Part shown: positions 1-45,465 of the stretch, in pieces
Numbering within the stretch: position 1 is the stretch's first letter
How the letters are laid out: every line of letters begins with the position of its first letter
Assembly (NCBI RefSeq): GCF_018861025.1
Contig: NZ_JAHKQH010000038.1
Location: 1 to 45,465 of the forward strand
Source: Psychrosphaera sp. B3R10
Lineage (GTDB): Bacteria > Pseudomonadota > Gammaproteobacteria > Enterobacterales > Alteromonadaceae
Reading direction: 5' to 3'
DNA: 45,465 nucleotides
Program-made: the position numbers and the translations under genes
Notes under the pieces: generated by a model
Told to the model about the DNA's origin: nothing
Database searches by the model: none
Seen by the model: the letters and a program-made list of their open reading frames with translations, nothing else

Positions 1-20
1 CAATTTAAAATGAAATGGTA

Positions 21-484
21 TGAGCTAATTTAAAGCGAATTTAGAACTTCCTCTGCACTCGGATGGAGGTTCCAAATATCGCTAAGGCTCTTTTGGAATG
101 ACGTTTTTTATTCTGAACTTATGAGCTGGCTGCAAGGTGAAACATGCTATTCCTCTGCACTCGGTTGGAGGTTCCAAATATCGCTGTGGCTCTTTTGGAA
201 TGACGTTTTTTGTCCTGAAATCATGAGCTAATTTAAAGCGAATTTAGAACTTCCTCTTCATTTGGTTTGAGGTTCCAAATATCGCTGTTGCTGGACTAAT
301 ATTACAAGCTATGGAATGACGTTTACTGCAAGAAAAACTCGTCATCTCAAAATCGCGAAGCGATATTTGAGATCTCCTTCAATATGCAGAGTACGTTTTT
401 TTGTTCTGAACTTATGCGCTAATTTAAAGCGAATTAAGACCAGTAGGGTCAGTGTTGCTGATTTTATAACTTCCTCTGCACTCT
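21..484. repeat. Tandem ~102-bp intergenic repeats (left end)
   Basis: Three consecutive units of about 102 bp start near 21, 122 and 224. Each begins with TGAGCT and contains CCTCTGCACTCGG (degraded in unit 3), then GAGGTTCCAAATATCGCT and GGAATGACGTTT. A partial fourth unit starts near 414. Between about 335 and 395 lies a piece of the same family in the opposite orientation, with CGTCATCTC, GCGATATTTGAGATCTCC and TGCAGAG. The units contain short inverted repeats (TTCCA / TGGAA). No open frame of note lies here. They look like a multicopy intergenic repeat; a relative in inverted orientation is near 45015-45095. Confidence 0.85.
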
Positions 485-569
485 GCTAGCTTTTAGCTAT
501 TCTATTTTCTGGGATGGCATCTAACTTAATCCACTTAATTTATCCTGTTATTTTTCTTTCAATGTTGTA

Positions 570-588
570 TAAATTTTTATGGTTTTTA
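570..588 (+). promoter_or_regulatory. Shared upstream motif, copy A (TTTATGGTTTTT)
   Basis: TTTTTATGGTTTTT ends 56 bp before the GH97 start. It matches, with T for C, the TTTACGGTTTT element found in the same orientation upstream of several other units in the window. It is a candidate operator or promoter element, and the protein that binds it is unknown. Confidence 0.35.
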
Positions 589-643
589 GGTCCTTGCATT
601 GTTTTATATTTTTCAAGTTAAACAGATAAAGGGGTAAACAGCT

Positions 644-2608
644 TTGTTATTTCTTGGTAAATCAAAATTCATTTCAAAGTTGATTGTCGCAACTGGTGTA
701 ACGTTTGTATTATTTGCTTGTAAAAGTAGTGATAATCTATTTAAAACGGAACAACATACGTTAACATCGCCTGATGGTCTTATTACACTTAACTTGTCGT
801 GGGAGTCAACAACATCACCGCAGTTCAGTGTGTTTTTCGACGATAAATCAGTTGTCTTACCGTCGGATATAGATTTGGTCTCACCTGGTACTGTCGCAAC
901 TGAACACGATCTAGTGTTGCTTTCTGAACGTTCTGTCGATGAAACAGCGGCATTAACTTGGGGCCAGTTTGAAGACCTAAAAAGTCGATACAACGAAGCT
1001 CGATTTAAACTTATCGATAAACAAACTCAAAGTGTAATCAGTCACCTAGAGGTTAGGGTTTTCAACGATGCCGTAGCTTTAAGACATGTGTTACAAGCCA
1101 AAGCCCAATCAACAACTAAAACGTTTAAAGAAGTAACAGAATTTACTTTAGCCCATGACGCAAAGGCATGGAGTAATAATGGCATGAAGCCTACGAAACA
1201 AACCGCGAGTCTTTTGCGTAGCAGTAATGAGAATTTGGCAATCCCTATTGCGTTTACTAGCAGCCAAATGCCAGCAATAGCGTTTCAAGAGGCTGGTCGT
1301 GTCGATACTGGTATGATTAAGCTTAAAACAGTATCTGATTCCGCAAAAGTTGTTGTTGCGAGCGCCCCTCTGGTAGCTAGTGATACATCATCGACCACGT
1401 CATGGCGCGTATTGCAGCTTGGTAAAACTGTAGGAAGCCTACTTACGTCACAAGTGTTGATAAGTCTGTCGCCACCAAACCAAATTGAAGATACGTCTTG
1501 GATCAAAACGGGTAAATCTTTTTGGGACTGGCGTGTACGTGGTGAGCAATATGAAGATCACACATATGCCTTAGATAATGAATCACTAAGACGAATGATT
1601 GATTTTGCCTCAAACAATAACATGCAATATGTGATGATCGACGCCAATTGGTATGGGCCAGAACATAACGCCAAGTCTGACCCGTTTACTGAAATTGATG
1701 GATTAAATATCAAAGCACTGATCAACCAAGCGAATGAGAAAGGCATTGGCTTTATTTTGTATCTCAATGATAAGGCAAGTGTAAATCATGATTTGGATGA
1801 GCTATTTGAAACATGGGCAAGTTGGGGAGCCGCAGGCGTTAAATATGGCTTTATGAAGCTGGGTGGAAAAGATAAGGTAATTAAAACCCTCAAAATTGTT
1901 GAACTTGCTGCCAAGCATAAATTATTAATCAATTTTCACGATAGCCCGGTAATTCCAAGTGGTATGAGACGAACATGGCCAAACTGGGTAACCAGAGAAG
2001 CAGTTCATGCACAAACGGATGGTTTGTATACTTATAAACCCTCAGGTTTTGTTGAGATGGCACATATAAATGCACTTGCTGGACCGTTAGATATGTCCAA
2101 TGGTTTCTTTAAGCTAGATGGCCTAAAACAAAGCCGAGATTATGTTAGAGAAGAGGTTTATTCCACAGTTGCAAGTGAAGTAGCGCGTTCTTTAATTATT
2201 TTTTCCGGATTGATCATCTTTCCAGATGCCCCTGAAGAGTATTTAGGAAAAAAGGACTTGTTTGAATTTTTAGAAAACATGCCTGCTACTTGGGACGAAT
2301 CAATGGTGTTATCAAGTGATATTAATGAGCACATAGTTACTGCAAGAAGAACGGGTGAAGAGTGGTTTATTGGTGCGGCGATTAATGAAGCCGGTGGAAC
2401 CTTGCCACTTAAATTAAACTTTTTAAAACCAAATCAAACTTATTTAGCCAAAATTTATGCAGATGCGCCCAATACCCATTACATAACTAATCGTGAGGCT
2501 TATGAAGTTATTACGCGTGAAGTAACTCAAAGTGATGTGTTAAAAATGCACTTAGCGCCAGGCGGTGGTCAAGCGATTTGGTTAAAGCCGATTAAAAAAG
2601 GAAAATAA
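644..2608 (+). CDS. GH97-family glycoside hydrolase, lipoprotein
   Basis: A 654-residue exported protein with lipobox LFAC (Cys26). An N-terminal GH97-type beta-sandwich (starting around LTSPDGLITLNLSW, residues 40-53) is followed by a TIM barrel (about residues 290-570, with MIDANWYG near 331) and a small C-terminal beta domain. GH97 enzymes are exo-alpha-glucosidases or alpha-galactosidases and need calcium. Retaining members have an Asp nucleophile after a GVK motif; here the motif reads GVKYGFM with Gly402 at that place, suggesting the inverting subgroup. The carboxylate-bearing segment HDSPVIPSG...RRTWPN is recognisable but divergent. The start is TTG; GGGG at 631-634 lies 9 nt upstream and serves as ribosome binding site. 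First gene of an operon with a sulfatase and a GH117-like enzyme, so it may remove an alpha-linked galactose branch from a sulfated galactan. Substrate inferred. Confidence 0.82.
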   Translation: MLFLGKSKFISKLIVATGVTFVLFACKSSDNLFKTEQHTLTSPDGLITLNLSWESTTSPQFSVFFDDKSVVLPSDIDLVSPGTVATEHDLVLLSERSVDETAALTWGQFEDLKSRYNEARFKLIDKQTQSVISHLEVRVFNDAVALRHVLQAKAQSTTKTFKEVTEFTLAHDAKAWSNNGMKPTKQTASLLRSSNENLAIPIAFTSSQMPAIAFQEAGRVDTGMIKLKTVSDSAKVVVASAPLVASDTSSTTSWRVLQLGKTVGSLLTSQVLISLSPPNQIEDTSWIKTGKSFWDWRVRGEQYEDHTYALDNESLRRMIDFASNNNMQYVMIDANWYGPEHNAKSDPFTEIDGLNIKALINQANEKGIGFILYLNDKASVNHDLDELFETWASWGAAGVKYGFMKLGGKDKVIKTLKIVELAAKHKLLINFHDSPVIPSGMRRTWPNWVTREAVHAQTDGLYTYKPSGFVEMAHINALAGPLDMSNGFFKLDGLKQSRDYVREEVYSTVASEVARSLIIFSGLIIFPDAPEEYLGKKDLFEFLENMPATWDESMVLSSDINEHIVTARRTGEEWFIGAAINEAGGTLPLKLNFLKPNQTYLAKIYADAPNTHYITNREAYEVITREVTQSDVLKMHLAPGGGQAIWLKPIKKGK

Positions 2609-2609
2609 A

Positions 2610-4118
2610 ATGAAATTAAAACTTAGTCTAAGTATCTTGGCCTGTGCCACCACCTTTATGATGGGTTGCACATCCCTTTCAGAGCCTGAACCAGTTAAAA
2701 AGCCTAACGTATTGATAATTTTAGTTGATGATCTCGGCTGGGCAGATGTTGCTACATACAACCCAAAAACTAATTATTCAACGCCAAATATGGATAAATT
2801 AGCCGCTGAAGGTATGAAGTTTACCGATGGTTACGCTGCGAGCCCGATTTGCAGTCCAACCCGAGCGGCTTTGATAACGGGTTTGCACCCCACTAGAATG
2901 GGAACAACTGACTTCTTTCGAAATAGACTTAAGAAAAATAAAATTAGAGAAGGCAAATTTAAACCTGCACCATTTAATGAAAGTCTACCGGAAAACCATG
3001 ACACCATTGCCAATGTGTTAAATAAAGAAGGTTACGATACAGCATTTCTTGGCAAGTGGCATTTAGGACAAACAGAGCAAGAGTGGCCTGAGTATTATGG
3101 ATTTGACGTTAATGTTGGCGGTCATGTTGCTGGTAGCCCAATGGGCGGATATTTTTCACCATATATAAACCCGCGTTTAGAAAGCGGACCAAAAGGTGAA
3201 TATCTAACAGATCGTTTAACATCAGAAGCAATTAACCTACTCGGTAATTACGCGCAGACCGACAAGCCATTTTTTATGTTGATGTCGTATTATTCGGTTC
3301 ATACTAAATTAGCAGCGCCTAAAGACTTGGTTGAAAAATATGAAGCCAAATTTGCTGGCACTGATCCAAAATCTGAATTTGCAGAAATCGAACAAATTTG
3401 GCCTAATAAAAAAGCCAGATTAAATCGCGTGTCTCAAACACATCCAACATACGCCTCTATGGTTGAAAAAGTCGATGAGAATATTGGACGTATCGTTAAC
3501 GAACTAGACAAACAGAATTTACAGGACGACACGATTGTCATCTTACTTTCAGACAATGGTGGCTTGTCTACATCTGAAGGTAGACCAACATCTAACTTGC
3601 CACTAAATGGCGGAAAAGGTTGGTTATATGAAGGCGGTATACGAGTCCCATTTGTAATTCGAGTCCCAGGCAGTGCATCTAACGGTAAAACCAGTAACGT
3701 TCCAGTTACGATGATGGATATCTCGGCAACGATTTACGCAATGTTAGGTATCGATGAAGACAAGCTTCCAAAGTCGGACGGTGAAAGCTTAAAACCTATT
3801 TTGGCATTGGAAAATGGCCTTGAAAACAGACCGTTATTTTTCCATTACCCGCATTACTCAAACCAAGGTGGTTTCCCTGGAGCTGCTGTTCGTTTAGGAA
3901 AGTGGAAATTATTGGAGCGCTTTGAGGATGGCCAAGTGCAACTATTTAACTTAGCCGAAGATATTGGCGAAAACCGTGATTTGGCGAAGAATTATCCCGA
4001 AAAGGTTGAAGAGCTTCGTAAAGTATTACATCAGTGGTACAAAGATCAAGACGCAGAGTTTTTGAGAAGTAACCCGAACAAACCACAGTTTGGTGAACCT
4101 TGGAAACCAGTTGGTTAA
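2610..4118 (+). CDS. Type I formylglycine sulfatase, lipoprotein
   Basis: A 502-residue S1-family sulfatase. The lipobox is MMGC (Cys20), so it is probably anchored to a membrane facing the periplasm or surface. The N-terminal metal site is LVDDLGW (Asp40/Asp41). The signature CSPTRAALITG places the formylglycine precursor at Cys81, and GKWHLG and LSDNGG supply further active-site residues. A formylglycine-generating enzyme must be encoded elsewhere. Its ATG follows the GH97 stop by one base, with AAGGA 8 nt upstream, so the two are translationally linked. In this context it should remove a sulfate ester from a galactan oligosaccharide. The position of the sulfate attacked cannot be read from sequence. 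Confidence 0.93.
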   Translation: MKLKLSLSILACATTFMMGCTSLSEPEPVKKPNVLIILVDDLGWADVATYNPKTNYSTPNMDKLAAEGMKFTDGYAASPICSPTRAALITGLHPTRMGTTDFFRNRLKKNKIREGKFKPAPFNESLPENHDTIANVLNKEGYDTAFLGKWHLGQTEQEWPEYYGFDVNVGGHVAGSPMGGYFSPYINPRLESGPKGEYLTDRLTSEAINLLGNYAQTDKPFFMLMSYYSVHTKLAAPKDLVEKYEAKFAGTDPKSEFAEIEQIWPNKKARLNRVSQTHPTYASMVEKVDENIGRIVNELDKQNLQDDTIVILLSDNGGLSTSEGRPTSNLPLNGGKGWLYEGGIRVPFVIRVPGSASNGKTSNVPVTMMDISATIYAMLGIDEDKLPKSDGESLKPILALENGLENRPLFFHYPHYSNQGGFPGAAVRLGKWKLLERFEDGQVQLFNLAEDIGENRDLAKNYPEKVEELRKVLHQWYKDQDAEFLRSNPNKPQFGEPWKPVG

Positions 4119-4139
4119 AGAAAAGCGAGATATTTAATA

Positions 4140-5117
4140 ATGAAATTACTATCAGCAGCGATAGCTTCAGTCACATTAGTAGGCGCTTTGGCATTACAAG
4201 CTTGCAGTACAACGGATGTTGCTCTGCCACAAAAGGTAACAGTCACACACTCAGCGTTAACTGGAATTGGCGTTGAAGCTGGGGTAATGCGACGTGATCC
4301 AAGTGATGTTATCAAGGTTGATAACATTTACTACGTTTGGTATTCAAAGGGAAAGATTTCCACTGGATATGATGCAACCGTTTGGTACGCTACGTCCCTT
4401 GATGGTCATAATTGGGTTGAGCAGGGCGAAGCATTAGCAAAAGGGAAAAAAGGAAGCTGGGAAGGTGAAAGCGTATTCACGCCCAATATCCTTGTTGCAG
4501 AAGGTAAGTACTGGCTTTTTTATACCGGTACGTCTAAACCTTATAAACGCCCATTTAGTCCTGATTCAAAGATTGGCTTGGCGGTATCCGACTCGCCATA
4601 TGGTCCTTGGGAGCGTGTTTCCAATCAACCAATCTTAAAAAATAGCGACACCAAGAGTGATTTCGATAGTCATTTGATTGACGATGCAAGCCTACTCGTT
4701 AAAGATGGAAAATATTGGCTGTATTATAAAGGCCGTCAGTTAGGGAAAAGCCCAAAAGAAACACAAATGGGGTTAGCCATAGCGGATAAACCACAAGGCC
4801 CATATATCAAGGTTTCAAATACGCCAGTCATCCCTGGCAATCATGAAGTCTTTGTTTGGCCACAAGGTAATGGTGTTGCGGCAATGATAGGAGATCGAGC
4901 GCCTGCCAATATCCAGCATTCAATAATGTTTGCTGAAGATGGTATTAATTTCACTCGTGTCTCCGACGTCATCGGTTATCCATGGGCTGCCGGTGGTTAT
5001 CGACCTGAGGCATTTACCGACAGTAATAAAGGTGGCTTGCCTCAATGGGGTGTTGAAATTGGTAAAGCTAAAAAGCAATTACCTTTCATTCATCGATTCG
5101 ATATCATTCAAAATTGA
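4140..5117 (+). CDS. GH117-like anhydro-galactosidase, beta-propeller lipoprotein
   Basis: A 325-residue lipoprotein (LQAC, Cys22) with a five-bladed beta-propeller pattern of repeated YYVWY, YWLFYTG and YWLYYKG strands. The order RRDPSDVIK, VWYATSLDG, SVFTPNILV, LIDDASLLV and NHEVFVWP is what I expect for GH117 (3,6-anhydro-alpha-L-galactosidases) and the related GH43 clan. The Asp residues and the His of the NHE motif are candidates for the catalytic set. GH117 enzymes release 3,6-anhydro-L-galactose from the non-reducing end of agar oligosaccharides. At 325 residues it is somewhat short for GH117, so an unassigned relative or a GH43 protein is the alternative. Third gene of the operon, 21 bp after the sulfatase. 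Confidence 0.62.
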   Translation: MKLLSAAIASVTLVGALALQACSTTDVALPQKVTVTHSALTGIGVEAGVMRRDPSDVIKVDNIYYVWYSKGKISTGYDATVWYATSLDGHNWVEQGEALAKGKKGSWEGESVFTPNILVAEGKYWLFYTGTSKPYKRPFSPDSKIGLAVSDSPYGPWERVSNQPILKNSDTKSDFDSHLIDDASLLVKDGKYWLYYKGRQLGKSPKETQMGLAIADKPQGPYIKVSNTPVIPGNHEVFVWPQGNGVAAMIGDRAPANIQHSIMFAEDGINFTRVSDVIGYPWAAGGYRPEAFTDSNKGGLPQWGVEIGKAKKQLPFIHRFDIIQN

Positions 5118-5125
5118 TAGACTGT

Positions 5126-5160
5126 ATAAGCATGCCGACAGCCTCGGCATGCTTATAATT
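5126..5160 (+). terminator. Hairpin terminator after the first operon
   Basis: A perfect 13-bp stem (5126-5138 with 5144-5156) encloses a 5-nt loop (CAGCC) and is followed by AATTTT. It starts 8 bp after the GH117-like stop and closes the 644-5117 operon, so the next sulfatase gene needs its own promoter. Confidence 0.75.
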
Positions 5161-5273
5161 TTACCGTCTCATAATTATTCAAAACAGCGCCTGACACAGG
5201 TCACATACCACTTTATTTTCATCAAACATCCACTGACTGACATATTCAATTCCTAGCAGTAAACTTAAATTTG

Positions 5274-5302
5274 TTGACATTAAATCAATGATCTCATAAC
5301 CT
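5274..5302 (+). promoter_or_regulatory. Possible sigma-70 promoter before the second sulfatase
   Basis: TTGACA at 5274-5279 is a full -35 match. After 17 bp, TAACCT at 5297-5302 is a weak -10. It lies about 100 bp before the chosen start. An AT-rich palindrome (GTATTTT...AAAATAC, about 5303-5323) sits just downstream. Confidence 0.3.
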
Positions 5303-5403
5303 GTATTTTATATTTAAAAATACAATTTGTAGTGGAGCGCTGTAAGCCTCACTTTAGTTCATTCGATGCAAAATGTTCAAATGACGGTTGGAAATCAATT
5401 GAT

Positions 5404-6876
5404 ATGAAATCATTAAGAAGTTTATCTATGTTATTTGGGATCGCATTTTTAGCGTCCTGTTCAAACACTCAAGAAACAAATACTCAGGAAGATCCCGATA
5501 AGGCGGAATTTCCGAATATCATATATATCCTCGCGGATGACGCCGGAGTTGGAGATGTCTCAAGTTATAACCCGCAGTCAAAGATCCCAACGCCAAATTT
5601 GGATGAACTGGCAGCGCAAGGGATTAGGTTTACCGACGCGCATTCTCCTTCGTCGGTTTGTACACCAACTCGGTATAGTGTATTAACCGGTCGCTATTCT
5701 TGGCGCAGTCGTCTTAAAAAAGGGGTTTTATTTGGTTATGGAACAGCCTTAATTGAAGATGGTCGTGAAACCGTAGCATCGGTATTAAAATCGAGCGGCT
5801 ATAACACGGCTGGTATCGGTAAATGGCATATTGGTTTGGGCAGTGGTAAAAAAACAGATTATAGTAAACCATTAACACCTGGGCCAATTGATAACGGCTT
5901 TGATTATTACTACGGGATCCCTGCGTCATTAGACATGGACCCTTATGTTTATTTTGAAAACGACAAGTTGGTTCAGCCTGCAACATTAAAAACCGGCAAA
6001 CATGGCCTTCCGCGCGGTGTTGGTGGTGGTGAAGAGTTTTGGCGTGGCGGCGAAATCGCTAAAGACTTTAAGCATATCGAGGTGTTACCAAACATAGTTA
6101 AACGAGCAGAAGACTATATTGTTGAACAAAAAAATAGCAAAAAGCCATTTTTTCTATATTTGCCGTTACCTGCACCGCACCAACCATGGTTACCAACCGC
6201 TGAATTTAAAGGAAAAAGCCAAGCCGGCGCTTATGGTGACTTCATGGTCCAAGTCGATAGTGTTGTGGGCCAAATCGTAAGAGCAACGGAAAAAGCGGGT
6301 TTAACTAAGAATACACTTATTATATTCACCAGCGACAACGCTTCACATTGGTATCAGCGTGACATCGACGAACATGGACACCGTGCTAATTTAAATTACC
6401 GCGGCCATAAGGGCGACATTTATGAAGGTGGCCATCGTGTTCCATTTATTGCCAAATGGCCTAATAAAATCCCTAGCAATCAAGTGTCTGATGAACTGAT
6501 ATCTCTGACTGATTTGATGGCGACGGCCGCAGCGATTACAAATACAACGTTACCAGCAAACGCCGGTGAAGATAGTGTTAACATATTGCCTGTGTTGACG
6601 CAGCAAAATGCCAACATACCTCCTAGACAAACAACCATTACACATTCGGTAGATGGCACGTTTTCAATCCGTCTAGGGGCTTGGAAGTTAATCGATGCGC
6701 CACATTCAGGTGGGTTTAATAAAGGGAAGTTGAGTCAATATACAGATATGCCGCAGGTGCAATTATATAATTTGGACTCTGATCCTTCAGAATCAAATAA
6801 TGTTTACGATAAATATCCAGCAAAGGTAACAGAGATGTTGACCCTGTTAGCTAAAATTAAACAGCAGAGCAGTTAG
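5404..6876 (+). CDS. Type I formylglycine sulfatase, lipoprotein
   Basis: A 490-residue sulfatase from the ATG at 5404. An upstream in-frame start at 5332 adds 24 residues with no signal character, whereas MKSLRSLSMLF...LASC is a clean lipoprotein signal (Cys19). The signature CTPTRYSVLTG gives formylglycine Cys86. ILADDAG supplies the metal-binding Asp pair, followed by GKWHIG and TSDNASHWY, the latter unlike the usual SDNGG. The motif around CTPTRYSVLTGRYSWR is of the arylsulfatase A-like kind and differs from the other two sulfatases here, so a different sulfate position is likely. It lies between two terminators and is probably transcribed alone. Confidence 0.92.
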   Translation: MKSLRSLSMLFGIAFLASCSNTQETNTQEDPDKAEFPNIIYILADDAGVGDVSSYNPQSKIPTPNLDELAAQGIRFTDAHSPSSVCTPTRYSVLTGRYSWRSRLKKGVLFGYGTALIEDGRETVASVLKSSGYNTAGIGKWHIGLGSGKKTDYSKPLTPGPIDNGFDYYYGIPASLDMDPYVYFENDKLVQPATLKTGKHGLPRGVGGGEEFWRGGEIAKDFKHIEVLPNIVKRAEDYIVEQKNSKKPFFLYLPLPAPHQPWLPTAEFKGKSQAGAYGDFMVQVDSVVGQIVRATEKAGLTKNTLIIFTSDNASHWYQRDIDEHGHRANLNYRGHKGDIYEGGHRVPFIAKWPNKIPSNQVSDELISLTDLMATAAAITNTTLPANAGEDSVNILPVLTQQNANIPPRQTTITHSVDGTFSIRLGAWKLIDAPHSGGFNKGKLSQYTDMPQVQLYNLDSDPSESNNVYDKYPAKVTEMLTLLAKIKQQSS

Positions 6877-6938
6877 GTTCATATCGTGATGATAATATAG
6901 GTCAGGTTTATTTCTGCACTCATTACCTCTACGCTTAA

Positions 6939-6976
6939 AGAGTGGTACTGAATTATTCAGTGTCACTCTATTTTTA
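6939..6976 (+). terminator. Hairpin terminator after the second sulfatase
   Basis: A 14-bp stem with two central wobble positions (6939-6952 with 6956-6969) is followed by ATTTTTAAC. It lies 62 bp after the sulfatase stop and 190 bp before the GH2 start. Confidence 0.7.
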
Positions 6977-7100
6977 ACAATCAATAACATTTCATAATAC
7001 GCCCCATTACTGTATTTTTGTGTCTTATTAGACACTATAAAGTCCCTTTTTTAACACTATTTGGTATTCACTAAATAGCTTATCTTTATTTTTGTTTAAC

Positions 7101-7117
7101 AAATTTTACGTTTTTTA
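7101..7117 (+). promoter_or_regulatory. Shared upstream motif, copy B (TTTTACGTTTTTT)
   Basis: AAATTTTACGTTTTTT ends about 50 bp before the GH2 ATG. It has one G where the better copies have two. Same orientation relative to the gene as the other copies. Confidence 0.4.
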
Positions 7118-7165
7118 GCGTCGACTTTTGTCTAATATGGGTAGTTATTAAAAGGGTCTTCCATA

Positions 7166-10100
7166 ATGAATTTATTTACTAAATATCGCTTCGTATTATT
7201 TGTTTTAGCGATTATTTCTTCACACATTAATGCAGCACGTTTACATATTGATTTAAACCAAAACTGGAAATTTTCTTTATCCGGCAGTGACGCTGCAACA
7301 TCACCAACGTTTGACGATAGGGATTGGAAGACAGTAAATGTGCCACACGACTGGGCATTTAATAAAGGGATCAGTATTGACGGCCAACAAGGTGACAAAG
7401 GCGGTTATTTTGACGGTGGTTTAGGTTGGTATCGTCAATCATTCGACGTCAGTAAATCCTGGTTAGATAAGCGTGTTGTGATTGATTTCGAAGGCGTTTA
7501 CATGAACAGTGAAGTTTGGATAAACGGTCACTATCTTGGTAAAAAAGCCTATGGCTATATTTCGTTTCAATACGACATTGGTCAATATTTAACAGCGGGC
7601 ACTAACCATATTGCCGTGCGCGTTGACAACTTGAAAGAGCCTTCTGCTCGTTGGTATCACCCAGCAGGTATCTATGCACCTGTCTCCCTAACAGTAATGG
7701 ATGCTCAATCTTATGTTCAAAATAATGGTGTCTATGTCACCACGTCGTTAAACAAAGATAAGTCAGCACAAGCGACGGTAAAACTGGAATACGCTAATAC
7801 CCGAAATGAATCTTTGTATGTTGAGTCTAAAATTGTCGACCAAACGGGCAAGCCAGTATTAGTTGAGAATAATCCATTACCAGCTTGTACTTCAGAAAAC
7901 TGTTCAACAACGTCACAGTTAACTTTATATAAACCAAAGTTATGGGACACAGAAACGCCTAATCTTTATACCTTGAGTACAACCATTCGTAGCTCCGATA
8001 AAGTTTATGACACGGTGGATACTCGATTTGGTATTCGCACGATTAAATGGGATACAAAAACCGGGTTTTGGTTAAACGACAAGGTGACCAAACTTAAAGG
8101 CGTGAGTGAGCATTGGGAAGGTGGCCCGGTAGGTGGCGCTTGGACTAAGCCATTGTTGCGTTGGAAGTTAGCATTATTTAAAGAAATGGGCGTCAATGCA
8201 ATCCGTACAGCCCACAATCCATATCCACCAATTTTTTATGAATTGTGTGATGAAATGGGCATCTTGGTCATGGATGAAGTGTTCGATGGCTGGAGTAAAA
8301 AGGCACCGTTTGACTATGGTCAGCAGGCGTTTAAAGACGATTGGAAAACAGATCTAACAGAATGGGTTAGTCGTAACAGAAACCACCCATCGATTATCCT
8401 TTACAGCGTAGGTAATGAAACTCGAGGCGATGAAATTGCTGAGAAATTAGTAAACGAAATGCACAAACTCGATCCAACTCGCCCTGTGACTTCAGGCCAC
8501 AGTGCGTCAAGTAAAATGGACGTGTTTGGAGTAAACGGCGGCAGTGAAAAAACACAATTTTTCGAAAATTCACGACCGGATCTACCTTTTATTGCGACTG
8601 AAGCACCACACACTTGGCAAACACGCGGATATTACCGCTCTCAAACGTGGTTACGAGACGGCAATCATTCGAAACGACAAGGCATTTTCCCGTTACCTGA
8701 TTTAGCCGAGGAAGAAATCTTCACTTACGAATGGGCAGATCCAAGTACATGGAGAAACCCAAAGCAGCATTTTAATTCGTCATATGACAACGCAACGGTA
8801 AGAATATCAGCCCGTAAAAACTGGGAGTTAATGCGCGATTTACCTTGGTTTAGCGGACATTTCCGTTGGACTGGTTTTGACTATTATGGTGAAGCGGGTT
8901 ATGTCCACGGTGGCTGGCCGTTCCGTTTATTTATGGGTGGCGCGTTAGACGTAGCCGGATTTGAAAAAGATCTGTTCTATTTCTACAAGAGCCAATGGAC
9001 CGACGAACCTTTTGTACATTTATTACCGCATTGGACTCATCCGCGAATGGCAGCAGCAACGAAGATCCCTGTTTGGGCTTATTCTAACTGTGAAGAAGTT
9101 GAGCTATTTATTAACGGAAAATCGTTAGGTCGTGATTCGTTAGGAACTAAATGGGACGAAATGCAAGCCGAGTGGATGGTACCTTGGCAAGAAGGCACAC
9201 TAAGCGCTAATTGTTTAGTTGATGGTCAAGTCAAAGCAAGCACTCAGCAGGTTACAGCAAACGCCCCAAGCCGTTTACAACTAACACTTGAAGACCGCTT
9301 TGTTCAACCTGAAACAGGCAGCGCAATAATCACCGCTGAACTGCTAGATGAAAAAGGAACCTTCTATCCATATGGCGAAAACAAGGTTTACTTCCATTTA
9401 GTGGGAGACGCCGAGATCCGTTCACTAGAAAACGGTGATCCAGTTGATACGTCAAAAAATGTCGGCGTAGATAATCGTAAAGCTTTTATGGGAGCGACTC
9501 GAGCGTTTATTGATATTGATAACGGTGCAACTAATGTGTCTATGATCAGTGCCGCGATTATCGGAGATAAGCAGTTATATTCATCAGACTTAATTAACAT
9601 TGATGTGGCCACACTAAATATCAAAGGCAAGGCGGCTAAAGTTAGCATTGACGTGTTTTACACAACTGACGGTTCTATACCGTCAAAGCGCAGTCAAAAA
9701 TATTCAGGCGCATTTAAAGTAAAACCAAACACGTTAGTTCAAGCGGTTGTTTATATTGACGGTAAAGCATTATTTACGATGAAAGAAGCGTTTGCAGATG
9801 GTTCAGGTTTGTATTGGGGAAAAACGGGCTCCAGCGCACAAGTCGAAAATTCACGTGCGATGCCTGCTAAAGATGCATTACTTAAAGGAGCTGCAAAACG
9901 TGCTACTCACGTTGATTTTCAAGCCAGTGAAGGTTCTATTACTTGGTATCAGGAAAACGACGGCGAATACGGTATGAATGAATTGGCCATCGAATACGCA
10001 TCAAATGATAAAGAAAGCGACCGCGAGATGTTACTTATCGTAAATGGTAAAAAGATTGCGAAGCTGAAATTTCCTAAAACAGGGAAATGGCAAGGCAAGT

Positions 10101-10222
10101 GGGCAACAGTCACGGTTGACGCACCACTTGGTGCCGGAGCTAATTACATTGAATTAAAAACAACGGGTAGCAGTGGCCCTAATATTAAGTCACTAAGTAT
10201 TACGGCAAAGGATGACGAATAA
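7166..10222 (+). CDS. GH2 beta-galactosidase-like enzyme with C-terminal accessory domains
   Basis: A 1018-residue secreted GH2 enzyme with signal peptide MNLFTKYRFV...INAA and AAAGGG 9 nt before the ATG. In order: sugar-binding jelly roll (about 26-180), Ig-like domain (about 185-290), TIM barrel (about 295-600) with acid/base Glu418 in SVGNET and nucleophile Glu479 in FIATEAP, a DUF4982-like Ig domain (WAYSNCEEVELFINGKSLG), a further beta domain, a chitobiase-C-like region (VFYTTDGSIPSKRSQ, near 828) and a terminal carbohydrate-binding-like module (about 912-1015). The family removes terminal beta-linked sugars, here most likely beta-D-galactose from galactan oligosaccharides. Its terminal module is homologous to the next gene product. 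Distinct from the LacZ-type GH2 at 26767. Confidence 0.88.
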   Translation: MNLFTKYRFVLFVLAIISSHINAARLHIDLNQNWKFSLSGSDAATSPTFDDRDWKTVNVPHDWAFNKGISIDGQQGDKGGYFDGGLGWYRQSFDVSKSWLDKRVVIDFEGVYMNSEVWINGHYLGKKAYGYISFQYDIGQYLTAGTNHIAVRVDNLKEPSARWYHPAGIYAPVSLTVMDAQSYVQNNGVYVTTSLNKDKSAQATVKLEYANTRNESLYVESKIVDQTGKPVLVENNPLPACTSENCSTTSQLTLYKPKLWDTETPNLYTLSTTIRSSDKVYDTVDTRFGIRTIKWDTKTGFWLNDKVTKLKGVSEHWEGGPVGGAWTKPLLRWKLALFKEMGVNAIRTAHNPYPPIFYELCDEMGILVMDEVFDGWSKKAPFDYGQQAFKDDWKTDLTEWVSRNRNHPSIILYSVGNETRGDEIAEKLVNEMHKLDPTRPVTSGHSASSKMDVFGVNGGSEKTQFFENSRPDLPFIATEAPHTWQTRGYYRSQTWLRDGNHSKRQGIFPLPDLAEEEIFTYEWADPSTWRNPKQHFNSSYDNATVRISARKNWELMRDLPWFSGHFRWTGFDYYGEAGYVHGGWPFRLFMGGALDVAGFEKDLFYFYKSQWTDEPFVHLLPHWTHPRMAAATKIPVWAYSNCEEVELFINGKSLGRDSLGTKWDEMQAEWMVPWQEGTLSANCLVDGQVKASTQQVTANAPSRLQLTLEDRFVQPETGSAIITAELLDEKGTFYPYGENKVYFHLVGDAEIRSLENGDPVDTSKNVGVDNRKAFMGATRAFIDIDNGATNVSMISAAIIGDKQLYSSDLINIDVATLNIKGKAAKVSIDVFYTTDGSIPSKRSQKYSGAFKVKPNTLVQAVVYIDGKALFTMKEAFADGSGLYWGKTGSSAQVENSRAMPAKDALLKGAAKRATHVDFQASEGSITWYQENDGEYGMNELAIEYASNDKESDREMLLIVNGKKIAKLKFPKTGKWQGKWATVTVDAPLGAGANYIELKTTGSSGPNIKSLSITAKDDE

Positions 10223-10300
10223 ATGGATTTTGCAGACTACTCAAACGTTGTTTTGAGTAAGCCTTTAAATTACAAGTCTTTGGCTCACAAGCTCAGGTTG

Positions 10301-10786
10301 ATGTCGAAATTGGTTAAAGTTTTTGTAATAACCATGATTGTTATCTTTGCTACAGGTTGCAAGTTAACTGACGATGCAAAGGGACCTAAGAGCGACAATG
10401 GCGAAATTGCTACCGTTGCTCCCGGTCAATTTAAACTGTTGGCAAATAACGCAGATGTTGTGGGGGCGCTCAAAACAGCTCAACATGTGGACTTTAAAGG
10501 AAGAGAAGGCTCAGTAACATGGAAGTTAAAAAATGTTGGTGAAACTGGTCACTATGACTTGAGGTTCTTATACGCTTTAAATGACCCCAAAAAACAACGA
10601 AATATGGATCTTTACATCAATGATGAAATTGTAACCTTAGTTCGTTTTTCAAATACGGGCAGTTGGCATTACAAATGGGAAAAAGCCCAGGTAATCGTTA
10701 AGGTGAATAGTGGCATTAATACCATTAAATTAGTGAGTAAAGGAAATAGTGCACCTAACCTAAAAGCGCTAATTATTTCGGGCTGA
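10301..10786 (+). CDS. Small lipoprotein made of one carbohydrate-binding-like module
   Basis: A 161-residue lipoprotein (FATGC, Cys20) when started at the ATG at 10301. The first ATG at 10223 directly abuts the GH2 stop and adds 26 residues that would bury the signal peptide, so it is less likely. Residues about 60-161 form a beta-sandwich module with HVDF, REGSVTW, a DLYIND turn and SAPNLKAL. The same pattern (HVDF, SEGSITW, LLIVNGK, SGPNIKSL) ends the upstream GH2 protein, so the two are homologous. It resembles CBM6/CBM35-type modules. The likely role is surface or periplasmic glycan binding beside the GH2 enzyme; no catalytic residues can be assigned. Confidence 0.72.
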   Translation: MSKLVKVFVITMIVIFATGCKLTDDAKGPKSDNGEIATVAPGQFKLLANNADVVGALKTAQHVDFKGREGSVTWKLKNVGETGHYDLRFLYALNDPKKQRNMDLYINDEIVTLVRFSNTGSWHYKWEKAQVIVKVNSGINTIKLVSKGNSAPNLKALIISG

Positions 10787-10803
10787 TGACAAGCTTTAAT
10801 ATC

Positions 10804-10831
10804 GCCCAACTTCCTGTTGGGCTTTGTTTTT
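10804..10831 (+). terminator. Rho-independent terminator
   Basis: Stem GCCCAAC / GTTGGGC (10804-10810 with 10816-10822), loop TTCCT, then TTTGTTTTT. It ends the GH2 plus small-lipoprotein operon. Confidence 0.9.
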
Positions 10832-11166
10832 CAACGCCAATATTCTTCCGTATTTTTTCTATCTTTTAGCTAAGTGATCACATAACTTTGATTTGTAATC
10901 TAAAACTGTCATTCCAGAACATATAAATATCAAGCAACACCTGATCCAGTTCAGTGATTGGTATAAGTGCTTTCTTTTACTATTAATTTTCTTAAATATT
11001 AGTTCCTTCAATTTGATTAATTTTTGAGGGTTTGGCGCGACAGACTTGTTTACTTTATATCTAACCGTGGATAAACGACCACTCGAAATTATTGGTAGAG
11101 CGACTCAATTAAAATAGTTTTGATAACAAAACTTTCAGTGGCAACTTCAAAAGCGAATTTATAATT
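10832..11166. other. Gene-less stretch upstream of the dockerin GH86
   Basis: No coding frame is supported. It holds an 8-bp palindrome GTGATCAC at 10874-10881 and AT-rich sequence. The best resemblance to the shared motif is a poor one (TTTTTGAGGGTTTGG near 11020). The promoter of the GH86-cohesin operon must lie here, but I cannot place it. Confidence 0.5.
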
Positions 11167-12993
11167 ATGAATATCAAGCAAGGCGTTTTAAAAAAGGGAC
11201 TTTCTAACATTGCCGTTATTTTAATTGGCGCGCTAAGTTTTTATAGTCTGCATGCGCAATCAGCTATTGAATTGCATGCGGGTGAGTTAAAGCAAAAAAT
11301 TGATATTGTCGGTGGAGACATGGAACGCTCGGCAAATTTTTTGTTACAAGCTAGCAACCCAGACGAAATCATCGATTGGTATTTTTCAGACATGGTGATG
11401 CCTTATATGAGGGTGGTGTTTGATAAAAAACAAGAATTGATTGAAGGCGCTCCCAATTTTGGTTTTTACAGCAAACAAATTGAAGTGATGCAAAAAATTA
11501 AAGCGGTGAATCCAGACGTAAAATTTTGGGCGACATTAAAAACCGACTATGACGGTTACGGCAAAAATAACAATATGCCGGACTGGATTTATACTGGGAA
11601 TGGTTATAACGGTGGGAGCTATAATTCAACACTTTTTAAAGCCGACAAATATGCGGGCTTTCTCGCCGACTACTTAAAACTTATGCATGAAAGTGGCGTT
11701 AAAATTGACATTATATCGGTATCTAAAGAATGGATGCAGGTAATGCCGGCACGGAATGAATACAACACGATTAATCAGTTGAAACAGCTGTTAGCAACGG
11801 AAGCCTACAAAGGTGTACCGGTTCCTGAATTTAATGGCCCTGCGGCGTGGGGGGTAAAACAAGCCAAAAATTTTGTGGTGGATGTCAGCAATAATGGCTA
11901 TCAGGCAAATTACTCTGGCTTTTCGGCACACACTTATGACAAGCCGACAGAAGCGAATTGGTTGGATTTAATTACTGCCGCGTCTGCGATTAATAAACCG
12001 GTATATAATGAAGAATCCAATGCCGCTGGTGGCGGGCCTTTGTGGGGCGAAGAACCTACGATAGGTGGAGTCATCAATATCTATACGGGTAAAACAGAAT
12101 CATATCGGGCTGGATTACGGGGCGAGTTGTTCTTTGAAATTTGGTCAAGAGGGATCACCAAAGAAACGCGCGCCGTTTATTTTACCAAAGGACAAAAGGG
12201 CAATCGCCTCCGTGGTTATTGGTTAATAAAAGCGTTTATTGATGGTGTGTATAACAAACATTATATCGCTCACACAACACCGCAAGAATTGTCTGACATT
12301 AAAGTGATGGCGTTTTCTGACGATGAATATATCACCGCTTATGTGATTAATGCGTCTACAACAAATGCGTTTACCAACTTGCCAATTACGCTTAATGATA
12401 AAGTTATTACCAGTAATACAATAGTCGCTCAAACCTGGAGCGAGGACACACCTAAAATGGGCGTTGTTAGTGGTATAACAAAAACCTCAAGTAATTCTTT
12501 TTCAGTAAATGTCGCTCCTTCGAGTTTAGTCATCTATAAGTTCAGAATTGGTGGTAATGCGACAATTAATCTGTCGTTAAATCAAAACGAAATCACGGCA
12601 ACAGAGCAGTCGTTTAACTTAGATGTCACGGCCAATCAACCGTGGGTCATTACTCAACTCCCTAACTGGCTAACAGTAGATCAACAAAGTGGCGATGCAT
12701 CAACAACCATTACATTTAACGCGATTGAAAATATGTCGAATGTTGAACGTGCCGCCACTATTTATGTTAACGACGTGCCTTTGCTTGTGGTTCAATCCGG
12801 CGGGTATGGCCAAGGTGAGGGGGATGTGAATCTAGACGGTGTTGTTAATGCTGCGGATCTTGAATCTTTTAGAGCGGTTTATGGCCTGAGTAATACCGAC
12901 AAAAACTACCTGCTAAGTGCTGATCTCGATGTTGATGGCAAGATCACAAAGCGGGATTACAGCCAACTCTACGCAATTTTCTTACAACAATAA
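11167..12993 (+). CDS. GH86-like endo-beta-galactanase with BACON and dockerin domains
   Basis: A 608-residue exported protein with a signal peptide ending near residue 33 and no lipobox. The catalytic barrel (about 34-380) starts with the GGDMERS motif typical of GH86 beta-agarases/porphyranases. Candidate catalytic Glu are E188 (SVSKEWM) and E282/E283 (VYNEES), with the barrel continuing through AGLRGELFFEIWSRG. A small beta domain precedes a BACON-like module (about 463-546, with WVITQLPNWLTV). Residues about 550-606 form a type I dockerin: two calcium loops, DVNLDGVVNAADL (553-565) and DLDVDGKITKRDY (586-598), each followed by a helix. GH86 enzymes cut internal beta-1,4 bonds in agar or porphyran. 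The next gene encodes a cohesin-like protein, so this enzyme is probably docked to it at the surface. Confidence 0.83.
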   Translation: MNIKQGVLKKGLSNIAVILIGALSFYSLHAQSAIELHAGELKQKIDIVGGDMERSANFLLQASNPDEIIDWYFSDMVMPYMRVVFDKKQELIEGAPNFGFYSKQIEVMQKIKAVNPDVKFWATLKTDYDGYGKNNNMPDWIYTGNGYNGGSYNSTLFKADKYAGFLADYLKLMHESGVKIDIISVSKEWMQVMPARNEYNTINQLKQLLATEAYKGVPVPEFNGPAAWGVKQAKNFVVDVSNNGYQANYSGFSAHTYDKPTEANWLDLITAASAINKPVYNEESNAAGGGPLWGEEPTIGGVINIYTGKTESYRAGLRGELFFEIWSRGITKETRAVYFTKGQKGNRLRGYWLIKAFIDGVYNKHYIAHTTPQELSDIKVMAFSDDEYITAYVINASTTNAFTNLPITLNDKVITSNTIVAQTWSEDTPKMGVVSGITKTSSNSFSVNVAPSSLVIYKFRIGGNATINLSLNQNEITATEQSFNLDVTANQPWVITQLPNWLTVDQQSGDASTTITFNAIENMSNVERAATIYVNDVPLLVVQSGGYGQGEGDVNLDGVVNAADLESFRAVYGLSNTDKNYLLSADLDVDGKITKRDYSQLYAIFLQQ

Positions 12994-13062
12994 TTAAAAA
13001 GTTGTCGCTAGGTGAGAATACATAATGGCGGCGCTTTTAAAATTAAAAAAAAGGTTGTCTTC

Positions 13063-13653
13063 ATGACACATACAACACTCGTAGGTAGCCGTCTAAAGCA
13101 GGCTTGTTGTCGCTTTATCATAATCTGCATGAGCTTAATACCTGCTGCCCAAGCTAGCGTAACATTGGATGTATTATCGGATGATATACAGGTCGGAGAT
13201 TACTTTTTAGTAAATGTTATTTTAGAAAATACTGAACATAAATCCATTTCTTCATTTGCATTTGATTATAACGACGCTGCATTGCAGCAACTTGAATTTA
13301 CTGGGGATGAGTTGACCGAACCGAGATTTTCTCGTATTGAAGAATACGCTACGGTAGATAACTTAGTTATCAGCCCTGAGCGAGTTAATGAGCAAAATAC
13401 CCTGCTGGCGACACTGAAATTTTATGCCCATAGCACAGGAAAGGTTACATTATCTTTGCTTGGTAACGACGGTGAGTTGTCTGGTGTATTTTTTACTGAT
13501 CTTACTTATGAATCAATTGACGCCAATGTCAGCTTCGTTGTGAATGACAAAGTTGAATCTTTACCTGATACCGACAACAGCTCCGGCGGATCATTAACTG
13601 GCTTGCTGATATTGTGCCTATTTGGTGTACGTATAGTGCGTGCGCGTTATTGA
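13063..13653 (+). CDS. Cohesin-domain protein with GlyGly-CTERM anchor
   Basis: A 196-residue protein from the ATG at 13063, preceded by AAAAGG; an upstream in-frame GTG at 13012 adds 17 charged residues before the signal peptide and is unlikely. The signal peptide ends near AAQA (31). Residues about 32-165 fit a cohesin beta-sandwich: DIQVGDYFLVNVILEN, ISSFAFDYNDAALQQLEF, then TLLATLKFYAHSTG. The C-terminus is a GlyGly-CTERM tail: SGGSLTG, a hydrophobic stretch, then RARY. In known systems this tail is cut by rhombosortase after type II secretion and the protein is attached to the outer surface. It starts 69 bp after the dockerin-bearing GH86, so it is the obvious partner. The binding itself is inferred. 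Confidence 0.8.
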   Translation: MTHTTLVGSRLKQACCRFIIICMSLIPAAQASVTLDVLSDDIQVGDYFLVNVILENTEHKSISSFAFDYNDAALQQLEFTGDELTEPRFSRIEEYATVDNLVISPERVNEQNTLLATLKFYAHSTGKVTLSLLGNDGELSGVFFTDLTYESIDANVSFVVNDKVESLPDTDNSSGGSLTGLLILCLFGVRIVRARY

Positions 13654-14027
13654 CAAAACTAGGCACTGTAACTTAGAAGCAGTGTCTTGCCCCTAACCTT
13701 GAACTCATATTTGTTAACGTCTATTCATTTTAATCAAACGCGATATCTCGCCAGCATCAAAAGTATGTCCTAAAACTGTCGTCAAGCTAGGTTTACTATT
13801 GGATCTTAAACGACTTGAAAGTTTCCACGGTTTTACTGAATTGGCATAAGGTCCGTTTTTATAAACGTTGTTATAAAGGTTGTTATAAAGGTTTTTTTTG
13901 CAGGTTCTGCGTTGACTAATTTGCGTCGAGCATTGATTGTTCAGGAAGTGTGTTTGTAAATCATTGGTAAATTAGACAGTGGGGAGGCGGCAACACGAAC
14001 ACATTGGTTAATGTTGCCTTTGACCCG
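13654..14027. other. Intergenic region between convergent GH86 operons
   Basis: No gene is supported. It contains an imperfect hairpin just after the cohesin stop (GGCACTG ... CAGTGTC, about 13662-13685) and a direct repeat of GTTGTTATAAAG at 13867-13878 and 13879-13890. A weak hairpin (GGCAACA / TGTTGCC, about 13986-14017) lies beyond the end of the minus-strand GH86. None has a strong U-tract. Confidence 0.5.
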
Positions 14028-16613
14028 TTATTGGGATATTTCTATTACAAATTCGGCTGTGCCAGGGCAACCGTTTGCGGGCGTATAGGTCGCCGTATAA
14101 GTCCCTGCTTGGTCTAACTGTAGATTTGATATTTGGATCTGGCGTTCTGAGCTACTAAACCCTTTTGGTCCAGACCAAGACCAAGTGCCACTGTGGGGTT
14201 GTGGCCCTAAATCAATCGTATCGCCTACTTTGACCGTTACCGAGGTGACTTTTTGCCAAGTCCCTTCGTTTACCCTTATATAAGGCGTTACAGTCGATGG
14301 CGTGCATTCTCCTTCAACAAGCTTTGTTTCAAAAACTGCGCTGCTACTGCATCCTAATGGCGTAGTTAACGTCGCCGTGTATTGTCCTTGCTGTGCTTCA
14401 CTTGCATCAGCGAATGACAATTGACGAACTTCTATGGCTTTAAAGTCATTAGGACCAGTCCACTGCCAACGACCAACATCTGGTGACGTTGGGCCAATTT
14501 GAAAGGTATCACCGTTTCTATATTCAAGTTCGTAGGTCGATTGCCACTTTCCTGCAATGAACATTTTAGGTTCAATTGTTGGCGTGTCACTACAGGCTAT
14601 ATTCACATCAAACTCTAGTTTGGCACGGCACCCAGCGTCGCTCGTGAAGTGAGCGGTATATTGCCCAGCGTGTTTTAATTTCGCCGTTGCAATTGCTAAG
14701 TAATCCTGTGTTGCATCAATGTAACCCGGTCCTGTCCAATGCCAGTCCCCCGATGTTTGAGAAAGTGGAGTTATATTCAGTTTATCCCCTGTATTTAAAT
14801 AGATGCTTGTTTGGCTGTCGACCCGGCTTTCTTGGTTTATTTGATACTCAAAACTGAGTTCAGGATCGACTTTACAATCTACAGCCAATTCAGTAGTGAT
14901 TGCGCTAGTATTGCCATCGCTGTCACTAAAAGTTGCCTGATAATAACCCGCCATCTCAGGCGTAATATTAGACAGTTGAATATGAGCTTGATCGGCGCTG
15001 AAGATATTTGGACCATTCCAATGCCATGTGCCCGTTGCAGTCGATTTGGGTTCAAACTCAACGGAATCCCCCGCTTCAATAACAGCGACCGCTTGGTTAT
15101 TCATCTCAGTAAATTCACTGTCGTCAGTTTTGACAAACTGAGTAAGAGGGTATTGCGGCTTAATGATAAATAGGTTGAGGCTGTTCAGGTCGATATCTGC
15201 CGTGAATTTACCGTCTTGTTGTAGCTCGATTGTCGATGCTAGGCCTTCAATCGCTGTAGATTCTTGCCAAACCCTGTGTTGAACCGTCATACCTGTTTTC
15301 AAATTGAGTTGGTCAATAACAAATTCAACTTCGTCTTGAGCGTCGTTTTGGTTGTTGATAACCCATAGGGCCAAACTATCACCTTTTATAAACGCCATCG
15401 TGCTTAAGGAATCAAGGTTGGTGGTTAACGTAGAAACATACTTACTGTCGACAGCATTGTTTGCAAAATGTTTCATCAGGTAATAAGAGCGCATTCTTCG
15501 GCCGTCGGTGCCTTTGTTAAAAAAGATCGGTTTTGCAAAATATTTGTTCGTTTGGATCTCATTATAACCACGAGGCCATAATTCAAAAATGGCTTCGCCT
15601 TGCAGGCCCGCGCTATACATCTCGGTTTTTGCCGCATAGGTGCCTAGTGCATAGTTAAAATCAGATTCATATATTGTCTGTCCACCACCGCCATGACCTG
15701 ATTCTTCGTTATAGGCAAATTTTCCAGCGTCGTTGGCGGCTTGTATAAAATCACCCCAACTTTTTGTTTCCCCTGACCAGTAATTATGTGAACTGTACCC
15801 TGCAACATATTGGTTAATACCTTTTGCTTGGTAGTTACCAATGAGTTTAATGCCATTGCTTAACGACCAAGTACCAGCATCGATTATGAGTGGCATGGCA
15901 ATATTTCTAGCGGTTAAGGCATCCTGCAACGTCTCTATCGCCACTTTTGCACGATCAACGGTAATCACCCCTACATATTCTTTTGATGTTGCTATATAGC
16001 TTACTGGCACGCCAGATTGCGACATATATTCAACATAATCGGCGAGAAAAAGGCCATACTTCACAGCGTCAAATGAACGGCTTCCGGTATTTTCTGAATC
16101 TAGGTAGGCATAATCGTAAATCCAAGTTGGTAGATTATTCCGATTCCCCTGGCTATAGCCGTGGTAATCTGACTCCAGTGTGGCAAAAAACTTTATATTG
16201 GGGTTTTCCAATTTTATCAATTGCATTGCTTTGACGGCATTATCGTAAATTGAAAAATCTTTAACGCCCTCAGTCATTTCTTGGTGTTTATCGTAAGCGA
16301 CACGCCACGTATCAAATTTTATGTCTTTTGCGACCCAACGAATAACTTCTTGTTGATTGTCGACTTGTCCGAAGTTTCTATGACTGCGCTCCATGTCACC
16401 TCCCATCATAGAAATGGTTTGATTGATATTGGTGACATCCACCAAAATCCTTTTGGTTTCGCTTGTGCCGCCATTCTCTGAGCCGCCACCGGTATTAGAT
16501 CCTCCGGTCTCGGTATTGTTTTGTTCATTTTGTTTTGTTGATGAATCTTCTCCGCCGCAGGATATTAAAAATAATATCAAAAGCATCCCTGTTAGTTTTT
16601 GTAATAGGTTCAT
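14028..16613 (-). CDS. GH86-like endo-beta-galactanase lipoprotein with four Ig-like modules
   Basis: An 861-residue lipoprotein (FLISC, Cys19) followed by a Gly/Ser/Asn/Glu linker (about 20-55). The catalytic region (about 55-480) parallels the 608-residue GH86 protein: GGDMERS at 71-77, YDKHQEM, DYHGYS, candidate catalytic E212 (TSKEYV) and E303/E304 (YNEES), and LQGEAIFELWPRG. The C-terminal 370 residues are four homologous Ig-like modules of about 90 residues, each with a G-x-W-x-W-x-GP core and a GxYxA strand; the last three also have a GC near the end. They probably extend the enzyme from the membrane or bind glycan. AAGG lies 7 nt before the ATG, next to a hexanucleotide repeat. It is anchored by lipid, in contrast to the dockerin-bearing paralogue. 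Confidence 0.84.
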   Translation of the reverse strand: MNLLQKLTGMLLILFLISCGGEDSSTKQNEQNNTETGGSNTGGGSENGGTSETKRILVDVTNINQTISMMGGDMERSHRNFGQVDNQQEVIRWVAKDIKFDTWRVAYDKHQEMTEGVKDFSIYDNAVKAMQLIKLENPNIKFFATLESDYHGYSQGNRNNLPTWIYDYAYLDSENTGSRSFDAVKYGLFLADYVEYMSQSGVPVSYIATSKEYVGVITVDRAKVAIETLQDALTARNIAMPLIIDAGTWSLSNGIKLIGNYQAKGINQYVAGYSSHNYWSGETKSWGDFIQAANDAGKFAYNEESGHGGGGQTIYESDFNYALGTYAAKTEMYSAGLQGEAIFELWPRGYNEIQTNKYFAKPIFFNKGTDGRRMRSYYLMKHFANNAVDSKYVSTLTTNLDSLSTMAFIKGDSLALWVINNQNDAQDEVEFVIDQLNLKTGMTVQHRVWQESTAIEGLASTIELQQDGKFTADIDLNSLNLFIIKPQYPLTQFVKTDDSEFTEMNNQAVAVIEAGDSVEFEPKSTATGTWHWNGPNIFSADQAHIQLSNITPEMAGYYQATFSDSDGNTSAITTELAVDCKVDPELSFEYQINQESRVDSQTSIYLNTGDKLNITPLSQTSGDWHWTGPGYIDATQDYLAIATAKLKHAGQYTAHFTSDAGCRAKLEFDVNIACSDTPTIEPKMFIAGKWQSTYELEYRNGDTFQIGPTSPDVGRWQWTGPNDFKAIEVRQLSFADASEAQQGQYTATLTTPLGCSSSAVFETKLVEGECTPSTVTPYIRVNEGTWQKVTSVTVKVGDTIDLGPQPHSGTWSWSGPKGFSSSERQIQISNLQLDQAGTYTATYTPANGCPGTAEFVIEISQ

Positions 16614-16623
16614 GTAGTAGCCT

Positions 16624-16654
16624 TTTTTGTTTTTGTTTTTGTTTTTGTTTTTTT
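16624..16654. repeat. Hexanucleotide repeat (TTTTTG)4 in the GH86 leader
   Basis: Four perfect TTTTTG units (16624-16647) are followed by seven T. On the coding (minus) strand this reads (AAAAAC)4 directly upstream of the AAGG ribosome binding site of the GH86 gene, so slippage would change leader length but not the reading frame. Confidence 0.85.
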
Positions 16655-16728
16655 ATTCAGTGCAGGCGATATGAAGTGCACTTGTTTTGAGTTCGATTTT
16701 GGACAATTAGTAAACAAACTTGCGACGT

Positions 16729-16745
16729 CGAAACCATAAAAAAAT
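16729..16745 (-). promoter_or_regulatory. Shared upstream motif, copy C (TTTATGGTTT)
   Basis: AAACCATAAA at 16731-16740 reads TTTATGGTTT on the minus strand, about 117 bp upstream of the GH86 lipoprotein ATG. It is the T-for-C variant, also seen before the GH97 gene. Confidence 0.35.
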
Positions 16746-16872
16746 GGCAGATATATGCTAATTATCGTGATTAAAATTAAGGCATTTAGGATTGCTGGGC
16801 GCTCATTAGACTCCGCGCTAGATTAACGCGAAGCAAGCGGTGAAACTTAGGTGATATTGGAAATGGCATAAA

Positions 16873-16908
16873 CTCGGAATAAAAGACTAAGTGGTCCTAT
16901 ATTCCGAG
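16873..16908 (-). terminator. Possible terminator of the 432-residue protein gene
   Basis: Inverted repeat CTCGGAATA / TATTCCGAG (16873-16881 with 16900-16908) with an 18-nt loop, 34 bp beyond the stop on the minus strand. There is only a short T-run after it. The rest of 16655-16941 has no gene that I can support. Confidence 0.45.
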
Positions 16909-16941
16909 CTTTATGTCTAATCGTTAAAGAAATTGATGTGG

Positions 16942-18240
16942 TTAAAGTTCATTAACGAGCGTTTGTAAGTACTGCTTAAATGGTGCCTCATGAGCCGAAA
17001 TATCACCAAAAGCGTCTTCAAATGTGGCTCTTAATGAAGGGCCAGACGACTTTGAATTTTTCGACGAAATTTCAGTTAAATACGCGGCGAGTTGGTTAGG
17101 ATAATATTGATATAAATAACGGATTAAAAACGGATAATAGGTTTCCAATTGAGATTTTTCCAACCAAGGTAAACTTGAGCCAGTATACGACACGATTTTG
17201 TGAACATTAGGTGCATCTTCTCGGCTCAAAATAGTTTCGATTTTTTTCACCTGTTGTCGATTGTAGTTATTGGTATGTGGACCATATTCTTGGTTTCCCT
17301 TGCCGAACTGGAAACTGCTATATAAGCCTCGATAAGCCCATGTAGGTTTACCTTTAACCCGTTTCTCTAAACCGGTAATAAAGCCTGCTAGTCGAGTTCC
17401 ATTGCGCGCTATTGCCGTACCAGGAAAGTTCTTACCATTTTGCTTCAAAACCAAAATGGCAATCTTGTTTCTTGCCCAGCGAGATTTTTGCATAAACAGT
17501 TGCTGTTGCTTTGGTGATTCAAAATAAACCGCCGTCATTTTTTCCTCAAGTTTTGCAGGAGCCATATCAATCGCAATGCTAAAGCTAAGCAGCGACTCAT
17601 AGCTGTTTTCTAAAATTTTAGAGGCGTTTTTAGCGAATTTTTTAGACTTGCCTACAGCAACAAGAGTCCAGTGTGGTGACTCCACGATTTTTATTTCAGA
17701 GCCAAAACTTTGGCTCATTTTCTCTCGTACTTTTTCTGCCAATGGCGCTGATGGTAAACCTTTTGATAATAGCTGTGGTACAAATTGAGTACTATTGTGT
17801 CGCAGGTATAGCTTTTCATAACGAGTTTGATAGTCAGCCGTTTTTTCTTTATCTAACGCCAAACCTGCAACATCAGATAACGGTAAAATAAGCTCTTTAG
17901 CGTGTTTACCAAATTTATTTTCTTTAAGCTGAATTAAGTCGATATAAACGTTTTCTGCGTCTTTGTCTTTGCCAAGTTGTTTGAGGACAAAAGCGTAGTT
18001 TTCTGCAGCAGCAATGCGACTCGGGCTTTGCGCGTCGTACAAAACCTTACTAAGCTCATAAACTTTTTTACCGTGGGGCAAACTCGCTTGCAGGTCGCCA
18101 GCTTTGGCAAAATTAGAAAAATTGGTAAAAGCTTGTTGGAAATCTTGTTTGTCATCGGCAGTAGAAAAACCGCTGAAACCTAAAAAAAGGCCGATGGTCA
18201 GCGCTTTATATAGTGGTGTTTTTATTTTTGAAATAGTCAT
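16942..18240 (-). CDS. Exported TPR-like protein with a degenerate peptidase-MA-like region
   Basis: A 432-residue protein with signal peptide MTISKIKTPLYKALTIG...FSTA. Residues about 30-145 look like TPR helices (AAENYAFVLKQLGKDKDAENVY). From about 185 the pattern HWTLVAVGKSKKFAKNASKIL, then AVYFESPKQQQLF, and a C-terminal YPFLIRYLYQYYPNQLAAYLTEI and FEDAFGDISAHEAPFKQYL recalls DUF1570 / peptidase-MA-like gluzincins. The HExxH zinc motif of active members is absent; the nearest candidate is NVHKIVSYTG. It is probably not a protease, though I cannot assign a function. It sits between the TonB receptor and GH86 genes, separated from the receptor by a strong terminator. Confidence 0.6.
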   Translation of the reverse strand: MTISKIKTPLYKALTIGLFLGFSGFSTADDKQDFQQAFTNFSNFAKAGDLQASLPHGKKVYELSKVLYDAQSPSRIAAAENYAFVLKQLGKDKDAENVYIDLIQLKENKFGKHAKELILPLSDVAGLALDKEKTADYQTRYEKLYLRHNSTQFVPQLLSKGLPSAPLAEKVREKMSQSFGSEIKIVESPHWTLVAVGKSKKFAKNASKILENSYESLLSFSIAIDMAPAKLEEKMTAVYFESPKQQQLFMQKSRWARNKIAILVLKQNGKNFPGTAIARNGTRLAGFITGLEKRVKGKPTWAYRGLYSSFQFGKGNQEYGPHTNNYNRQQVKKIETILSREDAPNVHKIVSYTGSSLPWLEKSQLETYYPFLIRYLYQYYPNQLAAYLTEISSKNSKSSGPSLRATFEDAFGDISAHEAPFKQYLQTLVNEL

Positions 18241-18410
18241 TTCTAACTCTTTATTAAGAATGAGCTAGCTTGTCAATATTCAACGTAACAACAGTAAAGT
18301 TGAAGTAACTTGTTGGTACCTTTCGTCATCTATATAAGGAACCTAAGAGGAGGTCATTTGCTTCTAGATTACGAGTGAAAGGTATAGAGAATTAACAAAC
18401 ACAGTCTCGA

Positions 18411-18447
18411 TTAAACAAAAAAAAGGCAAGCATTAAATGCTTGCCTT
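18411..18447 (-). terminator. Rho-independent terminator of the TonB receptor gene
   Basis: A 10-bp stem (AAGGCAAGCA / TGCTTGCCTT, 18423-18432 with 18438-18447) and loop TTAAA. On the minus strand it is followed by a T-rich tract (A-run at 18413-18424 on plus). It lies 12 bp past the receptor stop and isolates the downstream 432-residue protein gene. Confidence 0.93.
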
Positions 18448-18458
18448 ATTATTAATGC

Positions 18459-21400
18459 TTACTGGAAGCGGTAACTCATACCAAGCGTAAATGTGCGGTC
18501 ACTGTAGCTCGAACGATTCGTAAGTTGCGGATCGATATTGTAGCTATGTGAAACAGTCTTAAGTAGATTGTTGATGTTAAATTGAACCTTAAGATTTTTT
18601 GTAATCTTATAAGATGACGAGAAGTCAGCACGGACTACATCATCAAAGTACTTAGGCCAATTTAGTTCACCGGCATTGTAATATTCACTACGATAGTTAC
18701 CCGCTAAACGCATATTTAATGGGCCTTTGTCGTAAAATATTGATATGTTTCCTGAGTGCTCCGACATGTTTGAAATCGGTAGCAGAACCGTATGGTCTAA
18801 TAACTCAAATCCATTTGGAAGTGGGCCATCGTCACCTAGTGCAGCTAGCTGGTCAAAAATATCACGTTGACCGACAAAGTCAGTTGGAATTTCTTGGCCA
18901 ACAAGGTTGACTGGAATGCCCTGCATGGTCGATAAATCAAGCTCTTCTTCAGTTGCAGAGTCGATAAATGTCGGCGCTGGACGAGTTCCTTCAGTATATG
19001 TGTAGTTTAAAGAGAAGCCTAAACCACTCCACGCACCTGGTAAAAAGTCTAACCACTGAGTATAACCTAACTCGATACCTTTACGTGTTGTACCTTCACC
19101 ATTAAACGCACTGCGTATACGCCATAATTCAAAACCAGGTTGTGTTGATAAGTCTTCACCTAACAAGTAGCCGCCATTACCATCTTGGCCAATAACTTCA
19201 CTTCCTGGTGTTGCAGGAACCGCTAAAATACCACGTTTTGTAACTAAGTCAGCTTGTACGTTGCGATAGAAGAACGCTAAGCTCGCCATGTTGCCTTTGC
19301 CCCAATAACGCTCAAAGCTTAAATCTACATTATCAGACGTTTGTGCTGTTAGTTCGATATTACCAATGTTAGTGCTACCAGAGCGGATACCTGGACAACT
19401 GTCAACGGTACCGTTGTAGTTGTTTTGTATTGCATATTGCTGCGCAATTTGAAGCTCTTGTTCAGCTTGAGTTAGATTCGGGTTTGGAACACCATAGTTA
19501 TAAACTCCAAACGGGTCTTGTGGGTCAAAAACCGCACAACCTTGGAAGTTGTTTAACTGTGCTACTGGTAATAGTTTTCCTAACGCAGGTCTAACCATGG
19601 TTCTTGCGGCGGCTAAGCGCACTAAACCATAATCTTCATGTGCGAAGGCGATATTCATGCTAGGTAGATAGTTGTCGTAGGTATTTTCCAACTCTACTTT
19701 TGCTGGATTACCTTCGGCATCAAGGGCATTGTAAGTTTCAGAACTTACCTTTGTTCTTACTGCACGTACACCGATATTACCGCGGAATGTGACTGAGCTA
19801 GATACATCACCGTTGAAATTACCCATTACGTATAACGCAGTGGTGTCTTCTGTCATCGTATAGTTTTCACCTGGGCTTTCTTCGTAACCTTTGTCGTTAA
19901 AGCCAGAAATTTCATTCCATAAACTACGATTATCACGATACATGTCTAGGTCGAAAACGGTCCAAGTTGGCACATTACCGGCTTCACTATAAAAACCGTC
20001 ATGTGTTCCGTTAATGCCAGGATAACGTTCTGCTAATTCAACCGCAGAGATTGGCTCTTCACACGCATCATGAATTGTTTCATCATAACTGTTCGCATGT
20101 GGTCCATCTGCGTTGTAAGCCCAACGTGGGTTACAAACGAAGCGGAAACGACTTGCGTTTTCCATTACGTCACGGGCAAAACGGCCACCAAATTCAATTG
20201 ACTCAAGTACGCCATAGTCAACAAAATAGTCAAAATCGATTTTTGCAGCAGATGTGGTAGGTTCACGTATCCAGCCATCATCACGGAAGTTAGTAACACG
20301 CCATGAGCGTAAGTCATTCGGATCCATACCATTTGCTAAAGAAATACCAACCGTTCTAGGGTCCGTTAAATCAACACTCAAGTCAGTACCAGTTTGACGA
20401 ATAGCGGTTGCCATGTCGGTACCTATTAAGCTTGGGTCATCAACGCGTAAACGGTGATCATTTTGAGTCGTAGGGTTACCATAATAACCATTGTAACCAA
20501 CGGCGATATAATGACGTTCGTGATCTGACTTCGAGTGTGCAACTTCAGCTTGGATACCTAACGTATCAAAATCCCATTTACCTTTTAAAGCAATTGTAGT
20601 TTGAGTCGTGGTGTTGTGGTTCGCTTGGGCTGTACTTCGGTTTAAATTACCAATTGAGCTGTCAAATGCGGTTACTGGATAAACGGTGTCGATAACTCGG
20701 CCCATATTATCTGTACGTGTTACTGCTGTACCTGTTTCAACATTGCTGAACGCATATAAGGTACCGTCTTCGCCAAGTTCTTCTGCTGGTAATATCCAGT
20801 TTGTTTGAGAAGTAATTTGGAATACGTCTGATGTACCGTGGCTCAATGTATCGTTGTGAACGATATCTAATGTATAAGATGAGCTATCGTTTGGTGCCCA
20901 TTGAAACGTCGCTGCAATCGCATTTTTTCTATTTTGATTATTACGGTCAATCAGTACATAGCTATTAGGGCGGTATACTGTCGCGTCATCCTCACCACAT
21001 AGACCTTGTTGGTTGGTTGTTAAACCATTGTTGTCAGTACTGTACATTGGGCAATTGTTTCCCCAACTGGCAAGCCCAACAACATCACCACCACTGTGGT
21101 TGTCATTATGCGTTAAATTAATAAGCATACCAAAGTCACCGAAACTAGTGTCGCGCCAGCTATGTGTTCCGATAATATTTATATTTGGATAAACTTCGTC
21201 AACTTCATCACCATATTTGGCTTTAGCATTAACGTTTAAAAAGCTATTTTTAACGCTAAGAGGGCGCTTCGTTTTTAAGTTGATTGTCGCACCCAACGAG
21301 CCTTCTGTTAACGCGGCTGTTGGTGATTTGATTACTTCTAATGAGTCAATAAGTTCAGATGGAAAATCAGCAAGGTTAACGTCTCGAGAAGGGGCAGTAC

Positions 21401-21818
21401 CTTCACCACCGGCAACACTTCGGCCGTTAAGTTCGATGCGGTTTTGGCTTACACCACGTACCTGGAAAGCACCAGCACTACCATTTTCGCCAAACAGGAC
21501 CTGAACACCCGTTACACGTTGTAATGATTCAACAACGTTTTCATCGGGGAAGTTACCTACGTCTTCGGCGCTGATAACATCAATTACACTGTTTGCACTT
21601 CGTTTTAATTCGCTTGCTCTTAATAAGCTCGATCTAAGTCCTGTGACTTCGATGACCTCAATTTCGTCCTCAAGTTTTTTGGCTTTTTTCGACTTTTTAG
21701 CAACTTCAACTTCAGCTTCTGCGTCTTGTTGTTCAGCTGCTTGACCATAGGCTGGATAAATCGCTGCCAGAACCGAAACGGCCACTATCGTTGGTAAAGT
21801 TTTCCAAGGCTTTTTCAT
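18459..21818 (-). CDS. TonB-dependent receptor, carbohydrate type
   Basis: A 1119-residue outer-membrane receptor. The ATG at 21818 is chosen because GGAG sits 6 nt upstream and MKKPWKTLPTIVAV begins a proper signal peptide; a GTG at 21845 adds nine residues. After a charged Glu/Lys stretch comes a TonB-box-like DEIEVIEVTG. The plug follows (NSVIDVISAEDVGNFPDENV, RVTGVQV, VRGVSQNRIELNGR, IKSPTAALTEGSLGATINL), then a 22-strand-type barrel with its last strand ending LGMSYRFQ. The DVGNFPDENVVESLQRVTGV form is typical of large Alteromonadales receptors for oligosaccharides. There is no STN domain, so it should transport without signalling. It probably imports galactan oligosaccharides made by the GH86 enzymes. 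Transcribed alone, with motif copy D upstream. Confidence 0.93.
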   Translation of the reverse strand: MKKPWKTLPTIVAVSVLAAIYPAYGQAAEQQDAEAEVEVAKKSKKAKKLEDEIEVIEVTGLRSSLLRASELKRSANSVIDVISAEDVGNFPDENVVESLQRVTGVQVLFGENGSAGAFQVRGVSQNRIELNGRSVAGGEGTAPSRDVNLADFPSELIDSLEVIKSPTAALTEGSLGATINLKTKRPLSVKNSFLNVNAKAKYGDEVDEVYPNINIIGTHSWRDTSFGDFGMLINLTHNDNHSGGDVVGLASWGNNCPMYSTDNNGLTTNQQGLCGEDDATVYRPNSYVLIDRNNQNRKNAIAATFQWAPNDSSSYTLDIVHNDTLSHGTSDVFQITSQTNWILPAEELGEDGTLYAFSNVETGTAVTRTDNMGRVIDTVYPVTAFDSSIGNLNRSTAQANHNTTTQTTIALKGKWDFDTLGIQAEVAHSKSDHERHYIAVGYNGYYGNPTTQNDHRLRVDDPSLIGTDMATAIRQTGTDLSVDLTDPRTVGISLANGMDPNDLRSWRVTNFRDDGWIREPTTSAAKIDFDYFVDYGVLESIEFGGRFARDVMENASRFRFVCNPRWAYNADGPHANSYDETIHDACEEPISAVELAERYPGINGTHDGFYSEAGNVPTWTVFDLDMYRDNRSLWNEISGFNDKGYEESPGENYTMTEDTTALYVMGNFNGDVSSSVTFRGNIGVRAVRTKVSSETYNALDAEGNPAKVELENTYDNYLPSMNIAFAHEDYGLVRLAAARTMVRPALGKLLPVAQLNNFQGCAVFDPQDPFGVYNYGVPNPNLTQAEQELQIAQQYAIQNNYNGTVDSCPGIRSGSTNIGNIELTAQTSDNVDLSFERYWGKGNMASLAFFYRNVQADLVTKRGILAVPATPGSEVIGQDGNGGYLLGEDLSTQPGFELWRIRSAFNGEGTTRKGIELGYTQWLDFLPGAWSGLGFSLNYTYTEGTRPAPTFIDSATEEELDLSTMQGIPVNLVGQEIPTDFVGQRDIFDQLAALGDDGPLPNGFELLDHTVLLPISNMSEHSGNISIFYDKGPLNMRLAGNYRSEYYNAGELNWPKYFDDVVRADFSSSYKITKNLKVQFNINNLLKTVSHSYNIDPQLTNRSSYSDRTFTLGMSYRFQ

Positions 21819-21961
21819 TGTTGACTCCGTTGTTATTTTGCTCACTAGTATTTTTATTTAATTGGCTAATGTCGCAATTTATTATTTTGGATTAACTGAA
21901 AGTGCAACGCAGTAATTTGTAACGTCACTCTTGTCGTTCTATATATAAACAAATCAAAATT

Positions 21962-21977
21962 AAAAACCCGTAAATAA
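21962..21977 (-). promoter_or_regulatory. Shared upstream motif, copy D (TTATTTACGGGTTTTT)
   Basis: On the minus strand TTATTTACGGGTTTTT lies about 143 bp before the receptor ATG. An inverted half (TTATTTAC on plus at 21995-22002) sits 17 bp away. Confidence 0.5.
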
Positions 21978-22112
21978 TTCATCAAAAAGCTTTGTTATTT
22001 ACATAATGCATTAAAGTTGTTTTATATCAGCGTGTAACACGGTGTCGATTAACCACTTGAATTATATCGACAGCGGTATAGAACGGTACAGTTTTAATTA
22101 GGTATATATACA

Positions 22113-22144
22113 AAGGCCACCTACACTCGGTGTAAATGGCCTTT
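22113..22144 (-). terminator. Hairpin terminator of the Ig/hydrolase-like lipoprotein gene
   Basis: AAAGGCCA / TGGCCTTT outer stem with an inner TACAC / GTGTA stem, 68 bp beyond the stop of the gene ending at 22213. The following minus-strand sequence is AT-rich rather than a pure T-run. Confidence 0.6.
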
Positions 22145-22212
22145 CATGTTTGTTGCTTTAATTGTTGGCATTAAGTTTAAGTGTATTCACTTTCATCTTA
22201 ATCAACGAACCA

Positions 22213-24312
22213 CTAACCGTCTGTGCTAGGCGTTAGTGGAATTGTAAAGCGGACATACTGTCCAGATAATATTGTCGCTTGAATGATGTTTTTATCATCA
22301 TTAACCGAAATGTTAGCCGGAGTTTTATTGGTGCCACCGACGCCAAACGTTTGAATTGTAAATACGTCATCAGTCGCTGCTACATCGGTGACAGTTGTTG
22401 TTTCACCGTCCTGTAAACGCACCGCTACATGTTGGGATTCACCACTAACATTGGTGAACATTACATATAAAGTGTCACCATCTCTAAAGCTCGTGCCTCT
22501 GATATCTTGGCTATAAACTTCAGAGTCCACAACATTACCAGCTGTACTTAAAGAGAAATTATTCATGGCGTGGAATTTTGCATCAGTATTACCACCATTA
22601 AACCAACCAAATATTGCGGCATGGCGTTCAAATATAATTCGCTCTACACCAGCATTAATTGCCGCTAGAAGGCTGCCTATACCAGATACGAGCTTTTCGT
22701 TAGCATTGGCGCCACCATCAATCCATTTAGAAGATTCAGTAAACCAAAGTGGCGCACTGTCGTTTGTAGCCGCTGTATACATAGCGTCCCAATGTGCACT
22801 TTGTTCTCTAGAAGTTAGTGTATCTTCGTCATCAAAGTTTGCCGCGGCAACATCTAACTCAGCAGCAAGCGCAGTGTATATCTCGTCTGCGTCAGTTATA
22901 TAACCTGATTCAGGTCCAACACGCTTAAGCGTACCGTCATCATCACTAGACATTGCAGTCCATAAGGCTTGATAATCAGAAGCACTTACGTCGTCTTGAC
23001 TAAACGGTGCTAAATAATCAACTTTTGCCCCGGCTGTTTCTAAATCGGTTAACAGGGTATCTAAGTAAGTTGCATAGTCATTTAAGTCCAAACCATAAAT
23101 GTTGTCTGGGCAAGTATCACCGCATTTTGCAATTGCAGTATATTTTGCTTCGCCTTCAAGTGACGTATTAATTTCAGACCAAGCGCCGGTTTTTTGAGAT
23201 ACAACAGCCATAATGCTCATGCCTTGTTCTTTGGCATAAACCGCAACTTCTTTAATTTGCTCATACACTGGATCTGTTAGAGGAAGAGTAGCGTGCACTG
23301 GGATACGAATAAACTCCATGCGCATCTTGTTTACCATGTGGGTAACAAGTTTTATACCTTGGCCCGTTGCAAACATTTGACCTACAACACCATCAATCGA
23401 GCTACCAAAATCAACGTGTTGCGCTTCTTGTTTTGGGAATACGTCAGCTACGATATCAACACCGTCAATAACTGGGATAACGCGCACGGTTTTTTTAACT
23501 TCGTCAGCTTCATTGCCGGCCACATCGGTAACATTATAAGTTAAGGTATAAACGCCAATAACGTTAGTATCTACCGTACCTGTAGTCACAATAGCACTTG
23601 TAATTGCGGCTTCTTCATCAACATTGTCTGTTGCTGTTACACCTGAATCAGTAAACGTCGTACCTTGGTGTATTGTAACGTCAGCTTCTGCAATCGCAAT
23701 TACTGGAGCGATATCGTCCGGAACAGCTTCCTCAACGGTAACGGTTCTTGTAATTTCTGTTGCTACATTGCCAGCAGCGTCTGTTACGTTATAAGTCACT
23801 GTATAGACGCCTACAGTACTTGTATCAACTGTATTTACCACTGTGATTGCAGAGCTTATGTCGCCATCAACATTGTCTGTCGCGGTCGCGCCTTCATCCG
23901 TATAGTTTGTATCTTGACCAATTGTCATGTCGGTACCATTTAAGGTAAGAATTGGCAAAACTGTGTCTGGAACGGTTACGGTTCTGACTGCAACGGCCTC
24001 GTTACCGACTGAATCGCTAACGGTATACGTTACGGTGTAAACACCAACAACTGAGGTATCAACGGTACTTACTGAGGTGATTGCGCTGGTAACATCGCCG
24101 TCAACATTGTCGACTGCAGTTGCGCCTGCGTCGGTATAAGTATCAAAAATGGTAACTTCAATTTCATCACCGCCAGTAATTGAAATTTCCGGAGCTGAAT
24201 AATCGACTGCACCTTCTGGTTGAAACACTTTTGTTTCATCATCCGAACCACACCCTGTAAGTGGTATCGTGATAAAACAACTTATTGCGAGAAGTTTGAA
24301 TTTGTTCATCAT
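22213..24312 (-). CDS. Lipoprotein with three Ig-like domains and a hydrolase-like domain lacking the acid/base Glu
   Basis: A 699-residue lipoprotein (PLTGC, Cys21). Residues about 38-279 are three tandem Ig-like domains of the DUF5011 type, each with TDxGATAxDNVDG and VGVYTVTYxVxD motifs. From about 290 the protein aligns by eye with the 523- and 415-residue proteins at 36636 and 38501: EFIRIPVHATLPLTDPVYEQ, AKVDYLAPFSQDDVSASDYQ, LWFTESSKW, AGVERIIFERHAAIFGWFNGG. The relatives have PFNED or PYNED (Glu173); here it is PFSQD, putting Gln439 at the predicted acid/base. Glu526 (FTES) is kept. The SHFYDD or AHFYDD motif is also lost (AANFDDE). It is therefore probably a glycan-binding surface protein rather than an enzyme, though a changed mechanism is possible. 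AGGA precedes the ATG. Confidence 0.72.
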   Translation of the reverse strand: MMNKFKLLAISCFITIPLTGCGSDDETKVFQPEGAVDYSAPEISITGGDEIEVTIFDTYTDAGATAVDNVDGDVTSAITSVSTVDTSVVGVYTVTYTVSDSVGNEAVAVRTVTVPDTVLPILTLNGTDMTIGQDTNYTDEGATATDNVDGDISSAITVVNTVDTSTVGVYTVTYNVTDAAGNVATEITRTVTVEEAVPDDIAPVIAIAEADVTIHQGTTFTDSGVTATDNVDEEAAITSAIVTTGTVDTNVIGVYTLTYNVTDVAGNEADEVKKTVRVIPVIDGVDIVADVFPKQEAQHVDFGSSIDGVVGQMFATGQGIKLVTHMVNKMRMEFIRIPVHATLPLTDPVYEQIKEVAVYAKEQGMSIMAVVSQKTGAWSEINTSLEGEAKYTAIAKCGDTCPDNIYGLDLNDYATYLDTLLTDLETAGAKVDYLAPFSQDDVSASDYQALWTAMSSDDDGTLKRVGPESGYITDADEIYTALAAELDVAAANFDDEDTLTSREQSAHWDAMYTAATNDSAPLWFTESSKWIDGGANANEKLVSGIGSLLAAINAGVERIIFERHAAIFGWFNGGNTDAKFHAMNNFSLSTAGNVVDSEVYSQDIRGTSFRDGDTLYVMFTNVSGESQHVAVRLQDGETTTVTDVAATDDVFTIQTFGVGGTNKTPANISVNDDKNIIQATILSGQYVRFTIPLTPSTDG

Positions 24313-24640
24313 ACAATATCCTATATTTTATTATTGTTATCGAAGCATGAATAAAAACAAGCTCAACTGATAAAACCGTAAAAATAATCTATAAAAAAAC
24401 AATTTTAATGTATTTTTACAGATAAAAAGTTTGTGTGTGGGCTTTGATTTTAATCGAAGGGAAAACAGGGGAAAACCAAGGTTTAGTCTTTTACGTAAGT
24501 TTACGCTGTTCGATAATCATTAAAAACTCCAATTAAAAGAAAGTTCTAGTCGTTTTTCTACGCATTCCTAATCTATCAAAATACAAAGCTTGAGGACATT
24601 TATGGTTAAAAACCACTAGAAACTTTCAATTAAATTTTTT
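24313..24640. other. Intergenic region upstream of the Ig/hydrolase-like lipoprotein gene
   Basis: No gene is supported. It holds motif copy E and an inverted 9-bp pair, GTAAAAATA (24378-24386) and TATTTTTAC (24411-24419). Further on is TTTTACGTAAGTTTACG near 24489. I see no clear terminator for the GH51-like gene ending at 24641. Confidence 0.55.
24372..24388 (-). promoter_or_regulatory. Shared upstream motif, copy E (ATTATTTTTACGGTTTT)
   Basis: One of the best copies. On the minus strand it reads ATTATTTTTACGGTTTT, 59 bp upstream of the ATG. The inverted partner TATTTTTAC lies 24 bp away. Confidence 0.55.
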
Positions 24641-26554
24641 TTAATGCGATTTTTTATTTAACCATTTCACAATAATAGTCGCACCTGGTGCAACAGGAAC
24701 CGATAGGCTTGTACCGATGTTTGGCATGTCCCTAATATGTGAGAGACTTACAGCGTTTGGTGATGCCTTAGTATTGTCGTCAATAATTTTACCTGTATTG
24801 GATTGTAACGCCCAGACCTCTGCTTTAGTTCCAGGTGCGATATCGACATCTTTTATATTTATTTGAGCCGTCGTTGTTTTTGTCTCAGAGGTATTTGTTA
24901 ACACTACGGCAAAGTTGTTTTTATCTTTGTCAAAACTAGCAGAGGCTAAAATTGCCGGAAATGAGCGTTGTTCATAATGATTCGGCTTACCTGTAACCGA
25001 CACTTCAACAAAATTGTCGAACATATGTTTGGAAAATACTTCGATTGGCAGAGCGTGAGGACGAATAATACCGTCGTCAGTGACCATTGGCGTATCATTA
25101 TTCAAAAATAAAGAATGTCCCAACATAGCGGCAACGTCATTACTATGGTTATTAATAACCGTATGCATTATTGCGATTTGGTTAATGTGGTTTTTTGTGT
25201 CGTATTCGGTTAGCCAAATTTTCTGGTCCTCTATAGATAACGCGGGGTTAGGGTACTTTTTATACCAAGACATCATTTCATCAATTTTGTGGCTGATATC
25301 AATACCGGATAATAAAGAAGGCATAAACTTTTGATGACCACCTCTTTTTAACATATTTGGGTAGTAGTGTTTGGTTAGCCCATCAAAAGGCAAGTTTGCT
25401 TTTGCCATTTGCGCGACAAATGATTCTTTTTCAAAACAAGATAGGATCTGAATTGTTGGGTCGACGTCTTTCATCTTTTGATAGTAATCAATAAAACCGG
25501 GTTGTCTGCCAGAAAGGTAATCTAAAACAACGTATTGATCTGCGTCGGGGATACGTCCTTGTTGGCCATTACCAAAGGTGATTTTTCCAGATCTCGGTTC
25601 CAATACAAAATGTTTATCGGACGCTGTCGACTGGGTGAAATTATCAACACGTTGCCATTTATATCCATTGATTGTCAGCACAAAAGGCTGATCTGGATTA
25701 GATAAACTTACGGGGGCAAATTTTACAAAAAGGTTTTGATTAGGTTTACCATTTGTTTTGATTTTTGGCCCTTTCCAGGTGGATTGCGCAGCGGCTCTTT
25801 GTTGCTTAAAGTACTTAGTCCCACCATAAATATAGCGTTTGGCATCACCAAAAGGCAACATGCCATTGGTGCCTGACGCAGTGTCTTTTTGCACATTGGC
25901 TGCACCGCGTTTAGCGTCCAATTCGTATGGATAAGACCCCCAGTTTAATTCCCAGTTCCCGTAAACTTCGTTGCCTATTTCCCAATATTTTATGCCATAG
26001 GGCTTAGGGTGACCATTTTTAGCACGTTCAGCTGCCCAATCTTTGCCACCATTTGGATTGGCACCAACTTCGGCATTCATGTATTCCACCCAGTCTGCTG
26101 CGTCTTGTGGGGTTTCGTATCCCCAGGCGACCATGATCACGCCATGTTTAAATGGGGTTTTTTCTAACATTCGACCAAATTCATCAGAGCCAAATTCATT
26201 GGTTCGACTTCCTCGGTTATTGCCACTTACATTATCTATTCGGTCTTTTAAAGGCCCTATGGCTCGTTTCCATTTATATAGATTTGCTTCTGAACCGCCT
26301 GGAAAACGATAAGATTGAATACCGAGTTTCTCGATCGCTTCCATTTCAATTGGATCATATTCGCCTTGGGCTGTTAATAATCCTTGGCCCCCTTTAGGGT
26401 AAATATTGTTTCCGCCATAATACAAAGGGTTTTGACTACCAATGACTTTAGATAAGTCGACATCAACGATTACCTTGTCGTTGGCCATGCTTAATGTTGG
26501 TAAAATTGTGGCCAATATCGCCACCGAAATAAATTTTTTGCAAGAGTACGTCAT
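24641..26554 (-). CDS. GH51-like (clan GH-A) glycosidase with an inserted beta domain
   Basis: A 637-residue exported protein with signal peptide ending near SMA (24) and AGAGGT 6 nt before the ATG. The barrel opens with NPLYYGGNNIYPKGG and RFPGGSEANLYKWK, as in GH51 / alpha-L-arabinofuranosidase-like proteins. Candidate acid/base is Glu196 (YWEIGNEVYGNWE) and nucleophile Glu450 (IWLTEYD). The C-terminal domain (about 545-635) is a beta-sandwich. Between them, residues about 270-350 form an insert with INGYKWQRVDNF, VLEPRSGKITFGNGQQGRIP and a tyrosine strand. This insert resembles the FGDG...G.IPP signature of phage baseplate proteins. Exo-action on a side-chain sugar is plausible; the substrate is not readable. 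Transcribed alone. Confidence 0.7.
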   Translation of the reverse strand: MTYSCKKFISVAILATILPTLSMANDKVIVDVDLSKVIGSQNPLYYGGNNIYPKGGQGLLTAQGEYDPIEMEAIEKLGIQSYRFPGGSEANLYKWKRAIGPLKDRIDNVSGNNRGSRTNEFGSDEFGRMLEKTPFKHGVIMVAWGYETPQDAADWVEYMNAEVGANPNGGKDWAAERAKNGHPKPYGIKYWEIGNEVYGNWELNWGSYPYELDAKRGAANVQKDTASGTNGMLPFGDAKRYIYGGTKYFKQQRAAAQSTWKGPKIKTNGKPNQNLFVKFAPVSLSNPDQPFVLTINGYKWQRVDNFTQSTASDKHFVLEPRSGKITFGNGQQGRIPDADQYVVLDYLSGRQPGFIDYYQKMKDVDPTIQILSCFEKESFVAQMAKANLPFDGLTKHYYPNMLKRGGHQKFMPSLLSGIDISHKIDEMMSWYKKYPNPALSIEDQKIWLTEYDTKNHINQIAIMHTVINNHSNDVAAMLGHSLFLNNDTPMVTDDGIIRPHALPIEVFSKHMFDNFVEVSVTGKPNHYEQRSFPAILASASFDKDKNNFAVVLTNTSETKTTTAQINIKDVDIAPGTKAEVWALQSNTGKIIDDNTKASPNAVSLSHIRDMPNIGTSLSVPVAPGATIIVKWLNKKSH

Positions 26555-26604
26555 TAATTACCTCTGACTTATTTGAAGTATTAATAACATGTAATCTCCC
26601 TGAA

Positions 26605-26619
26605 TTCCGTAAATAAATT
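26605..26619 (-). promoter_or_regulatory. Shared upstream motif, copy F (AATTTATTTACGGAA)
   Basis: On the minus strand AATTTATTTACGGAA lies 50 bp before the GH51-like ATG. The T-run after the GG is missing in this copy. Confidence 0.45.
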
Positions 26620-26700
26620 AGACACAGCGTGATCCCACAAACATCATCAAAACGCGTCTAAATTCAGTGAACTAAATGGATAAACGTAAGTTTTTGTAAC

Positions 26701-26718
26701 TATTTTTGCGGTTTTTCT
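26701..26718 (+). promoter_or_regulatory. Shared upstream motif, copy G (ATTTTTGCGGTTTTT)
   Basis: ATTTTTGCGGTTTTT ends about 50 bp before the GH2 ATG. G replaces A before CGG. Same orientation and distance as copies B, E and F. Confidence 0.45.
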
Positions 26719-26766
26719 TAATAGGCTTTGTTTATATGTCACCAAGTTAAAAAAATAAATAAGACT

Positions 26767-29700
26767 ATGAACAACGTAAAATTATCGAAATTGACGACTG
26801 GTGTTTTCTTGTTATTTACGGTCAATATCGCCTGCGCTAAAAGCCCTGAGTGGTTGGACCCTGAAGTTTTTCAGGTAAACAAGGAACCTGTACGGTCGAG
26901 TTTTTATGCTTATACAGATAAAAACGACATTAATCTAACGACTCCTTATCAGGCTGATAACTATCAGTTGTTAAATGGCCAATGGAAATTTAACTGGGTT
27001 AATCTTCGTGATGAGCGTCCAAAAGATTTCTATCAAGTGGACTTTGATGACTCGGGTTGGATTGACTTCCCAGTGCCGGCTAACTGGCAAATGAACTCTG
27101 AGAATAAACGATTTGGCATTGCCAATTACTTAAATCATCCGTGTACGGTTCCTAAGGTGACACCACCTGCGACACCTGATGCTTCTACGCCAGTAGGTTC
27201 TTATCGTAAAGAGTTTACCATTCCTGCTTCGTGGGGCGATCGTCAACAGTATATCCATTTAGCCGGGGTTAACTCTGCTTATTATATCTGGGTTAACGGT
27301 AAAAAAGTCGGTTACGCTGAAGATACAAAAACGGGTTCTGACTTCGATATTACTCCTTATACAAAAGTCGGTAAAAATACCGTTGCTCTAGAAGTGCACC
27401 GTTTTTCTGACGCGACATATTTTGAATGCCAAGACATGTGGCGTGTAAGCGGGATTGAGCGCGACGTGTTCGTATATTCGACACCTAAAACCCATATTAA
27501 AGATTATTTTGTTGATTCGACATTAACCGACGACTACAAACACGGTGTCTTTAATTTCAGTGCAAAAATTAAAAATAACGCCACATCTGCAAAATCGGCC
27601 TATAAAGTAAAAGTTGAATTGTTAGACGATGATAACGATAGTGTTATTAAGAAAGTGCTTGATGTAAACCCAATTGCGGCAAATCAAACTTCAGAAGTAA
27701 CCTTCTCTAAAGTTGTTAAGAAAGCAAAGCAATGGAGTGCAGAACTTCCAAATCTATATACGCTAAACTTAACGTTACTTGATGACAAAGGAATGGAAAT
27801 CGAGTTTGTAGAAGCTCGCGTTGGTTTTAGACGCAGTGAATTAAAAAATGGCACTATCTTAGTAAATGGTAAGCCAATTAAATTTAAAGGTGTCAATCGT
27901 CACGAACACGATCCGGTTAGTGGTCATGTTATTTCTCGTGAGTCGATGCGTAAAGACATTGAAATGATGAAACGTGCGAACGTTAACGCGATTCGTAATT
28001 CTCATTATCCAAGTGACCCATATTTGTATCACCTTGCTGATGAATATGGCATGTATATCTTAGATGAAGCAAACATTGAGTCTCACGGGCTAGGGGCGTC
28101 TAACCAGGCGCCTTACAATCCTAAAAAACACATCGTAAATAAACCAGAATGGACGGGCGCTTACCTTTATCGTGTTGAAAACATGTATGAACGTAGCAAA
28201 AACCACGCGTCTGTAGTGATGTTTTCTACCGGTAATGAAACTGGCGATGGCCGAAACATTGAAGCTGGATACGATTGGTTAAAATCTAAAGGCACAAGAC
28301 CTGTTATTGTTGAACAAGCGCAACAACGTCGTCATACCGATGCTTATGGCCAAATGTATGCAAGCGTTCCGCGTGTTGAATACTACATTAAAAATACGGT
28401 AACAACTGACCAACGCCCTCTGATCCTAATTGAGTATGAACATTTGATGGGGAACTCTGGCGGTAACCTTAAAGAATATTGGGACTTGTTTTATTCTCAT
28501 GATTCGTTACAAGGTGGATTTATTTGGGATTGGGTTGACCAAACTTGGGCATTAAAAGACGAAAAAGGGCAAGCGTTCTGGGGTTACGGTGGTGACATTG
28601 AACCTGAAGGAACTCGCAATGATGCCAGCTTCTCTGCTAACGGCATGGTTTACGCTGATCGCACGCCATACCCTTATTATTTTGAAGTTAAAAAAGTATA
28701 CCAAAACATCGATATCGATTGGCACGATATGGAAGATGAAGAAATAAAAGTCTTCAATAAAAACTATTTCCGTGATTTGTCGAACCGTACTTTACGCTGG
28801 CAGTTATTAGAAAACGGAGTTGTTGTCGCTCAAGACGATGGCTTTGATCTAGACGCTAAACCGTTCAAATCTGAAAAAGTCGACCTTGATTTTGATTATG
28901 ATCTGAAAAAAGGTGCTGAGTACTTTGTTAATTTAGAAATTGTTAATACGAAACCAGAAGGCATTTTACCAGCTGGAACGTTATTAGCGTCAGAGCAATT
29001 AGCATTTGCTAAAACGCCAAAAATTACGCCTAAATTAGACGTCACTAATGACGCTCTTAAAGTCAGTGTGAACGAAAAAGTACTCACCGTAACCGGTGAC
29101 ACGTTTGCTGTATCATTTGATAAAAATAATGGCAGCATCAGTTCACTTATTTACCATGGCAAAGAACAGTTTTTACAAAGCTCGACTCCGGACTTCTGGC
29201 GTGCGCCTACAGACAACGACTTTGGTGATGGGATGCCGAAAGAAAGTCTTGTATGGCACAAAGCTGCTGAAGGGATCTTCAACAACAGCTTTACTTATAA
29301 AATGTCAGGACAAGATGTCATCGTTGAGTTAGAACAATCAATTCCAGCGGTCGAGTCTCGTCAAAAGGTCACTTACACTGTGTCACCTTCAGGTGAAATT
29401 CAGGTAAATAACTGGTTTTATGCAGCTGAGCATAAAAAACACCCAGAGATGCCTCGTCTTGGTATGAAGTTCACATTTGATAAATCGATGGACAAAGTTC
29501 AGTGGTACGGCCGTGGTCCGATAGAAAACTATTGGGATAGAAAAGAAGCAGCTTACGTTGGTTTGTATGAAGCAACAGTTGATGAGCTATTCACACCATA
29601 TGTTCGTCCGCAGGAAAGTGGTCATAGAACAGACGTGCGTCATGTCGCTTTATTTAATGACAAAGGTGAAGGGGTTGAGTTTGTATCCGACTATACGATG

Positions 29701-29931
29701 GGCTTTAATGCGTCGCATTATGACATCAGTGAGTTTTGGTATAAAAAAATGAAGCCACTACGTCAACATCCAAGTGATTTAGTAAAATCGGATTACGTAT
29801 TTGTTAATATCGATCACCGTCAACGCGGTGTGGGTGGCACCGATTCGTGGCGCTCTACGCCATTGTTTGACTACCAAATACTGTGGGGCGACTACCAATA
29901 CTCGTTCAGGATCAGACCGATTACCAAATAA
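26767..29931 (+). CDS. LacZ-type GH2 beta-galactosidase
   Basis: A 1054-residue secreted LacZ-like enzyme. The ATG at 26767 gives signal peptide MNNVKLSKLTTGVFLLF...ACA; an in-frame TTG at 26728 adds 13 polar residues and is unlikely. The five-domain LacZ order is visible: sugar-binding domain, Ig-like domain, TIM barrel with GVNRHEHDP, then Glu491 in STGNETGDG as acid/base and Glu556 in LILIEYEHLMGNS as nucleophile, a linker domain, and a small-chain domain starting near TGDTFAVSFDKNNG. GFIWDWVDQ is also diagnostic. It should release non-reducing beta-D-galactose from desulfated galactan oligosaccharides in the periplasm. It shares its upstream region with the divergent GH51-like gene and is followed by a hairpin, then GH29. 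Confidence 0.94.
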   Translation: MNNVKLSKLTTGVFLLFTVNIACAKSPEWLDPEVFQVNKEPVRSSFYAYTDKNDINLTTPYQADNYQLLNGQWKFNWVNLRDERPKDFYQVDFDDSGWIDFPVPANWQMNSENKRFGIANYLNHPCTVPKVTPPATPDASTPVGSYRKEFTIPASWGDRQQYIHLAGVNSAYYIWVNGKKVGYAEDTKTGSDFDITPYTKVGKNTVALEVHRFSDATYFECQDMWRVSGIERDVFVYSTPKTHIKDYFVDSTLTDDYKHGVFNFSAKIKNNATSAKSAYKVKVELLDDDNDSVIKKVLDVNPIAANQTSEVTFSKVVKKAKQWSAELPNLYTLNLTLLDDKGMEIEFVEARVGFRRSELKNGTILVNGKPIKFKGVNRHEHDPVSGHVISRESMRKDIEMMKRANVNAIRNSHYPSDPYLYHLADEYGMYILDEANIESHGLGASNQAPYNPKKHIVNKPEWTGAYLYRVENMYERSKNHASVVMFSTGNETGDGRNIEAGYDWLKSKGTRPVIVEQAQQRRHTDAYGQMYASVPRVEYYIKNTVTTDQRPLILIEYEHLMGNSGGNLKEYWDLFYSHDSLQGGFIWDWVDQTWALKDEKGQAFWGYGGDIEPEGTRNDASFSANGMVYADRTPYPYYFEVKKVYQNIDIDWHDMEDEEIKVFNKNYFRDLSNRTLRWQLLENGVVVAQDDGFDLDAKPFKSEKVDLDFDYDLKKGAEYFVNLEIVNTKPEGILPAGTLLASEQLAFAKTPKITPKLDVTNDALKVSVNEKVLTVTGDTFAVSFDKNNGSISSLIYHGKEQFLQSSTPDFWRAPTDNDFGDGMPKESLVWHKAAEGIFNNSFTYKMSGQDVIVELEQSIPAVESRQKVTYTVSPSGEIQVNNWFYAAEHKKHPEMPRLGMKFTFDKSMDKVQWYGRGPIENYWDRKEAAYVGLYEATVDELFTPYVRPQESGHRTDVRHVALFNDKGEGVEFVSDYTMGFNASHYDISEFWYKKMKPLRQHPSDLVKSDYVFVNIDHRQRGVGGTDSWRSTPLFDYQILWGDYQYSFRIRPITK

Positions 29932-29942
29932 TAATCGTTTCT

Positions 29943-29972
29943 AAAGTGCGCTTAAAGCGCACTTTATTTCTA
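29943..29972 (+). terminator. Hairpin between the LacZ-type GH2 and GH29 genes
   Basis: Stem AAAGTGCGC / GCGCACTTT (29943-29951 with 29957-29965), loop TTAAA, then ATTTCTAGATT. The downstream tract is only moderately T-rich. It may be a partial terminator that lowers GH29 expression relative to GH2, since only 95 bp separate the genes. Confidence 0.65.
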
Positions 29973-30026
29973 GATTAATTGATTAAGAATAGTTGTAAAA
30001 GCAACAAGAATTGAGGAAACAATCAA

Positions 30027-31160
30027 ATGGATAGACGACAGTTAATTAAATATATGGGCTATGGCGCCGGATCATTATTGGCAGCGCCCTTGTTTTCTTG
30101 CTCATCTAATGTAAATCCAACGTCGACTCCGGGTTATTTAAACGGGTTTAGCAACACCTTTAGCAACGATCCTAAGCAAGCGAATTTAGAATGGTTTAAA
30201 GCCGCTAAATTTGGCATGTTTATTCATTACGGATTGTATTCTTTATTAGGTCGCGGTGAGTGGGTTCAAATTAAAGAGAAAATTCCAGTACTTGAATACC
30301 AAAAATTGAAAGACCGTTTTACCGCTGAGAAATTTGACGCCGATTTCATTACTGACTTGGCGTTGCAGGCGGAAATGAAATATATCAATATCACAACGCG
30401 TCATCACGATAGTTTCTGCTTATGGAATACCAAAACGACTGACTTTAACAGCGTTAACTCTCCAGCTAGACGCGACTTAGTTGAAGAACTAGCAACAGCT
30501 TGTGATAAAAAAGGTCTTGGACTGAGTTTGTATTTTTCCCATGGCCGTGACTGGCGTCACCCTCATGCGGCAAATAATGATAAATGGGGTGGGCATGCTC
30601 GTCCACTTTATGACCCGCAGGAGCAATACTATAAATATGGTAAAGAGCATGACCTCAATATTTACATTGAATACATGCACGAACAACTTCGCGAGTTATT
30701 AACAAATTACGGCACAATTGCAAACATTTGGTTAGACGGTCACGCGGTTCCAAAAAGCGGTCAAACTGAACTGTTTAGAATGGAAGAAACCTATGACTTA
30801 ATCCGTAAGTTGCAGCCACAAACGCTGATTTCATACAAAACGGGTTACTTAGGAACAGAAGATTTTTATGCGCCGGAAATTCATTGGTTGCAAAACCGTC
30901 CAGAAGTCACAAAACAAATGTTGGAATCTGGCAAGCATATTGAAATTTGTGCCCATATTGCAGGCTGGGGATACACCAAAAAACACGATGGAAAACACCC
31001 AGGCGTTAACGCGATTTTAGATAAACTAAAAGTAGCCAAAGAACACAATAATGGTAACTTATTGTTAAACCTTGCACCTCGTCCAAATGGCGAATTTGAT
31101 AAACAAGATATCGCTTCACTACAACAAGTGGGTGAGTATATTCGTAAACACGGTTTTTAA
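30027..31160 (+). CDS. GH29 alpha-L-fucosidase/alpha-L-galactosidase, Tat-type lipoprotein
   Basis: A 377-residue GH29 enzyme. The N-terminus MDRRQLIKYMG has a twin-arginine motif and ends in a lipobox-like LFSC (Cys25), so it is probably exported folded by Tat and lipidated. The catalytic barrel has KFGMFIHYGLYS, TRHHDSFCLW and the nucleophile Asp237 in NIWLDG, the usual GH29 nucleophile site. The acid/base is not conserved in the family and I cannot assign it. At 377 residues it lacks the C-terminal beta-sandwich of longer members. GH29 also includes alpha-L-galactosidases, and in a galactan locus L-galactose is the more likely substrate than L-fucose. GAGG lies 10 nt before the ATG. Confidence 0.88.
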   Translation: MDRRQLIKYMGYGAGSLLAAPLFSCSSNVNPTSTPGYLNGFSNTFSNDPKQANLEWFKAAKFGMFIHYGLYSLLGRGEWVQIKEKIPVLEYQKLKDRFTAEKFDADFITDLALQAEMKYINITTRHHDSFCLWNTKTTDFNSVNSPARRDLVEELATACDKKGLGLSLYFSHGRDWRHPHAANNDKWGGHARPLYDPQEQYYKYGKEHDLNIYIEYMHEQLRELLTNYGTIANIWLDGHAVPKSGQTELFRMEETYDLIRKLQPQTLISYKTGYLGTEDFYAPEIHWLQNRPEVTKQMLESGKHIEICAHIAGWGYTKKHDGKHPGVNAILDKLKVAKEHNNGNLLLNLAPRPNGEFDKQDIASLQQVGEYIRKHGF

Positions 31161-31180
31161 CCTTTCCCAACCTTTTAAAG

Positions 31181-31210
31181 GCAAAGTTGTAAATACTTTG
31201 CTTTTTTTTT
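31181..31210 (+). terminator. Rho-independent terminator after GH29
   Basis: Stem GCAAAGT / ACTTTGC (31181-31187 with 31195-31201), 7-nt loop, then a run of nine T. It ends the GH2-GH29 unit. Confidence 0.92.
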
Positions 31211-31288
31211 GAAATTTTTTAATCATTTAATGTTCTGATTTTAAACAAGAAAAGACTTGGATGCCGCGCAAGAAGACAAAACAAAATG

Positions 31289-31331
31289 AAAAAACCGTAA
31301 AAAAAATTAAATTATTTTTACGGTTTTTTTA
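31289..31331. terminator. AT-rich inverted repeat, bidirectional terminator or double operator
   Basis: A long stem AAAAACCGTAAAAA / TTTTTACGGTTTTT lies at about 31290-31304 with 31315-31329, ending in a T-run. It can act as a terminator. However, each arm is also a copy of the motif found upstream of other units here (TTTTTACGGTTTT), so it could be a paired operator about 230 bp before the sigma factor gene. Confidence 0.5.
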
Positions 31332-31549
31332 TGGTGCGTATGTTATCAATTTAGCAGTGCTAAAAATTGGCAACTAGATAAGCTAGAAATCAGTTTTTTG
31401 AATGCGCAACAGGGTAAGTCCGAAAAAATAATAAAATTCAATGATAAAAAGTAGCCTAAATTTACGGCTTTTGATATCGGACTTTGTTTTTAATAGTACC
31501 TAACGGGTATCTCCAAACGCTATTTCATTAGGTTTGGAAACTTGGGGGA
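31332..31549. other. Upstream region of the sigma factor operon
   Basis: No gene is supported. It holds motif copy H and AT-rich sequence. The promoter of the sigma-FecR operon should be here. Confidence 0.5.
31458..31472 (+). promoter_or_regulatory. Shared upstream motif, copy H (AAATTTACGGCTTTT)
   Basis: AAATTTACGGCTTTT ends 86 bp before the chosen sigma factor start, in gene orientation. One mismatch (C) lies in the T-run. Confidence 0.4.
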
Positions 31550-31558
31550 GTGTCTGTT

Positions 31559-32149
31559 TTGACGAGAAGCAGCAGTAGAGAAAGTGGTTGGACAAAACTA
31601 ACCAGCGTATTTATCGAGAACAACCTGTTTCTGCGCAATTATCTAAAACGATTTTTGCACAGTGAACAAGATATTGAGGATGTTGTTCAAGAGGTGTATA
31701 TCAAAGCAGCTAAAGCGGAAAGTGAACGCACAGAAGAGCTGGAACACCCAAAAGCGTTTTTATTTACTATTGCTAAGAACTTAGCGATTAATGAGTTAAA
31801 CCATAAGTCGCATAAACGGACAAGTTATATACAAGATTGCATGGATCACATTAATGAAGATGAAGCACATAGTGCGGAGGCTGAAAATGTCGCCATGGAG
31901 TCATTAGGAATTCATTGTGAAGCAATATCAAATTTACCTGAAAAGGGGCGGTTGGTGTATTTATTAAAAAGGGTGCATGGCTTGAAGCACCAAGAAATCG
32001 CTGATCGATTGCAGATTTCACTCAGCAGTGTTGAAAAACATTTGAGTATGGCATTGGTTTATTGCAGTGAGTATATTAGAAAACAGGACGTCGATACTCC
32101 GATTAGAGATCGAAAAAGTCCATTAAAGCAAGTTCGAGGAAATGAATAA
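31559..32149 (+). CDS. ECF sigma factor, FecI-like
   Basis: A 196-residue extracytoplasmic-function sigma factor. Region 2 covers about residues 15-75 (NYLKRFLHSEQDIEDVVQEVYIKA, then HPKAFLFTIAKNLAINEL). Region 4 is at about 125-175 with helix-turn-helix GLKHQEIADRLQISLSSVEKHL. The TTG at 31559 is preferred because GGGGGAG (31544-31550) lies 8 nt upstream; a GTG at 31550 overlaps that Shine-Dalgarno sequence. Its stop overlaps the FecR ATG by one base (TAATG), so the two are coupled. In this type of system the sigma factor is held inactive by FecR until an outer-membrane receptor signals. The target is probably the downstream STN receptor, and perhaps more of this island. Confidence 0.9.
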   Translation: MTRSSSRESGWTKLTSVFIENNLFLRNYLKRFLHSEQDIEDVVQEVYIKAAKAESERTEELEHPKAFLFTIAKNLAINELNHKSHKRTSYIQDCMDHINEDEAHSAEAENVAMESLGIHCEAISNLPEKGRLVYLLKRVHGLKHQEIADRLQISLSSVEKHLSMALVYCSEYIRKQDVDTPIRDRKSPLKQVRGNE

Positions 32150-33249
32150 TGGTTAAGAAAATCGTTGAATTTCCTGATCAAAATGTGATTGAGCAGGAAG
32201 CCGCCGAATGGTTGGTCGCGTTGGATCGCGATGAAAAACCAAGCGCAAAATTGTTGGCTGACTTAACTGACTGGATGGCGCGTAGTAAAGCACACCGCGG
32301 CACGTTAATTAAGCTAAATCAATTTATGTCTGATACGTCGCTAACTGATCTAATGGTTCCATTGGAGCATACGGCGCACCAGACAGCGTCTAGTCCTGTG
32401 GTAGAAAAAACTTCTTGGTTTGACAAGTTGTTTGCTTGGCCTGTAATGGGTGGCGCATTGGCGAGTTTTGTTGGGGTCATGATGATAGTCTTTATGACAA
32501 CTCAAACCCCAACTGAGCAGCACCCATATGCAGACACTAATGGCACTTTTATATCTGCTTTAGGTCAACAGCGTAACTTTACCTTGGCCGACGGTTCGGT
32601 TATTACGTTAAATTCTAATAGTAAAGTTAATGTCAGCTTTGATGAAAGCACGCGAGATATCCAATTGGTACGTGGTCAAGCACACTTTGACGTTGCTCAT
32701 GACAAGCAGATCCCGTTTCGAGTATATGGTGCTCAAGGTCGTGTTGAAGCGGTTGGTACAGCATTTACTGTAAAAGTAAAAGAACAATCGTTAGACGTGT
32801 TAGTCACCGAAGGTACAGTCGCAGTTGCTTCAACAGGTAACCCACAATCGTCAGATTTGATTGAAAATATTGAACCAAATTTGGTTGAACTGGGATTATT
32901 AACAGCCGGTAAACGAGTTGTAGTAAATACAGTCGCAGAGATTGCTCAGTCATTAAGCGCTGTTAAAGACGCACTTAATGTTGATATTGCCGACATGTCT
33001 CGTATGCAAGCATGGCGCGACGGTATGTTAGTCTTTTCTGGTGAAACGCTTGAATATGCCGTCGATGAAATCCGCAACCTAACCGGTTATAAGATTAAGA
33101 TCGTGGACAGTGAATTAAAATCAATCAAAGTTGCTGGTAGTTTCCAAACTGACGATATTGATTCTATTTTCGCTTCATTGGAGTCTAACTTCCCAATCAG
33201 GGTTGCAAAAGTTGGATATCAACAAATAGAGATCATGGCGGCCGACTAA
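32149..33249 (+). CDS. FecR-type transmembrane anti-sigma factor
   Basis: A 366-residue inner-membrane regulator. The N-terminal cytoplasmic part (about 1-85) has the DUF4880-type sigma-binding sequence AAEWLVALDRDE ... LTDWMARSKAHRGTL. One membrane helix lies near 101-120 (GALASFVGVMMIVFM). The periplasmic FecR domain (about 135-230) contains FTLADGSVITLNSNSKV, VRGQAHFDVAH and GTAFTVKV. The C-terminal 80 residues (LVFSGETLEYAVDEI ... LTGYKIKIVD) form an STN / DUF4974-like domain that should meet the receptor signalling domain. It overlaps the sigma factor stop by one base. It passes the receptor signal to the sigma factor across the inner membrane. Confidence 0.93.
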   Translation: MVKKIVEFPDQNVIEQEAAEWLVALDRDEKPSAKLLADLTDWMARSKAHRGTLIKLNQFMSDTSLTDLMVPLEHTAHQTASSPVVEKTSWFDKLFAWPVMGGALASFVGVMMIVFMTTQTPTEQHPYADTNGTFISALGQQRNFTLADGSVITLNSNSKVNVSFDESTRDIQLVRGQAHFDVAHDKQIPFRVYGAQGRVEAVGTAFTVKVKEQSLDVLVTEGTVAVASTGNPQSSDLIENIEPNLVELGLLTAGKRVVVNTVAEIAQSLSAVKDALNVDIADMSRMQAWRDGMLVFSGETLEYAVDEIRNLTGYKIKIVDSELKSIKVAGSFQTDDIDSIFASLESNFPIRVAKVGYQQIEIMAAD

Positions 33250-33269
33250 TACGCCATTACCGAAGAATG

Positions 33270-33313
33270 GAAGTCACCCTAATATTTATGTTAGTCGTGA
33301 CTTCTTTTTTTTT
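33270..33313 (+). terminator. Terminator or attenuator between fecR-like and receptor genes
   Basis: Stem GAAGTCAC / GTGACTTC (33270-33277 with 33297-33304), a 19-nt loop with a small inner stem, then nine T (33305-33313). It lies inside the sigma-FecR-receptor cassette, so the receptor gene is either read through or has its own promoter within the next 55 bp. Confidence 0.9.
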
Positions 33314-33368
33314 GGCTTTTGGGATATTGTGTGCAACTGCTTTGATCAATGTGTAGTTCAGATTTATT

Positions 33369-36300
33369 TTGACTTTTTCAATTCAAACCCAAGCTATTTT
33401 TCTAGTCTGCGCTGTTCTATACAGCCAAGTTAGCGTTGCTGAAGACGTTCAACCTAAATCATCTATTAATATTCCCGCTTCAAATTTAGTCGATGCCTTA
33501 AATAGCTTTGCGAAACAAACGAATCGCGCATTAATTTACCCTTATCATTTAGCAAGCTCACTTTACGTCGACGGCCTCCAGGGCGAATTCAGCGCATCAC
33601 AAGCATTACAACAATTACTGAAAGACACCCCTCTAAAAGGAACCGTGCGGCCTAGTGGTGTCATCCAGATCACTAAGATTCAACCTGTAGTCGTTGAGGA
33701 AAAAGCGCCAGTGGTACTCAAAGGTGAAGTTGAGATTTCACCGGTAGTTGAGGAAATAGAAGTTATCGTCGTTGAAGGTAAAATGTTCGCGATGGACAAG
33801 TCGGCCAATTTTAAACGGTTTTCTGATTCTCAAACAGAGCAAATTAGCCAGTCTCAGATTAATCAAATCGCCAAAAGCAATGCCGCAGACGTCGTGCGAA
33901 ATGTGCCCAGCATATCAACCGATAAAATTTACGGTGGTGGAACCCATGTTTCTGTACGGGGGTTTGGAGCAGAATTTAATAACGTCCTTTATAATGGCCG
34001 TGTTATCGCGACGGAAAATCAAGGACGTGAGTTTAGTTTTGATGTGCTTTCCTCAGATGTTATCGAACGGGTCAATGTATATAAATCTCCGTCAACCGAC
34101 TTAATAGCCGGAAGTATTGGCGCCACGATTAACTTAGTCAGTCCCATGCCCGGTTCTCACTTAGGAACGTATTCTAAGTCAGCGGTAAAACTAGGTTACA
34201 GTGAACTTTCCGGTGAGTACTTTCCTGAAATATCCCAGTTATTTAGTTATAACAATGGTGACTACGGTGCGCTAATCTCCATTCAATACCACGAAAAAGA
34301 TTATCGGTTAGAGTCGGTCAACACAGACGGTTGGATCCCTGTCGATTTGTCTTACTTAGAAGGGCAGAATGATGACTATTCTCGTGTTTACGTGCCGAGG
34401 AATTATGATTTTCGTATAGATGAAGGTAAGGAATCGCGTATTGGAGGAAATGTCGTTTTACAGGCGAGCATTACCGATAAAACCCTTTTGACGGCAGACT
34501 TATTGTATTCAAAATATGAAGTCGATTCTCATATAAAGTCTTCAGGTAATTGGACTCATGTAAATCCAATTGGTGTTGAGTCAACGTTAGGCGAGTCGTT
34601 TCAAAGTGTTCAAGTAGATAATCACAATACGTTGCTAGGTTATCGATATAGAGAAGATGGGGACTTTGCAACCGACTTTGTTGAGCTCAATCGAAACCGA
34701 CCAACCTCTACTATCCAAATGGGGTTGAACCTTCAACATTTGTTGTCCGATGCGATAGAGTTAACGTTAGATACATCTTACTCAGCTGCCGAAAATAACA
34801 ATGGTGGTAAACAGCAATTTATTATCGCCGGCGTGCCATTTGCGAATCCGGTTTATCAATTTATCCCCGGTGCTAATTATGCCGAGCTAAGTTATGACCG
34901 TGAATTTGGTATCGAAGATATTCGAAGCCATGGCACTATATTTAATGGTGAAAATGTTAAAGATGAAATTTTTCAGACTCGTTTAGACTTACATTGGTTT
35001 CCAGACTTTAAATGGTTTAAACAGTTTGATATGGGAATATACCAATCGGCCAGAACCAAGCAAAGAGATGGCTTTCGTTCTCCAAATGGTTGGGAGTTTG
35101 CGGGTTATGTGTTTGACATACCGGACGAAATTTTTAGCCCTTTTAATGCGTCAGATTTCATTGATGGCGGCAACCCCACAGATTGGTATTCATTTGACGC
35201 TCAAGAGTACGTTGATTACCTATGGTCGGATGAACATATTCAAACGGAAATCATTGACAAAGATCACCCTTTAGCAGATTCGATTTGGGCACTAAAACAA
35301 GCAGGTGGTGTAGAACCAGTGCATTACCCTAGCAAATCTTGGCAGGTGGAAGAGCAGTTAATAGAAGGTTATGTCAGTGTCAAATTCCAAGGCGAATCTG
35401 CAATGGGAGACTGGAGCGGTAATCTTGGGGTTCGATTTGCCAATACAAAGGTTTTGTCAGAAGGAAATCAGCAGGCCATTAGAAGCATTGAAACAATTGA
35501 AGGGGATCCGACAAACTTAATTATGAGTTTTAGTTCTGCTAGTGACATCAGCGAAACTCATAGCTATTCAGAGGTTTTACCATCGTTTAATGTAAAACTG
35601 GCTCTATCTGAGCAAAATGTCGTGAGTTTAGGGTTGTCCAAAACGATGACAAGACCAACCCTAAGTGACTTATCAATTACACTTGGCAATTATATTTCAA
35701 GGGTCGGAGCAAGTATCGCATTTCAAGGTGATGCATACTTAGAGCCTACCTTGTCGAACAACATTGATATCAACTGGAACTATTACTGGGATGCCTATTC
35801 GGTATTTGAAATAGCTTACTTTTACAAAGACTTCTCCAATTATTTGTCGAGTAAGGCAGAGTATAGAACCCTACATGATTCGCAGTTTGGAGAATATCTT
35901 ATTATTTCTCCTACAAATATTGCGGATGAAACCGTCAGCGGTTGGGAGCTCAATGTCGTCAGTAAATTTCATATGTTACCTGGACTATTGCAGGGGCTCG
36001 GAGGTCGTTTTAGATATACAGATGTTGAAACCACTGAGCATTTACATGAGCAAAGTAATACGGCGATTCCGGCAATTGAAGGGGCTGCAGACTCTTACGT
36101 TGCGGCATTGTTTTACGATTTAGATAATATAAATTTTAATTTAAGCCTATTCCATCGAGACAGTTTTTTGCAGTCCCGCATCGGGTTGCTAGGCGACGTC
36201 GTTATGGTTGCAGCAAGAGATCAATTTGATTTTGGAATGAGTTACAAATATGGCAATATCAATGTGTCATTTGACATCTTAAACCTGACTAACGAGCCAG

Positions 36301-36389
36301 TACGTTCCTACTCTGTCTATGAAGAGCGCCTGATCAATTATATCAACAGTGGTAGTGATTATTCCCTCTCTATGAGTGTTGAGTTTTAA
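33369..36389 (+). CDS. TonB-dependent signal-transducing receptor with STN domain
   Basis: A 1006-residue outer-membrane receptor. An in-frame TAG at 33354 forces the start downstream of it, and TTG at 33369 is the only usable codon before the signal peptide (FLVCAVLYSQVSVA). No Shine-Dalgarno sequence is visible. Residues about 32-106 are an STN domain (INIPASNLVDALNSFAKQT, LQGEFSASQALQQLL), which contacts FecR. The plug has SDSQTEQISQSQINQIAKSN, VVRNVPSI, VRGFGAEFNNVLYNGR and YKSPSTDLIAGSIGATINL. The barrel follows and ends in LSMSVEF, a normal outer-membrane terminal Phe. With the two genes upstream it forms a cell-surface signalling system, probably sensing and importing a galactan oligosaccharide. 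Confidence 0.93.
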   Translation: MTFSIQTQAIFLVCAVLYSQVSVAEDVQPKSSINIPASNLVDALNSFAKQTNRALIYPYHLASSLYVDGLQGEFSASQALQQLLKDTPLKGTVRPSGVIQITKIQPVVVEEKAPVVLKGEVEISPVVEEIEVIVVEGKMFAMDKSANFKRFSDSQTEQISQSQINQIAKSNAADVVRNVPSISTDKIYGGGTHVSVRGFGAEFNNVLYNGRVIATENQGREFSFDVLSSDVIERVNVYKSPSTDLIAGSIGATINLVSPMPGSHLGTYSKSAVKLGYSELSGEYFPEISQLFSYNNGDYGALISIQYHEKDYRLESVNTDGWIPVDLSYLEGQNDDYSRVYVPRNYDFRIDEGKESRIGGNVVLQASITDKTLLTADLLYSKYEVDSHIKSSGNWTHVNPIGVESTLGESFQSVQVDNHNTLLGYRYREDGDFATDFVELNRNRPTSTIQMGLNLQHLLSDAIELTLDTSYSAAENNNGGKQQFIIAGVPFANPVYQFIPGANYAELSYDREFGIEDIRSHGTIFNGENVKDEIFQTRLDLHWFPDFKWFKQFDMGIYQSARTKQRDGFRSPNGWEFAGYVFDIPDEIFSPFNASDFIDGGNPTDWYSFDAQEYVDYLWSDEHIQTEIIDKDHPLADSIWALKQAGGVEPVHYPSKSWQVEEQLIEGYVSVKFQGESAMGDWSGNLGVRFANTKVLSEGNQQAIRSIETIEGDPTNLIMSFSSASDISETHSYSEVLPSFNVKLALSEQNVVSLGLSKTMTRPTLSDLSITLGNYISRVGASIAFQGDAYLEPTLSNNIDINWNYYWDAYSVFEIAYFYKDFSNYLSSKAEYRTLHDSQFGEYLIISPTNIADETVSGWELNVVSKFHMLPGLLQGLGGRFRYTDVETTEHLHEQSNTAIPAIEGAADSYVAALFYDLDNINFNLSLFHRDSFLQSRIGLLGDVVMVAARDQFDFGMSYKYGNINVSFDILNLTNEPVRSYSVYEERLINYINSGSDYSLSMSVEF

Positions 36390-36534
36390 CCCGATCTTTG
36401 GCTCGAATTCAATCGCACATCCCGCGGACTGAATAAAGTGCTTAACACAATCAGGCTAAATAACGTCATTAATATCCAAGACCAGAGCCACTCAACCGTC
36501 ACTCACTCATATTATACCGTTGGCTAAACCCACC

Positions 36535-36550
36535 AAAAATTACGTCTTTC
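36535..36550 (+). promoter_or_regulatory. Weak copy of the shared motif (AAAAATTACGTCTTTC)
   Basis: TTACGTCTTTC is 85 bp before the start of the 523-residue protein gene. It is a poor match, with a single G and a C in the T-run, and is included only because position and orientation agree with the others. Confidence 0.2.
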
Positions 36551-36635
36551 TCGTTCATACCTTGTTTCATATTAACTAAATTGCAGTTTCAACAACAAAG
36601 CAATGTGATACTGGGTAAAGCTCAACAGAGGAATT

Positions 36636-38207
36636 ATGAAAGCAATAAAAATAATAACAATAAACTTAATGATGAGTGCGTTAGTAAGTGCTTACGGATA
36701 TGCGGCTGATACTCATTTGGAGATATTTCCAGAACAACAAAAACAGCAAGTTAAATTTGGTGCGGACATTAAATTAACCATAAAAAATGTTGCCGAGGGG
36801 AACACGTCGAAAGTTATGGATAGATTTATTGAAATGGGAATGGATATGGTTCGTTTGCCATTTTTTCCCATTCGTGATGTCACTGACCCATTCTATGACA
36901 AAGTGTTTAAGGTATCTGACATTGCCGAAGATAAAGGACTCATTTTGTTTGTTAGTGTTGCAAATGGCGATGGTGATAAAAATAACTGGCTACACGGGGC
37001 GCATAAGTTTTCTGACAAATTGATCTGTCAAAGTAATTGCCCTAAAACATTTTATAATATCAATTTAGCGGCCTATGCAGAGTATATGGATGCGTTTCTT
37101 GATCAAATGGCATTGCACGATGCTAAAGTCACGTTTGTCGGGCCATTTAACGAAGACAGAGGTGCGGTAAGCGATTATCAGCAAATCTGGCAACACATGC
37201 GCAATAGTGACTTTAAACGCATTGGACCGGAGCTCTGGGGCCTTGGAAATTCGATTATTGATACACCAAAGTTACTTGATCTAGTTGATGTTGTTGGCTC
37301 ACATTTTTATGATGATTCGGCCAATAAAGTCGCTATTCATGACAGCCAGTGGGCTGCATTAACCGAAGCGGCAAACGGCAAGGAAGTATGGTTCACCGAA
37401 GCCACTCGTTTTGAGGCCTCTAACAATGATATGACTAACCTTCGCACGGGTTTAGAGCATATTATCCCGTCTATTCGTGGTGGTGCTGAGCGGGTGATCT
37501 TCTATCAAGCGGCTAATCGGTTTGTTTGGTACAACGGTGGTGCACGAGCTTATCGTTTTAGTGGTGTTAAGCAATTCACTAAAAATGCCATTGGAAATGT
37601 AGTGGATTCAACCTCGGATGATTATGCCGTTAAAACGGTCAGTTTTTATGAGTCCGGTGTTCTGAAAGTAAATATCACAAATGGCGAATCAACGCCTAAA
37701 ATTACCTCGGTTAAATTAAAGGGGAACTTTGCCGCGCTAGGAAGCGGTTCACAGATGTTGTGGACAAACGATGTCGAAGCTGGTCTTACGGATATTGCCT
37801 TTGATGATTCAAGTTGTTGGACGATGACTGTGCCGGCAAATTCTTATCTGCAATTAAGTGTGCCTGTGGTTGCCTTATCTGCGTCAACTATCGAAGAATG
37901 TAGCCATATTGGTCTACCGCAAGATAGTGACTTGCCAGACTTTGACCAAGACGGCATTGCCGATTTTATTGATGAAGATGACGACAACGATTCCGTATTG
38001 GACGAATTAGACGAATTTCCATTTGATGCAACCCGCAGTGGTACTCAAGTCGAAGAAACAGAAGAAACAGAAGAAACAGAAGAAACCGAAGAAACTGTAA
38101 GCGAGGAAGTTGAAGCACCGCTAACAGAACAAAAAAGTAGCGGCGGCAGCTTCTCTGGAACTTGGGCCTTTCTAATGTTGCTGCTGGTTAGACGTTTCAT
38201 CAAATAA
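36636..38207 (+). CDS. Clan GH-A-like putative glycosidase with Ca-binding repeat and GlyGly-CTERM tail
   Basis: A 523-residue exported protein with signal peptide ending near GYAA (24); AGAGG lies just upstream of the ATG. Residues about 28-330 look like a TIM barrel (FIEMGMDMVRLPFF, GLILFVSVANGDGD) with candidate acid/base Glu173 (VGPFNEDRG) and nucleophile Glu255 (VWFTEATR), plus VGSHFYDD and RVIFYQAANRFVWYNGG. A beta domain follows to about 412. Residues about 434-464 are a thrombospondin-3-like calcium repeat (DFDQDGIADFIDEDDDND). An EET tandem linker (473-487) leads to a GlyGly-CTERM tail: SSGGSFSGTW, a hydrophobic segment and RRFIK. The fold resembles clan GH-A (GH30/GH39/GH5), but I cannot place the family. 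It is close to the 415-residue protein at 38501. The tail predicts type II secretion and surface attachment. Confidence 0.7.
   Translation: MKAIKIITINLMMSALVSAYGYAADTHLEIFPEQQKQQVKFGADIKLTIKNVAEGNTSKVMDRFIEMGMDMVRLPFFPIRDVTDPFYDKVFKVSDIAEDKGLILFVSVANGDGDKNNWLHGAHKFSDKLICQSNCPKTFYNINLAAYAEYMDAFLDQMALHDAKVTFVGPFNEDRGAVSDYQQIWQHMRNSDFKRIGPELWGLGNSIIDTPKLLDLVDVVGSHFYDDSANKVAIHDSQWAALTEAANGKEVWFTEATRFEASNNDMTNLRTGLEHIIPSIRGGAERVIFYQAANRFVWYNGGARAYRFSGVKQFTKNAIGNVVDSTSDDYAVKTVSFYESGVLKVNITNGESTPKITSVKLKGNFAALGSGSQMLWTNDVEAGLTDIAFDDSSCWTMTVPANSYLQLSVPVVALSASTIEECSHIGLPQDSDLPDFDQDGIADFIDEDDDNDSVLDELDEFPFDATRSGTQVEETEETEETEETEETVSEEVEAPLTEQKSSGGSFSGTWAFLMLLLVRRFIK
38052..38096 (+). repeat. In-frame 9-bp tandem repeat (GAAGAAACA)5
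   Basis: Five copies of GAAGAAACN (38052-38096) encode Glu-Glu-Thr repeats in the linker before the GlyGly-CTERM tail. Copy-number change would alter linker length without a frameshift. Confidence 0.93.
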
Positions 38208-38395
38208 TGACTTGGATTAGAACCACTTTGGCAGTCTCATGTCTTATTACAAATAGTTGTCAGCTAAAAATTTTATTTTTAATGATAGAAAACGAACAGT
38301 ATGGACGATTTAGGCCATGAAATAAGTTGTAAATTTAGGTTTGTTTTCCGTATTAAAAGTCGAATTCGTTTTTTTGAGGGCTCAGGCAAATAATA

Positions 38396-38427
38396 AAAAG
38401 AGGCGCTAATATTAGCGCCTCTTTTTT
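38396..38427. terminator. Bidirectional terminator between convergent paralogues
   Basis: A perfect palindromic stem AAAAGAGGCGCTAAT / ATTAGCGCCTCTTTT (38396-38410 with 38411-38425), with further T on the plus side and an A-run on the other. It can terminate both the 523-residue protein gene (plus) and the 415-residue protein gene (minus). Confidence 0.9.
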
Positions 38428-38500
38428 TGCTTTAAAGTTCGTTTGCTATTGATTAATCCACTGTGATTCAAACAATAGGCTTCTAATTAATGCTACGACA

Positions 38501-39748
38501 TCAGTTTACTTTAACTGGCACTTGCAGATGAACGTAAGACTCTGCTGGTACGGTAACTGTCCATTGGGCATTGTTATTTAATGTATAACTGTTTGCTACC
38601 CCTTCTGACCCTGTTTCCCATACGGTACGAGTGATTAAACCATCGGTTTTATAGTTACTATCCAAATTAATTATTACGCTTTTAGTAACACTGTCAGGGT
38701 TAGTAATATTGATACTTACATTGTTACCATCTTTAAAGCTGACTGTTCGAATATCGGCTGTATCCGCTGATGATGCTACAACGTTCCCGGTTGAGTTATT
38801 GATAAACTGCTTAAAGGCACTGAATTTATAGGCCACTTTACCACCGTTATACCAAACTAGGCGGTTTGCCGTCTGATAAACTACAACTCGTTCAACTCCA
38901 CCTCTAATTGCTGGAATGATATGTTCTAATCCGGCAACGACGTTTTGCATGGTTGAGTTACCACCAACGCTGAGCCTTGTCGACTCGGTAAACCATCCAG
39001 GTGTTGTGCCAGTCGCACTTGTGAAGTTTGACCAGAGACTGTCGTGGGTAGAACGGGCAAATTGACCATCATCATAAAAATGCGCACCGGCGATATCAAT
39101 ACGATTTGAAACGTCCGCGTAAGTTGTAGGCGCAACATCTAACGCCCATGATTCAACTCCAATTCGAGAGAAGTCACTGTTGGTCATTTGATCCCATATT
39201 TTGCGGTAGTCACTATTGTCGGCTGCGTCTTCATTGTATGGCCCTAAAATGTCGACTTTGGCGTCATTAAGCGCCATGTTCTCGACATAGTCGTCGAGAT
39301 AAGCCGCATATTTTGTTAAGTTCAGGCTGTATACGTTATAAGCACAATTACAAATAAAAGAGCTGTCGAATTTGTCTGCATGATGCAAATTGTTATTTAA
39401 GTCACCATCTCCATTTGCGACACTAGCAAATATTGTCATGCCCTTATCTTCAGCCTGATCAGCGACGTCATAGACTTTATCGTAAAATACATCGTTAATA
39501 TCGCGAGTCATATAGATTGGTACTCTGAGCATATCCATACCGAGTTCGATAAAACGGTCTAATACTAAGCTCGTATTACCATCAGCGACGCCTTTCAAAG
39601 TCAGTTTAACATCGGCTGCAAATTTAACGCTTTGCTGCACACTACTTGGATCAACCGTGATCTCTGCATCGGCGGCGTTCGCGAATGCTGGCATTAATGC
39701 CATCGCAACTGCCGCGTTAATCAGCTTTCTCTTGGTTTTTTTTATCAT
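38501..39748 (-). CDS. Clan GH-A-like putative glycosidase, secreted
   Basis: A 415-residue protein with signal peptide MIKKTKRKLINAAVAM...ANA (about 25). It aligns through almost its full length with residues 28-412 of the 523-residue protein: VKFAADVKLTLKGVADGNTS, FIELGMDMLRVP, SVANGDGDLNN, then Glu173 in LGPYNEDAA, AGAHFYDD, Glu255 in GWFTESTR and RVVVYQTANRLVWYNGG. Both predicted catalytic Glu fall at the same numbers as in the paralogue. It lacks the calcium repeat and anchor, so it is probably free in the periplasm or secreted. The family is not recognised; an exo- or endo-acting enzyme on a galactan is an inference. AGGATGAG precedes the ATG. Confidence 0.7.
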   Translation of the reverse strand: MIKKTKRKLINAAVAMALMPAFANAADAEITVDPSSVQQSVKFAADVKLTLKGVADGNTSLVLDRFIELGMDMLRVPIYMTRDINDVFYDKVYDVADQAEDKGMTIFASVANGDGDLNNNLHHADKFDSSFICNCAYNVYSLNLTKYAAYLDDYVENMALNDAKVDILGPYNEDAADNSDYRKIWDQMTNSDFSRIGVESWALDVAPTTYADVSNRIDIAGAHFYDDGQFARSTHDSLWSNFTSATGTTPGWFTESTRLSVGGNSTMQNVVAGLEHIIPAIRGGVERVVVYQTANRLVWYNGGKVAYKFSAFKQFINNSTGNVVASSADTADIRTVSFKDGNNVSINITNPDSVTKSVIINLDSNYKTDGLITRTVWETGSEGVANSYTLNNNAQWTVTVPAESYVHLQVPVKVN

Positions 39749-39984
39749 TGTTACTCATCCTATTGATTGTTTTTATTATTTTTATAAGCACACTGTTAAG
39801 TGTCTTTTATTTTTTAAGTGCAAATTTTTATGCACCTAGATCGGTCAACAAAGTGTGTTTCGTCATAAATAAGTGACTCTTTCGATAACATCGCATCCCT
39901 GCGCAAATGTATAGGCGAGCACTTTTTATACGAAAAATCCCCACTTAATTTGGATAGATCTGATGTAACAACAAGATAGGAACT

Positions 39985-39998
39985 AAAAACCGTACAAT
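39985..39998 (-). promoter_or_regulatory. Shared upstream motif, copy K (ATTGTACGGTTTTT)
   Basis: On the minus strand ATTGTACGGTTTTT points toward the 415-residue protein gene, 237 bp away. It is paired with the plus-strand copy at 40037-40051. Confidence 0.35.
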
Positions 39999-40036
39999 GT
40001 TTGGTTGAAATATGAGCGGAAACGGCGAGGGGAAAA

Positions 40037-40051
40037 ATATTTACGGTTTTT
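40037..40051 (+). promoter_or_regulatory. Shared upstream motif, copy J (ATATTTACGGTTTTT)
   Basis: A strong copy, ending 100 bp before the esterase ATG, in gene orientation. Confidence 0.5.
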
Positions 40052-40151
40052 GTTGAGTATGTTGTTTTATATTTAATAAAACATTTATGGTTCTTTAAAG
40101 TAGAAAATCGTGTTAATAAAAACACTAAACAGGGATAAGAGAGTTAATGCA

Positions 40152-41681
40152 ATGAAACGACATTTGTTATTTTGGACACTTATATTATTTTCTAGCACCG
40201 CACTAAGTAAAATAACGGTGCCGCATATTTTTGCTGATCGTATGGTTTTGCAGCAAAAACAACATAACCCAATTTGGGGTAAGGCAACTCCTGGAGCCAA
40301 GGTCCATGTATCAATAGCAAACCAAAATTACAAAGTGAAAGCCGATAGCAAAGGCGATTGGCGCGTTAAATTAGCGCCATTGCCTGCTGGTGGACCTTAT
40401 AAGCTTTCCATCGAAGGTGATTATACTGTACTTGAGATAAGTGATGTATTGGTTGGTGAAGTGTGGTTATGTTCAGGCCAATCGAATATGGAGTGGCGTG
40501 TTCAGCACATTAATCACTCTGAAATTGAATTAGCCTCTGCCAATTTCCCAGATATACGTCTGTTAAGCGTACCGAGAGTGGGTATTGATAAACCACAATT
40601 TGACGTGGAAACACAGTGGTACAAGACAACTCCTCAGAATGTACGAGATTTTTCTGCAATTTGTTACCTTTATGGTCGTCGATTACATCAAACGCTAAAT
40701 GTACCTATTGGGTTAATTAAGAATTCATGGGGCGGAACGCCAATCGAAGCATGGATCCCACGAGATGCGCTTGAGAAGAATAATGAATATGAAGAACTAC
40801 TAGCGCATTGGGACAAGGTAGCGGAAAACTTTGATGAAGATAAATTCAACAAAGACCTTGCTGAATTTCAAGATTGGGTAAAAGCAGGTAAACCAAAAGG
40901 TAAAAAACTGAAAAACCCAGCTAATGTATTAACGGGCGGTAAACGACCTGCCAATATATTTAATGGTGTAGTAAACCCGTTTATTGGCTACGGTATCCGT
41001 GGCGTTATTTGGTATCAAGGTGAGGCTAATGGCGCTCGCGGTTATCAATACCGTTCTCTATTCCCGCTGCTGATTAATTCGTGGCGTGAGCGTTGGGGTC
41101 AGGGCGATTTCCCATTCTATTGGGCGCAATTAGCCGATTTTAGACCAGAAAAAGATACACCTTCAAAATACAGTGACTGGGCTGAGTTGCGTGAAGCGCA
41201 AACGATGACACTAAGCCTTCCAAATACAGGTGAAGCTGTAATTTATGATGTCGGCGAAGCGCGAAATATTCACCCTGGCAATAAGCAAGATGTTGCAAAT
41301 CGTTTAGTACGTCATCCGTTAGCCAAAATTTATGGTTATCCGATGATGGCCGACAGCCCTATGTATAAATCGAGTCGAATTAAAGGAAATAAATTTTTAC
41401 TAACCTTCAAAAATGTAAAAAGAAAGCTTTATGCACTTGATAAAAATGAAGTGCTTGGTTTTTACATTGCAGGAAAAGACCAACGTTTTGTCCGGGCCAC
41501 GGCAAAAATTACCGGCAAAAATACGGTTGAAGTTTATAGCAACGAGATTAATGAACCCGTCGCTGTGAGATATGCTTGGGAAGATAATCCGGTTGTTAAT
41601 TTATATGACAAAATTGGGTTACCCGTCACGCCATTTCGAACTGATGATTGGCCACTTAAATCAAGAAATGTCAAAAAATAA
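40152..41681 (+). CDS. SASA-family carbohydrate esterase (sialate O-acetylesterase-like)
   Basis: A 509-residue secreted esterase. The ATG at 40152 gives signal peptide MKRHLLFWTLILFSSTALS with GAGAG about 8 nt upstream; an in-frame GTG at 40110 adds 14 residues and is unlikely. Motifs are FADRMVLQQ at the N-terminus, the nucleophile Ser111 in CSGQSNMEW, IKNSWGGTPIEAWIP, the oxyanion-type GVIWYQGEAN, and the Asp-x-x-His region DVGEARNIHPGNKQD. These are standard for the SASA / SGNH fold also used by CE20-type enzymes. It removes O-acetyl groups from sugars, so the polymer or a side chain may be acetylated. The stop codon lies within a hexanucleotide repeat. Confidence 0.88.
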   Translation: MKRHLLFWTLILFSSTALSKITVPHIFADRMVLQQKQHNPIWGKATPGAKVHVSIANQNYKVKADSKGDWRVKLAPLPAGGPYKLSIEGDYTVLEISDVLVGEVWLCSGQSNMEWRVQHINHSEIELASANFPDIRLLSVPRVGIDKPQFDVETQWYKTTPQNVRDFSAICYLYGRRLHQTLNVPIGLIKNSWGGTPIEAWIPRDALEKNNEYEELLAHWDKVAENFDEDKFNKDLAEFQDWVKAGKPKGKKLKNPANVLTGGKRPANIFNGVVNPFIGYGIRGVIWYQGEANGARGYQYRSLFPLLINSWRERWGQGDFPFYWAQLADFRPEKDTPSKYSDWAELREAQTMTLSLPNTGEAVIYDVGEARNIHPGNKQDVANRLVRHPLAKIYGYPMMADSPMYKSSRIKGNKFLLTFKNVKRKLYALDKNEVLGFYIAGKDQRFVRATAKITGKNTVEVYSNEINEPVAVRYAWEDNPVVNLYDKIGLPVTPFRTDDWPLKSRNVKK

Positions 41682-41724
41682 CAATAACAATAACAATAAC
41701 AATAAAAATAAAAATAAAAATAAG
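41677..41724. repeat. Hexanucleotide repeat (AATAAC)4(AATAAA)3 AATAAG
   Basis: Eight units: four AATAAC, three AATAAA and one AATAAG. The first unit contains the TAA stop of the esterase. It lies in the short gap before the next lipoprotein gene and directly abuts a palindrome. Slippage would alter intercistronic spacing. Confidence 0.95.
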
Positions 41725-41745
41725 TCTGCTCTTTAAAGAGCAGAC
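41724..41745 (+). promoter_or_regulatory. 22-bp perfect palindrome in the intercistronic leader
   Basis: GTCTGCTCTTT / AAAGAGCAGAC forms an 11-bp arm inverted repeat 34 bp before the next ATG (41780). There is no T-tract after it, so it is more likely an RNA stem for processing, stability or translation control, or a dimeric protein site, than a terminator. Confidence 0.6.
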
Positions 41746-41779
41746 GCCTATTAAAACTATTATGAAAAAGGTAAGGACA

Positions 41780-43159
41780 ATGAAAAAACATTTATTGGCA
41801 CTAGCGGTTTTAGCCAATTTGGGGGGCTGTGCAGTAATGGAGACTGCATCAGTAGGCCAGTCCAATGTAGATTGGGCTTCTTCAATTGTAAGCAGTGAAA
41901 ACGTTGAAATTAAAGACGGGAAAGCGTCGTTAGTGGGCGAATCGGGTACGTTATCAACAGTGGTTTATAAGTCTTCTACTAAAACTCGTTTAGATCAAAT
42001 TGAAATTAGCCAAGTACCTGTTTGGGACAATTGGCAGGCGGCCGGTAAAATTACGCCAAAATTTGCTAAAGATGCACCGGTTCTAATCCCTGTGAGTGAG
42101 GGTAATTATTGGTTGTTATCTAGACATAAAAAACAGCCTAAAACCGGCTATCATGCATGGCACACAACGGACATGAAAAACTGGGTGCATTACGGCCCAA
42201 TTTCAAATCACGATAACCGTTGGGTGACCTCTGCTGAATACATGGACGGTAAGTTCTACATTTATTTCGACAAGCCAAATGATGAAGATCCACATTTGAT
42301 CATCGATGAAGATTTAACCGATGGCAAACAAGGCAAAGTTGTAGGTAAGGTTTTTGAAGACCCAACACATGGTTCTGACATGTCGATATTTCGTGATGAT
42401 GACGGCTTATTTCATTTAATCTATGAAGACTGGAGCCCAGTAGATCCAAGCAAACACGCGTGGGATTCACCGTTGGCTGGCCATGCAGATAGCCCAGACG
42501 GGATCAATGGCTTTGAACCTCATGAATATGTGGCGCCAATCGACCAAAGAACAACGGCAACAGGTCGTATCTTGCCTTATAAACCGCATCCTAATCAACT
42601 AGAGTTTGGCCGTGATCCAACGCCATATACTTATGAAGAGCACGAAGGGCCACAGGACGCTTTTGGTGACTACACAATGATTAAAGTGGGTGGCCATTAT
42701 TATCTGTTCTGCGATTACGACCCTCATGATGAAAATAAAAGCATGCGTGTAGGACGCTGGCGTACCGACGATATTACTAAAGAGTTTGTGTGGGACGGCG
42801 AAGTCGGTGAAGGATTTCATCCAGACCCAACCGTTGGTTTTGCCGAAGGTAAGTTTTACTTGTTAGTTCAACGTTCTGGCACTGACTTTATCAGTGATGG
42901 CCCTTGGATTGATGGCGTAAACGTTCGTGCTGGTGTGGATACCGACAATGACGGTAAGGTGGATCAATGGACACCTTTCACTAAAGTTAAAGAGACTTAC
43001 AAAGCAAAAAAAGGGTTTACCCGAGTAGTTGAGAGTACACCTGCCGCGTTGGATGTATCTGGTTTACCAGCGGGTTATCGGGTAACTCTAGAGTTTAAAC
43101 TGTCTAAACATAACAACCAAAGTCCGACAATTAACGGTGTTAAAGTGACTGCACTGTAG
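41780..43159 (+). CDS. Beta-propeller lipoprotein, GH43/GH117-clan-like, family unassigned
   Basis: A 459-residue lipoprotein (LGGC, about Cys17). The second ATG (41780) is preferred: AAAAAGG lies 8 nt upstream and the lipoprotein signal MKKHLLALAVLANLGGC is complete; the ATG at 41762 has no Shine-Dalgarno sequence. Repeated blades (NYWLLSRHK, KFYIYFDK, LFHLIYEDWSP, HYYLFCDYDP, KFYLLVQ) suggest a five-bladed propeller. Acidic candidates are in GSDMSIFRDDDG, HEGPQDAFGDY and FHPDPTV. A calcium-loop-like DTDNDGKVDQW precedes a short beta C-terminus. I do not recognise the family. It follows the esterase by 98 bp, probably in the same transcript, suggesting an exo-enzyme acting after deacetylation. 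Confidence 0.62.
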   Translation: MKKHLLALAVLANLGGCAVMETASVGQSNVDWASSIVSSENVEIKDGKASLVGESGTLSTVVYKSSTKTRLDQIEISQVPVWDNWQAAGKITPKFAKDAPVLIPVSEGNYWLLSRHKKQPKTGYHAWHTTDMKNWVHYGPISNHDNRWVTSAEYMDGKFYIYFDKPNDEDPHLIIDEDLTDGKQGKVVGKVFEDPTHGSDMSIFRDDDGLFHLIYEDWSPVDPSKHAWDSPLAGHADSPDGINGFEPHEYVAPIDQRTTATGRILPYKPHPNQLEFGRDPTPYTYEEHEGPQDAFGDYTMIKVGGHYYLFCDYDPHDENKSMRVGRWRTDDITKEFVWDGEVGEGFHPDPTVGFAEGKFYLLVQRSGTDFISDGPWIDGVNVRAGVDTDNDGKVDQWTPFTKVKETYKAKKGFTRVVESTPAALDVSGLPAGYRVTLEFKLSKHNNQSPTINGVKVTAL

Positions 43160-43465
43160 TACAAAGTTGTTTTAACTGCTTTTAGTAAAAGCATGCTGCA
43201 ACAATTCGTTGCAGCACAATTACAAGACAAAGTAGGGCCAGAAATGGCCTAAACCAAACTTGATTTGTGACGCTCAAAAGTGTGATAAACCAAGTTGTTT
43301 TGTACTACGATTTTTCTTAAAACAGCAACCGCTCTAATTAGCTAAAGCCGCTTAATCATTGGATAGCCGGGCGATTCGCTAAATATTCGTCTGCATCTAC
43401 GCCATAACTTGTACATAAATGTTTTGTGTGTACATTTTAAAAATTTAAAAAGGCACAATACCGAA
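43160..43465. other. Intergenic region with two consecutive hairpins
   Basis: TGCTTTT / AAAAGCA (about 43177-43193) and TGCTGCAAC / GTTGCAGCA (43194-43202 with 43208-43216) follow the propeller gene. Neither has a T-run, but together they may terminate it or protect the 3' end. The rest shows nothing clear; no good copy of the shared motif lies before the sulfatase. Confidence 0.5.
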
Positions 43466-44989
43466 ATGACATTCAAACAAACTGCAATCCATAAAACCCG
43501 TTCAGCACGTTTACGACTATTTATCATGAGTTGTGTTCTGCCTCTAGCAATATGCAGTAATGTTGGTATTGCCGAGTCTAAAGAGCAAAAGTCTACACAG
43601 GGATTACCTACTCTACAAAAACCTACTCAACAACAACCTAATATTGTTTACATTCTTGCGGACGATATGGGATACGGTGATGTTGGTGCATTTGGTCAAA
43701 CAAAACTCAAAACGCCCTATATAGACAGCCTCGCGAAACAGGGCATTAAATTTACTCAGCATTATGCAGGTTCTACCGTGTGTGGGCCGTCGCGAGCTAG
43801 CTTAGTTACAGGCTTACACACTGGGCACAGTCCAATTCGTGGCAATCCCAAATGGACTGCTTCGGGTAAAGCGGTAAGCCTTAAAAAGGAAGACCTGACC
43901 ATTGCTGAGATGCTGAAAACGGCCGGATATAGTACTGCTGCGATTGGTAAATGGGGTCTGAGTGAAAGTACCGATGTTAGTGATTATGAAATTGACCCAG
44001 CGATGCCTAATCAGCAGGGATTTGATTACTTTTTTGGCTATAAGTACCATCGTGATGCGCACTATTATTATTGGAATAAACTTTGGAAAAACAATACGCC
44101 ATATTATTTTTCAGCGAATATTCCTGAGGAAAACCAAGGGCAATATACGCACGACTTGTTTACTCAAGAAGCGTTATCTTATGTAGGCAATGCCAAACCA
44201 GATAAGCCGTTTTTCTTGTATTTAGCCTACACTATTCCTCATGCGCCACTAACTGTACCTGAAGACTCTCAATTAGAATATCGCGACCTAGGTTGGCCTA
44301 AACGCAAGATGAATACGAAAGGGCATTATAAACACGATGCCGAAGGTAATGTTTCTTATGCTGGCATGATCACTCGGATGGATAGAGACGTAGGAAAAAT
44401 AGTCGAGTTACTTAAACGCAAAGGTTTGGACAAAAATACCTTAGTCATATTTACCTCAGATAACGGCCCTGATTCTGGAAACAACTGGTTTAATAGTAAT
44501 GGTGACTTAAAAGGTAAAAAACGTGACTTATATGAAGGCGGAATAAGAGTGCCTATGATAGCCTCTTGGCCGGAAACGATTGCACCTAATACTGAAAGTC
44601 ATCATATATCGGCGTTCTGGGACATTATGCCAACTTTTTGTCAATTGGCGGGTGTTGCACAATGTCCGGCAAACGATGGAATTTCATTTGTTCCTTCACT
44701 CTTAGGAAATACCAAACAACAGCAAGAGCATGACTATCTATACTGGGAATTTAATGAGCGTAAAGGCCCAATTCAGGCGGTTCGTGCTGGCAATTGGAAG
44801 TTGCTTCGAAAGCTAAATAAAACACCGGAGTTATACGACCTAAGCAAAGATATTGGCGAGACGACAAATGTCGCAAGTGCGAATCCGCAAATTGCTAAAC
44901 GACTTGAAAATTATATGGACTCTGCACGAACCGAACACCAAGAGTTTCCACTTAGACAGATGATCCACGCCAGTAAAAGAAAAAAATAA
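43466..44989 (+). CDS. Type I formylglycine sulfatase, secreted
   Basis: A 507-residue S1-family sulfatase from the ATG at 43466; an in-frame TTG at 43409 adds 19 residues without signal features. The signal peptide spans about residues 1-36 (LRLFIMSCVLPLAICSNVGIAES). Metal-binding ILADDMGYGD is followed by CGPSRASLVTG (formylglycine Cys106), GLHTGHSPIRGN, GKWGLSE and TSDNGPDSG. The CGPSR signature and HSPIRGN context differ from the other two sulfatases, so the three probably attack different sulfate positions. The long N-terminal region and the absence of a clear lipobox suggest a soluble periplasmic enzyme. Confidence 0.92.
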   Translation: MTFKQTAIHKTRSARLRLFIMSCVLPLAICSNVGIAESKEQKSTQGLPTLQKPTQQQPNIVYILADDMGYGDVGAFGQTKLKTPYIDSLAKQGIKFTQHYAGSTVCGPSRASLVTGLHTGHSPIRGNPKWTASGKAVSLKKEDLTIAEMLKTAGYSTAAIGKWGLSESTDVSDYEIDPAMPNQQGFDYFFGYKYHRDAHYYYWNKLWKNNTPYYFSANIPEENQGQYTHDLFTQEALSYVGNAKPDKPFFLYLAYTIPHAPLTVPEDSQLEYRDLGWPKRKMNTKGHYKHDAEGNVSYAGMITRMDRDVGKIVELLKRKGLDKNTLVIFTSDNGPDSGNNWFNSNGDLKGKKRDLYEGGIRVPMIASWPETIAPNTESHHISAFWDIMPTFCQLAGVAQCPANDGISFVPSLLGNTKQQQEHDYLYWEFNERKGPIQAVRAGNWKLLRKLNKTPELYDLSKDIGETTNVASANPQIAKRLENYMDSARTEHQEFPLRQMIHASKRKK

Positions 44990-45465
44990 GCATAGGCTCA
45001 CAATAACCAGAACAAAAAAACGTCATCCCCGTAGCTTGTAAAGTTAGGCAGCCTAAGCGATATTAGGGATCTCCAACCGAGTGCAGAGGAATGCCATAAT
45101 TCGCTTTGCAGGCTGCGCCTTTCTTTGCCTTGCAGGCGGCTATTTCGACTGCGTCGACCTTACTGGCGCGGGGCTTGTGCCTTGCAGGCGACTATTTCGA
45201 CTACGTCGACCATACTTTTTTCAACAGCCGCTCTTTGTTTCTAAGATCATGTAGGCAAAAAGACCGCTTTCGGCTAAATCCCTAATCCTTATTTGATATT
45301 TATATTATCGTCGAAGACGGAATGTACGCACATCCCTATGCACATTCCTTGCAACGGCGTCCCTGCCGTTCACTTCGAGATATAAATCTCAACTAAGGGG
45401 GATTTAGACGAAGGAAAAAGTCGCCTGAACTTTAGGTGTAATAAGACGTTGTTTTAAATAAAACC
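44990..45465. repeat. Right-end repeat region
   Basis: No gene is supported. At about 45018-45092 is an inverted relative of the left-end repeats: CGTCATCCC, AAGCGATATTAGGGATCTCC, then the 22 bases 45071-45092 that are the exact reverse complement of 149-170. A 33-bp direct repeat (GCCTTGCAGGCGGCTATTTC... and GCCTTGCAGGCGACTATTTC...) is at 45127-45159 and 45179-45211. Confidence 0.8.
45274..45407. repeat. Imperfect long inverted repeat near the window end
   Basis: CTAAATCC ... ATTTATAT (45274-45305) is the imperfect reverse complement of ATATAAATC ... GGATTTAG (45380-45407). The roughly 75-bp centre has its own short inverted parts. It could be a miniature transposable element or a palindromic intergenic repeat; no transposase is nearby. 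Confidence 0.45.

Follow-up and report, generated by a model that had tools for sequence, protein, structure and literature searches.

The adjoining genes at 11167-13653 of the window (the whole analysed stretch of Psychrosphaera sp. B3R10 DNA, 45,465 nucleotides) raise the question of how a secreted, dockerin-bearing glycoside hydrolase could be retained by the cell that produces it. A separate small clip-on protein with a sorting tail seems to keep the enzyme on the cell. We favour, with a probability of roughly 70%, a two-gene 'split anchor', in which an adaptor with a single cohesin would provide the sorting tail in trans and in which rhombosortase- and exosortase-type tails would be interchangeable.

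The dockerin enzyme and its small neighbour

The features of the two genes were as follows:

11167-12993, + strand: secreted glycoside hydrolase with signal peptide, GH30-like catalytic region, BACON domain and dockerin (ORF and domain searches)
11167-11256, + strand: signal peptide of the enzyme (by eye)
11257-12552, + strand: catalytic region of the enzyme (profile of relatives against PDB)
12643-12774, + strand: BACON domain (Pfam PF13004, 31.8 bits, cut-off 25)
12820-12990, + strand: type I dockerin with two calcium-loop repeats at the extreme C-terminus (Pfam PF00404)
13063-13653, + strand: putative single-cohesin anchor protein (ORF, with a GTG opening at 13012)
13063-13155, + strand: signal peptide of the cohesin protein (by eye)
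13156-13545, + strand: cohesin-like domain (family profile; 37% identical paralogue)
13579-13650, + strand: GlyGly-CTERM-like tail of SSGGS, hydrophobic stretch and RARY (TIGR03501 13.6 bits, below the cut-off of 15.5)

The first ORF encodes a secreted glycoside hydrolase of 608 aa with a type I dockerin at its C-terminus. Pfam Dockerin_1 (PF00404) matched aa 552-601 with 31.3 bits (cut-off 22.9), and the two calcium loops quoted in the original prediction were both located from 12823 onward, which confirmed that part of it. The assignment of the enzyme to GH86 was rejected. Pfam and PDB both contain GH86 entries. At E<=1, the protein gave no Pfam match to a GH86/porphyranase model, and no GH86 porphyranase or agarase entry was present among the PDB matches of a catalytic-domain profile built from six relatives. 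This profile instead retrieved 11 PDB entries at E<=1 (best 9.3e-7), most of the matches spanning just 40-165 positions. Seven of them bear xylanase, xylan-degrading or GH30 names; the other four are entered as 'carbohydrate binding family 6', and these we take to be GH30 xylanases. Glu 158 and Glu 253 (numbering of the first sequence) were invariant in the six-relative alignment. Judged by these profile matches, the enzyme looks GH30-like and not GH86.

The second ORF opens at GTG 13012 and ends at 13653, on the same strand and 18 nt from the first, forming the two-gene unit that had been proposed. ATG 13063 is the likelier start, because the signal peptide begins there. The cohesin domain was identifiable only at the level of its family profile. 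As a single sequence it had no match in Pfam, NCBIfam or PDB, and the protein did not match Pfam Cohesin (PF00963) even at E<=10. The family profile gave 28 PDB matches at E<=10, of which 15 go by the name of a cellulosomal scaffoldin, an anchoring protein or a cohesin (among them 3l8q, 2.3e-5; 4uyp, 1.2e-4; 5lxv, 1.4e-4). Four more were chains of NagJ, a cohesin-like module. PF00963 itself matched 13 of the 39 family members (see below) at E<=0.1, with a best value of 1.7e-5.

It is improbable that the small protein is some other Ig-like beta-sandwich, e.g., a carbohydrate- or surface-binding adaptor, with the dockerin serving something else. The empty single-sequence search would suit such a protein, and an Ig-like adhesin (9ncf, 5.8e-5) ranked second in the PDB profile search. 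An AF2 model of the isolated domain, made from a two-row alignment (pLDDT 60), likewise placed V-set Ig domains first in Foldseek; with this weak query, the best 50 of 1380 rows (E<=10) were mostly Ig-like chains at E>=0.011 and included no cohesin. However, once the signal peptide and tail were removed, cohesin entries dominated the profile matches and antibody light chains dropped to E 1.2. The partnership with dockerin genes is constant even though the catalytic classes of these genes differ widely, which also argues for a cohesin. An AF2 model of a makeshift dockerin-linker-cohesin fused chain (pLDDT 43.6, pTM 0.39) was too weak to inform on the complex.

The signal peptide and the tail, SSGGSLTGLLILCLFGVRIVRARY, were recognised by eye. 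Against TIGR03501 (cut-off 15.5), the 46-residue tail piece reached 13.6 bits; the whole 196-aa protein had no NCBIfam match at E<=10, and the tail at 13579-13650 was absent from a six-frame TIGR03501 search of the genome (E<=10). Two other SSGGS tails of the same genome also scored under the cut-off, at 14.7 and 13.9 bits. The proposed GlyGly-CTERM tail has the SSGGS/TM/basic layout and a sub-threshold model score. The sorting machinery that the original prediction called for was encoded in the genome: a rhombosortase (TIGR03902, 155.8 bits, cut-off 84) and, as the sole type II secretion system (T2SS) component searched, the secretin GspD (570 bits, cut-off 351). An exosortase was encoded as well.

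Recurrence of the pair within the genome and among relatives

Further dockerin proteins, which had been suggested as a check, were found in the same genome. At C18, a homologous enzyme-dockerin gene adjoins a homologous cohesin gene, whose product is 37% identical to the 13063-13653 cohesin (PF00963 15.7 bits, cut-off 24.1) and ends in a PEP-CTERM-like, exosortase-type tail. The C18 tail piece scored 13.9 bits against the PEP-CTERM model TIGR02595 (cut-off 16) and was not listed in a six-frame PEP-CTERM search of the genome. A third dockerin enzyme is encoded at C45 (L011:6285-8972), with no cohesin match in the surrounding 14-kb stretch, so that one of the three dockerin genes of this genome lacks a cohesin neighbour. 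Profile A3 identified two anchor proteins in the genome, each with one cohesin domain, and the PF00963 search gave two weak matches and no more. A classical cellulosome was rejected, as no multi-cohesin scaffoldin was found in the genome with the profiles used.

A survey of 395 same-family genomes gave 40 matches, one of which (L051, a 589-aa non-cohesin ORF) was dropped, leaving 39 small cohesin ORFs. Of these, 35 directly adjoin a dockerin-bearing gene on the same strand: the dockerin gene lies at most 150 nt upstream in 32 cases and downstream in two, and in one the adjacent enzyme has an internal dockerin. The remaining four had no intact same-strand dockerin neighbour; that of L048 is convergent, that of L057 is a one-loop remnant, and no dockerin was found within 12.4 kb of L053 and L054. 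The HMMs that scored the neighbours were built in part from the family neighbours themselves; in an independent check, Pfam Dockerin_1 matched 29 of 40 neighbour ends at E<=0.01. As a control, 28 loci around other places in this genome with a GlyGly- or PEP-CTERM score, 16 of which exceeded the cut-off, were inspected, and none contained a dockerin. Chance adjacency was rejected on these counts, being untenable in view of the homologous C18 pair and 33 more same-strand family pairs.

A class-wide search returned 51 matches, from which 30 loci were fetched and 22 judged. L069 (own genome), L086, L089, L093, L094, L095 and L098 (partial or not small tailed proteins) and L091 (no core match) were left out. 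The pair was present at 19 of the 22; L090 lies at a contig start, and L076 and L085 had no dockerin within ~6 kb. Among the judged loci, a clean tail is missing from the ORF ends of L082 and L084, and the matches to L080 and L082 run across stop codons. A three-row alignment search confirmed one of 201 pattern matches, in Aliiglaciecola lipolytica E3. In A. lipolytica the two genes of the pair stand in reversed order and the tail is PEP-type. No cohesin relatives were found in viral contigs and plasmids.

The finding therefore reaches beyond the single pair first reported: many related bacteria have the same two-gene arrangement, with enzymes that differ between them. The dockerin cargo of the family included GH30-like enzymes, ExeM/NucH nucleases, an M9 collagenase and others. 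NF033681 (ExeM/NucH) scored over its cut-off in nine of ten scanned neighbours, nine of which had been chosen for their nuclease-like look. Most family cohesins end in a PEP-CTERM-like tail, and the GlyGly-like tail is the rare version, found in just two of the 39 (the 13063-13653 protein and one other). An exosortase was present in 32 of the 34 other match genomes, and one of the two misses was a false cohesin match. The idea of a special 'galactanosome' is not supported; the unit belongs to a widespread module whose cargo varies.

On the cohesin tree, which has weak support at 25 of its 44 inner branches, dockerin type changed five times, compared to at least eight changes in 500 shuffles. 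Dockerin and cohesin distances were correlated (Mantel r 0.70, 34 standard pairs), and none of 2000 shuffles gave as high a value. Together with the tight adjacency (35/39), this agreement suggests cognate pairs; it could also stem from joint inheritance instead of binding. A less likely alternative is non-exclusive pairing, in which the three dockerin enzymes of the genome would draw on a common pool of the two cohesins, one GlyGly-tailed and one PEP-tailed, and the 13063-13653 cohesin would be a general dock and not a one-slot partner. The solitary C45 enzyme would fit such sharing, as would its second dockerin loop (SRLDYSQLY), which resembles those of the 11167-12993 enzyme (TKRDYSQLY) and of C18 (SRLDYGQLY), whereas the adjacency and the Mantel correlation speak for cognate partners, with the same reservation about joint inheritance.

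A possible route to the cell surface and known counterparts

In the split-anchor reading, the enzyme would be exported via Sec with its C-terminal dockerin and would have no membrane anchor of its own, and the neighbouring protein, with its single cohesin and the sorting tail at its C-terminus, would likewise be exported. Rhombosortase would then cleave the tail, leaving the cohesin lipid-linked and surface-exposed through the T2SS, as has been demonstrated for VesB of V. cholerae, which bears a glycerophosphoethanolamine-type modification, and the dockerin would plug into it in a calcium-dependent manner, possibly one to one, so that the enzyme is retained on the cell. Across Gammaproteobacteria, the module may swap cargo, dockerin/cohesin pair and tail, most copies being PEP-CTERM-like for exosortase. 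Release of the enzyme is an unlikely alternative course, in which the tailed cohesin would remain in the inner membrane, staging the enzyme in the periplasm for export by the T2SS, and the enzyme would leave alone. In S. oneidensis, ExeM with a direct GlyGly tail was found for the most part in association with the inner membrane and depended little on rhombosortase (PMC6085458), which favours release; PMC6219818 describes surface retention of VesB via the GlyGly/rhombosortase/T2SS route, which opposes it.

We lean towards a broader view of trans-anchoring as general in Gammaproteobacteria: with the sorting signal moved to a one-cohesin adaptor, any dockerin cargo could be displayed and the anchor chemistry changed without altering the enzyme. 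Both chemistries would operate side by side in this genome, on paralogous adaptors for paralogous enzymes, and might constitute a natural orthogonal display. If true, this would link cellulosome-type docking with rhombosortase/exosortase sorting, which are separate fields in the literature searched, and account for isolated cohesins and dockerins in many Gram-negatives. It predicts, for dozens of loci, that loss of the cohesin gene abolishes cargo retention. It would also offer small, possibly orthogonal cohesin-dockerin pairs with a native Gram-negative surface-display scaffold, and a handle on how polysaccharide enzymes, nucleases and collagenases are kept on the cell instead of being lost as public goods.

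The arrangement resembles a cellulosome in its enzyme-borne dockerin, predicted cell-bound cohesin and proposed calcium-dependent plug. It differs in having one cohesin per anchor and no repeated-cohesin scaffoldin, a Gram-negative host, varied cargo, and a rhombosortase/exosortase-type tail in place of SLH or sortase anchoring. Cellulosomes are anchored by SLH or sortase, and cohesin/dockerin modules outside cellulosomes were reportedly described by Peer et al. in 2009. PMC9012536 names SLH and sortase as anchoring routes and proposes that non-cellulosomal cohesins and dockerins hold proteins at the surface of ANME archaea, there with scaffoldin-like proteins of up to five cohesins and S-layer/dockerin fusions. 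Their SRB partners also have such modules (PMC10553843), and a lamin-tail domain is the proposed anchor of the 'planctosome' of Planctomycetes (PMC6461901). A conserved two-gene unit with a rhombosortase/exosortase tail is not described in the available portions of these three papers.

The GlyGly-CTERM/rhombosortase system (Haft and Varghese 2011, PMC3237569) shares the SSGGS/TM/basic layout, along with the presence of rhombosortase and T2SS secretin. In the known cases the functional protein itself carries the tail (PMC3237569, PMC6219818), whereas here a separate docking partner does; 'cohesin' and 'dockerin' have 0 occurrences in PMC3237569. The same paper reports one vault/VWA-type protein family with GlyGly, PEP-CTERM or LPXTG tails depending on the species, unlike the present case, where both tail types are on paralogues of one genome. 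The PEP-CTERM/exosortase layout is common to the C18 paralogue and most family tails, and differs likewise in placing the tail on the functional protein. Another counterpart is ExeM, for which NCBIfam has a model whose GlyGly tail is on the nuclease directly (NF033680, ExeM-GG); at these loci, members of this nuclease family bear a dockerin in place of that C-terminal tail, and the tail is on the next gene.

The two-gene unit and its GlyGly-like tail

The two-gene unit exists and is more general than first noted. Judging from the sequences, a one-cohesin adaptor carries the sorting tail for its dockerin-bearing neighbour, with binding and surface display both putative. The pair consists of the following genes.

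11167-12993, + strand: ORF of the enzyme, 608 aa
13012-13653, + strand: ORF of the cohesin-like protein, ATG at 13063

The genes share a strand and are separated by 18 nt. In the enzyme, a signal peptide (assigned by eye) and a catalytic region are followed by a BACON domain (Pfam, 31.8 bits) and, as the original prediction held, a C-terminal type I dockerin (Dockerin_1, 31.3 bits versus a Pfam cut-off of 22.9). The next gene had been read as a signal peptide, a cohesin and a GlyGly-CTERM tail. The signal peptide was recovered with the start at ATG 13063, followed by a domain of approximately 130 residues and the tail SSGGSLTGLLILCLFGVRIVRARY. The domain was recognised as a cohesin by its family profile, but as a lone sequence it matched nothing in Pfam, NCBIfam or PDB, and the tail scored 13.6 bits against the GlyGly-CTERM model TIGR03501, under the curated cut-off of 15.5; it was not among the matches at E ≤ 10 in a six-frame search of the genome. 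This cut-off is not decisive, since two further SSGGS tails of the same genome also fall below it (14.7 and 13.9 bits) and the authors of the family state that the HMM misses some trusted examples (PMC3237569).

Of the predicted sorting and secretion machinery, rhombosortase (155.8 bits, cut-off 84) and the type II secretion protein GspD (570 bits) were present in the genome. An exosortase was also detected (228 bits, cut-off 25.7). Elsewhere in the genome, four GlyGly-CTERM and 12 PEP-CTERM tails exceeded their cut-offs, with both systems in use. In the case of VesB, cleavage by rhombosortase at the GlyGly motif is accompanied by attachment of a glycerophosphoethanolamine moiety, and the protein reaches the surface through the T2SS (PMC6219818); the behaviour of Shewanella ExeM is less clear (PMC6085458). 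The window cohesin would take the VesB route, being cut by rhombosortase and carried by the T2SS to the surface, and the enzyme would be docked onto it through its dockerin. A second GlyGly-like tail of the window (KSSGGS, TM, RRFIK; TIGR03501 13.9 bits, under the cut-off) is borne directly by an enzyme, the GH59-like protein at 36636-38207 (+).

Assignment of the cohesin and of the enzyme

The core profile of 50 relatives gave 28 PDB matches at E ≤ 10, of which 15 bore the names of cellulosomal scaffoldins, anchoring proteins or cohesins (the three best at 2.3e-5, 1.2e-4 and 1.4e-4). The others were four chains of NagJ, a cohesin-like module, two proteins named endoglucanase and seven other proteins, one of which, an Ig-like adhesin, ranked second overall (5.8e-5). 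Pfam Cohesin matched 13 of 39 cohesins from the taxonomic family at E ≤ 0.1 (best 1.7e-5). The cohesin structure predicted from shallow (two-/three-row) alignments reached a pLDDT of 60, and Foldseek with this low-confidence model returned Ig V-set domains as best matches (E 0.011), with no cohesin among the best 50 of 1380. The fused dockerin-cohesin model from such alignments had a pLDDT of 43.6.

Pfam contains GH86/porphyranase models, and none matched the window enzyme at E ≤ 1; the earlier GH86 label was thus rejected. A profile of six catalytic domains matched 11 PDB sequences at E ≤ 1, mostly over short aligned stretches, the best being glucuronoxylanase XynC (9.3e-7). Seven were named xylanases, xylan-degrading or GH30, and four 'carbohydrate binding family 6', which are GH30 xylanases as well. 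The enzyme is best described as GH30-like. Among the 15 window ORFs scanned, the others included GH97, two sulfatases, two GH2, two TonB-receptor plugs and the GH59-like protein, a set that fits algal galactan use without proving it.

A 187-aa protein at 10223-10786 (+) gave a CBM6-like match under the cut-off (25.8 versus 28.9 bits); the GH2 enzyme just before it (7166-10222) has a weak match of this type, also to CBM6, at its C-terminus. At 31550-36389 (+), small sigma-factor-like and FecR-like ORFs (by eye) lie directly 5' of a TonB-dependent receptor with a scanned plug; this order recurs (by eye) at L062, 1524-6266, beside another cohesin pair.

Relatives of the pair within and beyond the genome

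Three dockerin genes exceeded the cut-off in the genome, and the search for further dockerin proteins thus yielded two besides that of the window, on stretches C18 and C45.

C18 (L010), 9370-11673: dockerin enzyme, 767 aa, homologue of the window enzyme
C45 (L011), 6285-8972, − strand: dockerin enzyme, 895 aa, GH30-like family
Window, 14028-16613, − strand: fourth homologue, with 32% identity to the dockerin enzyme in the catalytic domain
Genome G348 (L061), 7847-11320, − strand: GH30-like enzyme, dockerin internal

The catalytic domains of the C18 and window enzymes are 41% identical. A homologue of the window cohesin (37% identity over 161 aa, E 3e-37) starts 70 nt after the C18 enzyme; its tail, VPEPSAFAFLICSLVLLVGKRR, has a PEP-CTERM layout, scores 13.9 bits versus a cut-off of 16 and is not listed among the PEP-CTERM matches of the genome search. 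No cohesin match was found near the C45 enzyme (14-kb stretch), making this orphan a candidate cargo in trans. The homologue at 14028-16613 contains Ig-like repeats and a lipoprotein-like signal, LISC (by eye), with no dockerin match in Pfam, and the GH30-like family therefore appears to have several retention modes.

A two-row cohesin profile matched 5/394 genomes of the order. The seven-row core profile matched 4/398 genomes of the phylum and 35/395 of the family, with 40 matches in the latter. One of these (L051, genome G775) was a 589-aa ORF, not a cohesin, and was dropped; by eye, the remaining 39 showed a signal peptide, a cohesin-like domain and a hydrophobic tail. The predicted adjacency recurred in 35 of them: a dockerin gene lay ≤150 nt upstream in 32 and ≤150 nt downstream in two, and the G348 cohesin (SSGAFS tail) lies 90 nt 3' of its homologous enzyme, the dockerin of which (aa 279-332, 59.8 bits) precedes the catalytic domain. 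The other four were convergent (L048), next to a one-loop remnant (L057) or without such a neighbour in 12.4 kb (L053, L054). The dockerin models used for this count were built partly from the same neighbours; in an independent Pfam check, Dockerin_1 matched 29 of the 40 neighbour ends scanned at E ≤ 0.01, and a Cys-bearing variant accounts for several of the others. This variant, in which the cysteines are conserved (CDxDxDGxID...DARxCVLQCT), occurs near tailed cohesins at L040, L044, L049, L056, L059, L071, L074, L097 and others. As a control, 28 further loci of the genome (85 kb in total) were taken around places that score for GlyGly-CTERM or PEP-CTERM, 16 of these over the cut-off; none contained a dockerin or cohesin match.

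The class search gave 51 matches in 39/360 genomes; 30 loci were fetched and 22 judged. The pair was present in 19 of these, 13 with a same-strand dockerin neighbour (gap ≤159 nt) and six more on longer stretches. Dockerin type changed five times on the cohesin tree (47 rows, 25/44 inner branches weak) versus at least eight times in 500 label shuffles. Cohesin and dockerin distances were correlated (r 0.67 for 47 pairs, 0.70 for 34 standard pairs; 0/2000 shuffles); such agreement is also expected if the two genes are inherited together as a unit.

Published systems, cargo and tail exchange

In the open-access PMC literature, no report joined dockerin with PEP-CTERM or with rhombosortase, an earlier mention outside it being possible, and no title on such a system appeared among its wider-topic listings. 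Exosortase and dockerin occurred together in one archaeal review, with separate passages on each. The words 'cohesin' and 'dockerin' are both absent from Haft and Varghese 2011 (PMC3237569). Cohesin/dockerin complexes can, as a general remark, be cell-bound via SLH anchors or sortase lipid linkage, and ANME carry scaffoldin-like proteins with up to five cohesins (PMC9012536).

The cut-off of an ExeM/NucH nuclease model was exceeded by nine of 10 scanned neighbours, nine of them chosen beforehand as nuclease-like. Other cargo next to cohesins included M9 collagenase, CBM35/CBM6-bearing, DUF11 and IgGFc-binding-type proteins. NCBIfam keeps a separate ExeM model named ExeM-GG (NF033680), and ExeM of S. 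oneidensis bears its own GlyGly tail (PMC6085458); the nuclease family therefore occurs both with a tail of its own and, in the pairs seen here, with a dockerin, the adjacent gene then supplying the tail. GlyGly-like tails (by eye) were limited to 2/39 family cohesins, those of the window and G348, and Pfam PEP-CTERM matched 27/39 at E ≤ 0.1. Exosortase was found in 32 of the 34 other match genomes and not in G775, the source of the dropped match, or G1026, whose assembly is 92% complete. Exchange of tails within a protein family has precedent, homologues with GlyGly, PEP-CTERM or LPXTG tails having been reported (PMC3237569).
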